Source: Lachnospiraceae bacterium | GTDB taxonomy: Bacteria > Bacillota > Clostridia > Lachnospirales > Lachnospiraceae | Assembly (NCBI GenBank): GCA_021205385.1 | Contig: JAJPXQ010000135.1 | Location: 1 to 41,143 of the forward strand | Length of the DNA: 41,143 bases | Reading direction: 5' to 3' | Notes under the pieces: model-generated | The model's database searches: none | The model's input: only the letters and a program-made list of their open reading frames with translations | Told to the model about the DNA's origin: nothing | Program-made: the position numbers and the translations under genes | Shown here: piece by piece, positions 1 to 41,143 of the stretch | Position numbering within the stretch: position 1 is the stretch's first letter | Layout of the letters: the number at the start of each line of letters is the position of its first letter

Positions 1-148
1 TTATCAACCACCTTCCTTGGAATTCCCTATACTTGAATTATACAGGAAGCTCCTTATGTATGGACTCCTCGTCCTCAGTAATCACATCTTACAACAAGAA
101 GGACAGGAGCAACAATCTGGAGTTGTTTATATGAAATATACAGAAAAG

Positions 149-1081
149 TTATATATCTTTTGAAATGTCCTTCAATCCGGAAAGATATTCGTCCGAATCC
201 TTAAACTGCTGTTTTAAAATCCGCAAAAGACTCTTTACTGCCTTGGATGGCGGAGTCTGCCCAGGAAGCACCGCATAAATATTGCATAGATAGGCCGGAT
301 TAAACGGCAGCGCTGTGACTCCATCGGAATTTGATCTGACCAGCCCGCGAGGTAGCAGTGCGACTCCCTGCTCTTTCTTGACAAACTGAAGAGCTTTGGT
401 GACTCCATTCACCTCACAGATGATAGGAGGGGTAAACTGATGTTGCTTCAGAATTTCTCTTTCCATTACACGACTATCTCCCGAACGGTTCAGATAAAAA
501 CACTGATCCCGAAAAGCAGCCAGTCCAATCTCGCGATATTTTTTTAAATTCTCTTCTCGATTCAACGCATTCGGAATCACCAGATAGATTTCATCCTGAT
601 ATACGGTATGGTAATTCAATACCGGATTTTCATCATGAGTCCTCATCACTGCTATTTCACAGAGGCCCCCCAACAAATATTCTACAGAAAATGTACTTTC
701 CGCCTCCGAAACCTTCAATTCGATGTTCGGGTTGGCAGTCTGAAAGAAAGGAAATACATGACGGGTCATAAAATAAGCAAAATCGGGCTCTATCATGACA
801 TAAATTTTCTGTTTATAATCATTTCTGAGCTTTCCCAATCTATGTTCCAACACACGTTTTTCGGCAAGTATCGCCATTGCCCCATCAAAAAAAATTTTGC
901 CTGCGTCCGTCAGTTCCATATTCCCATGATTTCGCTCAAACAGTCTACTTCCCACCTCTGTTTCCAGATTCTGCAGATTTCGCGACAAGGATGGCTGGGA
1001 TATATATAATAATTCTGCGGCGCGGGATATGTTTTTTTCCTGAGACAACACCAGAAAATCTTCCAGGCTTCTTGTGTTCAT
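149..1081 (-). CDS. LysR-family transcriptional regulator (LysR-A)
   Basis: This 310-aa protein is a LysR-type regulator. The N-terminal winged helix-turn-helix covers about residues 1-60, with the usual SRAAELLYISQPSLSRNLQ recognition region, and a periplasmic-binding-protein-like effector domain follows from about residue 90 to 295. Its ATG overlaps the TGA of the upstream LysR gene by one base, and GGAGG lies inside the end of that gene, so the two regulators should be translationally coupled. They lie divergent from two esterase genes, which are the most likely targets. The effector is unknown. Family assignment is certain; the regulated pathway is inferred from position. Confidence 0.93.
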   Translation of the reverse strand: MNTRSLEDFLVLSQEKNISRAAELLYISQPSLSRNLQNLETEVGSRLFERNHGNMELTDAGKIFFDGAMAILAEKRVLEHRLGKLRNDYKQKIYVMIEPDFAYFMTRHVFPFFQTANPNIELKVSEAESTFSVEYLLGGLCEIAVMRTHDENPVLNYHTVYQDEIYLVIPNALNREENLKKYREIGLAAFRDQCFYLNRSGDSRVMEREILKQHQFTPPIICEVNGVTKALQFVKKEQGVALLPRGLVRSNSDGVTALPFNPAYLCNIYAVLPGQTPPSKAVKSLLRILKQQFKDSDEYLSGLKDISKDI

Positions 1082-2067
1082 CAGACATCCTCCTTTATGG
1101 ATACTTCAGGTGGAGTTTCGAACTCTTTCATGATTCTGTCAAGACGGTCATCCTTGCATCCTTGAATACTCGAATCCCTCTGTTCTGCTTTAATCAATTC
1201 ACTGACCAGATAACGCTCCGTTTTCGACAGAGAATGATATGGGTGTTTCAATAACCCATATTCAATGTAAACCGGATTCTCAATGTGGAAATATATCACT
1301 TTGTCATTTGAAATCTCGTTATTCGCAGGCATAAATCCACACCCCAATCCCTCACAAACCAGCCGATTTACCATAATGCTGTTGCTCGTTTCATACGCCA
1401 CAAGCGGCGTCAGGCCTTCCCTCTCGAACAGCCCTCTGCTCGCAGAGCCAATGGATGTATTTTCATCAAACAGTACAAAAGGCATGTTAATAAACTCAAT
1501 TAGCCGGACAGGTTCTGCAGGAAATGCGGCTTGATTTCCAGGCATCTTACATCCTGATGACATGCATAGTAATAATTCCCTACGGAAAAATGGTATAAAA
1601 TCCAGATTAAATGGAGTTGCCAGATCAGTAGTAAGCGCAATGTCTACGCTTTTTTCCTGCACATATCGATAAAGTTCAAACGTGTATCCTTCTTTTAAGG
1701 TCATCTCACACTGCGGAAAACGGCTCTGAAATTTTGGAATTAATGAGGCAATTGCCTGTACTCCTTCATGCGGAGTAACCCCAATCCGAAGACTATGCGT
1801 ATTTCCAGACTGTAGATTTTGAATAGAACTTCTGGTGGCATTTTCCAAATCTATAATCTTTTGCGCCGATTGCAGATAAATTCTTCCCGCCTTAGTCAAA
1901 TGCATTTGCTTTTTGTCCCTGTAGAACAGGGGTAATTGAAGTTCGCTCTCCAGCGATGCCAGATATTTACTGAGCGCAGGCTGAGAGATTCCAAGCTGTT
2001 TTGCTGCCATGGACAGACTTTTGCAGGATGCAATTGTTGTAAAATATCTCAGTTGTTTTAAATTCAT
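1081..2067 (-). CDS. LysR-family transcriptional regulator (LysR-B)
   Basis: This is a second LysR regulator of 328 aa, with an N-terminal HTH (MNLKQLRYFTTIASCKSLS, then AAKQLGISQPALSKYL) and an effector domain. I chose the ATG at 2067 over an upstream in-frame start at 2103 because AGAGGG sits six bases before it and because the LysR HTH starts there. It is the first gene of a LysR-LysR transcription unit, with a consensus promoter at 2123-2151, and its last base overlaps the start of LysR-A. Two unlike LysR proteins in one operon is uncommon. They may respond to different ligands or form a cascade on the divergent esterase promoter. Confidence 0.92.
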   Translation of the reverse strand: MNLKQLRYFTTIASCKSLSMAAKQLGISQPALSKYLASLESELQLPLFYRDKKQMHLTKAGRIYLQSAQKIIDLENATRSSIQNLQSGNTHSLRIGVTPHEGVQAIASLIPKFQSRFPQCEMTLKEGYTFELYRYVQEKSVDIALTTDLATPFNLDFIPFFRRELLLCMSSGCKMPGNQAAFPAEPVRLIEFINMPFVLFDENTSIGSASRGLFEREGLTPLVAYETSNSIMVNRLVCEGLGCGFMPANNEISNDKVIYFHIENPVYIEYGLLKHPYHSLSKTERYLVSELIKAEQRDSSIQGCKDDRLDRIMKEFETPPEVSIKEDV

Positions 2068-2122
2068 GGCATTCCCTCTGATAATCAAATATCCGGAAGT
2101 CAAAAGTATAACTTATGCGTAT

Positions 2123-2151
2123 ATAATATATAAACGGTTTCTCATTGTCAA
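2123..2151 (-). promoter_or_regulatory. Promoter of the LysR-B/LysR-A operon
   Basis: On the minus strand, TTGACA (2146-2151) is followed after 17 bp by TATTAT (2123-2128). Its strength suggests constitutive expression tuned by autorepression. The facing esterase promoter has no good -35, as expected if it needs a LysR activator. Confidence 0.7.
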
Positions 2152-2220
2152 GCGATCCGATTTTCCTTTACGCTTATCATGTTGATTAGAAACTCAATTA
2201 TATACACAAAGGGCAATTCC

Positions 2221-3075
2221 ATGAAAGCAACATTAAAAATCGAAAAAAAAGAACCTGTCTGCTGCCTTGCATCTGAAATAACTTATATGCAGAAAAAACA
2301 GTGGTGCGACGCTACCTTCGTACCACTGAGGCTCAGTTTTATGAAACCGCGCCAGTATTATCCCTATGACCCGGATCCATTTCAACGCTATCCCCTGATT
2401 GTTTTCCTGTGCGGTGGCGCATGGCAGAAAATGGATCGTAATGTCTGGATGCCAGAACTTACATATTTTGCGAAACATGGCTATGCCATTGCAAGTGTTG
2501 AATACAGTACGTTTCCTTTCACTGAACATCCAGAACGGCTTATGGAAGTAAAAACGGCCATCCGTTATCTTCGGGAGAACGCAGAGGAACTTCACATCAT
2601 CCCTGATCAGATTGCTGTCTTAGGTGAAAGCGCTGGAGCTTACCTGGCTGCTTTATGCGCCTTGACAGGTGACGATTTCCGATACAAAACTTCATATTTT
2701 GACACACAAAGCGATGCTGTACAAGCCGCCATCACCTGGTACGCGCCGACTTTGATCAGCACGATGAATAACAGCAAACTTCGGGTACGAATGGACAATT
2801 TCCCTGATCTGCCAGAGCTTGTTAACGCCAAAACGCCGCCTTTTCTCATGTTCCACGGAAAAGCGGACCATCAGGTTCCCTACCAACAAAGCGAGCTTTT
2901 ATATCAGTCACTCCAGGAACAAGGGATCGCCAGTGACCTTTATCTTATCGAAAATGCTGACCATGGAGACGGACACTTTTTTCAAAAAGAAATAAAAGAA
3001 TATGTACTCCATTTTCTAAACACCAAATTCAAAAATAAATTGGACAAGAAGGAGGCAAAACTATGGCATTCATAA
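2221..3075 (+). CDS. Alpha/beta hydrolase (BD-FAE-like esterase)
   Basis: This is a cytosolic alpha/beta hydrolase of 284 aa with no signal peptide. The oxyanion-hole region reads FLCGGAW, where the family usually has HGGGW. The nucleophile elbow is GESAGA, and the acid and base are the Asp of HGKADHQVP and the His of ENADHGDGH. It most resembles acetyl/feruloyl-ester hydrolases of the BD-FAE type. An upstream in-frame ATG at 2179 has no ribosome-binding site, while AAAGGG precedes 2221, so I start there. The last 13 bases overlap the next esterase gene, so the two are coupled. The substrate is unknown; carboxylic esters of sugars or plant phenolics are the usual range. Confidence 0.85.
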   Translation: MKATLKIEKKEPVCCLASEITYMQKKQWCDATFVPLRLSFMKPRQYYPYDPDPFQRYPLIVFLCGGAWQKMDRNVWMPELTYFAKHGYAIASVEYSTFPFTEHPERLMEVKTAIRYLRENAEELHIIPDQIAVLGESAGAYLAALCALTGDDFRYKTSYFDTQSDAVQAAITWYAPTLISTMNNSKLRVRMDNFPDLPELVNAKTPPFLMFHGKADHQVPYQQSELLYQSLQEQGIASDLYLIENADHGDGHFFQKEIKEYVLHFLNTKFKNKLDKKEAKLWHS

Positions 3076-3881
3076 ACATGAATTTTTATTCTTACTACCT
3101 GGGAATGGAAACCCCGCTGACTGTGCTGCTCCCAGAGCATCGAGGTAAAGCTCCAGAGCTTATCAATCAGAACTACCCCGTTTTATATCTGCTACACGGA
3201 CACTCCAATGACAACACAACGTGGATCCGCAGTTCAAACATTGAAATATTGATCCGCGATTGTGACTGTATTGTGGTGATGCCCACAGCACACCGATCAT
3301 TTTATGCCAATAGTCTGAATGGACTTCCTTACGAAGATTATCTGGTCAAGGAACTTCCCATCGTAATATCCAACTTCTTCCACGCCTCCCTGAAGCGCGA
3401 GGATACTTACATTGCGGGCATATCTATGGGCGGATATGGGGCGCTCAAATATGCAATGAAGTATCCTGAAAAATACGGACATGTTGCCTGTCTGTCTGGC
3501 GCCGGCGATGTCTATGACAGTTCTGAACGTGCACGCCGGATGTCTAAGGTAAGTGACCAGAAGACGAATATGGATTTTCTTGACCATATTTTTGGAAGCA
3601 GAGAAAACTTTCTTGGCTCAGACAACGATCTGAAAACCCTGGTGAAAAAGCTCGACGCCCGCACTGATATAGAGCAGCCTCAGATGTATATTTGCTGCGG
3701 TGAAAGCGATCCACTTTACAGAAACCACTTGGAACTAAAAAGTCTAATTCTGAATGAAACGAAGCTTGACGTACAGTTCAGTGAACTTTCGGGTTCTCAC
3801 AACTGGGACTATTGGAATCGCGAACTACCCAGAATTCTTCAATATTTTTCATTGAATTCTGGTGAAGCTTCCAATATATAG
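3063..3881 (+). CDS. Esterase D / tributyrin-esterase family hydrolase
   Basis: This 272-aa protein belongs to the putative-esterase family (PF00756; EstA, esterase D, antigen 85 fold). The nucleophile Ser lies in GISMGGYGALKYA, the acid is likely the Asp of CCGESDPLY, and the base is the His of SGSHNWDYW. It lacks a signal peptide. AAGGAGG lies six to seven bases before the ATG, inside the end of the preceding esterase gene. Together the two genes form an esterase pair opposite two LysR regulators, ending at the terminator just downstream. Relatives include lactococcal tributyrin esterase and feruloyl esterases, so short-chain or aryl esters are plausible substrates. Confidence 0.88.
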   Translation: MAFINMNFYSYYLGMETPLTVLLPEHRGKAPELINQNYPVLYLLHGHSNDNTTWIRSSNIEILIRDCDCIVVMPTAHRSFYANSLNGLPYEDYLVKELPIVISNFFHASLKREDTYIAGISMGGYGALKYAMKYPEKYGHVACLSGAGDVYDSSERARRMSKVSDQKTNMDFLDHIFGSRENFLGSDNDLKTLVKKLDARTDIEQPQMYICCGESDPLYRNHLELKSLILNETKLDVQFSELSGSHNWDYWNRELPRILQYFSLNSGEASNI

Positions 3882-3893
3882 ACAGAGCGGATT

Positions 3894-3928
3894 AGAGACT
3901 GCCATATCATCTGTGACAGTCTCTTTTT
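3894..3928 (+). terminator. Rho-independent terminator after the esterase pair
   Basis: An 8-bp perfect stem, AGAGACTG (3894-3901) with CAGTCTCT (3917-3924), has a 15-nt loop and is followed by a T run. It separates the esterase operon from the convergent gene at 3927-5405. Confidence 0.85.
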
Positions 3929-5405
3929 ATTGACAAACGCCCTCAAAAATCCATGTCCATCCCTTATCTGAGGACTCAAAAATAATTCCCTCGCTCTCGA
4001 TCTGATCCGTCGTGACCAGCACCGTCAGCACACCGTCTTCCTCCTCCGGCATACAGAGATAATCATAATCCTGCGCAGCGAATCGATACTCGGCAGTGGT
4101 CTCCATAAGCTCCTCCGCCGCGTCCATGTCGAGCACAATCTGCGTAAAGCTCTCGCCACCGTCCCAGGTGACATAGAGCCGCGAATAAGAGCCCGACGCG
4201 CTGCCAAGCCCCGCAACGCCCCAGTTCTCATCATAGAAGATCAGCCCTTCCGCCACTCCGGCTGCTCCCAGGAAGGGATCGCCATTCACATCCGTCCAGC
4301 TCGCGCCGCCATCGTCCGTACCCTGGAGCGCGTAGGCTCTGCTGCCCGCCGCCGCGTCCACGACAACCAGCCGCCAGCCCCTGCTCTCATTCAGGAAATA
4401 GTACATCGTGCCGTCCGCGGAATCCACATACCAACTCTCCGCGTCGATCGCCTCCGCGGTCTGCTCCTCCTCCCGTTCGGCGTTCAGTTCACTCTGGCTC
4501 ACATACTTCGGCTCCAGAATAAAGTGCAGGGACGGAATGTCCTCCGAAATGTCCAGGCTAAGCGCGTAGCCGCAGATCTCGCCGCCCGCATCCAGCTGTT
4601 CAATCGTGTAGCTTTCCAGCTCGATTCCATTTTCAGAGACCTCGTAGAGTCCCTCTTTCGACGTAAAGCTCCGAGAACCGCTGTAGGAAATCTCATAGAC
4701 TTCCTCGCTAACCAGCGCACTCCACTGATCCAGCTGCCGCTCCCAGTCGACCCGATCCAGGATCGTGAGCATGGGCTCCAGCAGATTTTCCTCCTCGTAT
4801 TCAGCGCTCACATTCCCGTCCAGCCAGACCGTCATTTTGCCGCTCTTCTCGGCATCATAACTGATAAGGTATGTTTTTTTCTCGCCCTCGTCGTTCTCCC
4901 CATACAGAAATGCTTCGATAGTCCGGATCGTACCCTCTGCATCGTAGCCTATCCTGAAGGTGTTTGTCACATACAGAGTCTCCGGCAGGTCGAAGGCGGC
5001 GTCCAGATCCTCCAGGATGCCCTTCGCGCCGCTCTCGTAGAAATTGTCATGTGTGAGCGCGACCTCGCGCTTCCTGCGCCACTCGTCCAGCTTCCAGGAC
5101 AGCGCCCCGTTGTACGGCGTCGCCGCGTAAACGATTTTCGCGCCAAAAAAGAGCGTTGCACCTGCGAAGATCACCAGTTCCAGGAGAAGAACAATACGCT
5201 TTCCCCGCCCGGATTCCCGCTCCGGCCTTACGCGCCGGGAGAGCAGCCACAGAATCAGGCACAGCAAAAAAGCGGCGGCGCTCACGGCCAGTCCCGGAAG
5301 ACGCCTCCGCACACCGCCGTACTGACACAGCTGCCAGAGCTGATAAAGCCCGCTTATGTAGAAAATCAACATACATTTTCCGCTGAAACGGTAAATTGTC
5401 TTCAT
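3927..5405 (-). CDS. Membrane-anchored protein with sialidase/BNR-like beta-propeller region
   Basis: This 492-aa protein of unknown function has three hydrophobic segments near its N-terminus (about residues 8-25, 33-55 and 72-93), followed by a long acidic extracellular domain. The C-terminal half has BNR/Asp-box-like units (DDGGASWTDVNGDPF, WDGGESFTQI, SSDKGWTWIF), typical of beta-propeller or photosystem-stability-like folds. No sialidase catalytic residues are evident, so a binding or structural role is more likely than hydrolysis. AAGGTGAT precedes the ATG, and the gene starts 26 bp after the RelE stop, so it may be read through from the toxin-antitoxin promoter. Confidence 0.65.
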   Translation of the reverse strand: MKTIYRFSGKCMLIFYISGLYQLWQLCQYGGVRRRLPGLAVSAAAFLLCLILWLLSRRVRPERESGRGKRIVLLLELVIFAGATLFFGAKIVYAATPYNGALSWKLDEWRRKREVALTHDNFYESGAKGILEDLDAAFDLPETLYVTNTFRIGYDAEGTIRTIEAFLYGENDEGEKKTYLISYDAEKSGKMTVWLDGNVSAEYEEENLLEPMLTILDRVDWERQLDQWSALVSEEVYEISYSGSRSFTSKEGLYEVSENGIELESYTIEQLDAGGEICGYALSLDISEDIPSLHFILEPKYVSQSELNAEREEEQTAEAIDAESWYVDSADGTMYYFLNESRGWRLVVVDAAAGSRAYALQGTDDGGASWTDVNGDPFLGAAGVAEGLIFYDENWGVAGLGSASGSYSRLYVTWDGGESFTQIVLDMDAAEELMETTAEYRFAAQDYDYLCMPEEEDGVLTVLVTTDQIESEGIIFESSDKGWTWIFEGVCQ

Positions 5406-5431
5406 CTTATCACCTTAAGAATTTCCGAGGG

Positions 5432-5761
5432 CTATTCTCTGATCTGTTTGAGCACATTCGCCTGATCACGTTTTGCGTATACCACCGCTATTACATGAAC
5501 GGTAAGAAACGCCTCATCAATCCAGTAATAAGCACAGTAATTCTTTACGACAATCTTCCTGACTCCCCTGCTACCCCAGGGCTCTTCGTCCACCGGGCGC
5601 AGTCTGTCCGGCCTTTTGTTGAGACTGCCCACCTCTTTTCGGATGGCTAAAATCGTATTCCGTGCTGCTCCTGGATTCAATAGCTGCTTTGCAATATAAT
5701 CTCTGATCTCCTTCAACTGCTCATTTGCATAAGGCGTAATTTTTATCTTATACTGTTTCAC
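5432..5761 (-). CDS. relE: RelE/ParE-family toxin
   Basis: This 109-aa protein has the RelE/ParE plasmid-stabilisation fold: an N-terminal YKIKITPYANEQLKEIRDYIAK segment and a C-terminal strand with VIAVVYAKRD. RelE members cleave mRNA on the ribosome and ParE members poison gyrase. The residues visible here do not separate the two. The ATG follows the antitoxin stop by only three bases, the standard antitoxin-first order. Length is normal and no lesion is seen. Confidence 0.88.
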   Translation of the reverse strand: MKQYKIKITPYANEQLKEIRDYIAKQLLNPGAARNTILAIRKEVGSLNKRPDRLRPVDEEPWGSRGVRKIVVKNYCAYYWIDEAFLTVHVIAVVYAKRDQANVLKQIRE

Positions 5762-5764
5762 TTG

Positions 5765-6064
5765 TTAAATATCCTTCAAAAGTTCATCGAACACTTTATC
5801 GGCATCCAGCGACTCCCCATTCTGCGCCTGGGAAAGCCCTGTTTCCATCATAAGATCAAATTCCGCTTTCGACATCTCAGAGACTGCTTTCGGTTCTGCC
5901 GGAAGGGTCAGCGTATAGGGAATCCCTCGCCTGAGAATAATCTGTTTATACAGGGAATTGATAACTGTTGAGACTGAGAGGCCTAATTCTGCAATGATAC
6001 TCTCCGCTTCCTGTTTAATTTCCGGTTCCACACGCGCTGTTACATTTGCACTTTTGATTGCCAT
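5765..6064 (-). CDS. relB: RelB/DinJ-family antitoxin
   Basis: This 99-aa antitoxin has an N-terminal ribbon-helix-helix DNA-binding part (NVTARVEPEIKQEAESIIAE, then LGLSVSTVINSLYKQI) and a C-terminal tail expected to wrap around the toxin. RelB/DinJ proteins neutralise their toxin and repress their own promoter as a complex. A 25-bp near-perfect palindrome lies over the promoter immediately upstream and is the obvious operator. AAAGGTGGTG serves as the ribosome-binding site. The GIPYTL-LPAEPKAVSEMS region is typical of DinJ-like members. Confidence 0.9.
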   Translation of the reverse strand: MAIKSANVTARVEPEIKQEAESIIAELGLSVSTVINSLYKQIILRRGIPYTLTLPAEPKAVSEMSKAEFDLMMETGLSQAQNGESLDADKVFDELLKDI

Positions 6065-6090
6065 TACGACACCACCTTTCCTTGCACTTC

Positions 6091-6125
6091 ATTATAGTTC
6101 TTTGTATCGCATAATGCAATACAAA
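6091..6125 (-). promoter_or_regulatory. relBE promoter with palindromic operator
   Basis: On the minus strand, TTGCAT (6114-6119), a 17-bp spacer and TATAAT (6091-6096) form a strong promoter. A near-perfect 25-bp palindrome (6101-6125, arms TTTGTAT-GCAT and ATGC-ATACAAA) covers the -35 and most of the spacer. This placement would let bound RelB-RelE complex block RNA polymerase. Confidence 0.8.
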
Positions 6126-6139
6126 TATCAATCTCTTTC

Positions 6140-6370
6140 CTATTTCTTCTTCAACAGCAGGAAAACACCGACCGCCAGCACAATCACGCCAGCCACCGCC
6201 GTCGGGAGCATCCACCCTGGCGACACTCTGCCCGCAATGAAAATGGAAGTCGGTCCGTCCGCACCGCCGATTATGGAGATTGATTTTCTCCCCATAAGCT
6301 TTGCGACCGCTGCCACGATGAGAAGCACGGCTCCCACTGCAATCATGATTTTCGAAACTGTATTTTTCAT
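6140..6370 (-). CDS. Mini membrane protein with OadB/GcdB-type GGADGPT motif
   Basis: This 76-aa protein has two transmembrane helices (about residues 8-26 and 54-72) joined by a loop reading SIIGGADGPTSIF. The DGPT motif is a hallmark of the beta subunit of Na+-translocating decarboxylases (oxaloacetate, glutaconyl-CoA, methylmalonyl-CoA), which is normally about 370-430 aa with many helices. Only a sliver of that fold is present, so pumping by this protein alone is not credible. Its ATG follows directly on the TAG of the chagasin-like gene, so the two are co-translated. It may be a domesticated fragment or a small regulatory membrane protein. Function unknown. Confidence 0.6.
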   Translation of the reverse strand: MKNTVSKIMIAVGAVLLIVAAVAKLMGRKSISIIGGADGPTSIFIAGRVSPGWMLPTAVAGVIVLAVGVFLLLKKK

Positions 6371-6841
6371 CTACGATTCATCCTCCCCGGAATCCCTGCG
6401 CTCAAAAGACACGCTGTCGATCTGTAGCTGCGTTTTCCTCTGTCTGGAAATGTCGAGCGTCAGCTCATAAGTCCCTGCGACCTCTCCGCCCTCCCAGTTC
6501 CGCCGGTACTGGAATACCATGGTCCCGCTGCCTTCGTCCAGCGCGATGATATGAAACTGCGTCGTCCCGCCGCTGCCGAGCTGCTCCCCGCCTTCCGATT
6601 CGTTATAACTATCGTAATCGCTCGTAAAAATGTCCGGTTCCTCCACAATAACCCAACTGTAACCGGTCGTCGCGTTGGAGGGCAGCTCGAGAATCAGTTT
6701 CCCACCGCTCACCTGCGCAGAAAAATCGTCTCCCTCCACCGTGTAAGATGCCGTTTCCCCGGAACCGGTCTTCGCCAGGCAGATCGCTCCCACGAAGACC
6801 ACGGCCAGCACGCAGGTCATGAGAATCACTTTCTTTTTCAC
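6371..6841 (-). CDS. Chagasin-family (I42) cysteine protease inhibitor, exported
   Basis: This 156-aa protein has an N-terminal hydrophobic signal or anchor (about residues 4-22) followed by a chagasin fold. The three inhibitor loops can be read: NATTGYSW (family NPTTGYxW), the glycine-rich LGSGGTTQF loop, and YRRNWEGG in place of the usual RPW. Such proteins plug the active site of papain-like cysteine proteases, here outside the membrane. The start is GTG at 6841: a nearby ATG at 6846 reads into a stop after two codons, while GAGGTG precedes the GTG. The gene has its own promoter (6886-6914) and is followed without a gap by the mini membrane protein. Confidence 0.85.
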   Translation of the reverse strand: MKKKVILMTCVLAVVFVGAICLAKTGSGETASYTVEGDDFSAQVSGGKLILELPSNATTGYSWVIVEEPDIFTSDYDSYNESEGGEQLGSGGTTQFHIIALDEGSGTMVFQYRRNWEGGEVAGTYELTLDISRQRKTQLQIDSVSFERRDSGEDES

Positions 6842-6885
6842 GGCATGAACACCTCCTCAAAAAGAGCGCCGCCATCAATATGCTC

Positions 6886-6914
6886 ATTATACTCAGCTTG
6901 AGATTTGCTGTAAA
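6886..6914 (-). promoter_or_regulatory. Promoter of the chagasin-like gene
   Basis: TTTACA (6909-6914), 17 bp, TATAAT (6886-6891) on the minus strand. It gives the inhibitor/mini-membrane pair its own transcription start, separate from the BlaI/BlaR1 unit upstream. Confidence 0.72.
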
Positions 6915-6972
6915 TACAAGCAATTCTTAATTTTTCTTAACAGCGTTACGATTCAAAGCCACTTGGAAATGT

Positions 6973-7044
6973 ATCGACTGTCACGTCAAGCTCGCTTGTA
7001 TGTGACAGTCGATCTATTTACAAGGTGACTGCGAAGCAATCACC
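6973..7044 (-). terminator. Double hairpin downstream of the blaR1-like pseudogene
   Basis: Two stem-loops lie in tandem. The first (7024-7044) is a 9-bp stem with a TTC loop that includes the stop codon of the restored reading frame. The second has perfect 12-bp arms, ATCGACTGTCAC (6973-6984) and GTGACAGTCGAT (7002-7013), around a 17-nt loop that can form a further AAGC/GCTT stem. Neither has a long U-tract, so a terminator role is plausible rather than certain; a repeat or processing structure is the alternative. Confidence 0.5.
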
Positions 7045-8878
7045 TCTTCAACGTCTCATAATTATACTTGTCCGCCTCCGACACCTGCTCCGTGCGCAGC
7101 TCGCCGTCCTGGGAACTGAGCAGCAGCACGCTCTCCTCAAGATACGCGCTCATATCATCCGCCACGCATGAAAAATGTCGTCGTCATACAGATACTCGCT
7201 GCCAAAGCGGAAGGAGGAACCCGCGAGCTGGAGAATCTGTCCGTCCTCCCCCAGCCGGAACACCTGATAGCTGTAGGCCCCATAGACGTCCCTGTCCTCA
7301 ATATAAAGCGTCATGATGAAGTCTGTCCCGTCCATGCTTCCCAGATAAATATTGTTCCAGCCGGCCCGGGAGGTATGCGCGGTCTCCGCGTAGAACACTT
7401 CCCCGTCCGCATTTTTGAACAGCACGATCCCGCTGTCCCCGTCGCCGCTGTCTCCAGTGTAAATCTCGATCGTCTCGGCTCCAACGTCCTCCCCGATGTC
7501 CGCGGTCAACTCGTCCACCTGCGTATACCAGGTTTCCAGGAGATCAATGTCTTCGCTTTCTGCCACCTCCAGCAGATACGGATACAGCGTATCCTCCGTA
7601 AAAGCCTGATATTCCACCCCGTAAGCACCCAGATCGACGCTGTCAGTGTCCGACGCGCCGTAGCCAAAGTTTACCACGGTCCCCGCGCCGTAGATCTCGA
7701 AGGACGCCCAGAATTCTTCCTCGGAAATAATCTCCGCGCCGTCCGTAATCTTATAATAGACGCCGTCGTCCTCGCTATAGTCCGCCTTATACTGCGTCTC
7801 TGTCACCAGCACCCGCTCCGCCGTGTCGATCACATAGATCTCAAAGCTCGAATTCGACGCCGTGTAAAGGCACTTGTCCCCGTAGCAGACCGGATAAGCG
7901 GTGCTCATGCTCTCGATCCGTCCCAGGTCGCGAACCTCCCCATCGATGTAATAATAGACCTCGCAGCCGATCGACGCGTTCACGCCGTCGTAGTCATAGC
8001 TTCCGTCGGTCACGAGCAGCACGTCGTTTGCCATGCCGATATCCACCAGCGCAAACTGCTCGTCGTCTCCCAGATTCGCGACCGTCTCTCCGTACATCTC
8101 CTCATTCGTCCCGCCGGATTTTTCACCACCGGACGGATTTGCAGCCAGGAAGACGAGCGCAAGGACACAGATCACTGCCGCTCAGCGCGAAGGCGAGCCA
8201 GACCAGCGGATTGAACCAGTGCAGGCACAGCGCCGCGCAGGCCAGAAAACGGAAAACGGGATCGCCCCTGCGGATATGAATCTGCTCGTGCAGCAGCATG
8301 TAGCGCTCCTCCTCCGCGCCAAGACCTAACGGCAGATAGATGCGCGGGCGCAGGAGTCCGTAGACAAAGGGCGTACCTCCGTCCGACAGGCGGTAAATAT
8401 TCTCCCTCAGATGCTCCGCACCCCGCAGGCGTCCCCGGAAACGCAGCAGCGACAGAAGATGCCAGAGCAACAGAGCACATAAACCCAGCAGCCAGACGCA
8501 GGCGGCCACAAAGAGAGCAATCTGCGCAGGATCCGCCGAATTTCCCACCGCCGCAGGGACAGAGACGCTGAGGTCGCTGTTCAGCCTGACAACCGGCACC
8601 TGCATCTGCGCGCCCGTCTGAGCTGTGTGCGCGAGATCATAGGAAATATATTCCATGGTTCCACCGTCCGCCGTGCTCTCCGGCACAGCGTTCAGCAGTG
8701 AAAACGCCGATGAAAAGGAGAAGGGACACAGCAGGCGAAACAGCACCACCGCCCACAGAATATAGGAAAAAATCCGCGGCGCTCCCCGCCACAAGAAGCG
8801 GATCACGCAGACCGCGAGGATGATCACGCTGGCGGTCAGACTCATATTCAGGACGCCGATAAACAGTCTTTCAATCAT
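7040..8878 (-). pseudogene. BlaR1/MecR1-like M56 sensor protease, inactivated by deletion and frameshift
   Basis: The 5' part (8878 to about 8180) encodes a BlaR1-type membrane protein: several TM helices and an M56 zinc-protease site, HEQIHIRRGD, at about residues 197-206. Right after LHWFNPLVWLAFAL the frame breaks. The segment that normally carries the Ser-Cys-Asp-Glu region and the link to the last TM helix is missing, and the final TM helix (ICVLALVFLAANP) plus the extracellular sensor-like domain continue in another frame (8175-7150). A second shift near 7155-7165 separates that part from a convincing C-terminus (SAYLEESVLLLSSQDGELR...) ending at 7040. The start at 8878 has AGGAGGGAGAAG before it and overlaps the blaI stop by eight bases. 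Two independent lesions argue for decay; a sequencing error could explain one, not the internal deletion. Confidence 0.75.
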
Positions 8879-9242
8879 CTTCTCCCTCCTCATACGCATC
8901 GATCAGTTTCCGCATCTCCTCCACCTCGCTCCCGCTCAATTTCCTCCTGCGGGAAAAGGCCGTCAGGAACAGCGGCAGCGAACCGTCGAAATGCTCCTCC
9001 AGGAACTGCTCCCCCTGCACCGCCTGAAAATCCTCCTTTGCCGTGCGCACCACGACCGTCCCGTTCTCATTTGCGAACAGATCGCGCAGGCACAGCCTCT
9101 TCAGCATCGTGTAGGTCGTCGTCCGCTTCCATCCGAACTCCGCCTCGCAGCGCTTCGCGAGCTCCCCTGACGCGATCGGCGCGAGCTCCCATATCAGATC
9201 CGCGAACTTCTCCTCCATCTCTCCTAACTTGTATTTCTCCAT
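8871..9242 (-). CDS. blaI: BlaI/MecI/CopY-family transcriptional repressor
   Basis: This 123-aa winged-helix repressor has the BlaI/MecI pattern: N-terminal LGEMEEKFADLIWE, a recognition helix around GWKRTTTYTMLKRL, and a C-terminal dimerisation helix region. The ATG at 9242 is preceded by AGAGGAGG; an upstream in-frame start lies within the operator-promoter and is unlikely. In the paradigm, the partner BlaR1 senses a ligand and triggers BlaI cleavage. Here the partner gene is broken, so the repressor may be locked on DNA. Two copies of a GTCTAA-N5-TTAGAC operator overlap its promoter, so it should be autoregulated. Confidence 0.9.
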   Translation of the reverse strand: MEKYKLGEMEEKFADLIWELAPIASGELAKRCEAEFGWKRTTTYTMLKRLCLRDLFANENGTVVVRTAKEDFQAVQGEQFLEEHFDGSLPLFLTAFSRRRKLSGSEVEEMRKLIDAYEEGEDD

Positions 9243-9256
9243 GTCTGTCCTCCTCT

Positions 9257-9308
9257 GTCTAATGTTTTTAGACAATTTGAGTCTGACATCATTAGACAGA
9301 TATGTCAA
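9257..9308 (-). promoter_or_regulatory. blaI promoter with two tandem BlaI-type operators
   Basis: GTCTAATGTTTTTAGAC (9257-9273) is a perfect 6-5-6 inverted repeat. GTCTGACATCATTAGAC (9281-9297) is the same repeat with one mismatch, 24 bp centre to centre from the first. TTGACA on the minus strand (9303-9308) is the -35, and a weaker CAGACT (9280-9285) at 17 bp is the likely -10. Bound repressor would cover the -10 and the initial transcribed region. Confidence 0.72.
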
Positions 9309-9341
9309 CAGGAAAATAAAAACAGGATCCGCAATCCGTGA

Positions 9342-9370
9342 TTGAATCCGCGGAAATCGACTGTTATAAT
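9342..9370 (+). promoter_or_regulatory. Promoter of the restriction-relic locus
   Basis: TTGAAT (9342-9347), 17 bp, TATAAT (9365-9370) on the plus strand, about 30 bp before the ATG of the hsdM relic. It may now drive the DUF1016 nuclease gene. Confidence 0.72.
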
Positions 9371-9403
9371 GGATACAGTGATTTTAAAAGGCAGGAGTTG
9401 CCA

Positions 9404-9637
9404 ATGACGAACGGTGTAAACATCAAAAAACTGGAGTCTGATCTCTGGGAATCGGCGGATTTACTGCGCTCCGGCGTTCTGCCAAATGACTATACGATGT
9501 TTTCCGATGAACTGACAGCGGATATTCTTATGACGAATGCCAGCGCAGCGGCTGGTTTTATTGGCGGAGCATCATTGAGTGGTAATGCTTTGTGGCACGA
9601 TGAAGAAGGACGGTCTTTGAAGCAGATTGAAGGATAG
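9404..9637 (+). pseudogene. HsdM N-terminal relic fused to a DUF4357-like tail
   Basis: This reading frame is 77 codons long. Its first part, NIKKLESDLWESADLLRSG, is the characteristic N-terminus of type I restriction-modification methyltransferase subunits (HsdM), which are normally about 500 aa. It then jumps to a short C-terminal piece, ASAAAGFIGGASLSGNALWHDEEGRSL, that resembles a DUF4357 domain, which usually ends other nuclease-associated proteins. No methyltransferase motifs (FxGxG, NPPF) remain. The ATG has GCAGGAG before it. I read this as a deletion scar joining two genes of a former restriction locus. A small expressed peptide cannot be excluded. Confidence 0.6.
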
Positions 9638-9674
9638 GTTAGCTGGTTATTGTTGTACTTATCGGCAGAATTAT

Positions 9675-9703
9675 AAATTGGCTAAACACTGTTTAGCCAA
9701 TTT
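9675..9703. repeat. 29-bp perfect palindrome before the DUF1016 gene
   Basis: Arms of 13 bp (AAATTGGCTAAAC and GTTTAGCCAATTT) flank ACT. It abuts GGAGGAGG, the ribosome-binding site of the gene at 9716. It could be an operator or an RNA hairpin next to the ribosome-binding site. A near-copy lies inside the gene at 9996-10024. Confidence 0.75.
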
Positions 9704-9715
9704 GGAGGAGGCTTT

Positions 9716-10762
9716 ATGGCAGATATGAATGAAAAATTTTTGAAAGAGATATCTGACCTGTTGGAGAATGCGAGAAAGCAGGCAAAGACGGCAGTAAATA
9801 TCTCAATGGTGTACACTTACTTCGAAATCGGTCGCAGAATTTACGAAGAAGAACAGGCAGGTGAGGACAGAGCTGCTTATGGAAAACAGCTGATTAAAGG
9901 TCTGTCTGAGTACCTGACAAAGAACTTCGGCAAAGGTTATTCTGTTGGAAATCTGAAAAACATCCGGCAGTTCTATCGCGTATACTCCGAAGATCAAATT
10001 GGCGAAACACCGTTTAGCCAATTCAAAAATCTGCCTGCTGTCAGTACGGGAAGAAAGTTCTATCTGAGCTGGTCACACTATCTGAAGCTCATGCGCATTT
10101 CAAACGTGGATGAGCGGCATTTTTATGAAATCGAAGCAGCAAAGAATGAATGGAGCCTCGCGGAACTGAATCGCCAGTTTGACAGTGCTCTGTATGAGCG
10201 TCTGGCATTGAGCCGCGACAAGGATGAAGTTGCCAGGCTCGCCACAGAAGGTCAGGTAATTGAGAAACCGTCAGATGCAGTCAAAGATCCTTATGTTCTG
10301 GAATTTCTCGGCCTTCCGGAGCTTCCAGAGTATTCTGAGTCAGAATTGGAAACAAGGATTATCGACCATTTGCAGCAGTTTCTTCTGGAACTGGGAACCG
10401 GCTTCGCTTTCATCGGTCGGCAGATACGATTCACATTCAATGAGGAGCACTTCCGAGTCGATCTCGTCTTCTTCAACCGGATTTTGCGCTGTTTTGTGCT
10501 TTTCGATTTGAAGATTGGTCAGTTGAAGCACCAGGACATTGGCCAGATGCAGATGTATGTCAACTATTATGACCGCATGGTAAAACTGCCAGAGGAGAAT
10601 CCGACCATAGGTATAGTTCTCTGTAAAGACAAAAATAATGCCGTTGTGGAGATGACTCTCCCGGAAAATAATAAACAGATTTTTGCAAGTAAATACGAAA
10701 CCGTACTTCCGAGCAAGGAGGACTTGAAAAAGCTGTTGAATGATCAGCTGGATACCTTTTAA
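9716..10762 (+). CDS. DUF1016 / YhcG-type PD-(D/E)XK nuclease family protein
   Basis: This 348-aa protein is full length for the DUF1016 family. The N-terminal helical domain (about residues 5-150) includes GKGYSVGNLKNIRQFY and LSWSHYLKLMRI, and the C-terminal PD-(D/E)XK nuclease-like domain (about 190-345) includes FRVDLVFFNR and LRCFVLFDLKIG, with the Asp and Lys of the nuclease core. GQMQMYVNYYD follows. These proteins are often found in or beside type I restriction loci, and here hsdM and hsdR relics flank the gene. Function is unsettled; DNA cleavage or repair in defence is the usual proposal. The start has GGAGGAGG nine bases upstream. Confidence 0.85.
   Translation: MADMNEKFLKEISDLLENARKQAKTAVNISMVYTYFEIGRRIYEEEQAGEDRAAYGKQLIKGLSEYLTKNFGKGYSVGNLKNIRQFYRVYSEDQIGETPFSQFKNLPAVSTGRKFYLSWSHYLKLMRISNVDERHFYEIEAAKNEWSLAELNRQFDSALYERLALSRDKDEVARLATEGQVIEKPSDAVKDPYVLEFLGLPELPEYSESELETRIIDHLQQFLLELGTGFAFIGRQIRFTFNEEHFRVDLVFFNRILRCFVLFDLKIGQLKHQDIGQMQMYVNYYDRMVKLPEENPTIGIVLCKDKNNAVVEMTLPENNKQIFASKYETVLPSKEDLKKLLNDQLDTF
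9996..10024. repeat. Coding-region near-copy of the 29-bp palindrome
   Basis: Twenty-six of 29 bases match the palindrome at 9675-9703. It lies in frame and encodes QIGETPFSQF in the DUF1016 protein. Chance similarity at this length within 320 bp is unlikely, so either one copy seeded the other or both are bound by the same factor. Confidence 0.7.
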
Positions 10763-10856
10763 TTATCTGCCGGAGAGCTATGATGAAGTCCGTATTTCCG
10801 AATATCGCAGACGGATTTACGAGTATGTATATATACAATACAAGGAAGTGGCGTAA
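10763..10856 (+). pseudogene. HsdR C-terminal relic
   Basis: Directly after the DUF1016 stop, another frame reads NYLPESYDEVRISEYRRRIYEYVYIQYKEVA and then TAA. The pattern LPxSYD...IYxxVYxxY is how the C-terminus of type I restriction endonuclease subunits (HsdR) usually ends. No start codon or upstream hsdR sequence is present. With the hsdM relic 1.1 kb upstream, it suggests a complete type I system collapsed here, leaving the nuclease gene between its ends. Confidence 0.55.
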
Positions 10857-10866
10857 AACCATACTT

Positions 10867-11952
10867 TCAGCCCACCAGCGATTCAAACACTGCCAGAGCC
10901 ATCACCAGAGCCACCATGATCAGGATATCGTATAATACAATCCCGACCAGCCGAACCGTCCGATGTCTGCTGCGGGTCAGGGGCAAACTGGCCTGGACGC
11001 CCAGATAATCCGCCGAGAAAAAGACGATGGCCAGCGCGATCAGCAACACCGTGACACGATTCATGGCCAGCGTGAGCGGCGTCGCGTTCTCCACCTCGAT
11101 ACACAGACTGATCAGAATGATAAAGATATAACCAAAAAATGCGAGAAACATGTGCGCAACAGAGCCGCTGCGGAACCCGGGCGGCAGATAATACCGCCAT
11201 GTCCGCGCATGACGGTCCGCAGTCCCGGTGGTTCCAATCCTGATGCGTTCCAGCGCCTGTATCAGTTCGTCTATACTGGCATAACGGTTGGCCGGGTCGA
11301 GCTCGGTGCACTTTCGGATAATGGGCGAGAGCCGACCCACCGCCGCCTTCCCGGTGGGTAGCTTTCCGGTCAGCAGCACATTCAGCAGCACGCCGATGGC
11401 GTAAAGATCGCTCTGGACGCCGGAAGGAGCGAAGCCGTACTGCTCCGGCGCGGCAAAACCCGCCGTTCCCAGCAGCATAGTGTCCCGGGACTGCTCCGGC
11501 TTCTCATATTTTGCGGCATTGAGATCCAGTAGCTTGACTATGCCGTCCGGCGAAATGATGACATTGGACGGCTTGATATCGCGATGGATGATAACCGGAT
11601 CCCGATGATGCAGACCTGCGACGATCCGGCAGAGCTGAAGTACGTATTCGAGCGCGCGCTCCTCCGGCAGAGAGCCGTCCCGCTCGATCAGCTCCTGCAG
11701 CGTGTCGCCCTGCATGTACTCTTCAATGATCGTCAGGCCGTCTTCCTCTTCCACGAGGAGTTCGATACGCGGAATGCCGGGAACCGGCTTCGCCTGCAAC
11801 GACCGGTAGACATCCAGATGATAGACGCGAAGCTGCTTTCGGACATAGAACTTCTTCGTCTGCGTATGCTGAACCAGCCAGACGGAATGACCGGCGGCGA
11901 TCTCCGCCACCGTTTTATAATAGGACAGCGCCAGCTCGTCCGAAAGATTCAC
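10867..11952 (-). CDS. Membrane-bound Ser/Thr protein kinase (Hanks type)
   Basis: This 361-aa protein has an N-terminal eukaryotic-like kinase domain (about residues 10-235) and three C-terminal TM helices (about 268-288, 297-316 and 335-357). Visible motifs are the likely ATP-lysine K39 in YVRKQL, HRDIKPSN (123-130), DLN (143-145) where the family usually has DFG, and GFAAPEQYG (activation segment end). The catalytic and metal Asp residues are kept, so activity is likely despite the altered DFG. No PASTA or other sensor domain is attached. The GTG start has GAGGGGG upstream. A TATAAT -10 lies at 11990-11995. It is divergent from an HTH gene, a likely partner or substrate. Confidence 0.88.
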   Translation of the reverse strand: MNLSDELALSYYKTVAEIAAGHSVWLVQHTQTKKFYVRKQLRVYHLDVYRSLQAKPVPGIPRIELLVEEEDGLTIIEEYMQGDTLQELIERDGSLPEERALEYVLQLCRIVAGLHHRDPVIIHRDIKPSNVIISPDGIVKLLDLNAAKYEKPEQSRDTMLLGTAGFAAPEQYGFAPSGVQSDLYAIGVLLNVLLTGKLPTGKAAVGRLSPIIRKCTELDPANRYASIDELIQALERIRIGTTGTADRHARTWRYYLPPGFRSGSVAHMFLAFFGYIFIILISLCIEVENATPLTLAMNRVTVLLIALAIVFFSADYLGVQASLPLTRSRHRTVRLVGIVLYDILIMVALVMALAVFESLVG

Positions 11953-12029
11953 GCAAACACCCCCTCATCGTTGTATCGGAAACAGACTTATTATAGCACT
12001 CTGATAAGAAAGAAAAAAGAGAAAAGCCA

Positions 12030-12491
12030 ATGAAACAAAAGACTACCGACGCTCTGGATCACGTACTGGAACAGCTGGAGCCGGAAGAAATCGATCAGTA
12101 TTTTGAGACTTACGCGGACGACCTGTTTGCAGAAGACCATGCCTTTTCTGCTTACATGCGCACGCTCATCCGGCAGAAAAATCTGACTCAGCGGGAGGTT
12201 TTTGAGCGGGCGGAGCTCTCCGACCGCTACGGCTATCGCCTTCTGACACAGGAGAAAAACACAAAACAGAGAGATTACATTCTCCGGCTCTGCTTTGCGG
12301 CCAGACTCAGCCTGAAGGAGACGCAGCGAGCGCTGAAGCTCTACGGGATGTCGGAATTATACGCAAAGATTCCCCGGGACGCCGTCCTGATGATCGCGCT
12401 GAACCGGGAAATCTATGAAATCGACAAGGTGAACGAACTGCTGCTCTCCCACGAGCTGCCCCCGCTGCGGAGCACCGCCTGTCTCGAATGA
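12030..12491 (+). CDS. XRE-like helix-turn-helix protein paired with the kinase
   Basis: This 153-aa protein has a central HTH: LIRQKNLTQREVFERAELSDR is the Cro/C1-type helix pair, followed by YRLLTQEKNTKQRDYILRLCFAARLSLKETQRAL. The C-terminal region ends with a DAVLMIALNREIYEIDKVNELLLSHEL segment. It is transcribed divergently from the membrane kinase gene, 77 bp away, suggesting that it regulates, or is phosphorylated by, the kinase. The start has only a weak purine stretch (AAAGAGAAAAG) before it. No phage genes lie nearby. Confidence 0.75.
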   Translation: MKQKTTDALDHVLEQLEPEEIDQYFETYADDLFAEDHAFSAYMRTLIRQKNLTQREVFERAELSDRYGYRLLTQEKNTKQRDYILRLCFAARLSLKETQRALKLYGMSELYAKIPRDAVLMIALNREIYEIDKVNELLLSHELPPLRSTACLE

Positions 12492-12516
12492 GCCATTTTT
12501 CCACCGTTTTGGGGGA

Positions 12517-12545
12517 TTGTCTTTCCGGATACCGGATGCTACACT
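12517..12545 (+). promoter_or_regulatory. Promoter of the zinc-ribbon membrane protein gene
   Basis: TTGTCT (12517-12522), 17 bp, TACACT (12540-12545). It lies about 45 bp before the GTG at 12589 and supports that start over an in-frame TTG at 12517, which is part of the -35 itself. Confidence 0.62.
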
Positions 12546-12588
12546 TTTCTCGAATATCAGCCCGGCAGGGCCAGGGGAGGAAAAGATT

Positions 12589-13701
12589 GTGGCAAAAGAG
12601 AAACCGGAAACCAAACAGTGCAAACATTGTAAAACAGAGATTCCCTACGACGCAAAAGTGTGTCCGAATTGCAGGAAACGCGTCAGGGGCGGCCCGTTGA
12701 AATGGATCGTGATCGCGGTCGTCGTCCTGCTTCTTCTGGCAATCATAGGCTCATCCGACGGCGGGGACAAGGACTCCGCTGAAAAGGTGGGAACGGTAGC
12801 CGATACTTCTTCCGACGCCACGGCTGAGACAGATGCGGCAGAGGAAAGCAGCGAAACGAACAGTGCGGAAGCGGAGGCTGACGAAGCAGATGTACAGACC
12901 GAGTACCATGTGGGAGACATCCTGATGGACGGCGATATGAAGATTGTCTACATGTCCAGCGGTGTATACCAGGAGGAAAATGAGTTTTTGCAGCCGGACG
13001 AGGGATATCAGTATATCTATCTCCAGTTTGCCTTTGAAAATCAGTCCGAAACAACAGACGATTCTATCAGTTTTTACAGCTTTGAGTGCTATGCCGACGG
13101 CTACAGCGTCGATATGTACTACACCGCTGACGACACCCTGTCCGCGACGCTCTCCGCGGGACGCTCCGTCTCCGGCTATATCTATTTCACCGTACCGGAA
13201 GACGCACAGGTCATTGAGGTGGAATATACGACCAACTACTTCACCGCGGACAAGATTACCTTTCTGTACGAGGGTGAGCAGGATTCCGGCTATGTGCTCG
13301 AGGGAAGTACAGCGGCATCGGAGGACGCCTTCTCCGTCGGGGATGTCATCGAGGCTGGCAGCCTCACCATCAGCTATCTCTCCTGTGAGACCGATACCAG
13401 CTACAGCGATTTTTATCAGCCGCAAAGCGGATACCATTATGTCACCTGCAGCTTTGAGTTTGAAAACACTGGAGACAGCGACGAATATGTCAGTATCTAT
13501 GAGTTTGACTGCTATGCCGACGGGCTGAACTGTGAGCAGATCTATTTCCGCAGCGATGGTCTGAGCGCGACGATTTCCTCCGGGCACAAGGCGCAGGGAA
13601 CTGTCACCTTCGAGGTGCCGGACGATGCCGCAGTCATCGAGGTGGAGTACCTGACGAATTCCTGGACGTCGAACCGGATCGTATTTCGCTGTGAAGAATA
13701 A
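12589..13701 (+). CDS. Zinc-ribbon, single-TM protein with two duplicated DUF4352/DUF5067-like domains
   Basis: This 370-aa protein begins with a zinc ribbon (CKHC, 12 residues, CPNC), then one TM helix (WIVIAVVVLLLLAIIG), an acidic Ser/Thr/Glu-rich spacer, and two homologous beta domains. Each domain opens with (F)xVGD(I/V)...G and carries a matching FxFEN...SFxFECYADG or FEFENTGDS...FDCYADG core, ending in VIEVEYxTN. The repeats, about residues 110-240 and 250-370, show an internal duplication. These telokin-like extracellular domains are common in Firmicutes and have no known enzymatic role. The GTG at 12589 follows GGGGAGG. A terminator closes the gene. Confidence 0.78.
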   Translation: MAKEKPETKQCKHCKTEIPYDAKVCPNCRKRVRGGPLKWIVIAVVVLLLLAIIGSSDGGDKDSAEKVGTVADTSSDATAETDAAEESSETNSAEAEADEADVQTEYHVGDILMDGDMKIVYMSSGVYQEENEFLQPDEGYQYIYLQFAFENQSETTDDSISFYSFECYADGYSVDMYYTADDTLSATLSAGRSVSGYIYFTVPEDAQVIEVEYTTNYFTADKITFLYEGEQDSGYVLEGSTAASEDAFSVGDVIEAGSLTISYLSCETDTSYSDFYQPQSGYHYVTCSFEFENTGDSDEYVSIYEFDCYADGLNCEQIYFRSDGLSATISSGHKAQGTVTFEVPDDAAVIEVEYLTNSWTSNRIVFRCEE

Positions 13702-13720
13702 ATCCGTGTATGATAACATC

Positions 13721-13759
13721 AACGGCAGCCGTATGGGTTTAACCTGCGCGGCTGCCGTT
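13721..13759 (+). terminator. Rho-independent terminator
   Basis: An 11-bp GC-rich stem, AACGGCAGCCG (13721-13731) with CGGCTGCCGTT (13749-13759), is followed by TTCTTATTT. It ends the zinc-ribbon gene and faces the convergent antitoxin gene. Confidence 0.85.
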
Positions 13760-13774
13760 TCTTATTTCATCCTG

Positions 13775-14428
13775 TCATGAGACACGTACTGTCCTTTCGA
13801 GCAAATCCTCCATTTCGCAACACAGCGCCTTCGCAAGCATGGCCAGGTACTCCGCCTGCGCCCTGTTGATGTTTTTCTGCCGCTGTTCGTACTGCTGGAT
13901 CGTGCGCAGCGGAACGCCGGACAACTCAGCCAGCTCGCGCTGGCTTAAGTCTGCGGATTGCCGGAGGCGCTTCAGATTTGTCTCCGGGTTTGCCTTTCCG
14001 TACAGCTCATTCATCTTATCGCAGAACTGCCGGATATCCATTTCATGGTAGGGCGAGTACAGGCTCAATATCTCCTGGATCGGAACTGCTCGAATAATCC
14101 TGGCAAAACTGAGCGCCGTTTCCCACTGATAGTAAGCCAGCGCCCAGCCCGTCCAGTACTCCGCGCTACGGTCCAGGGTATAATCAGACTTGATTCGCTC
14201 ATAAGGCACTTTGGCGCAGTCCAGCACTTCGTAAGCCAGCTCCACGCCGGACATGCCGACGAGCAAATGAAAATCTCCATTTTCAAACCGCCCGGAAACG
14301 CCTGACTCAATAAACAGTTCAAAAAATGAAGAGAGCTCATAGTGCAGGTCATATACCGCGAAATCCAGCATTCGTCCCAGAGCAATGCGGGCCTTGTCCA
14401 GATAAACCTTATCGTAGGCGCAGATCAT
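13775..14428 (-). CDS. HTH antitoxin/regulator of the DUF3990 toxin
   Basis: This 217-aa protein has a largely helical N-terminal domain (about 1-140) of a kind seen beside DUF3990 genes, and a C-terminal Cro/C1-type HTH: LKRLRQSADLSQRELAELSG, then VPLRTIQQYEQRQKNI (about 152-190). It should neutralise the toxin encoded just upstream and repress the promoter. Its start lies 20 bp inside the toxin gene, giving a toxin-first, tightly coupled pair. The 12-bp inverted repeat at 15111-15138 is the likely operator. Confidence 0.75.
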   Translation of the reverse strand: MICAYDKVYLDKARIALGRMLDFAVYDLHYELSSFFELFIESGVSGRFENGDFHLLVGMSGVELAYEVLDCAKVPYERIKSDYTLDRSAEYWTGWALAYYQWETALSFARIIRAVPIQEILSLYSPYHEMDIRQFCDKMNELYGKANPETNLKRLRQSADLSQRELAELSGVPLRTIQQYEQRQKNINRAQAEYLAMLAKALCCEMEDLLERTVRVS

Positions 14429-15086
14429 CCGCTCTCATCTCCTCATCCATGATTTGGGTGATATACAGATCGCCCCGCTGCCGCCGTCCACGTTCGACAC
14501 TGAAATATTCCCTGCGCGCTGTTTTGTCCCGCAGCATCTTCTTTGCATACCACTCGGAGCTGTCTGCCACTTCGCTGCGAAGAAACCGAATGCGCTCAAA
14601 AGCCTGACGGCTTTTCAGTACAAACTGCTGCCCTAGTTTTCCCAGATGCATGGCATTATTCAACTGCCGGTAAGAAATTGTACCATTGATAAAGTCCTGC
14701 GCAAAGGAGAAATAACTGTTGTCCGCCCGATAGCCGATGAGCGCATCATAGCTCTCATATGCGATGTGAAAGCTTTCCAGGATATACTCTCTGGCTTCCA
14801 GAGCCAGACCGGATGGCACATCAAATTCCCGGTTTTCCAGCAGTACCGCCAGCCAGTGGAGAATACAGTATTCCTCAGCGTTCAGATCCAGGATACGCAG
14901 CCCGTCACAGTCTAACTCGTAGCAGTTGGCGTAACCATTTCTGTCTTTTCCTACGCCCCACTCCTTCGCCATCTCAAGACTGTCCGTACAGTAAAAACCC
15001 AGTCCATAGTCATTATAGACTTTTCCGTACCCAAACTGCGGCTGCCGGATGATATGGGAGGAACCATGGTAAAGTGTTTTTGTCAT
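14409..15086 (-). CDS. DUF3990 ADP-ribosyltransferase-like toxin
   Basis: This 225-aa protein matches the DUF3990 family, predicted ADP-ribosyltransferases of toxin-antitoxin systems. The N-terminus reads LYHGSSHIIRQPQFGYG (the His-bearing first NAD-contact strand) and continues to YGLGFYCTDSLEMAKEW (the aromatic second element). A later LGQQFVLKSRQAFERIRFL segment may supply the catalytic-loop region. AGGAGGTGA precedes the ATG. The downstream HTH gene is its presumed antitoxin. The target is unknown; the family is inferred to modify NAD-dependent targets. It appears intact. Confidence 0.78.
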   Translation of the reverse strand: MTKTLYHGSSHIIRQPQFGYGKVYNDYGLGFYCTDSLEMAKEWGVGKDRNGYANCYELDCDGLRILDLNAEEYCILHWLAVLLENREFDVPSGLALEAREYILESFHIAYESYDALIGYRADNSYFSFAQDFINGTISYRQLNNAMHLGKLGQQFVLKSRQAFERIRFLRSEVADSSEWYAKKMLRDKTARREYFSVERGRRQRGDLYITQIMDEEMRADDLRLR

Positions 15087-15110
15087 GTAATGTCACCTCC
15101 TCTTTTGCGG

Positions 15111-15141
15111 TTATTATACTCCCAAAGGAGTATAATAACAA
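15111..15141 (-). promoter_or_regulatory. Toxin-antitoxin promoter embedded in a 12-bp inverted repeat
   Basis: TTATTATACTCC (15111-15122) and GGAGTATAATAA (15127-15138) are perfect arms around CAAA. On the minus strand the same sequence provides TTGTTA (15136-15141), 17 bp and TATAAT (15113-15118). Operator and promoter are therefore superimposed, the expected layout for autorepression by the HTH antitoxin. Confidence 0.8.
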
Positions 15142-15220
15142 GAGGCAATTTTTTGTCCGGGATCAAAAAGAGTCTATATCCTGCTTCGACAATGTCTTGC
15201 AGATGTCGCATGGTAGCGTC

Positions 15221-17362
15221 TCACAGCTTCATCGTAAGCCCAATGCGTTTCTTCGCCGCGTCCACGTTCAGCACCTTCACCTCCACCACGTCGCCGACCT
15301 TCACGACCTCGAGCGGGTGTTTGATATAGCGGTCGGACATCTGGGAGATGTGCACGAGGCCGTCCTGATGGACGCCGATGTCCACGAACGCGCCGAAATC
15401 AATGATATTGCGCACGGTGCCTTTGAGCGTCATGCCGGGTTTCAGATCCTCGATGCCGAGCACGTCGCTGCGCAGCACCGGACGCGGCATCTCGTCGCGC
15501 GGGTCGCGGGCGGGCTTTTCGAGCTCCTGCAGGATGTCCTGCAGCGTCAGCTCGCCGATTTCCAGCTCCTGCGCTGTTTTCTTCGGCTGTGTGACCTTAG
15601 CGGAGATTCCGTGCAGGCCGCCCTTCGCGATGTCGTCGGGAGAATAGCCGAGACTTTTCAGAAGCTTCGTCGCCGCCGCATAGCTCTCCGGGTGAACGCT
15701 TGTGGCGTCGAGCGGATTCTTCCCGCCCGTGATGCGCAGGAAACCGGCGCACTGCTCGTAGGCCTTCGGCCCAAGCTTCGGCACCTTGAGAAGCTGCCTG
15801 CGGTCCGTGAAGCGGCCGTTCTCCTCCCGGTAGGCCACGATATTCTTCGCCAGCGTCTTCGTGACGCCGGAGACATACTCGAGCAGCGGCGCGGAGGCCG
15901 TATTGAGATCCACGCCGACCCGGTTCACCACATCCTCGACGACACTGCCGAGCGCCTCGCCGAGCCGCTTCTGGTTCATGTCGTGCTGGTACTGGCCGAC
16001 GCCGATGGACTTCGGGTCAATTTTCACCATCTCCGCGAGCGGGTCCTGCAGCCGTCTGGCGATCGAGGCCGCGCTGCGCTGCCCGACGTCCAGATCCGGA
16101 AATTCCTCCGAAGCCAGCTTACTCGCGGAATAGATGGACGCGCCGGACTCGCTGACGATCACGTACTGTACTTTCTGCGGAATCTCCTTAAACAATTCCA
16201 CCAGTATCTGCTCCGACTCGCGCGAGGCTGTACCGTTGCCGAGCGAAACGAGCGTAATGTTGTATTTCTCGATCAGCTTTTTCACCGTGGCCTTCGTCTC
16301 CCGCACCTGGTGTTTCGGCGCGGTCGGATAGACGACGAGCGCGTCGAGCACCTTTCCGGTCGGGTCCACGACCGCCAGCTTGCAGCCGTTGCGGTAGCCC
16401 GGATCCCAGCCGAGCACCGTCTGTCCCGCGATCGGCGGCTGCATGAGCAGCTGCTCGAGATTCTTTCCGAACACCTTGATCGCGCCCTCCTCGGCCTGCT
16501 CCGTCAGGAGGTTCCGGATCTCGCGCTCGATGGCGGGCGCGATGAGGCGCGCGTAACTGTCCGCGATGCAGTCCTGAAGCGCCGGCGCCGTCTGCGGATT
16601 GTCCCGCGTGATCACCTTCTTTTCCAGATAGCGCAGAATCTTTTCCGTCGGCGCCTCGATCTTCACCGTCAGCACCTTTTCCTTCTCCCCGCGATTGATC
16701 GCGAGCGTCCGGTGCCCCGCCATTTTACTTAAGGGCTGCGTAAAATGATAATAAGTCTCATAGACCGACTCCTGCGTCTCGTCCTTCGCCTCGGAGCTGA
16801 TCGAGCCCTCCCGCAGCGTCAGTTCGCGGATATAAGTCCGGTAATCCGCCTCATCGGAAATCGTCTCCGCAATGATATCCCGCGCCCCGGCAAGCGCCTC
16901 CTCCACGCTGCCGACGCCCTTTTCCTCCGAAAGATACACAAGCGCTTCCCCCTCGAGCGGTCGCTTTGTCATTTGCAGCAGGATGAGATTCGCGAGACCC
17001 TCCAGCCCCTTCTCCTTCGCCATCGTCGCGCGCGTCCGGCGCTTCGGTCGATAGGGGCGGTAGAGGTCGTCGACCGCGACCTGCGTCTGGGCAGCCTCAA
17101 TCTGCGCGCGCAGCTCATCGGTCAGCCTGCCCTGCTCCTCGATACTCGCGAGCACCTGCTCTTTCTTCTCCTCCAGATTGCGAAGGTAGGTCAGCCGCTC
17201 GTCGAGCTGCCGCAGCTGCTCATCATTCAGCGCGCCCGTCGCCTCCTTGCGGTAACGCGAGATAAAGGGAATCGTGTTCCCCTCATCGATCAGCTTCACG
17301 GCGGCCTCGACCTGCCATTTCTTCACCGCAAGCTCTTCTGTCAGTCTCTTAATAATGTCCAT
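15221..17362 (-). CDS. tex: Tex-family RNA-binding transcription accessory protein
   Basis: This 713-aa protein is full length for Tex. The N-terminal helical region contains IPFISRYRKEATGALNDEQLR, the central YqgF/RuvC-like domain starts near WDPGYRNGCKLAVVD (about 325), the helix-hairpin-helix section includes GVTKTLAKNIVAYREENG and LLKVPKLGPKAYEQCAGFL (about 500-560), and the C-terminal S1 domain includes GTVRNIIDFGAFVDIGVHQDG (about 640-710). Tex proteins bind nucleic acid and affect transcription and stress tolerance. AGAGGAAA precedes the ATG. It is a housekeeping gene between two accessory segments. Confidence 0.97.
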   Translation of the reverse strand: MDIIKRLTEELAVKKWQVEAAVKLIDEGNTIPFISRYRKEATGALNDEQLRQLDERLTYLRNLEEKKEQVLASIEEQGRLTDELRAQIEAAQTQVAVDDLYRPYRPKRRTRATMAKEKGLEGLANLILLQMTKRPLEGEALVYLSEEKGVGSVEEALAGARDIIAETISDEADYRTYIRELTLREGSISSEAKDETQESVYETYYHFTQPLSKMAGHRTLAINRGEKEKVLTVKIEAPTEKILRYLEKKVITRDNPQTAPALQDCIADSYARLIAPAIEREIRNLLTEQAEEGAIKVFGKNLEQLLMQPPIAGQTVLGWDPGYRNGCKLAVVDPTGKVLDALVVYPTAPKHQVRETKATVKKLIEKYNITLVSLGNGTASRESEQILVELFKEIPQKVQYVIVSESGASIYSASKLASEEFPDLDVGQRSAASIARRLQDPLAEMVKIDPKSIGVGQYQHDMNQKRLGEALGSVVEDVVNRVGVDLNTASAPLLEYVSGVTKTLAKNIVAYREENGRFTDRRQLLKVPKLGPKAYEQCAGFLRITGGKNPLDATSVHPESYAAATKLLKSLGYSPDDIAKGGLHGISAKVTQPKKTAQELEIGELTLQDILQELEKPARDPRDEMPRPVLRSDVLGIEDLKPGMTLKGTVRNIIDFGAFVDIGVHQDGLVHISQMSDRYIKHPLEVVKVGDVVEVKVLNVDAAKKRIGLTMKL

Positions 17363-17382
17363 GGATTTCCTCTCTATTCCCT

Positions 17383-18657
17383 TCAGTTTCTCAGACAGCC
17401 GATCGGCACCACCAGAACTCCATCCGGGCGACGATAGGCATAGTCCCCCGTTCCCGTCAGAACCATAAGGAAAGAAGGGGCCTTCATTTTATCTGTGTCG
17501 ATTTTCGACTGCAGAATCTTCAGATTCCCTGCGCCCTCCTCGATCAGCCGATCCCCGCCAAGCTTGACCTCTATCAGACCATAGCTGCCATTCCTCAGAT
17601 GGATCACGGCGTCGCACTCCAGACCCTCTTTGTCACGATAATGATACACCATGCCATTCAGGGCATCCGCAAACACGCGCAAATCCCTGACACACAGCGT
17701 CTCAAACAGAAAACCAAAGGTTTTGAGATCCGCGAGCAGATCATCCGGGCCAATTCCCAGTGCAGCAACCGCAATAGACGGATCAATGTAATACCTTGTA
17801 TCCGAAGAACGAATCGCTGTTCTGGAGCGCAGGTTCGGATTCCAGGCAGGCGTATCCTCCACAACAAAGATCTTTCTGAGCGCATTCAGATAGGACGCGA
17901 CCGTCTCCTGTGCAAGAGGAACCTCACCATTCACGGCAACATCCTGTGCAATCACTGTGTTAGGCACTTGGCTGCCCTGATTGCGGGCGTAAGAACGCAT
18001 CAGACGCTTCACCCGTTCCGGATTCTTGCGAATGTCGTCCACCCGGTTGATATCCGAATGAACGACCGCATCATAATAATCCATCGCCTGATCCAGCGCG
18101 ATTTCGTCCCGCATCCCGATCGCCTGGGGCCAGCCGCCCCTGCAGACAAGGAAAGCCAGACGTTCAATCGTGACATGCGATTCTCCGTCGACTTCCTGTT
18201 TCCCTCCGAAAAGGGCTCTCAGGCTGACCTCACCCGTGGAATCGCCCGACTCAAAAAGACTCATCGGACGCATGGTAAGCCATGTAAACCGCCCCGTGCC
18301 CGAATGCGTAATCTGCGTCGTATCCGGCGGCACCGCAGAACCGGTAAGAATAAACTGCCCAACTTCGCCGCGGTGATCGACTTCAAAGCGAATGGCGTCC
18401 CACAGCTTCGGCGCAAGCTGCCATTCATCAATCAGCCGCGGGACCTCTCCTTTCAGCAGACGACCAGGGCTCAGTTCCGACATCGTCACATTCTGCGCTT
18501 TTTTTTCCGGATCGTCCATATAAAGAATACTTTCCGCAATTTGCTCCGCCGTGGTGGTTTTCCCACACCATTTCGGACCTTCTATCAGAACCGCGCCCTT
18601 TCCTTCCAGCTTTCGCTTCAAAATGTCGTCTGCGATTCGTTTTCTATACTGCTTCAA
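17383..18657 (-). CDS. AAA ATPase with DUF4143 domain
   Basis: This 424-aa protein has an N-terminal AAA domain with Walker A GPKWCGKTTTAEQ and Walker B-like VPRLIDEWQLAP, a central helical region, and a C-terminal DUF4143 domain ending in a PD-(D/E)XK-like patch (ECDAVIHLRNGSYGLIEVKLGG). I start at the TTG at 18657: GGGAGGGAGG lies six bases upstream, and the promoter at 18695-18723 would leave only about eight leader bases for the ATG at 18681. The family is widespread, variable in copy number and of unproved function. Three 23-bp repeats precede the promoter. Confidence 0.85.
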   Translation of the reverse strand: MKQYRKRIADDILKRKLEGKGAVLIEGPKWCGKTTTAEQIAESILYMDDPEKKAQNVTMSELSPGRLLKGEVPRLIDEWQLAPKLWDAIRFEVDHRGEVGQFILTGSAVPPDTTQITHSGTGRFTWLTMRPMSLFESGDSTGEVSLRALFGGKQEVDGESHVTIERLAFLVCRGGWPQAIGMRDEIALDQAMDYYDAVVHSDINRVDDIRKNPERVKRLMRSYARNQGSQVPNTVIAQDVAVNGEVPLAQETVASYLNALRKIFVVEDTPAWNPNLRSRTAIRSSDTRYYIDPSIAVAALGIGPDDLLADLKTFGFLFETLCVRDLRVFADALNGMVYHYRDKEGLECDAVIHLRNGSYGLIEVKLGGDRLIEEGAGNLKILQSKIDTDKMKAPSFLMVLTGTGDYAYRRPDGVLVVPIGCLRN

Positions 18658-18694
18658 AAGCGGCCTCCCTCCCTTTTGCATTCTTATATTCCTT

Positions 18695-18723
18695 ATTATA
18701 GCCATCTGGAGACAGAAATACAA
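18695..18723 (-). promoter_or_regulatory. Promoter of the AAA/DUF4143 gene
   Basis: TTGTAT (18718-18723), 17 bp, TATAAT (18695-18700) on the minus strand. The predicted transcription start near 18688 fits the TTG start. Confidence 0.75.
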
Positions 18724-18730
18724 CAGAAAC

Positions 18731-18799
18731 CGGACGGTTGGCGAAATATTTTTCCGATGATTGGCGGAATTTTAATCCGATGATTGGCGAATTTTCAGG
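18731..18799. repeat. Three tandem 23-bp imperfect repeats upstream of the AAA gene promoter
   Basis: Units start at 18731, 18754 and 18777. Units 2 and 3 share CCGATGATTGGCG exactly, and unit 1 is a degenerate copy (CGGACGGTTGGCG). All are followed by an AT-rich stretch. They end eight bases from the -35, as an array of binding sites would. Alternatively they are mere tandem slippage. Confidence 0.75.
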
Positions 18800-18819
18800 C
18801 TGCACCCGGATAATATATA

Positions 18820-18879
18820 AGAAAAAGGGAGTCCGCTCAATTATCCAATTCAGATAATTTTACGGTTCTCCCTTTTTCT
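18820..18879 (-). terminator. Long two-helix terminator-like hairpin
   Basis: AGAAAAAGGGAG (18820-18831) pairs with CTCCCTTTTTCT (18868-18879). Inside lie a CCG/CGG pair and AATTATC/GATAATT around a 7-nt loop. Read on the minus strand, it ends in CCCTTTTTCTTATATATT, a good U-rich tail, so it probably terminates transcription from the gcvT-like fragment. Confidence 0.72.
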
Positions 18880-18921
18880 GTCTACCCAGGTGCTATGACC
18901 ATCGCTATCAAAAATAATAAA

Positions 18922-19530
18922 TTAGCCCTGGTACCGCGGAATACTTGAGACATCAATGTCCTTATTGTTTTCAAGCGTCAAATAAGGACAACGGGCAACC
19001 TTTACACGGATTTCCATCTGACGGGTTCTCGGAGTTCCCCATACAAGCGTAAGTTCTTTCCCTTCTTCCGCATATTCCTTTTCGATACATCCCAGAGAAA
19101 TCATCCTCCGGTAGTAAATACTGTTCAGACGACCATAACTGCTTCCGACAATCTTTCCGTCTGCTTTGATCCAGTCAGCCCGGAATGTGAATCCTTTTGG
19201 CGCATTGTAAAATACGTCATTCGGAAATTCATCGATGCTTTCACAGGCTTCCACTTCACGTCCCTCAAACTGAGTCTGGTAAACAGCTGCCACGTCCTGT
19301 GCATTCCACTCCAGTGTAACAATCCTGTTTTTGTCCTCGGCGGCAATTTTTTCCAGAGCTGCTCTTCCCGGAAATTCATGATCATATTTTACCAGATCTC
19401 CCCAGCCCACATCATACGGCGTCTTAAAACGTAATTCCAGCGAATCGGGATTACGGGCAGCAACTTTTAAAAACGCTGCAGGCTTATTGTACATGCGGCG
19501 GAAATATAAGCGCTGCCGCCAAAATGCTTT
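18922..19530 (-). pseudogene. C-terminal fragment of a GcvT-like aminomethyltransferase
   Basis: The frame encodes the last ~200 residues of a GcvT/YgfZ/LigM-type tetrahydrofolate-dependent methyltransferase: NKPAAFLKVAARNPDSLELR, TPYDVGWGDLVKYDHEF, YRRMISLGCIEKEYAEEGKEL, and the C-terminal LENNKDIDVSSIPRYQG. Whole proteins of this group are about 400-470 aa and have an N-terminal folate-binding domain that is missing. An ATG at 19494 opens the frame but has no ribosome-binding site. The frame continues upstream to a TAA at 19531-19533 without another start. I interpret it as a remnant of a methyl-transfer gene, possibly an aromatic O-demethylase. It could be a misassembly. Confidence 0.65.
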
Positions 19531-19533
19531 TTA

Positions 19534-19686
19534 TTCATCGACATACAATGCTTTATCGCATGGAGTGTATTTCTAAAATTGCTCATATTGATTTCGATTC
19601 TTTAAAGCCAGCTGATTATATTCAGATAAACATCTCATGTCTGCTCTTATTACAGCACTGATGCTTTTTCCTGTCGCCGCGTCTTC
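19534..19686 (-). other. Gene-less stretch with an open frame broken by one TAG
   Basis: In the frame of the gcvT fragment, the sequence upstream of its TAA stays open but for a TAG at 19573-19575, and the translation (…NQLALKNRNQYEQF, then KYTPCDKALYVDE) looks protein-like. I cannot name the family. It may be further decayed coding sequence. No promoter or RNA was recognised. Confidence 0.35.
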
Positions 19687-20016
19687 TCAGAACACCACCA
19701 CCAACAGCATTTTAAACCTTTCTTTGCCCAGCACTGCATGGGGATGGCGCGCGGGCATAACGATGGACTCGCCCTCGTGTAACTCATACTTCTCACCATC
19801 GATGGTGATCTCCCCTACACCGTCCAGACAGGTGACGAAGGCGTCGCCACCTGACTCATGCGTACTGATCTCCTCCCCTTTGTCAAAGGAAAAGAGCGTG
19901 ATGCTCACATGCTCATTCTGCGTCAGCGTCCTGCTCACGACCTGCCCCTCCAAATAAGCAATCTGATCCCTCAGAGCAAAAACCTCGGCCTGCTTCACAT
20001 TTTTGATTCGGTTCAT
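19687..20016 (-). CDS. Small cupin-domain protein
   Basis: This 109-aa single-domain cupin has motif 1 around THESGGDAFVTCLDGVGEITIDG and motif 2 around MPARHPHAVLG. GGAGGAAGAG directly precedes the ATG at 20016; an ATG at 20031 abuts the stop of the ferredoxin gene and lacks a good site. Such cupins often accompany the 4Fe-4S protein and the Crp/Fnr regulator found here, with unknown small-molecule binding. The operon order is ferredoxin then cupin. Confidence 0.8.
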   Translation of the reverse strand: MNRIKNVKQAEVFALRDQIAYLEGQVVSRTLTQNEHVSITLFSFDKGEEISTHESGGDAFVTCLDGVGEITIDGEKYELHEGESIVMPARHPHAVLGKERFKMLLVVVF

Positions 20017-20031
20017 CTTCTCTTCCTCCAT

Positions 20032-20646
20032 CTACAAGATTCTCCCGTCTCTGGACAATGTAACGACCTGCCAGGGAATAAACTTTCCACTCGCCTGCAG
20101 GGCTTTCTTTGCCGCCGTCTCCAGTCCTCCGCAGCAGGGGACCTCCATCCGCACGATTGTAAGGCTCTGAATGTCGTTGTCGCGGATGATCGCCGTCAGC
20201 TTTTCCGAGTAATCGACGGCGTCCAGCTTCGGGCATCCGACCAGCGTAATATGATTCTTCATGAAATCCTCGTGAAAGGCCGCGTAGGCGTAGGCGGTGC
20301 AGTCCGCCGCGACCAGGAGCTTCGCACCGTCAAAGTATGGCGCATTCACCGGCACCAGCTTAATCTGCACCGGCCACTGGGCAAGGCGGCTGAGCGTCTT
20401 GCCCGCCTGCTCCTCTTTATGCGCCTGCACGGCAGCCTCATCATAAGCCGCCGCTTCCCGCTCTACAAAGGAGATCGCGCCGGTCGGACAGGTCGGCAGG
20501 CAGTCTCCCAGCCCGTCGCAGTAATCGTCCCTCTGCAGCTTTGCCTTCCCATCCACGATCGCAATCGCACCCTCGTGGCAGGCAGCCGCGCAGATTCCGC
20601 AGCCGTTGCACTTTTCTTCGTCTATTTCAATAATTCTTCTGACCAT
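20032..20646 (-). CDS. 4Fe-4S ferredoxin-domain protein
   Basis: This 204-aa protein has an N-terminal bacterial ferredoxin domain. Cluster 1 is CNGCGICAAAC (Cys13, 16, 19, 23). The second motif, CDGLGDCLPTC, keeps Cys43, 49 and 53 but has Leu at the usual second-Cys position; this layout is common in the family. The C-terminal ~130 residues carry further Cys sites (AADCTAYAYA, VGCPKLD, VPCCGG) that may bind metal or substrate. AGAGGAGC precedes the ATG. It is divergent from a Crp/Fnr regulator across a palindrome and shares its operon with a cupin. An oxidative- or nitrosative-stress redox role is inferred. Confidence 0.85.
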   Translation of the reverse strand: MVRRIIEIDEEKCNGCGICAAACHEGAIAIVDGKAKLQRDDYCDGLGDCLPTCPTGAISFVEREAAAYDEAAVQAHKEEQAGKTLSRLAQWPVQIKLVPVNAPYFDGAKLLVAADCTAYAYAAFHEDFMKNHITLVGCPKLDAVDYSEKLTAIIRDNDIQSLTIVRMEVPCCGGLETAAKKALQASGKFIPWQVVTLSRDGRIL

Positions 20647-20661
20647 CCCTGCTCCTCTTTT

Positions 20662-20723
20662 CTCTGAATATTTTCAGAGCCCGGAATATCCGCTTGCCCT
20701 GATGGGCTTCAGTATAGTACAAT
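20662..20723 (+). promoter_or_regulatory. Crp/Fnr-type palindrome and promoter between ferredoxin and regulator genes
   Basis: CTCTGAATATTTTCAGAG (20662-20679) is a perfect 7-4-7 palindrome. A plus-strand promoter, TTGCCC (20694-20699), 18 bp, TACAAT (20718-20723), would place its centre about 60 bp upstream of the start site, the classical Class I activator position. The palindrome is also close to the ferredoxin gene start (20646). Confidence 0.6.
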
Positions 20724-20736
20724 AAGGAGCAAATGT

Positions 20737-21450
20737 ATGTTTGAATTCAAACAAGGAGCTGAGCTTTTGGAGAAATATCTGGATATTCTGAAAACGTGTC
20801 ATTTATTTGACGGACTGTCGGAAACGGAGATACAGGATTCTCTCTCCTGCATAGAGAGCAGGCGCTTCCACGCTGCAAAAAATTCCTATATCCTGCGAGC
20901 CGGGGAAAATACGGAAGCCATCGGCCTCATCTTATCCGGCTCGGCGCTCATCACACAGGAGGACCTGTGGGGGAATCGCAATATCATGACCCTGCTGTCC
21001 CCGGGTGACTTCTTCGCGGAGGCCTTTGCCCTCCTGCCGGACGAGGTGCTGAGCATCAATGTCATCGCGGCGGAGGACTGCGAAATTCTGAACCTGAGCG
21101 TATCCCGGCTGCTCACGACCTGCTCGCCCGCCTGTGCCCATCACAGCCGCCTGATCCAGAACCTCGTAACCGCCCTCGCGAAGAAAACGCTGCTGTTTAA
21201 CGACAAAATTACCCATATGAGCAAACGGAAAACGCGGGACAAGCTGCTGTCCTACCTCTCCGCGGAGGCGCTCCGGCAGGGCTCGCTCTCCTTTGACATT
21301 CCCTATAACCGACAGCAGCTCGCCGATTTTCTCTGCGTAGAGCGAGCCGCCATGTCGGTGGAGCTCTCCAGGTTGCAAAAAGAGGGACTCATCCGAACAG
21401 AACGGTCGCATTTTGATTTGCAGCCCGGTTTTCCGGCCGCAGCACAATAA
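20737..21450 (+). CDS. Crp/Fnr-family transcriptional regulator
   Basis: This 237-aa regulator has a cyclic-nucleotide-binding-like N-terminal beta-barrel (about 20-130; GLILSGSALITQEDLWGNRN, LLSPGDFFAEAF) and a C-terminal winged HTH (about 165-230; YNRQQLADFLCVERAAMSVEL). The usual cAMP-binding Arg-Ser pair is not evident, so another ligand or redox signal is likely. AAGGAG is seven bases before the ATG. It is divergent from the ferredoxin/cupin operon, its likely target. Its 3' end overlaps the convergent MBL-fold gene by 62 bp. Confidence 0.9.
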   Translation: MFEFKQGAELLEKYLDILKTCHLFDGLSETEIQDSLSCIESRRFHAAKNSYILRAGENTEAIGLILSGSALITQEDLWGNRNIMTLLSPGDFFAEAFALLPDEVLSINVIAAEDCEILNLSVSRLLTTCSPACAHHSRLIQNLVTALAKKTLLFNDKITHMSKRKTRDKLLSYLSAEALRQGSLSFDIPYNRQQLADFLCVERAAMSVELSRLQKEGLIRTERSHFDLQPGFPAAAQ

Positions 21451-22045
21451 CCTGCGCCCCCTGCTCGTCCGTCGTCTCGATCGCACTCCCCGGAACCTCC
21501 ATCGCGCTGTCCATAAGCTCTGTGAAGGCATCGATCGTTCCAATCACGTCGTAGCCATACTGCTCCCGCTCGCTCCGGTAATGCATCGGAATCACAATCC
21601 GGGGATGCAGACTTTTCACAAGCTGCGCGGCCTGCCTGGCGTCAATCGTGTAGAAGCCGCCGACCGGCACCAGCACCGCGTCCAGATTTTGCAATTTTCT
21701 CGTCTGTTCCGGCGTGAGTTCGCAGCCAAGATCGCCCAGATGCGTGATCCGGTTCTCCCCGTCGTCGATGATGAAAATCTGATTGTCTCCCCGCTTCGCG
21801 CCCTTCACCTCATCGTGCCAGGTATGCATCGTCTCGATGGAAAACGGCGTCTTCGTCCTGCCGCTTAAGGTCACACCGCCGCGGAAATTGTGATCCGCGT
21901 GCTCGTGGCTGCACAGCACCAGATCCGCGTGCTCCCTCACAGGCCCAAGCCCCGGGACGCTGCCGTCTTCGTAGGGATCGAGGACGATCGCATAATCGTC
22001 CTTTTCGATCTTAAAGCAGGAATGTCCTATCCAGGTAATCTTCAT
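21389..22045 (-). CDS. Metallo-beta-lactamase-fold hydrolase (UlaG-like)
   Basis: This 218-aa MBL-fold hydrolase of the UPF0173/UlaG-like branch has the motif SHEHADH at residues 46-52, with further metal ligands expected in HLGDLG and IPMHYR. These cytosolic enzymes hydrolyse phosphoester, lactone or related bonds; the substrate is unknown. AAAGGAG precedes the ATG. The last 20 codons lie over the end of the convergent crp-like gene, and both C-termini look natural. Confidence 0.88.
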   Translation of the reverse strand: MKITWIGHSCFKIEKDDYAIVLDPYEDGSVPGLGPVREHADLVLCSHEHADHNFRGGVTLSGRTKTPFSIETMHTWHDEVKGAKRGDNQIFIIDDGENRITHLGDLGCELTPEQTRKLQNLDAVLVPVGGFYTIDARQAAQLVKSLHPRIVIPMHYRSEREQYGYDVIGTIDAFTELMDSAMEVPGSAIETTDEQGAQVIVLRPENRAANQNATVLFG

Positions 22046-22079
22046 TGTGGGTTCTCCTTTCTGATAAACTGGAAAGTGT

Positions 22080-22664
22080 CTACTTCAACATACTATAGAT
22101 ACATTCCACTAAAGTAAGCGCCAGAACTATATTGACTGGTCTATAATATTTCAAATACCATTTCTGAATGGCAGCCCCCATTCCAATCCATGTCAGCGTC
22201 GCTATGGTGCCAAAAGTTGCAATGATAAGTTCAAAAAAGATGAGTATTGGCAATGACGAATCATAACTTGTAATATATCCAGTCAATGCGGTAATCCCGA
22301 ACATCCATATTTTTATATTTACGAACTGCAGCAGGAATCCCTTTGTATAAGAAGCCGATTTTTCTTCTTTTTCTTCCTGGGGCTTACTGATCGCAATGTG
22401 TACTGCCAGCCATAGGATATAGGCGGCCCCAATATATTTCATAACACCAAGTACATCTGGAAGAAATGTTCCAATCCCATATACGAATAACGCACATAAA
22501 AGCTGAACCACATAATACCCTGTAAATATTCCAAAGAACAGAGGCTTTCCTTTCTTCCAGCCGTAATTTGTTACCGTGTTGAGTGCCAGAATATTTCCAG
22601 GTCCGGGTGTGAAAGCATTTATTATAACGTAAATAAAAAAACTGCCCAAAACATATGTTGGCAT
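22080..22664 (-). CDS. LysE/RhtB-family amino-acid exporter
   Basis: This 194-aa membrane protein has about six TM helices and the LysE-family N-terminus (NAFTPGPGNILALNT). The family exports amino acids or their derivatives. GGAGGTGAT precedes the ATG. It lies 88 bp downstream of a same-strand LysR gene, which probably controls it. Base composition is AT-rich compared with the flanks. Confidence 0.92.
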   Translation of the reverse strand: MPTYVLGSFFIYVIINAFTPGPGNILALNTVTNYGWKKGKPLFFGIFTGYYVVQLLCALFVYGIGTFLPDVLGVMKYIGAAYILWLAVHIAISKPQEEKEEKSASYTKGFLLQFVNIKIWMFGITALTGYITSYDSSLPILIFFELIIATFGTIATLTWIGMGAAIQKWYLKYYRPVNIVLALTLVECIYSMLK

Positions 22665-22752
22665 CGTATCACCTCCGGAAACGATTATACGGCATCGCTT
22701 TCTTTCATAGGTAATACTAATTTAATATGTCTTTCCATAGTCTAAAACTATG

Positions 22753-23649
22753 TTACTGATATTTGCGCAGTTCTTCGATATAAATTTGCGCCAATGGGGA
22801 TAACTCCCTTCCTTTATTGATCAGATAGCCAATTTCTATCACATCGCTAACAGCAAGAGGCACGGAAACAATCGAGTCTCCGTGAAGATACTTTGGATAA
22901 ATGCCGCTCGAAATCGTATATGCATCCAAACCGATCATCAGATTAACAATTGCCGCCCGATCGCTTACCTTAATGCTTTTTTCCGCATACTCTGTGCTGA
23001 GGATTTCCTCTGAAAAGTTGGACGATTCATAAGCCCCCTGGATAAAATTTAACCTTGGATACCCTTTTAACTCTTCTAAAATAATTTCCTCTTTCTTCGC
23101 CAATGGGTGGGTTTTGTTTAAAAAGACATGGGGCTTCGCGCTCAGGAGCGGATGAAACTCCATGCCGCCATCAGCAAAAATCTTCGTAAGAACATCTCGA
23201 TTTGCTTCTGAAAGAAACAGGATTCCAACATCGCAAAACCGGTTTTTTACATCCTCAATAATCTGATGCGTCTTCGTCTCATTTAGAATGAATTCATATT
23301 TGTCCTGCCCAAATTTCTGAACCATTTCGACAAAGGCATTTGCCGTAAATGTATAATGCTGTGTTGAAACGCAAAAGCGCTGTTTTTCAGTTTCATTATT
23401 TACATACTTTGCTTCCAGCAAATCCATTTGCTGAATGACCTGCCTGGCATATCCCGCAAATTCCATACCCTCATCTGTAAGTGTCGCCCCATTTCTATTA
23501 CGATGAAAGATTGTAATTTTGGCCTCTTGTTCTATCTCCTTCAATGCGCTTGAAAGACTTGGCTGAGATATAAATAATTTTCTGGCTGCTTCTGTGATCG
23601 AACCTGTTTCTGCCACTGTGATCACATATTTTAGTTGCTGCAAAGTCAA
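22753..23649 (-). CDS. LysR-family transcriptional regulator
   Basis: This 298-aa LysR has an HTH at 1-60 (TLQQLKYVITVAETGSITEA, FISQPSLSSALKEIEQEA) and an effector domain. The start is a TTG with GAGGTGAT six bases upstream; the nearby ATG is out of frame and stops at once. It likely controls the adjacent LysE exporter. Unlike most LysR/target pairs, the two genes run in the same direction. Confidence 0.9.
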   Translation of the reverse strand: MTLQQLKYVITVAETGSITEAARKLFISQPSLSSALKEIEQEAKITIFHRNRNGATLTDEGMEFAGYARQVIQQMDLLEAKYVNNETEKQRFCVSTQHYTFTANAFVEMVQKFGQDKYEFILNETKTHQIIEDVKNRFCDVGILFLSEANRDVLTKIFADGGMEFHPLLSAKPHVFLNKTHPLAKKEEIILEELKGYPRLNFIQGAYESSNFSEEILSTEYAEKSIKVSDRAAIVNLMIGLDAYTISSGIYPKYLHGDSIVSVPLAVSDVIEIGYLINKGRELSPLAQIYIEELRKYQ

Positions 23650-23727
23650 CTCATATCACCTCGTCATATGCTGATAAATCCCGATTTTTTGTTCTGCTTA
23701 ACTTTCCGATAAGCTGGGGTCTGTCGC

Positions 23728-23898
23728 TTAATCACTCTTTTCCTGCTGCAAAAGTGATATTGCGAAACACGCAAGCCCAATTCCCAGCATTGCCACTGTC
23801 GCCTCGGTTTCTATTTGTTTCAAAACTAAAAGCACTGCCACAACAATACCCATTGCCAATCCGACGCCTTTAAAAACTGTGTTTATAATTTGATTCAC
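23728..23898 (-). CDS. Small two-helix membrane protein
   Basis: A 56-aa protein with two hydrophobic segments (VFKGVGLAMGIVVAVLLVL and ATVAMLGIGLACFAISLL) and a charged tail. I take a GTG at 23898 as start, 44 bp after the phosphoesterase stop. The ribosome-binding site is weak, so the start is uncertain and the frame is open further upstream. No family recognised. Confidence 0.5.
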   Translation of the reverse strand: MNQIINTVFKGVGLAMGIVVAVLLVLKQIETEATVAMLGIGLACFAISLLQQEKSD

Positions 23899-23942
23899 TT
23901 CATTGGATCGTTCATGGCCACCTGTAAGTTTCCCTGGTTCCT

Positions 23943-24680
23943 TTACAGAATCCTCTCCGGACAAAAGTTCAGGAAATCTCCGGAAACCAGATGATACGTG
24001 ACCCCATGATAGTTTCCGCGAATGCTGTCCCCAAAGCGGCTTTCCCCGTGGCAATGGGCATACACCACATGTTCCACATGATATTGTTCCGCAATCCGTG
24101 TAAAGGCACTGTCTGTCTCGATGATGCTGGTCGGCGGATAATGCAGAAACAGAATAAATTTGCGATATCCCGCCGACGATGCCGCATCAAAAGAGGTCTG
24201 TAATCTTATCATTTCCCGCTCAATCAGCTTTTTCGCGCGCTCCTCCTGTGCTTTATCCCAGTCGATAATTCTGCCTTTTCGATCCAGATAAAAAGGACCT
24301 TCAAACGCGTACCCTTTGGTCCCTACCAGCGCATAATCTTCATATGCATAATAATTGTTCTGCAGGAACGCGAGTCTCCCCTGATATTCCCGATTCAACC
24401 GCGCAGTCTTCTTCACGTTCCAGAACATATCGTGGTTGCCCCGGAGCAGAATCTTCCGACCCGGAAGCGCCTCGATAAATGCGAGATCCTCCCTGCATTC
24501 TTCCAGGTTTCTCCCCCAGGAATGATCTCCGGTAATGACGATCGTATCCTCCGGACAAACCAGCTTATTACAGTTCTTCTGGATTTTCTCTTCATGCCCT
24601 CTCCAGACTCTCCCGAACATATCCATCGGTTTATTAGCCTGGAAGGAAAGATGAAAATCACCGATCGCGTATAGTGCCAT
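23943..24680 (-). CDS. Metallophosphoesterase
   Basis: This 245-aa protein is a calcineurin-like phosphoesterase. Its motifs in order are GDFH (7-10), GDHSWG, GNHD, LHYPP and AHCHG, a complete binuclear metal site. AAGGAG is five bases before the ATG at 24680; a GTG six bases upstream is too close to the site. It resembles a clade of bacterial phosphohydrolases of unknown physiological substrate. The small membrane protein gene follows closely. Confidence 0.9.
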   Translation of the reverse strand: MALYAIGDFHLSFQANKPMDMFGRVWRGHEEKIQKNCNKLVCPEDTIVITGDHSWGRNLEECREDLAFIEALPGRKILLRGNHDMFWNVKKTARLNREYQGRLAFLQNNYYAYEDYALVGTKGYAFEGPFYLDRKGRIIDWDKAQEERAKKLIEREMIRLQTSFDAASSAGYRKFILFLHYPPTSIIETDSAFTRIAEQYHVEHVVYAHCHGESRFGDSIRGNYHGVTYHLVSGDFLNFCPERIL

Positions 24681-24824
24681 AAACACTCCTTATCTCCACG
24701 AGAAAAATTTTCAAAAAATATATTCGATGCTTCTCTATCGTTCGATCAGTATATCTCCCTCGACACATCATGCCCAGATGCATAAATATTCATTGCAACA
24801 AGTCGAAAAACTGGAATTTACCGC

Positions 24825-25364
24825 TTACGTATCCAACTGACAGAAATATAAGGTATTGGTATCCGTGTCATATAATCCTAATGTGAAATTAAATGAATTT
24901 CTATGCAAAATATCCTCTTCTGTTGCCTTTCCTTCTTCGGCTTGTCGATCGATCAGCAGGTAATAGCCGTTCTGAATTTCCGGCACTAACGGATTCCCAT
25001 TTTCATCCGTCAAATAAGGGCCCATTTTGCTCTTTTCATCTTCTATACCATACACCAGAATCAGCACAGTCTCATCAAAGGGAAAGGCTTTCCATTCTGC
25101 CTTGCTTTGTATTTCTTCCAAAACAGTATCATCCTCGAAATTAAGTACTATGCAGGAAGCGCCGTCTCCATTTCCGCTGTGCGTATCGTAATTGGACGCT
25201 TCTCTGCCACCGGAAACATCAAGGTCAAGCGCTTCCGAAACCGTATCCTGTGTGCTTTTTGCACCACAGCCGTTAAAGACAAGCGGTATCAGCAGAATCA
25301 AAAACACACTGACAACACGTGCATGAATTGTTTTTATGGCATTCGGTTTGTGTTCTTTCTTCAT
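24825..25364 (-). CDS. Lipoprotein of unknown function
   Basis: This 179-aa protein has a basic N-terminus, a hydrophobic stretch (VVSVFLILLIPLVF) and a lipobox ending NGC at about residue 33, so it should be a membrane-anchored lipoprotein. The mature part is Asp/Glu-rich and carries no motif I recognise. ATGGAGGCC precedes the ATG. Confidence 0.7.
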   Translation of the reverse strand: MKKEHKPNAIKTIHARVVSVFLILLIPLVFNGCGAKSTQDTVSEALDLDVSGGREASNYDTHSGNGDGASCIVLNFEDDTVLEEIQSKAEWKAFPFDETVLILVYGIEDEKSKMGPYLTDENGNPLVPEIQNGYYLLIDRQAEEGKATEEDILHRNSFNFTLGLYDTDTNTLYFCQLDT

Positions 25365-25478
25365 GTCAGGCCTCCATTCAGCTCTGCTTTTCCGACATCC
25401 AAACTCGCAAACGCTTCGCTTTTTGCTCGTATCCCTCGCTCCGCTCGGTCAATTCCGATTTTTCTATTCCTTTTTCCA

Positions 25479-25680
25479 CTACATAACATCTTCAGTTGCA
25501 TCGACAGGCAGGATCGCTTTTCGGTTCCCAATCAGATAGGTGATGCCAACTGTATCCGCCAGGAACCATCCAATCGGAATGGCCCACCAGATTCCCGCCA
25601 CTCCAATAGAGGGAACCGGTGACAAAAGATACGCAAGCGCCTTCAATGTGCAGGTAACGCACGCCTTCCTCTGCTCCGTT
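25479..25680 (-). pseudogene. C-terminal remnant of a MATE-family efflux transporter
   Basis: A 67-codon open frame reads LKALAYLLSPVPSIGVAGIW, then WAIPIGWFLADTVGITYLIG, and ends at a TAG (25479-25481). The PxxGxxGIWWAIPIGWxLAD pattern is the last two TM helices of Na+-driven MATE transporters, which are about 450 aa. The frame begins against the stop of the HAD gene with no start codon. It is a deletion remnant; the breakpoint probably lies at 25680. Confidence 0.65.
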
Positions 25681-26332
25681 ACAGCGACAGCAAAACCTCC
25701 TGAAGCTCATCAACCGACTGGACAATCCTGAACGGTCTTTCCGAAAGCAGCTCCTGCATCGTCCCGTAGCCATAGGATACGGCTATACAGGGGATTCCAT
25801 TTTTCCTGGCTCCGATAATGTCATGCTCTTTATCACCAACCATAACGATGTTTTCCCGCTTTTCGCCTGCGTTCAGTCTCGTCAGTGCCTCCGCAATCAC
25901 GTCCGCTTTCTCGGTCCTTTTTTCATCCATCGTAGCGCCGACGACTTCCTCAAAATAATCCCGGATGTGAAAATGCTCCAGTATTTTCAGCACATAAAAT
26001 TCCGGTTTGGAAGAGGCCACCACCAACGTGTTGCCCTTCTCTTTTAAAATTTTCAGCATCTCTTCGATCCCGGGATAGGGCCGGTTCTCAAAGATACCGA
26101 TCGTCGCGTACCGTTCTCTGTAATACACGACCGCTTTTTCCGCTTCCATCCTGCTCATCCCGGAATATTCCATAAACTGCTCAATCAGAGGCGGCCCGAT
26201 AAACACGCGAAGCTTTGCAGCATCGGCCTCCGGTTTCCCCATTTTCTCAAGGGCATACTGAACCGATTTTATGATTCCTTCCCCAGACTCTGTTAATGTT
26301 CCGTCCAAATCAAATAAAATACACGTTCTCAT
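25679..26332 (-). CDS. HAD-superfamily phosphatase (phosphoglycolate-phosphatase-like)
   Basis: This 217-aa HAD hydrolase has FDLDGTLTESGEG near residue 7 (two catalytic Asp), a helical cap, the Ser/Thr motif VVASSKP, and Lys plus Asp-Asp motifs in KADVIAEAL and MVGDKEHDIIGARKNGI. It resembles phosphoglycolate phosphatase or pyrophosphatase PpaX-like members. The ATG at 26332 has GGAAGGAAAAT upstream. Its stop touches a transporter remnant. Confidence 0.88.
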   Translation of the reverse strand: MRTCILFDLDGTLTESGEGIIKSVQYALEKMGKPEADAAKLRVFIGPPLIEQFMEYSGMSRMEAEKAVVYYRERYATIGIFENRPYPGIEEMLKILKEKGNTLVVASSKPEFYVLKILEHFHIRDYFEEVVGATMDEKRTEKADVIAEALTRLNAGEKRENIVMVGDKEHDIIGARKNGIPCIAVSYGYGTMQELLSERPFRIVQSVDELQEVLLSL

Positions 26333-26386
26333 ATTTTCCTTCCACTGTTCCCAATATAACAGAATTTTATAAAAAATCAACTTTTC

Positions 26387-26430
26387 AAAAAAACACCCGT
26401 CCACTTGTCATATGTCAAGTAGACGGGCGT
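26387..26430 (-). terminator. Strong terminator closing the decarboxylase/glycoside operon
   Basis: On the minus strand, arms of 14-15 bp (CACCCGTCCACTTG at 26394-26407 with CAAGTAGACGGGCG at 26416-26429, one mismatch) surround an 8-nt loop and are followed by seven U (26387-26393). This marks the 3' end of the long operon that starts at the symporter gene. Confidence 0.9.
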
Positions 26431-26464
26431 AAATTTACGCAAAATATTCGCCAGACTCCGCGTT

Positions 26465-26836
26465 TCAGCTGGAGGCCAGAATCATCTCCTTCAATTCTCT
26501 GCAGGCCTTCAGAATTTCCTCGATCATCTCCGGACTGATCCCGTCAAGGTGGATCCCGCAGCTGCAGACCACGGTGCAGTTTTTCTGAGTGGCAACCGCC
26601 TCCGCGATCTCACGGGCGACCACTTCCTCCTTATGTCCCAGGCAGTTCAGCACGGAAGTCGTCGCGCTAACGCCTTTTCCTGTCAGGCTGGGGCGCGCCG
26701 CGGAAAGACAGACGGAGCCGACATGTCCACCCACCTCATCCCACAGACAGACCGTGTAATCCCTGCCCATCTCGATCACTTCGCAGTGCAGCATGGTCCC
26801 GCACACGGATTTCTCATAATGCCGCCTCATCCCCAT
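26465..26836 (-). CDS. LpdD-like prenylated-flavin chaperone / decarboxylase small subunit
   Basis: This 123-aa protein resembles LpdD-type proteins encoded with UbiX and UbiD homologues in gallate and hydroxybenzoate decarboxylase operons. The conserved middle GHVGSVCLSAARPSLTGKG, then VSATTSVLNCLGHKEEVVA, and the C-terminal GIHLDGISPEMIEEIL fit the family. LpdD-like proteins are thought to help pass prenylated FMN from the prenyltransferase to the decarboxylase. The gene overlaps the end of the ubiX-like gene by ten bases and is the last of the operon. Confidence 0.78.
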   Translation of the reverse strand: MGMRRHYEKSVCGTMLHCEVIEMGRDYTVCLWDEVGGHVGSVCLSAARPSLTGKGVSATTSVLNCLGHKEEVVAREIAEAVATQKNCTVVCSCGIHLDGISPEMIEEILKACRELKEMILASS

Positions 26837-27387
26837 CTTCTGAAATCCTCCGTTTCAATTCCAAAGGGCTGCAGCAGTCTTCCCACAATCTGTCGTTCCA
26901 TCTCCGCGAGGCTCCCTGGATTGTGATAATAGGTGAGCACCGGCGGCATGAGAAAGACGCCCGGAATCCGCGAAAGCTTCAGCATGTTTTCCAGATGAAT
27001 CGAGCTTAAGGGCGTCTCCCGCACCGCAAGAACGAGCTTTCGCTGCTCCTTGATCGTCACATCCGCCGCACGCAGCAGCAGGTTGTCGCTGTAACCATTC
27101 GCGATGCCGCTGACCGTCTTCATGGCGCAGGGAAGGATGATCATGCCGTCTGTCGGAAAACTGCCGCTCGCGACCGCCGCGCCGATATCGCTGTTGTCAT
27201 AGCTCACGTCCGCGAGCGCGCGGATATCGTCCGCGTCAAGGTCACTCTCGTACTTTGCGGTCAGCTCTGCTCCCCGGGTGAAAATGACATGCGTCTCCAC
27301 CTCCGGATTTTTCTTCAGTTCTTTCAAAAGGCATACGGCCAACGGAAAGCCGCTGGCTCCGCTGATGCCCACAATCAGACGTTTCAT
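26827..27387 (-). CDS. UbiX/LpdB flavin prenyltransferase
   Basis: This 186-aa UbiX-family enzyme joins dimethylallyl phosphate to FMN, producing the prenylated FMN that UbiD decarboxylases need. The N-terminal GISGASG (7-13) binds the flavin phosphate. LPCAMKTVSGIANGYSDNLL, LVLAVRETPLSSIHLENML and MPPVLTYYHNP are family motifs. Its ATG overlaps the stop of the decarboxylase gene in the ATGA arrangement, so they are coupled. Confidence 0.95.
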   Translation of the reverse strand: MKRLIVGISGASGFPLAVCLLKELKKNPEVETHVIFTRGAELTAKYESDLDADDIRALADVSYDNSDIGAAVASGSFPTDGMIILPCAMKTVSGIANGYSDNLLLRAADVTIKEQRKLVLAVRETPLSSIHLENMLKLSRIPGVFLMPPVLTYYHNPGSLAEMERQIVGRLLQPFGIETEDFRRWG

Positions 27388-28862
27388 ATTTTCATCTCGT
27401 CAGCCCACTTCTCCATGTCGATGTCCATGAACTTCGCACGTTCGAAGCGTTCTTTCTGGTCATAGGGTACCGTGCAGTCGAAGATCGCCTTGCAGGCCAC
27501 GCCCACCGCGCGGATATCCGGCGTGTACTCGGGATTGTTCGATGGGTCGAGCGGATGGCACTGCACGCCCGGTATCATGATAATATCCTTGTCCGCCTGG
27601 AAGCGCGTCGTCATCGCCCACAGCACATCCTTGATGTCAAAGGGATCGACGTCTTCATCTACCAGAAATACATGTTTGAGCTCTGCGAAGGCGCTGAAAG
27701 CCAACAAGCCCGCCTGTCTCTGCCGCCCTTCATCGGAAGGCATTGTCTTTTTGAACTGCATGACCGCAATGTATTTTCCACCGCCTGAGGAGGCACAGTA
27801 CACATTCTTAAGTCTGCCGGGCATGGCCTTCTCCACCATGGCGAGGATACTGGCCTCTGTCGGAATACCCGCCATGGAAACGTGCTCCTCGGACGGTCCG
27901 ATGCAGGTCTGCATAATCGGGTTCCGGCGCGTTGTGACCGCCTTGACCTTGATGATCGGCAGCTCCGGATTGGCCGGTCCGCAGTATCCGGGGAACTCGG
28001 GCATCGCCTTGCCGGTGCCGGACTGAATATCTTCCTGGATCCTTCTCCCCGGCAGCACCTCTCCCTCGATCACATACTCCGCGTTCGCGATCGCGCGCTC
28101 ATTGATCGTCAGACATTTCACCAGCTCCACTGGTTTCTTCCGGATCGCGCCCGCAGCCTGCAGCTCGTCATAACCGAGCGGCGTCGTAGGCGGCTCAAAA
28201 CAGGCCGCAATCTCGATCGCCGGATCTACTCCGATCGAAATCGAGATGGGAAGCGGCTCATTCCGCGCTTCCGCCAGCTCATAGAAATGTCCGATATGGC
28301 GCGCGCCCGGCTGGAAGAAAATCGAAATCTCATCCTTGCTCTGCAGGCACATGCGGTGAATCGTCACATCCGAGGTCCCGGTCTCCGGGCTCGTCGCGTA
28401 GCACATGCCGAGCGTGATATAGGGGCCGGCGTCCTCCTCCGTGTTTGTCGGGGCCGGAACCAGCTTCCTCACATCAAAGTCGGGATCCGTTGCCAGATGC
28501 ACGATTTCCTGGCACTTTGCCTGCTCATTCGGGATCACAACCGGCGGCAGCGGGTTAGATACGCTGTCCTTCAGCAGAAATCCCAGCTTCTGCGGCTCAC
28601 AGTCCAGCAGCGCTCCCACGCGCTTTCTGCTCGCCAGCACCCCGATCGCAACGCGCGCGTCCGGGTGTCCTTTCACATTGTTAAATACCATCGCCGGGCC
28701 TTCCTTTGTGGGACGCATCACCGTCCCGCCTGCTCCCACGTGGCGATAAACGCCGGAGAGCTCCGCCATCGGCTCGACCTCCACATCCGTTTCCAGCAAC
28801 TGCCCCGGCATCGTCTTTAAAAATTCCAGAGCCGAGCGCAGGCTGTCTACCTGATTTCCCAT
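27384..28862 (-). CDS. UbiD-family hydroxyarylic-acid decarboxylase (LpdC/gallate-decarboxylase-like)
   Basis: This 492-aa UbiD-family enzyme uses prenylated FMN for non-oxidative aromatic decarboxylation. Arg170 (in TIHRM) and an acidic pair in AEYVIEGE (about 262-268) lie where the catalytic residues are expected. N-terminal ETDVEVEPMAELSGVYRHVG and GPSEEHVSMAGIPTEASIL are signatures I associate with the LpdC/4-hydroxybenzoate-decarboxylase branch, not with ubiquinone UbiD. In this operon with a tannase-like esterase, gallate or protocatechuate is the natural guess, but the substrate is inferred. AGGAGG precedes the ATG. Confidence 0.9.
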   Translation of the reverse strand: MGNQVDSLRSALEFLKTMPGQLLETDVEVEPMAELSGVYRHVGAGGTVMRPTKEGPAMVFNNVKGHPDARVAIGVLASRKRVGALLDCEPQKLGFLLKDSVSNPLPPVVIPNEQAKCQEIVHLATDPDFDVRKLVPAPTNTEEDAGPYITLGMCYATSPETGTSDVTIHRMCLQSKDEISIFFQPGARHIGHFYELAEARNEPLPISISIGVDPAIEIAACFEPPTTPLGYDELQAAGAIRKKPVELVKCLTINERAIANAEYVIEGEVLPGRRIQEDIQSGTGKAMPEFPGYCGPANPELPIIKVKAVTTRRNPIMQTCIGPSEEHVSMAGIPTEASILAMVEKAMPGRLKNVYCASSGGGKYIAVMQFKKTMPSDEGRQRQAGLLAFSAFAELKHVFLVDEDVDPFDIKDVLWAMTTRFQADKDIIMIPGVQCHPLDPSNNPEYTPDIRAVGVACKAIFDCTVPYDQKERFERAKFMDIDMEKWADEMKI

Positions 28863-28875
28863 AGCTTTCCTCCTT

Positions 28876-31263
28876 TTATTTTACAGCCTCTGTAAGTTCT
28901 CCCCGCAGAAGAACCTTCTTTCCGCAGAGTTCCAGACTGACGTCCTCCGTCCCTGTGAGATTCTTCACTCTTACCTTTTCATGATCCGCCGACACTTCCA
29001 GTTTCTGGCCCCGCCAGAGAATCGTATATACCAGGCGGCTCCATTCCTTCGGAAGGAAGGGGGCGATGCGAAGCTCTCCGCCGAGCATGCGCAGTCCGCC
29101 GAAGCCATAGACCACGCCCTGCCAGATCCCGCCGAACGAAGCGGTATGGATCCCCGCATTCGAGCTGCTCATGACCGGTCCCAGATCAATCTGTGCGGAT
29201 TTCTCAAAGAGATCATAGGCCATCTCGCCTTCCCGCATATCCGCGGCCAGCACCGCGTGCGTACAGAGGGAAAGCGACGAATCGTGCAGTGTCCTCGCCG
29301 CGTAGTATTCCCAGGTCGCAGCCTTGACCTCGTGTGGGAACAGCTCCTCCAGCAGGAAAAACAGCACCAGCACATCCGCCTGCTTGCTGACCTGTATCTG
29401 ATTGATCTGGGTCAGATTATAGTCGCGGAAAATCCCGTTCACGAAATCCTGCGACCTGTACTTGGACAGATCGATATCCTTCAGTGTCAGATAGGTGGAG
29501 TCCTGAGGCAGAATTCCCTGTTCATTCGGCACCGGCAGAAATACCCTGTCCACCTTTTCCGTCCACTGCTGATAATATGCCTCGAGATCCAGCTTCCCAC
29601 ACAGCCGCGCAAAGAGCTCCGGTTTCTGTTCCTTCAGAAGCTCATAGTATTCCATTGCCTTGCGGATGTTCCACACCGCGAGATAGTTTGTGAAGGCATT
29701 GTCGGTCTTATGCTCCTTGTACTCGTCGGGTCCCACCACGTCGCAGATATGATAGAGGCCGTCGTCCGTGACTGTCTCCGAAAATTCGGTCACGCCGGTC
29801 TCCGGGTTGATGCTCTCGTGAATCTGACGGCACTTGTCCTCCAGTCTCGACACCCAGAAACGCGCCGTGTCAAAGATCAGCTCATAGCCGTAGCGCTCCA
29901 TATAATCCTCGTCTCCGGTGATCGCGTAATACTGCCACACACCGAAGGCTACATCCGCCGTAATATGCTGCTCGATAAATCCCGACCATACCTTGATGGG
30001 AAGTCCCGTGACGATATCCACATCCTGATATTCCGGCGTTACCTCGCCGTCGTCCAGCCACGCGGACTCCCAGGGAAACATCGCTCCCTGATAGCCATTG
30101 TGCTCCGCCTTCCGGTGGGCACCCGGCAGAGACAGATAACGGTACTCCTCCAGCTTGCGGGCCGCTTCCGGCTGCGTGAAAATATAGTAGGGAAGCAGGA
30201 AAATCTCGGTGTCCCAGAAGCAATGCCCCCGGTAACCCTCGCCAGAAAGTCCCTTTGCGCCGATATTCAGCCGGTTGTCATGCGCCGGCACCATCAGCCG
30301 CAGATGATACTGCGCAAAACGGATCGCGAACTGATCGAAATCATTTCCCTCGATCGTGATGGGGATTCTGTCCCAGACCTCCCGTTTCCAGGCAGCCCCG
30401 GTTTCCGCTGCGAGCGCGTCATACCCCAGCTCCAGCAGTCCCTTCAGATCCGCGAGGGATCTTGTCTGCAATTCAGAAACGGCCACGCCTTCCGCGTCAA
30501 AATCCCGCGTTGTGAAGACGTTGCAGTACTTTTCGATCGTCAGCGTTTCTCCCTGCTCCGCCTCCAGCTCGTATCCGCCGTACACCTTCCGCAGCTCCAT
30601 ATACACCTGCGTCGGGACGTCCAGCTCCTCGCCGTTCTTCGCAAAACGGTGCACCGTGTTCAGCACAAAGCTGATGCCGGACTCCGTCGTCTTCGGCACA
30701 AACTGCATGTATCTGTTTTCATAGAAGCGTTTGTCGCCGTCCGTAAAATGCTGTGCGCCGGTGTTGGTGACGCGCCCGTCGATACCAGAGCGGACTCTGA
30801 TTTCCAGTTTTCCGGAGAGCGGCGTGATCTCCACGCGGCTCGCGAAATCATGAAGCCGCTCAAGAGACACGGCTCTGCGAAAATGGAGTCTCACCCGGTC
30901 GCCCTTCGGCGAGGTCCATACGACCTTCCTCGTAAGCTCTGCTTTCCGGATGTCAAGCTCCCTTTCGTATTCCTCGATTTTCCCCTGTTCCAGATTGAAG
31001 CGCACGCCGTTCAGCCACAGCTCGATCGCCGTCATGTCCGGGGCATTCGGGAGCTCGGTCACCGCGGTCGGGTCAGATTTATTGAAAGTTCCGCCGACCA
31101 GCAGATCCCGCGTTTCATGCAGGTACTTCTCCTCCGTCGCGCTGCGCAGCCCGAGATAGCCGTTTCCCAGCGACATTACCGCCTCGCACTTTCCAAGCTG
31201 TTCTTCGTCAAAACAGTCCTCCCGGAGAATCCAGTCGTTTATCTTACTGTAATCCATTCCCAT
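28876..31263 (-). CDS. GH65 alpha-glucoside phosphorylase (maltose/kojibiose/nigerose type)
   Basis: This 795-aa glycoside hydrolase family 65 protein is of normal length. It has an N-terminal beta-sandwich, the (alpha/alpha)6 barrel with FWDTEIFLLPYYIF at about 349-362, the catalytic Glu514 in VVGPDEYKEH, and the substrate/phosphate region SKQADVLVLFF. Members split alpha-glucosides with phosphate, giving beta-glucose-1-phosphate. The nearby beta-phosphoglucomutase would turn that into glucose-6-phosphate, strong contextual support. The bond specificity (maltose, kojibiose, nigerose or trehalose type) cannot be read here. GGGGAG precedes the ATG. Confidence 0.93.
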   Translation of the reverse strand: MGMDYSKINDWILREDCFDEEQLGKCEAVMSLGNGYLGLRSATEEKYLHETRDLLVGGTFNKSDPTAVTELPNAPDMTAIELWLNGVRFNLEQGKIEEYERELDIRKAELTRKVVWTSPKGDRVRLHFRRAVSLERLHDFASRVEITPLSGKLEIRVRSGIDGRVTNTGAQHFTDGDKRFYENRYMQFVPKTTESGISFVLNTVHRFAKNGEELDVPTQVYMELRKVYGGYELEAEQGETLTIEKYCNVFTTRDFDAEGVAVSELQTRSLADLKGLLELGYDALAAETGAAWKREVWDRIPITIEGNDFDQFAIRFAQYHLRLMVPAHDNRLNIGAKGLSGEGYRGHCFWDTEIFLLPYYIFTQPEAARKLEEYRYLSLPGAHRKAEHNGYQGAMFPWESAWLDDGEVTPEYQDVDIVTGLPIKVWSGFIEQHITADVAFGVWQYYAITGDEDYMERYGYELIFDTARFWVSRLEDKCRQIHESINPETGVTEFSETVTDDGLYHICDVVGPDEYKEHKTDNAFTNYLAVWNIRKAMEYYELLKEQKPELFARLCGKLDLEAYYQQWTEKVDRVFLPVPNEQGILPQDSTYLTLKDIDLSKYRSQDFVNGIFRDYNLTQINQIQVSKQADVLVLFFLLEELFPHEVKAATWEYYAARTLHDSSLSLCTHAVLAADMREGEMAYDLFEKSAQIDLGPVMSSSNAGIHTASFGGIWQGVVYGFGGLRMLGGELRIAPFLPKEWSRLVYTILWRGQKLEVSADHEKVRVKNLTGTEDVSLELCGKKVLLRGELTEAVK

Positions 31264-31278
31264 GGTTTTCTCCCCATA

Positions 31279-33015
31279 TTAACGCGCGCAGATCGATTCA
31301 ATCCAGTCACAGAGCTCGCCCGGATAGTCCGCCTCACAGTGCGGCTTATCCCACACGAGCGCATAGTCCACATCCTTCCCCGCATTTGCAAGCTCCAGGG
31401 CCAGCGTCATGCTGACAGAGAAGGAGGTGTCGGCGTCGCCCGCGCCCACGCGTATCCGGTAATGCTCCGCACAGTCGCTCTTCTCTTCGGTGCCGATATA
31501 GTTCAGCGGATTGATCAGATATTTCTGCCTGGTAAGCGCGCTGTCTTCCGCCACCTGCGCGTATTTCTCATAATAACGCGCGTACTCTTCCGGAAATGCT
31601 TCCTTCAGTGATGCGATGGCGTCGGCGATCTGCCCGGAAAAATGGGCGACCGGCTCCGCCGCGTCTCCAAACACCTTATTTTCCCCGCTGCTGCAGTTCA
31701 GCACGTCAAACGCCGTACAGGGCTTCATCCTGCGCCTGTGCGCAAGTACGTAGCTGTCGAGATCGGAGACCGCGGCGGTACTTCCATCCCACTTCAGCCA
31801 TCCGCTCTTATCTTTTCCCTGCGCCATTACGGTCGGCGGCACAAAGGGCGGCGGAGCCGGTACACCCTTCGGCGGTCTGGAAACCATGTCCCCGAGCGTC
31901 AGAGGCTCTGCCGGCGCGTCCCCCGGCATGCCTGCGGGCGGCTTCCGGAGCGCTACGCCCGGTCCGGCATGACCCTGCATCAGATCGGACTCATCGTCCT
32001 TGTCGTCTCCGCCCATCGGCGCCGCGGTCTCGTAGGTGTAATTTCCCTTCAGATAATCATCCGCCGTATAACTTTCCGCAAGCTCTCCTCTGTCCAGCTT
32101 TCCAAGGAACTTCGTCGCGGACTGATTCAGAAGATTCATCAGATACGCGTATCCGCTGCCGCTTCTGCCATCTGCGCCAAGCGTGATCGCCGCGCCTGTC
32201 TTCGGATCTTTCAGTCCAAGCCCGTTAAAATACGCGATGTAAGCCTCCTTCAGCTTTCCGGAGAGCGCCTCCTCAAACGGAGTCATCGTCCCGGCCGGTC
32301 CCGCAGGCGAGGCTTCGTTCTCCTTATCCGCCGAGAACATCCACTCATACGCGAGATCCGCGTGTTCCAGATCAATGATCGGGCAGTAGATCTGCGAGGC
32401 GTATACGTCGTCGCGCTCTTCCATAAAAGCGCCCGCTTCTTTTAAAGCTTCTTCATAATTCGCGCTGTTTCCTGTCACGCCGACCAGCGTGGACATCGCC
32501 CCGCCGGCACTCCAGCCCACAGAGATGATCCGATCCATATCACCCGGAATCAGCGCGCTGTTGTGGCGCAGGAAGCGCAGTGCCATCTTCAGATCGATCA
32601 GATTCGCCGGTGCCTTGCCGCAGCGCCGCCCTTCCGCATCCTTCGACTCATGCCCCCGGTTCCCGCTTGTCACATACACAAATCCTCTTTCGAGATACTG
32701 CGGACCGAAGCAGCGCGGTCCGCCGAGCCACATATGCGGCATCTGCATATAGCCCGCAGAATTATTATTGAAAATGACGGGAGCTGTCTTCGCCGTGTAG
32801 CCGTTCATGCTGCCCTGCGGATCGATCACGCCGCCTTCCTTCATATAAGGCGCAGGAACAAAAATACTCATCCGCTGAAATTTCGGGCATTCTGCTTTCG
32901 GCGTATACAGAATATCTTCCAGGCACCAACAGTTGTAAGTTTCATCAAAAAACCACTGATCCTGCACCTCAGACAGTTCCATGGTCTGATTAATCACCGG
33001 AATATCATTTCCCAT
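31279..33015 (-). CDS. Tannase-like (subtype B) alpha/beta hydrolase
   Basis: This 578-aa protein has no signal peptide and so should be cytosolic. The nucleophile elbow GWSAGG puts Ser169 in place. Asp527 (in GDADTS) and His559 (KPHCEADYP) are 32 residues apart, the same spacing as the catalytic Asp419 and His451 I recall for Lactiplantibacillus plantarum tannase. Asp529, Lys431 and Glu445 fit the galloyl-binding Asp421, Lys343 and Glu357 of that enzyme, with identical 14-residue Lys-Glu spacing. A proline-rich insertion (about 340-400) makes it roughly 100 aa longer. It likely cleaves galloyl or related hydroxybenzoyl esters. AGGAGG lies 12 bases before the ATG. Confidence 0.82.
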   Translation of the reverse strand: MGNDIPVINQTMELSEVQDQWFFDETYNCWCLEDILYTPKAECPKFQRMSIFVPAPYMKEGGVIDPQGSMNGYTAKTAPVIFNNNSAGYMQMPHMWLGGPRCFGPQYLERGFVYVTSGNRGHESKDAEGRRCGKAPANLIDLKMALRFLRHNSALIPGDMDRIISVGWSAGGAMSTLVGVTGNSANYEEALKEAGAFMEERDDVYASQIYCPIIDLEHADLAYEWMFSADKENEASPAGPAGTMTPFEEALSGKLKEAYIAYFNGLGLKDPKTGAAITLGADGRSGSGYAYLMNLLNQSATKFLGKLDRGELAESYTADDYLKGNYTYETAAPMGGDDKDDESDLMQGHAGPGVALRKPPAGMPGDAPAEPLTLGDMVSRPPKGVPAPPPFVPPTVMAQGKDKSGWLKWDGSTAAVSDLDSYVLAHRRRMKPCTAFDVLNCSSGENKVFGDAAEPVAHFSGQIADAIASLKEAFPEEYARYYEKYAQVAEDSALTRQKYLINPLNYIGTEEKSDCAEHYRIRVGAGDADTSFSVSMTLALELANAGKDVDYALVWDKPHCEADYPGELCDWIESICAR

Positions 33016-33036
33016 TATTTTCTCTCACCTCCTGTT

Positions 33037-33672
33037 TTATGATAACACAATCTGCTTTAATTCTTCAATGGACTGCATGGGCCAGGTGGCCGTCTCCGCC
33101 GCTTCTCCGATCCCGGCGCTGTCCATTCCGCCGCGTGTCGCGGCTGTCACGCCTGCCTTCGCATCCTCCACGACCAGACACTGTTCTGATGAAAGTCCCA
33201 GCATTTCAGCCGCTTTCAGGAATACCTCCGGATCTGGCTTGGAATGCGTGATATTCGTCCCATCGCTGACCGCGTCAAAACAGTTTTCCAGCCCCAGTCT
33301 TTCCAGTATCAGTTTTGTATTTCTACTGGACGAACCGATCGCGATCCGGATTTCGGCCTCCTTCAGCGTCCTCAGTACATCCTTCACATCCGCCGGAAGG
33401 TCTTTCTCCGACATCTGAGAGAGCAGTTCCCGGTACATCCGGTTCTTTTTCTCACACAGCCTTTCCTTCTCCTCCATAGAATAGCTTCGCTCCGCCTTTT
33501 CCAGGATGATCTCCAGGCTCGCCATCCGGCTCACGCCTCTTAAGCGGTCGTTGATTTTCTCATCAAAATAAATGCCTTCTTCATCCGCGATGGCTTTCCA
33601 CGCAAGATAATGATATTTGTCTGTAAAACAGATCACACCGTCCAGGTCAAAAATCACCGCCTGATATCGCAC
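33037..33672 (-). CDS. pgmB: Beta-phosphoglucomutase
   Basis: This 211-aa HAD protein has FDLDGVICFTDKYHYLAWK (nucleophile Asp and general acid-base Asp), the cap motif RLRGVSRMASLEIIL, SSSRN and the DAKAGVTAA segment, the pattern of beta-phosphoglucomutases. It should convert beta-glucose-1-phosphate, the product of the GH65 enzyme, into glucose-6-phosphate. I start at the GTG at 33672, eight bases after GGAGG; the GTG at 33681 lies inside that site. Gene order places it between GH3 and the tannase-like gene. Confidence 0.92.
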   Translation of the reverse strand: MRYQAVIFDLDGVICFTDKYHYLAWKAIADEEGIYFDEKINDRLRGVSRMASLEIILEKAERSYSMEEKERLCEKKNRMYRELLSQMSEKDLPADVKDVLRTLKEAEIRIAIGSSSRNTKLILERLGLENCFDAVSDGTNITHSKPDPEVFLKAAEMLGLSSEQCLVVEDAKAGVTAATRGGMDSAGIGEAAETATWPMQSIEELKQIVLS

Positions 33673-33684
33673 GCTTTTCACCTC

Positions 33685-35322
33685 CTACAGGCGTGCGTCC
33701 GGCAGGTCGCAGAACGCGTCGACCGGAGACACTCCCTTAAATTCACTCTTTCCGAGCAGCTTTTCGATCACTGCCTCGATCATCGCACGATGACAGCTGT
33801 ACGCGTTGATATAAGTCTTCACCCGCGGCACATCCTGCAGATGATAAGGATTGGAGAAGGAAACAAAGACAGCGCTTTCTTCCCACACATGGCGCGGCAC
33901 GTCAAGCGCGTGCTTTTTCGCCCAGTTCAACCGGATCGTGGTCTGATTGGAGGCATGCTCACAGTTTGCGAGATAGAGCGTCAGCCTTTTTCTGTCAAGC
34001 GCGCCCGTCCCGTGCATCTCTTCCTTCCCGATATCAAAGCGCTCCGTCTGAAAGCCTTCTCTTTGCAGGATTTCCTCCGCGATCGCGGTCATGCTGCCGT
34101 CCACCGTATGGTCATTACCGAGCGTCACCAGCCGGATAAGAGGATATTCCTCCGGGCTGATCGGAAGCAGCTCATCTATATTTTTTACAAGCGTCACGCA
34201 TTTATCCGCACATTCTGCCTGCCACAGCTTCGCCTCCGGCATCGGCGCTGTCTTCGGCCTGTTCCCCGCGACTTTTGCCTTTAGAGCCAGAATGCGGCTG
34301 ACTGCTTCGTCAAGACGCGCCTCCGTCAAAGCCCCACTTTCCAGGCCGTCCAGCATATACTGGTAATCCTCGTAAAAATCTGTGCTGAATACCAGCATAT
34401 CGCAACCCGCCGCGATAGCGGTCGGTATCGCGTGCCGCCGCGGCATCGCCTGCGTAAATCCGCTCATGATCGTCGCATCCGTTGTGATCAGGCCGTTAAA
34501 ACCAAATCGCTCGCGCAGCACGCCCGTGAGCAGCTCCCGGCAGAGCGAGCCCGGCAGACAGTCCTCAAAGCGCAGCTTTGGATTGATCTCCATCGCCACA
34601 TTCGGCTGTACGATATGTCCCACCATGACGCTCATCAGGCCGTCCTCGATCAGCTGCTGATAAATTGCTCCATAGCTGGCAAACCAGTCCTTTGCCGACA
34701 GACTGTTGTAGGTAGGATGCAGGTGCTGATCCCGGAAATCCACGCCGTCCCCCGGAAAATGCTTCGCGCAGGCCGCCATTCCGTTTTTCTGCAAAGTTTT
34801 TACATAAACGGAGCAGAGCCGTTTGACGCGCTCTGCGTCTGAGCCGCAGGTACGGACATTGGTGATCGGATTCCGGTAATTCATGTCAATATCGCATACC
34901 GGGGAAAAAGTCCAGTTGACCCCCGTCATCTGCCCCTCCCGGGCGCAGACAGTGGCGAACTTCTCCATCATTCCGTCCTCATCCGTCGCCGCCACTGTCA
35001 TCGGCCAGCCAAAGAAGGTACCGTCGCTGATTGCTCCGCTTCCACCCTCTTCCAGATTCGCCGCCCGCAAAAGGGGAATCCCGGCAGCCGCGTCCAGCAC
35101 AGCGTACCAGTCTCTGATATCCGCTGCGGGCGCGGGGCGATAGAGGACGCCGCCCACATTGTACTCGGTGACGATCCGCTCCAGCTCCTTCAGTTCAAAA
35201 TCACCGCCCATCACACAGAAAAGCTGTCCCACCTTCTGCCGGACGGACAGGGAATCCCGCGTCTCATTGACCCAGCGCAGCTCCTCCTCCGTCAGATAAA
35301 ACGGCTTCTTCCTTAAATCCAT
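33685..35322 (-). CDS. GH3 glycosidase (NagZ-like architecture)
   Basis: This 545-aa glycoside hydrolase family 3 protein has KHFPGDG at 187-193 followed by DQHLHP, and the nucleophile Asp282 in GLITTDATIM. A C-terminal alpha/beta domain (about 375-530) follows the barrel. It lacks a signal peptide, so it acts on imported material. Family members hydrolyse beta-glucosides or beta-GlcNAc. In NagZ-type enzymes an Asp-His dyad in the FPGHGDT loop serves as acid-base; here GDGVDFRDQH differs, so activity type needs care. It would release glucose from a beta-glucoside in this operon. Confidence 0.85.
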   Translation of the reverse strand: MDLRKKPFYLTEEELRWVNETRDSLSVRQKVGQLFCVMGGDFELKELERIVTEYNVGGVLYRPAPAADIRDWYAVLDAAAGIPLLRAANLEEGGSGAISDGTFFGWPMTVAATDEDGMMEKFATVCAREGQMTGVNWTFSPVCDIDMNYRNPITNVRTCGSDAERVKRLCSVYVKTLQKNGMAACAKHFPGDGVDFRDQHLHPTYNSLSAKDWFASYGAIYQQLIEDGLMSVMVGHIVQPNVAMEINPKLRFEDCLPGSLCRELLTGVLRERFGFNGLITTDATIMSGFTQAMPRRHAIPTAIAAGCDMLVFSTDFYEDYQYMLDGLESGALTEARLDEAVSRILALKAKVAGNRPKTAPMPEAKLWQAECADKCVTLVKNIDELLPISPEEYPLIRLVTLGNDHTVDGSMTAIAEEILQREGFQTERFDIGKEEMHGTGALDRKRLTLYLANCEHASNQTTIRLNWAKKHALDVPRHVWEESAVFVSFSNPYHLQDVPRVKTYINAYSCHRAMIEAVIEKLLGKSEFKGVSPVDAFCDLPDARL

Positions 35323-35338
35323 AAGTCTGGCCTCCAGG

Positions 35339-36298
35339 TTATTTCAGATTTTTATCCAGCCAGGCCCACAGAACATTCAGATTCCACTCGCTGGAATACT
35401 CCTTGTCCTCATGATCGGCATGAGGCAGAGGAACAAATTCCACCCGGCCCTGGCCCAGCTTCTGATAGATCTCATTGACAAAGTTGACACTCTGCATAAA
35501 GGGCACCAGTCGATCCATGCAGCCATGCTCCACCAGCATGGGAGCCATTGCATTGCTGATATAGGTGGCGGGATTGGCCTTAGCCAGCCATTCGTCGGAC
35601 AGGGCAGGCAGTGCGCCGCCCATATAGGCGCTTTCGGCGGACTCCGGCGTGTCATGGTCCGCAAAGCTGACCCCGTTGGCTCTGGCCTGATCGTCCATAG
35701 GGCGGAAGTCCATGGGACCAAACTGATCCACGCAGGCCTGCACAGTGCAGTCACCGTCAAATGTCATGCCCTCCTCGCCGGGAAACTGGCCATTGGGGAT
35801 GTTCATGCCCATCATGGCTGCCAGATTGCCGCCGGCGCTGCCGCCCAGGGCACAGATGCGATTGGGGTCGATGAAATATTTCGCCGCGTTGCGGCGCAGG
35901 AACCGGAACGCCTCCCGGCAGTCCAGCACGGCGGCGGGGAAGATGGCCTCTCCGCTGAGGCGATACTCCACCGAAGCGATGGCGTAACCGTGGGCCAGAC
36001 CCTTGAGATAGGTGTCCATATGATCGTCCCGCTTGTCGCCCATACCGAAGCCGCCTCCATGGAGATGCACCACCAGCGGGAACGGGCCGTCTCCCTCCTC
36101 CGGGAGATAGAGATCCAGCCGCTGCGCGTAGGACTGGCTGGCGTAAGGGACGTCCAGATATTTGCGCCTGACCCAGCTGATATCGGCTATTTTCATTTCC
36201 ATGGCCGGCACCTCGCCCTCCGCAGGGGCGTCAAAGCGCAGGGAACCTTCCAACTTGTCATAATCCTCCAGACCGAAGGGTTTGTTTTCCTGACTCAT
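35339..36298 (-). CDS. Alpha/beta hydrolase (HSL/BD-FAE-like esterase)
   Basis: This 319-aa cytosolic esterase has oxyanion motif HLHGGGFGMG, the nucleophile in GGSAGG, the acid Asp of HGCMDRLVPF and the base His of LPHADHEDKEY. It fits the acetyl/feruloyl-esterase-like group. Its place next to a GPH transporter and glycosidase suggests acyl or aroyl removal from an imported sugar ester. AAAGGATG lies upstream of the ATG. A GC-rich hairpin separates it from the symporter gene. Confidence 0.88.
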   Translation of the reverse strand: MSQENKPFGLEDYDKLEGSLRFDAPAEGEVPAMEMKIADISWVRRKYLDVPYASQSYAQRLDLYLPEEGDGPFPLVVHLHGGGFGMGDKRDDHMDTYLKGLAHGYAIASVEYRLSGEAIFPAAVLDCREAFRFLRRNAAKYFIDPNRICALGGSAGGNLAAMMGMNIPNGQFPGEEGMTFDGDCTVQACVDQFGPMDFRPMDDQARANGVSFADHDTPESAESAYMGGALPALSDEWLAKANPATYISNAMAPMLVEHGCMDRLVPFMQSVNFVNEIYQKLGQGRVEFVPLPHADHEDKEYSSEWNLNVLWAWLDKNLK

Positions 36299-36327
36299 GA
36301 TAAAACATCCTTTCTTAAGTTGTAAAA

Positions 36328-36367
36328 GCCGGGGCAGCCGAGCAGAAGCGCTGCAAGCTGTCCCGGC
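36328..36367 (-). terminator. Intra-operon hairpin between symporter and esterase genes
   Basis: GCCGGGGCAG (36328-36337) pairs with CTGTCCCGGC (36358-36367) with one G-T pair and a 20-nt loop. On the minus strand it is followed by UUUUAC. It may be a partial terminator or mRNA stabiliser that sets the transporter to enzyme ratio. Confidence 0.6.
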
Positions 36368-36390
36368 AAAATGTGGGAAATTGATTTTTA

Positions 36391-37731
36391 TTACCTGGCG
36401 GAAGCGTCGGCCCCGCGATACTGAGGCGCATACTTTTCCACATTGGTCAGAAGAACCAGGATCAGAATAATCACGCCGAAGATCGCGCCCATGTAGGTAT
36501 AGTCGAACTGAATGGCGGCGGCGGTAGCGGCGCTCTGGAATTCCAGAGTGGCGTCATATCCGGCAGCAGCCAGAATCCAGGCAGCCATACCAGAGCCGAA
36601 GCCCATGCCGATCTTGGAGCCGATGGACTGGGCAGAGGAGATCAGACCCTCAGAACGAACGCCATACTTCCAATAGCCATATTCCACAACGTCAGGCACC
36701 ATGGCAAACACCGCGCTCAGCAACGGGCCTGCTCCCAGAGAACGGATGACCACGCCAATGATAACAATTGTCGTATTTGTTCCGGCAAGACCGCAGATGA
36801 CAAAGCCGACAATCAGCAGCACGGCGCCGATAGCCAGGAAGATCTGTTTAGACCATTTGTTGGAGATGGCGGGCATCAGAAGCAGGATAATAATACCAGG
36901 GAACTGACCTGCCACCATCAGGGCGGACATGAACATGGCGTTGCCCAACACCACGCTGCAGTAATAGGTCTGCGCGGCGATGGCGTTGGCGTTCATCAGC
37001 AGGGAGAACACACCAATCAGAAGGAGAAGCCAGAAGTAGCGGTTCTTCATAACGGAGGGGAACTGCTGCTTCAGAGTCGGTTTTGCCTCCTGGGAAGCTC
37101 CTTCCTCCGCATCGTCCATGTCAAGTTCCTTGTTGACAATTCCGGAAATCAGAATCAGGACACCGGCAATCAGACCCAGGAAGATGCTGGCCCAGTGCCA
37201 GCCAAAATAAAGAACCAGAGGAGTGATGGCGGATCCGGCGATCAGGCCGATGACATTGTTGCCCACGGCAGAGAAGGTGGCCAACATGGTATTGTCCTGC
37301 GGGTCGCGGGTCATCAGGGGAAGCATGGCGGTGTTGGCAATACCAAAGATGGTGTATACAACTACCGACATAAATATGTAGGTTGCGTAGGCGTAGACCA
37401 GCTTGGCGCTGGCGCCGGCCGCCACAGGCACATGCATCAGCAGCACAATGCCGAGGAAGGTCAACGGGCCGGAGAGAATCAGCCAGGGCCTCGCCTTACC
37501 CCATTTAGTATGGGTGCTGTCCACGATAGCGCCCATAACCAGGTCGCTGATGCCGTCAAAGACACGACAGACCACGAACATGGTACCGATGGCCGCCGCG
37601 CCCATCAGGGCGGTGTCCGTGTAGTAGCTTAGCAGAAAGGCTGCGCCGATCTGGCTGAAGATGTTGCCGCCGCCGGTGCCAAGACCATAGATCGTCTTGC
37701 GCCAAAGCGGAACTTTTTTTCTTTCGTTCAT
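36391..37731 (-). CDS. GPH-family (MelB-like) sugar:cation symporter
   Basis: This 446-aa protein has about twelve TM helices and the glycoside-pentoside-hexuronide:cation symporter pattern: N-terminal IYGLGTGGGNIFSQ, and FDGISDLVMGAIVDSTHTKWGKARPWL, the conserved Asp and RPW loop of the family. The family imports disaccharides, glycosides or uronides with Na+ or H+. It is the first gene of the operon, directly under the LysR-controlled promoter, so it is the likely uptake route of the substrate. AAGGAGG precedes the ATG. Confidence 0.92.
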   Translation of the reverse strand: MNERKKVPLWRKTIYGLGTGGGNIFSQIGAAFLLSYYTDTALMGAAAIGTMFVVCRVFDGISDLVMGAIVDSTHTKWGKARPWLILSGPLTFLGIVLLMHVPVAAGASAKLVYAYATYIFMSVVVYTIFGIANTAMLPLMTRDPQDNTMLATFSAVGNNVIGLIAGSAITPLVLYFGWHWASIFLGLIAGVLILISGIVNKELDMDDAEEGASQEAKPTLKQQFPSVMKNRYFWLLLLIGVFSLLMNANAIAAQTYYCSVVLGNAMFMSALMVAGQFPGIIILLLMPAISNKWSKQIFLAIGAVLLIVGFVICGLAGTNTTIVIIGVVIRSLGAGPLLSAVFAMVPDVVEYGYWKYGVRSEGLISSAQSIGSKIGMGFGSGMAAWILAAAGYDATLEFQSAATAAAIQFDYTYMGAIFGVIILILVLLTNVEKYAPQYRGADASAR

Positions 37732-37791
37732 GTTGAAACCTCCTTACCGTTTTCCTTTTCGTCTTTTTGCCGAATTTTCGGTCGCAACTAC

Positions 37792-37844
37792 ATTGTACTT
37801 CTAACATAATTGACAATCAATTCAATTTTGTGCTAGAATTGATT
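37792..37844. promoter_or_regulatory. Divergent promoter region with shared LysR-type dyad
   Basis: Minus strand: TTGATT (37815-37820), 17 bp, TACAAT (37792-37797) for the symporter operon. Plus strand: TTGACA (37810-37815), 18 bp, TAGAAT (37834-37839) for the LysR gene. AATCAATTC (37815-37823) and GAATTGATT (37836-37844) form a 9-12-9 inverted repeat that covers the operon -35 and the regulator -10. One bound LysR protein could repress itself and activate the operon. Confidence 0.75.
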
Positions 37845-37866
37845 CCAGAACAGAATCGACTATATG

Positions 37867-37880
37867 CGAAAGCGTTTTCA
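37867..37880 (+). promoter_or_regulatory. Candidate cre (CcpA) site
   Basis: CGAAAGCGTTTTCA matches the catabolite-responsive element TGWAARCGYTWWCA at all but its first base. It lies about 20-35 bp downstream of the predicted LysR gene start, where bound CcpA acts as a roadblock. TATGCG/CGCATA arms flank it. Confidence 0.6.
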
Positions 37881-37903
37881 CGCATAGTACAGGAGGCACA
37901 GAA

Positions 37904-38857
37904 ATGAATATCTCCTATTTCCGCGAATTTGTCGTTTTGGCGGAGACGCAGAATTTCTGGGCGGCGGCGGAGCGACTGTTTGTCAGCCAGTCCTCCCTGT
38001 CCAAGCACATCAAGGCCCTGGAGTCCAATTTGGGCGCGCCGCTGTTCGAGCGAACGTCCCGGCGGGTTGAGCTGTCTGCGTTCGGACGAACCATGCTGCC
38101 CTATGCTCAGTCCATGGCCAAGCTGCAATACGACTATGAGACGGCGGCCTTTAATTTTCTCCATCAGGAGAATGCGACGCTGGAGATCGCCTCGATCCCG
38201 GTTCTCGCCCACTACAATATCACGGAGGCACTGCTCCGGTTCAAAAAGGCCCACCCCATGGTTCAGGTCAACATTCAGGAGGGGGACACGCTGCTGGTGC
38301 GGGAAAAGCTGATCAGCCGGGAGTGCGAGGTCGGCATTTATCGGGACAGCCCTTCGTATCTGGAACACGACCCGGACAAGGAGCAGCACTTGGAAAAGCT
38401 GGCCTATGTCAGCGACCAGCTTATCGCAGTGCTCCCCCCGGATCACCCGCTGTCCAGATTCCCCAACGTGAAGCTGTCCCAGCTGTCCGGGGAGTTCTTT
38501 GCCCTGATTCATCAGGACACCATGCCCTACGAGCTGTGCCTGCGGGTCTGCCGGGAGGCAGGCTTCACCCCCAACGTAATTTTCAACTCTCACAATCTGG
38601 AGTCCATCCTGGACATGGTGCGGAAGGGCAGTTGCGTGGCGCTGCTGTTCACCAATCATCTGGACTTCCCTCATCACATCGACTTTGGCGGCAAGCCGCC
38701 CTTTGTGGCCGTACCTGTCACGCCGACCATTCAAACCACCGTTTATCTGAGCTATCGCAAGGGCGAAGCGCTATCCTCCGTTGCAGCGCACTTCATCGAG
38801 TTCTGTAAGCAAGCGAGAAGCGGACTGGTGGGAAATAAGGAAGAGACTCCCGCATGA
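37904..38857 (+). CDS. LysR-family regulator of the glycoside/phenolic operon
   Basis: This 317-aa LysR has an N-terminal HTH (SYFREFVVLAETQNFWAAAE, SQSSLSKHIKALESNLG) and an effector domain with 70% of its length free for ligand binding. CAGGAGGC precedes the ATG. It is divergent from the nine-gene operon and shares a dyad with it, so it most likely senses an operon substrate or product, for example a phenolic acid. Its TGA overlaps an ATG of a short relic frame. The next minus-strand operon is also within reach of its control. Confidence 0.93.
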   Translation: MNISYFREFVVLAETQNFWAAAERLFVSQSSLSKHIKALESNLGAPLFERTSRRVELSAFGRTMLPYAQSMAKLQYDYETAAFNFLHQENATLEIASIPVLAHYNITEALLRFKKAHPMVQVNIQEGDTLLVREKLISRECEVGIYRDSPSYLEHDPDKEQHLEKLAYVSDQLIAVLPPDHPLSRFPNVKLSQLSGEFFALIHQDTMPYELCLRVCREAGFTPNVIFNSHNLESILDMVRKGSCVALLFTNHLDFPHHIDFGGKPPFVAVPVTPTIQTTVYLSYRKGEALSSVAAHFIEFCKQARSGLVGNKEETPA

Positions 38858-38931
38858 CCGACAGACAGCTTCTTTGGGAACAGAATGCGGACGGCGTACC
38901 GGGAACCGGAGCGGGAAATCCTACGGACTGA
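38854..38931 (+). pseudogene. Short frame coupled to LysR, esterase N-terminus relic
   Basis: A 25-codon frame starts in the ATGA of the LysR stop and reads TDRQLLWEQNADGVPGTGAG before a TGA. The LLWxxGxPG pattern resembles the first residues of some acyl-hydrolase proteins, so this may be the scar of a removed esterase gene. It is too short for certainty. Confidence 0.3.
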
Positions 38932-38969
38932 TCCCTTCAGGATAAAGGAAGGTCTGAGTCGCTCACCGC

Positions 38970-39944
38970 CTATTTCAGATACATTCCAAAAAAGGCTTCC
39001 AGCTTATCAAACGGAATAATATCCATCCGGTCGTAGAGATCCGTGTGAACCGCGCCCGGAATGATCATCAGCTCCTTGTTGTCGCCGGTCAGCTTCGCAA
39101 AGGCGTCTCTGCTGAAGTAGCAGGAATGCGCTTTCTCGCCGTGAATGACGAGGACGGCACTGCGGATCTCCTGGCTGTACTGCAGGATCGGCATGTTGAG
39201 GAAGGACTCACAGCCCGTCACGTTCCAGCCGCCGTTGGAGTTCAGGCTGCGGGGATGATAGCCGCGCTCCGTTTTGTAATAATCATAATAATCTTTCACG
39301 AAAAACGGCGCGTCCTCCGGCAGCGGATCGACCACACCGCCGCCCAGCGCGTAGCTGCCGTTTCTGTAGTCCTCGATGCGCTGCGCGCAGAGCGCCTTGC
39401 GCTTCTCATAGCGGGCTTCCTCGCTGTCCTCACTGTCAAAGTAACCGTTCGCATTCACACGGGTCATGTCGTACATGGTGGAGGCCACAGTCGCCTTGAT
39501 ACGGGTGTCCAGCGCCGCCGCGTTGAGCGCCATGCCGCCCCAGCCGCAGATGCCGATGATGCCGATCCGCTCCGGATCCACTCCTGTCTGCACGGACAGG
39601 AAATCCACCGCCGCCATAAAATCCTCCGTATTGATATCCGGGGAGGCCATATAGCGGGGCTGCCCGCCGCTCTCGCCGGTGTAGGAGGGATCGAAGGCGA
39701 TCGTCAGGAAGCCCCGCTCCGCCAGCGTCTGTGCGTACAGACCGGAAGACTGCTCCTTCACCGCGCCGAAAGGACCGCATACCGCAATGGCCGGGAGCTT
39801 GCCCGCCGCGTTCTTCGGCTCATAGAGGTCCGCTGCAAGGGTGATGCCATAGCGGTTGTGAAACGTCACTTTTCTGTGGTTTACCTTGTCACTTTTGGGG
39901 AATACCTTATCCCATTCTTCTGTTAAAATAAGCTGTTCTTCCAT
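38970..39944 (-). CDS. Alpha/beta hydrolase with Cys nucleophile (dienelactone-hydrolase-like)
   Basis: This 324-aa protein has the alpha/beta hydrolase elbow GICGWGG, where Cys takes the usual Ser place, as in dienelactone hydrolases. VIHGEKAHSCYF has no Asp after HGE, a feature I associate with this subfamily, and the base is probably the His of PGAVHTDLYD. Such genes commonly sit with a CMD-cupin protein and flavodoxin, as here (24 bp after the CMD gene). Physiological substrate unknown. No signal peptide. Confidence 0.85.
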   Translation of the reverse strand: MEEQLILTEEWDKVFPKSDKVNHRKVTFHNRYGITLAADLYEPKNAAGKLPAIAVCGPFGAVKEQSSGLYAQTLAERGFLTIAFDPSYTGESGGQPRYMASPDINTEDFMAAVDFLSVQTGVDPERIGIIGICGWGGMALNAAALDTRIKATVASTMYDMTRVNANGYFDSEDSEEARYEKRKALCAQRIEDYRNGSYALGGGVVDPLPEDAPFFVKDYYDYYKTERGYHPRSLNSNGGWNVTGCESFLNMPILQYSQEIRSAVLVIHGEKAHSCYFSRDAFAKLTGDNKELMIIPGAVHTDLYDRMDIIPFDKLEAFFGMYLK

Positions 39945-39968
39945 GATGCTCTTGTCCTTTCTTGATCT

Positions 39969-40727
39969 TTATTTCAAAATACCATACTGCTCATCCGAAA
40001 CGGCCTCCAGCCACTCGTTCGAGCTGTTTTCCCCCGGCACCTCCACGGCCAGATGGGAGAACCAGCTGTCCGGGGCGGCCCCATGCCAGTGCTTCACGCC
40101 AACCGGAATATTGATGCAGTCGCCCGGCTTCATCTCCACCGCAGCCTTGCCCCACTCCTGGTAATAGCCGCGGCCGGCCACGCAGATCAGAATCTGGCCG
40201 CCGCCCTTGTCCGCATGATGGACATGCCAATTGTTGCGGCAGCCCGGCTCAAAGGTCACATTGAAGATACCAACCTGCTCCGTGGACACCGGAGCCAGAT
40301 AGCTCTGCCCGATGAAGTATTTCGCAAAGGCGTCGTTCGGCGCGCCGATGGGAAACACCATCTCGGCAGCGTGAGCCGCCTTTCCATCCACCGGAGCCGC
40401 GTCCTCCGCCCAGACCTCCTTCGCCATGTAGAAGACTGCCCAGGCCTTCGGCCAGCCGACATAGAAAGCGGCATGTGTAATGATGGCGGCAATCTCCGCC
40501 TTCGTCACTCCGGCCTTCTTTGCGTTCTCCAGATGATATTTCAGGGAAGAATCCGTAATACCGGAGGACATGAGTGCTACCACAGTGATAATGCACCGTG
40601 TCCTGTGATCAATATCCTGATTGTTCCAGTTTTCACCGAACAGCACGTCGTCATTGAAATGTGCAAATTCCGGTGCAAAATCTCCAAGGGTCTGACGCCC
40701 CGCTGTCTGTATGATTTTTTCCATCAT
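39969..40727 (-). CDS. Carboxymuconolactone decarboxylase-cupin fusion protein
   Basis: This 252-aa protein has an N-terminal CMD-like domain (about 30-110; HRTRCIITVVALMSSG, AEIAAIITHAAFYVGWPKAW) without the usual CxxC pair, and a C-terminal cupin (about 155-245; NNWHVHHADKGGGQ metal-binding His cluster, KHWHGA). The ATG at 40727 overlaps the flavodoxin stop by one base, with GGGGAGG just before; a second ATG three bases on is equally good. The role is unknown; oxidation-protection and small-lactone metabolism are common proposals. Confidence 0.85.
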   Translation of the reverse strand: MMEKIIQTAGRQTLGDFAPEFAHFNDDVLFGENWNNQDIDHRTRCIITVVALMSSGITDSSLKYHLENAKKAGVTKAEIAAIITHAAFYVGWPKAWAVFYMAKEVWAEDAAPVDGKAAHAAEMVFPIGAPNDAFAKYFIGQSYLAPVSTEQVGIFNVTFEPGCRNNWHVHHADKGGGQILICVAGRGYYQEWGKAAVEMKPGDCINIPVGVKHWHGAAPDSWFSHLAVEVPGENSSNEWLEAVSDEQYGILK

Positions 40728-41104
40728 CAAATCCTCCCCACCCATTTTTTCAGATCTGCGGCGCTCTGTCTGCCATTCAGGAGCTTACCGACTACGATTT
40801 CCGTATCCGATGATACGGATGCTTTCAGGACATCCGCGGTGCGCCCGAATCCGCTGCCGCCGGAAGTGGCAAAGAGAATGATCTTCTTTCCGGAAAAATC
40901 ATAGCTTTCCAGGAAGGTGTTGACGATCGTGGGCGCAACGCCCCACCAGATCGGGAATCCCAGAAAGATCGTATCATATTCCGCGATACCGGCACTCTGA
41001 TCTGCAAGCGCGGGTCGGCTGGAAAGATCGTTCATCTCCACCGAGCTGCGCGACTTTTTGTTCGTCCAGTCCAGATCCGCATTGGTATAACCCGAGTTTG
41101 CCAC
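40727..41104 (-). pseudogene. Flavodoxin-family protein lacking its N-terminal FMN-phosphate loop
   Basis: The 125-codon frame matches the flavodoxin (PF12682-like) family: YTNADLDWTNKKSRSSVEMND, FLGFPIWWGVAP, NTFLESYDFSGK and FATSGGSGFGRT. Family members have about 35 more N-terminal residues, including the T/SxTGxT phosphate loop. Upstream, the same frame runs to a TAA at 41135-41137 inside the window, so the N-terminus is absent in frame. A frameshift continuing beyond the window end, or a truncation, would explain this. Two genes of the operon follow it. Confidence 0.65.
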
Positions 41105-41143
41105 TTCACTGATTAAATGATAAAAATTTTTTCCTTATTTTGC

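Follow-up and report, generated by a model that had tools for sequence, protein, structure and literature searches.

The nine genes between positions 37731 and 26465 of the window (the whole stretch of 41,143 nucleotides analysed here) form an operon which, judging by the genes present, their conserved residues and their clustering, probably serves the cytoplasmic breakdown of acylated phenolic glycosides. In the pathway that we propose, the symporter would import a glycoside bearing galloyl or dihydroxybenzoyl groups, and these groups would be taken off by the BD-FAE esterase and the tannase. The GH3 enzyme would then attack the exposed β-glucoside with phosphate, with retention, and the GH65 enzyme an alpha-linked (probably alpha-1,2) glucose, with inversion, each giving β-glucose-1-phosphate, which β-phosphoglucomutase (β-PGM) would convert from both routes to glucose-6-phosphate, sparing one ATP per glucose. 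UbiD, with prenyl-FMN supplied by UbiX, would convert gallate to pyrogallol, or protocatechuate to catechol, a decarboxylation that would use up a proton and remove the acidic product. If this is true, gut anaerobes gain sugar phosphate from acylated plant glycosides, recovering the sugar of tannin-like acid glycosides with phosphate instead of ATP, and tannin breakdown is feeding as well as detoxification.

Gene content and boundaries

Gene families were assigned with curated profile models (Pfam and NCBIfam) and their cut-offs. The features are as follows.

37904..38857, plus strand: LysR-type regulator, divergent from the operon (PF00126 and PF03466)
37808..37822, minus strand: candidate LysR site, the perfect dyad AATTGA-TTG-TCAATT
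36391..37731, minus strand: GPH-family sugar:cation symporter (TIGR00792, 266.5 bits, cut-off 231.35; PF13347)
35339..36298, minus strand: BD-FAE family alpha/beta-hydrolase, an acyl esterase (PF20434, 189.7 bits)
33685..35322, minus strand: GH3 protein of BglP/BglX type, probable retaining β-glucoside phosphorylase (5vqd, full length)
33037..33681, minus strand: β-PGM (TIGR01990, 246.5 bits, cut-off 189.4; solved β-PGM relatives)
31279..33015, minus strand: subtype B tannase (NF041556, 351.7 bits, cut-off 300; conserved triad and gallate-binding residues)
28876..31263, minus strand: GH65 inverting alpha-glucoside phosphorylase, kojibiose-phosphorylase-like (three Pfam domains; 3wiq match)
27384..28862, minus strand: UbiD-family hydroxybenzoate decarboxylase, AroY/LpdC type (5ny5 AroY match)
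26827..27387, minus strand: UbiX flavin prenyltransferase, for prenyl-FMN synthesis (TIGR00421, 221.4 bits, cut-off 108.9; solved UbiX relatives)
26465..26836, minus strand: PF21758 protein in the LpdD position (101.6 bits, cut-off 27)
26393..26430, minus strand: intrinsic terminator, a 15-pair stem followed by TTTTTTG

An earlier note on this DNA had described nine genes on one strand with overlaps or short gaps, ending at a strong terminator. All nine open reading frames were found in place on the minus strand, the families it named were matched by curated models, and the terminator hairpin folds with −25.7 kcal/mol (z −7.1). From the symporter to the gene in the LpdD position the intergenic gaps are 92, 16, 3, 21, 15, 13, −4 and −10 bases, the UbiD, UbiX and PF21758 genes overlapping one another. 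The nine genes are thus one operon, presumably transcribed together.

The dyad overlaps a weak −35-like box (37820-37792, 9 of 12 matches). It occurs once in the window against an expectation of 0.19, but 17 of 100 shuffles contain at least one match as well. We regard it as a candidate LysR site, and the operon is predicted to be under LysR control; a LysR gene is present in 25 of the 44 related tannase loci considered below.

Two probable routes to β-glucose-1-phosphate

The GH3 protein matches BglP/BglX (5vqd) over its full length (residues 8-567, E = 8.5e-148). Its nucleophile, D282, and the dyad D198-x-H200, a His/Asp pair that replaces a carboxylate acid/base and was assigned by our own alignment, are intact in all 20 relatives with letters there, two more being gapped. 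K187-H188 is kept in 20 of 21 relatives in this alignment; incomplete GH3 and GH65 sequences show up in it as gaps and, in a single case, as a letter out of place. According to the available part of PMC8950772, GH3 phosphorylases are retaining enzymes whose products are β-sugar phosphates and in which the His/Asp dyad is important; only two had been characterised by November 2021, Nag3, which acts on a cell-wall disaccharide and is tied to cell-wall recycling, and BglP, an enzyme active on cello-oligosaccharides that was discovered by screening metagenomes for activity. BglP (5VQD, 5VQE), retaining and yielding β-Glc1P in the same source, shares full-length homology, dyad and nucleophile with the GH3 protein, which is most likely a retaining β-glucoside phosphorylase making β-glucose-1-phosphate. 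Because BglP uses cello-oligosaccharides, the enzyme could serve a glucose disaccharide instead of a phenolic glycoside. Its substrate preference may also differ, since the TDAT nucleophile motif is followed by Ile in the GH3 clade found here and by Gln in BglP. We take this Gln to be perhaps the active-site Gln of BglP for glucose recognition, at a position guessed from the alignment.

Could the GH3 protein be a hydrolase, either β-glucosidase or hexosaminidase, leaving GH65 as the only source of β-glucose-1-phosphate? The best NCBIfam GH3 label is β-N-acetylhexosaminidase, below its cut-off (102 against 207), and the position after TDAT is unlike BglP; the His/Asp dyad, common to NagZ-type hydrolases, also counts on this side. 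We nevertheless consider it quite unlikely, since a phosphorylase tops the solved matches by a wide margin, scoring 496.5 bits where the runner-up has 132.5, and GH3 genes of this kind have β-PGM as a neighbour much more often than chance predicts, in most cases with no GH65 nearby. Among the 40 best BglP-like GH3 loci besides the window's own, β-PGM is within 3 kb in 18 (0.12 expected) and within 8.5 kb in 21 (0.28 expected), where the expectation takes loci as independent though genomes share ancestry, and rounds genome sizes; it is absent within 8.5 kb in the other 19, and GH65 is nearby in only two. Together with the operon, this strong pairing gives the BglP-type GH3 a testable job in the living cell.

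The GH65 protein resembles, over its full length, the kojibiose phosphorylase of Caldicellulosiruptor saccharolyticus (3wiq, E = 1.4e-124), with which it shares the general acid (E514), the phosphate site (K337, S662, S663 and H706, matched through the 3wiq alignment to residues named in the available part of PMC8626586) and the EEAP motif that the available part of PMC8537180 gives as determining kojibiose-phosphorylase specificity. In a hand-read alignment the EEAPxx positions (64, 392, 394, 402, 416 and 585 in CsKP) hold E, E, A, P, W and N, and the linkage attacked would probably be alpha-1,2-glucose. The WET triad of the +1 site, which the same part of PMC8537180 describes as strongly conserved among kojibiose phosphorylases, is absent; unlike 3WIQ, the protein has WES, with the same Ser in all 15 relatives that have letters there, and its gene lies beside a tannase. 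For this reason it is named only kojibiose-phosphorylase-like. A role as hydrolase was ruled out by the intact phosphate site.

Since β-PGM is near many BglP-like GH3 loci and GH65 near few, it is probable that GH3, acting on β-glucosides, and GH65, acting on alpha-glucosides, feed one shared β-PGM. In the whole genome a single β-PGM above cut-off was found, likewise a single GH65 gene and a single GH3 of BglP type (E 1e-60), and all three belong to the operon. We also considered that GH65 might run in the synthetic direction on β-glucose-1-phosphate made by GH3.

These assignments alter the sugar part of the pathway sketched in the earlier note. There, GH65 was the sole phosphorylase; the BglP match, the dyad and the linkage to β-PGM make GH3 most likely a second. 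Import of an acyl-sugar, its splitting, decarboxylation of the acid and salvage as glucose-6-phosphate each have their genes, but the capture through GH65 of glucose freed from galloyl-glucose does not stand: the family phosphorolyses alpha-glucosides, this member has the kojibiose-type motif, and GH65 as captor was ruled out because an alpha-glucosidic bond is required. Neither phosphorylase can use the free glucose from hydrolysis of galloyl-glucose, and a glycoside bearing galloyl or dihydroxybenzoyl groups is therefore the more probable substrate. We know of no common plant compound in which a galloyl ester, a β-glucoside and an alpha-1,2-glucoside occur together. Galloyl-sucrose was considered as a substrate, as were cello-oligosaccharides for GH3.

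A bolder idea, which we rate a long shot, is that the Ile-type GH3 clade is an acyl-glucose phosphorylase, a new activity. It would attack the anomeric ester of 1-O-galloyl-β-glucose (glucogallin) or another 1-O-acyl-β-glucose with phosphate, giving β-glucose-1-phosphate and the free acid for UbiD, while the tannase trimmed only outer galloyls. All the sugar in hydrolysable tannins would in that case be salvaged at no cost in ATP.

The tannase and the decarboxylase set

The tannase conserves its catalytic triad, S169-D527-H559, and the gallate-binding residues K431, E445 and D529. The 44 close relatives share these residues, save for one gap at three positions, as do 29-30 of 31 more distant tannases. 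In solved tannases, as the available part of PMC8958541 describes, such Lys, Glu and Asp residues anchor the gallate hydroxyls, and the triad has the corresponding roles. The protein is predicted to hydrolyse galloyl or dihydroxybenzoyl esters. Its 578 residues slightly exceed the range of about 470-570 given in that part of PMC8958541, owing to a long Pro-rich insert at about residues 306-413, and inspection by eye revealed no obvious signal peptide. Importers of sugar type are present in variant loci.

The prenyl-FMN hydroxybenzoate decarboxylase set anticipated for the operon is present, with UbiD, UbiX and a small third gene together as in the VdcBCD/LpdBCD design. UbiD matches AroY (5ny5), its closest solved relative, in full over 490 residues (E = 8.2e-194); the context here, of tannase and sugar phosphorylases, sets its gene apart. 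UbiD did not reach the cut-off for VdcC (NF041204, 478.8 bits against 650), nor UbiX that of the NCBIfam VdcB model (242.2 against 290), so that assignment as VdcBCD was ruled out and the pair is named simply a hydroxybenzoate decarboxylase of UbiD/UbiX type with a similar design. The PF21758 protein has zero NCBIfam matches and is a candidate LpdD by its position.

Related loci and known systems

Many genomes with the label Lachnospiraceae or Clostridiales carry related clusters, often with the genes in a different order. A similar cluster is present in Petralouisia muris. In a tblastn survey with thresholds that we set for each gene, 44 close long-tannase loci were compared, L031 being left out as the same locus as L026. 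GH3 is present in 22 of these, on the tannase strand in all 22, and in none of 33 loci whose tannases are more distant; the other half of the 44 lack GH3 in the stretch seen. GH65 is found in only 16, and 17 loci, some cut by contig ends, have neither. Five of the 11 tannase loci with β-PGM have GH3 without GH65 and none the reverse; β-PGM was not seen in the stretch examined in 11 of the 22 GH3-bearing and 10 of the 16 GH65-bearing loci. By genome, a GH3 at least 57% identical to that of the operon is found in 34 of 43 long-tannase genomes and, across the rest of the family, in 1 of 298 genomes, counted by eye from match tables with the pieces of one broken-up match taken as one gene, and an over-cut-off β-PGM was not found in 6 of the 43. 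The clustering of GH3 with the tannase exceeds chance.

Which acid is released, and is the sugar salvage truly part of the same pathway? Conversion of gallate to pyrogallol, as the earlier note had it, is plausible but not separated from a protocatechuate reaction, AroY being a 3,4-dihydroxybenzoate (protocatechuate) decarboxylase. That protocatechuate, 4-hydroxybenzoate or a similar acid takes the place of gallate is a distinct possibility, although not the one we favour: the tannase keeps the three residues that anchor gallate hydroxyls, and in L074, L075 and L078 UbiD genes 77-80% identical to that of the operon are found close to other tannases, with opposite strands. More unlikely, in our view, is plain tannin degradation, in which the tannase and UbiD/UbiX/LpdD detoxify galloyl-glucoses, the glucose passes through glucokinase, and GH3, GH65 and β-PGM serve other, co-regulated sugars such as cello- or kojio-oligosaccharides. 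In 5 of the 33 loci whose tannases are more distant, UbiD neighbours the tannase while GH3, GH65 and β-PGM are missing, implying that the tannase-decarboxylase module stands alone elsewhere, as it does in Streptococcus gallolyticus (PMC4218992, in part), and the cello-oligosaccharide substrates of BglP fit too. Set against this are the constant strand of GH3 and the persistence of the set despite shuffled order, with GH3 lying between tannase and UbiD in L058 and L076; moreover, in another lineage (L138) a subtype A tannase occurs together with GH3 and β-PGM. Glycoside breakdown with phosphorolytic salvage accordingly remains the reading that we prefer.

The earlier note placed tannase and decarboxylase genes of known systems at separate loci. 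This needs correction, since the available part of PMC4218992 has tanB and sgdCBD close together in S. gallolyticus, and tanB near lpdC in Lactiplantibacillus plantarum, where only lpdBD lies more than 1 Mb from lpdC. In both organisms, too, a gallate decarboxylase of UbiD/UbiX/LpdD type accompanies a subtype B tannase, but that part names neither sugar-phosphorolysis genes nor a glycoside symporter in these regions, whereas the operon here has both. The novelty lies in the connection with two routes of sugar phosphorolysis. The parts are known; their union in one operon, put forward as undescribed, seems not to have been described before, no account of the gene set appearing in the titles and abstract openings among the literature matches listed.

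Plant glucosides are reportedly handled by Lactobacillus acidophilus through phosphotransferase uptake and phospho-β-glucosidases, a route in which we know of no tannase or decarboxylase. That organism grows on dietary plant glucosides, and the phytochemical is released (PMC5698550, in part).

The operon and its two putative phosphorylases

The earlier note's placement of nine minus-strand open reading frames, a divergent LysR gene and a terminator is confirmed throughout in the window, and the gene families it named are borne out by curated models. The operon (37731 to 26465) encodes, in order, a GPH symporter, a BD-FAE esterase, a GH3 enzyme, a beta-phosphoglucomutase (beta-PGM), a tannase, a GH65 enzyme, UbiD, UbiX and an LpdD-like protein. 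A single transcript is likely, because gaps are short or genes overlap, there is one clear terminator and the set reappears in other genomes. The gap between the LysR and symporter genes holds a perfect dyad. The region's 11 promoter-like sites exceed the 6.2 expected from shuffles (s.d. 2.3) by only a modest margin, so a candidate promoter upstream of the operon is a suggestion only.

DNA comparison of the window with L026, a related locus in another genome, gives 95.6% identity across 26403-35325 and 91-96% in the aligned parts past 38964; over 35326-38963 identity is only about 67-73% where the two can be aligned at all. The esterase, symporter and LysR genes thus look like a unit that close relatives have exchanged, and may form a swappable substrate front end. 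Past LysR, on the operon strand, lie genes for an S15/dienelactone-type hydrolase and a carboxymuconolactone decarboxylase-cupin protein (38970-40745); this hydrolase gene also adjoins the cluster in L026.

The best solved match of the GH3 enzyme, over its full length, is the beta-glucoside phosphorylase BglP/BglX (496.5 bits, versus 132.5 for the next). A review (PMC8950772) describes GH3 phosphorylases as retaining enzymes that convert beta-glycosides to beta-sugar phosphates and credits this activity to a His/Asp dyad. It counts two characterised members as of November 2021: BglP, with cello-oligosaccharides as substrates, and Nag3, with a role in cell-wall recycling. Both dyad and nucleophile are found in the window GH3 and, together with the BglP match, lead us to expect beta-glucose-1-phosphate as its product, as for GH65.

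In the GH65 enzyme the general acid and phosphate-site residues are intact; in this it resembles phosphorylases and differs from the hydrolase FjGH65A (PMC8626586). For the six positions that set specificity according to PMC8537180, the residues, hand-read from an alignment, are E, E, A, P, W and N, which fits the kojibiose-phosphorylase motif EEAPxx given in that paper; the WET triad is absent, with WES in its place. By family the enzyme would be an alpha-glucoside phosphorylase, probably with an alpha-1,2 bond as its target.

Association of beta-PGM with GH3

The 40 best BglP-like GH3 matches in 299 genomes from the window's bacterial family, the window's own GH3 left out, fall in 31 genomes holding 44 beta-PGM genes above the TIGR01990 curated cut-off in ~121.6 Mb. 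Such a gene lies within 500 bases of GH3 at 8 of the 40 loci (0.05 expected), within 3 kb at 18 (0.12 expected) and within 8.5 kb at 21 (0.28 expected). GH65 is nearby at two (L140, L142), so beta-PGM follows BglP-like GH3 mostly without GH65. Five of the 11 tannase loci with beta-PGM have GH3 but no GH65, and none has GH65 but no GH3; beta-PGM was not seen in the fetched stretch at 11/22 GH3-bearing and 10/16 GH65-bearing tannase loci. The pairing rule fails for the GH3 group as a whole, since weak matches are rarely near beta-PGM: the eight lowest-scoring of the 40 all lack one at up to 8.5 kb, as do all but 2 of an additional 16 matches that score lower still. Searches of the window's genome (97.79% complete) turned up a single beta-PGM above the cut-off, a single GH65 gene and a single BglP-like GH3, all in the operon. 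At L147, one BglP-like GH3 has two beta-PGM genes nearby.

Spread of the cluster and GH3 clades

One scan of genome contigs gave 77 loci, 44 of them with the long, Pro-rich-insert tannase (≥57% identity; L032-L073, L076 and L026, the last being one place with L031) and 33, the comparison set, with other tannases. The neighbour counts are lower bounds because of contig ends.

Loci with each family nearby (44 long tannases; 33 other tannases), lower bounds
LysR: 25; 1
Symporter: 28; 0
BD-FAE esterase: 32; 0
GH3: 22; 0
beta-PGM: 11; 0
GH65: 16; 0
UbiD: 29; 5
UbiX: 21; 4
LpdD-like: 10; 3

GH65 is thus an optional member. GH3 (22/22), beta-PGM (11/11), GH65 (16/16) and UbiD (29/29) are always on the tannase strand, and esterase (31/32), symporter (26/28) and UbiX (19/21) mostly so. 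The earlier note had proposed looking for the same gene order elsewhere; the gene set does recur, but its order varies between loci. A BglP-like GH3 (E 1e-60) occurs in 41/43 long-tannase genomes, compared with 54/298 others of the family sample, and one at least 57% identical to the window's in 34/43 versus 1/298 (by eye; the 43 are mutually related); 37/43 have a beta-PGM above the cut-off.

In the GH3 tree, the window sequence, 19 tannase-linked sequences, L138 and L139 form one clade (support 1.0), and all 22 have Ile after the TDAT motif. L138 (1842-9065), one gene run of subtype A tannase, beta-PGM, an esterase, a YdjC-like protein and an Ile-type GH3, is a second case in which a tannase accompanies such a GH3; at L139, GH3 and beta-PGM occur together with an Opp-type importer. 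Nine relatives (L168, L170-L177) have His in place of Ile and no beta-PGM nearby, and may act on another sugar, yet L156 and L169 also have His with beta-PGM nearby. At L141 about 5 kb separate a UbiD gene (4-1341; 82% identity to the window UbiD) from a BglP-like GH3 that belongs to a different clade and has Pro after TDAT; no tannase match occurs in the 16 kb read.

Likely substrate and the tannase-decarboxylase set

Free glucose is a substrate of neither GH3 nor GH65 phosphorylases, and the earlier proposal that glucose freed from galloyl-glucose is captured by phosphorolysis does not hold. Thus either the sugar remains bound, by a glycosidic linkage or an anomeric ester, once the tannase step is complete, or the sugar genes serve something else. 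Since both phosphorylases need a sugar still bound, our best guess for the substrate is an acylated glycoside, and the pathway would end in glucose-6-phosphate and a phenol. A tannase adjoining decarboxylase genes is an already known arrangement. Its predicted coupling to a retaining and an inverting phosphorolytic route that converge on one beta-PGM is not described in the literature searched, among the matches listed, and is therefore taken as new.

The tannase, which has the long Pro-rich insert, scores above the curated subtype B cut-off; inspection by eye revealed no signal peptide. Both its catalytic triad and the gallate-binding Lys, Glu and Asp known from solved tannases (PMC8958541) are unchanged in 44 close relatives, apart from a single gap at three positions, and are kept in 29-30 of 31 distant ones. 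AroY is the solved structure closest to UbiD, and UbiX matches flavin prenyltransferases; both fall below the curated VdcC/VdcB cut-offs. The symporter is of the GPH sugar type by its curated model. At six related loci, all mapped (L050, L051, L054, L056, L069, L076), the cluster also encodes a sugar-type ABC importer in three genes, identified in three representatives as a binding protein, an ATPase with two ABC stretches and a BPD_transp_2 permease. Elsewhere the window's own genome carries a distant tannase-like gene (contig C160, 39577-41118; 798-codon frame, 33% identity) and, away from the operon, a second UbiD gene (contig C100, 3349-3978).
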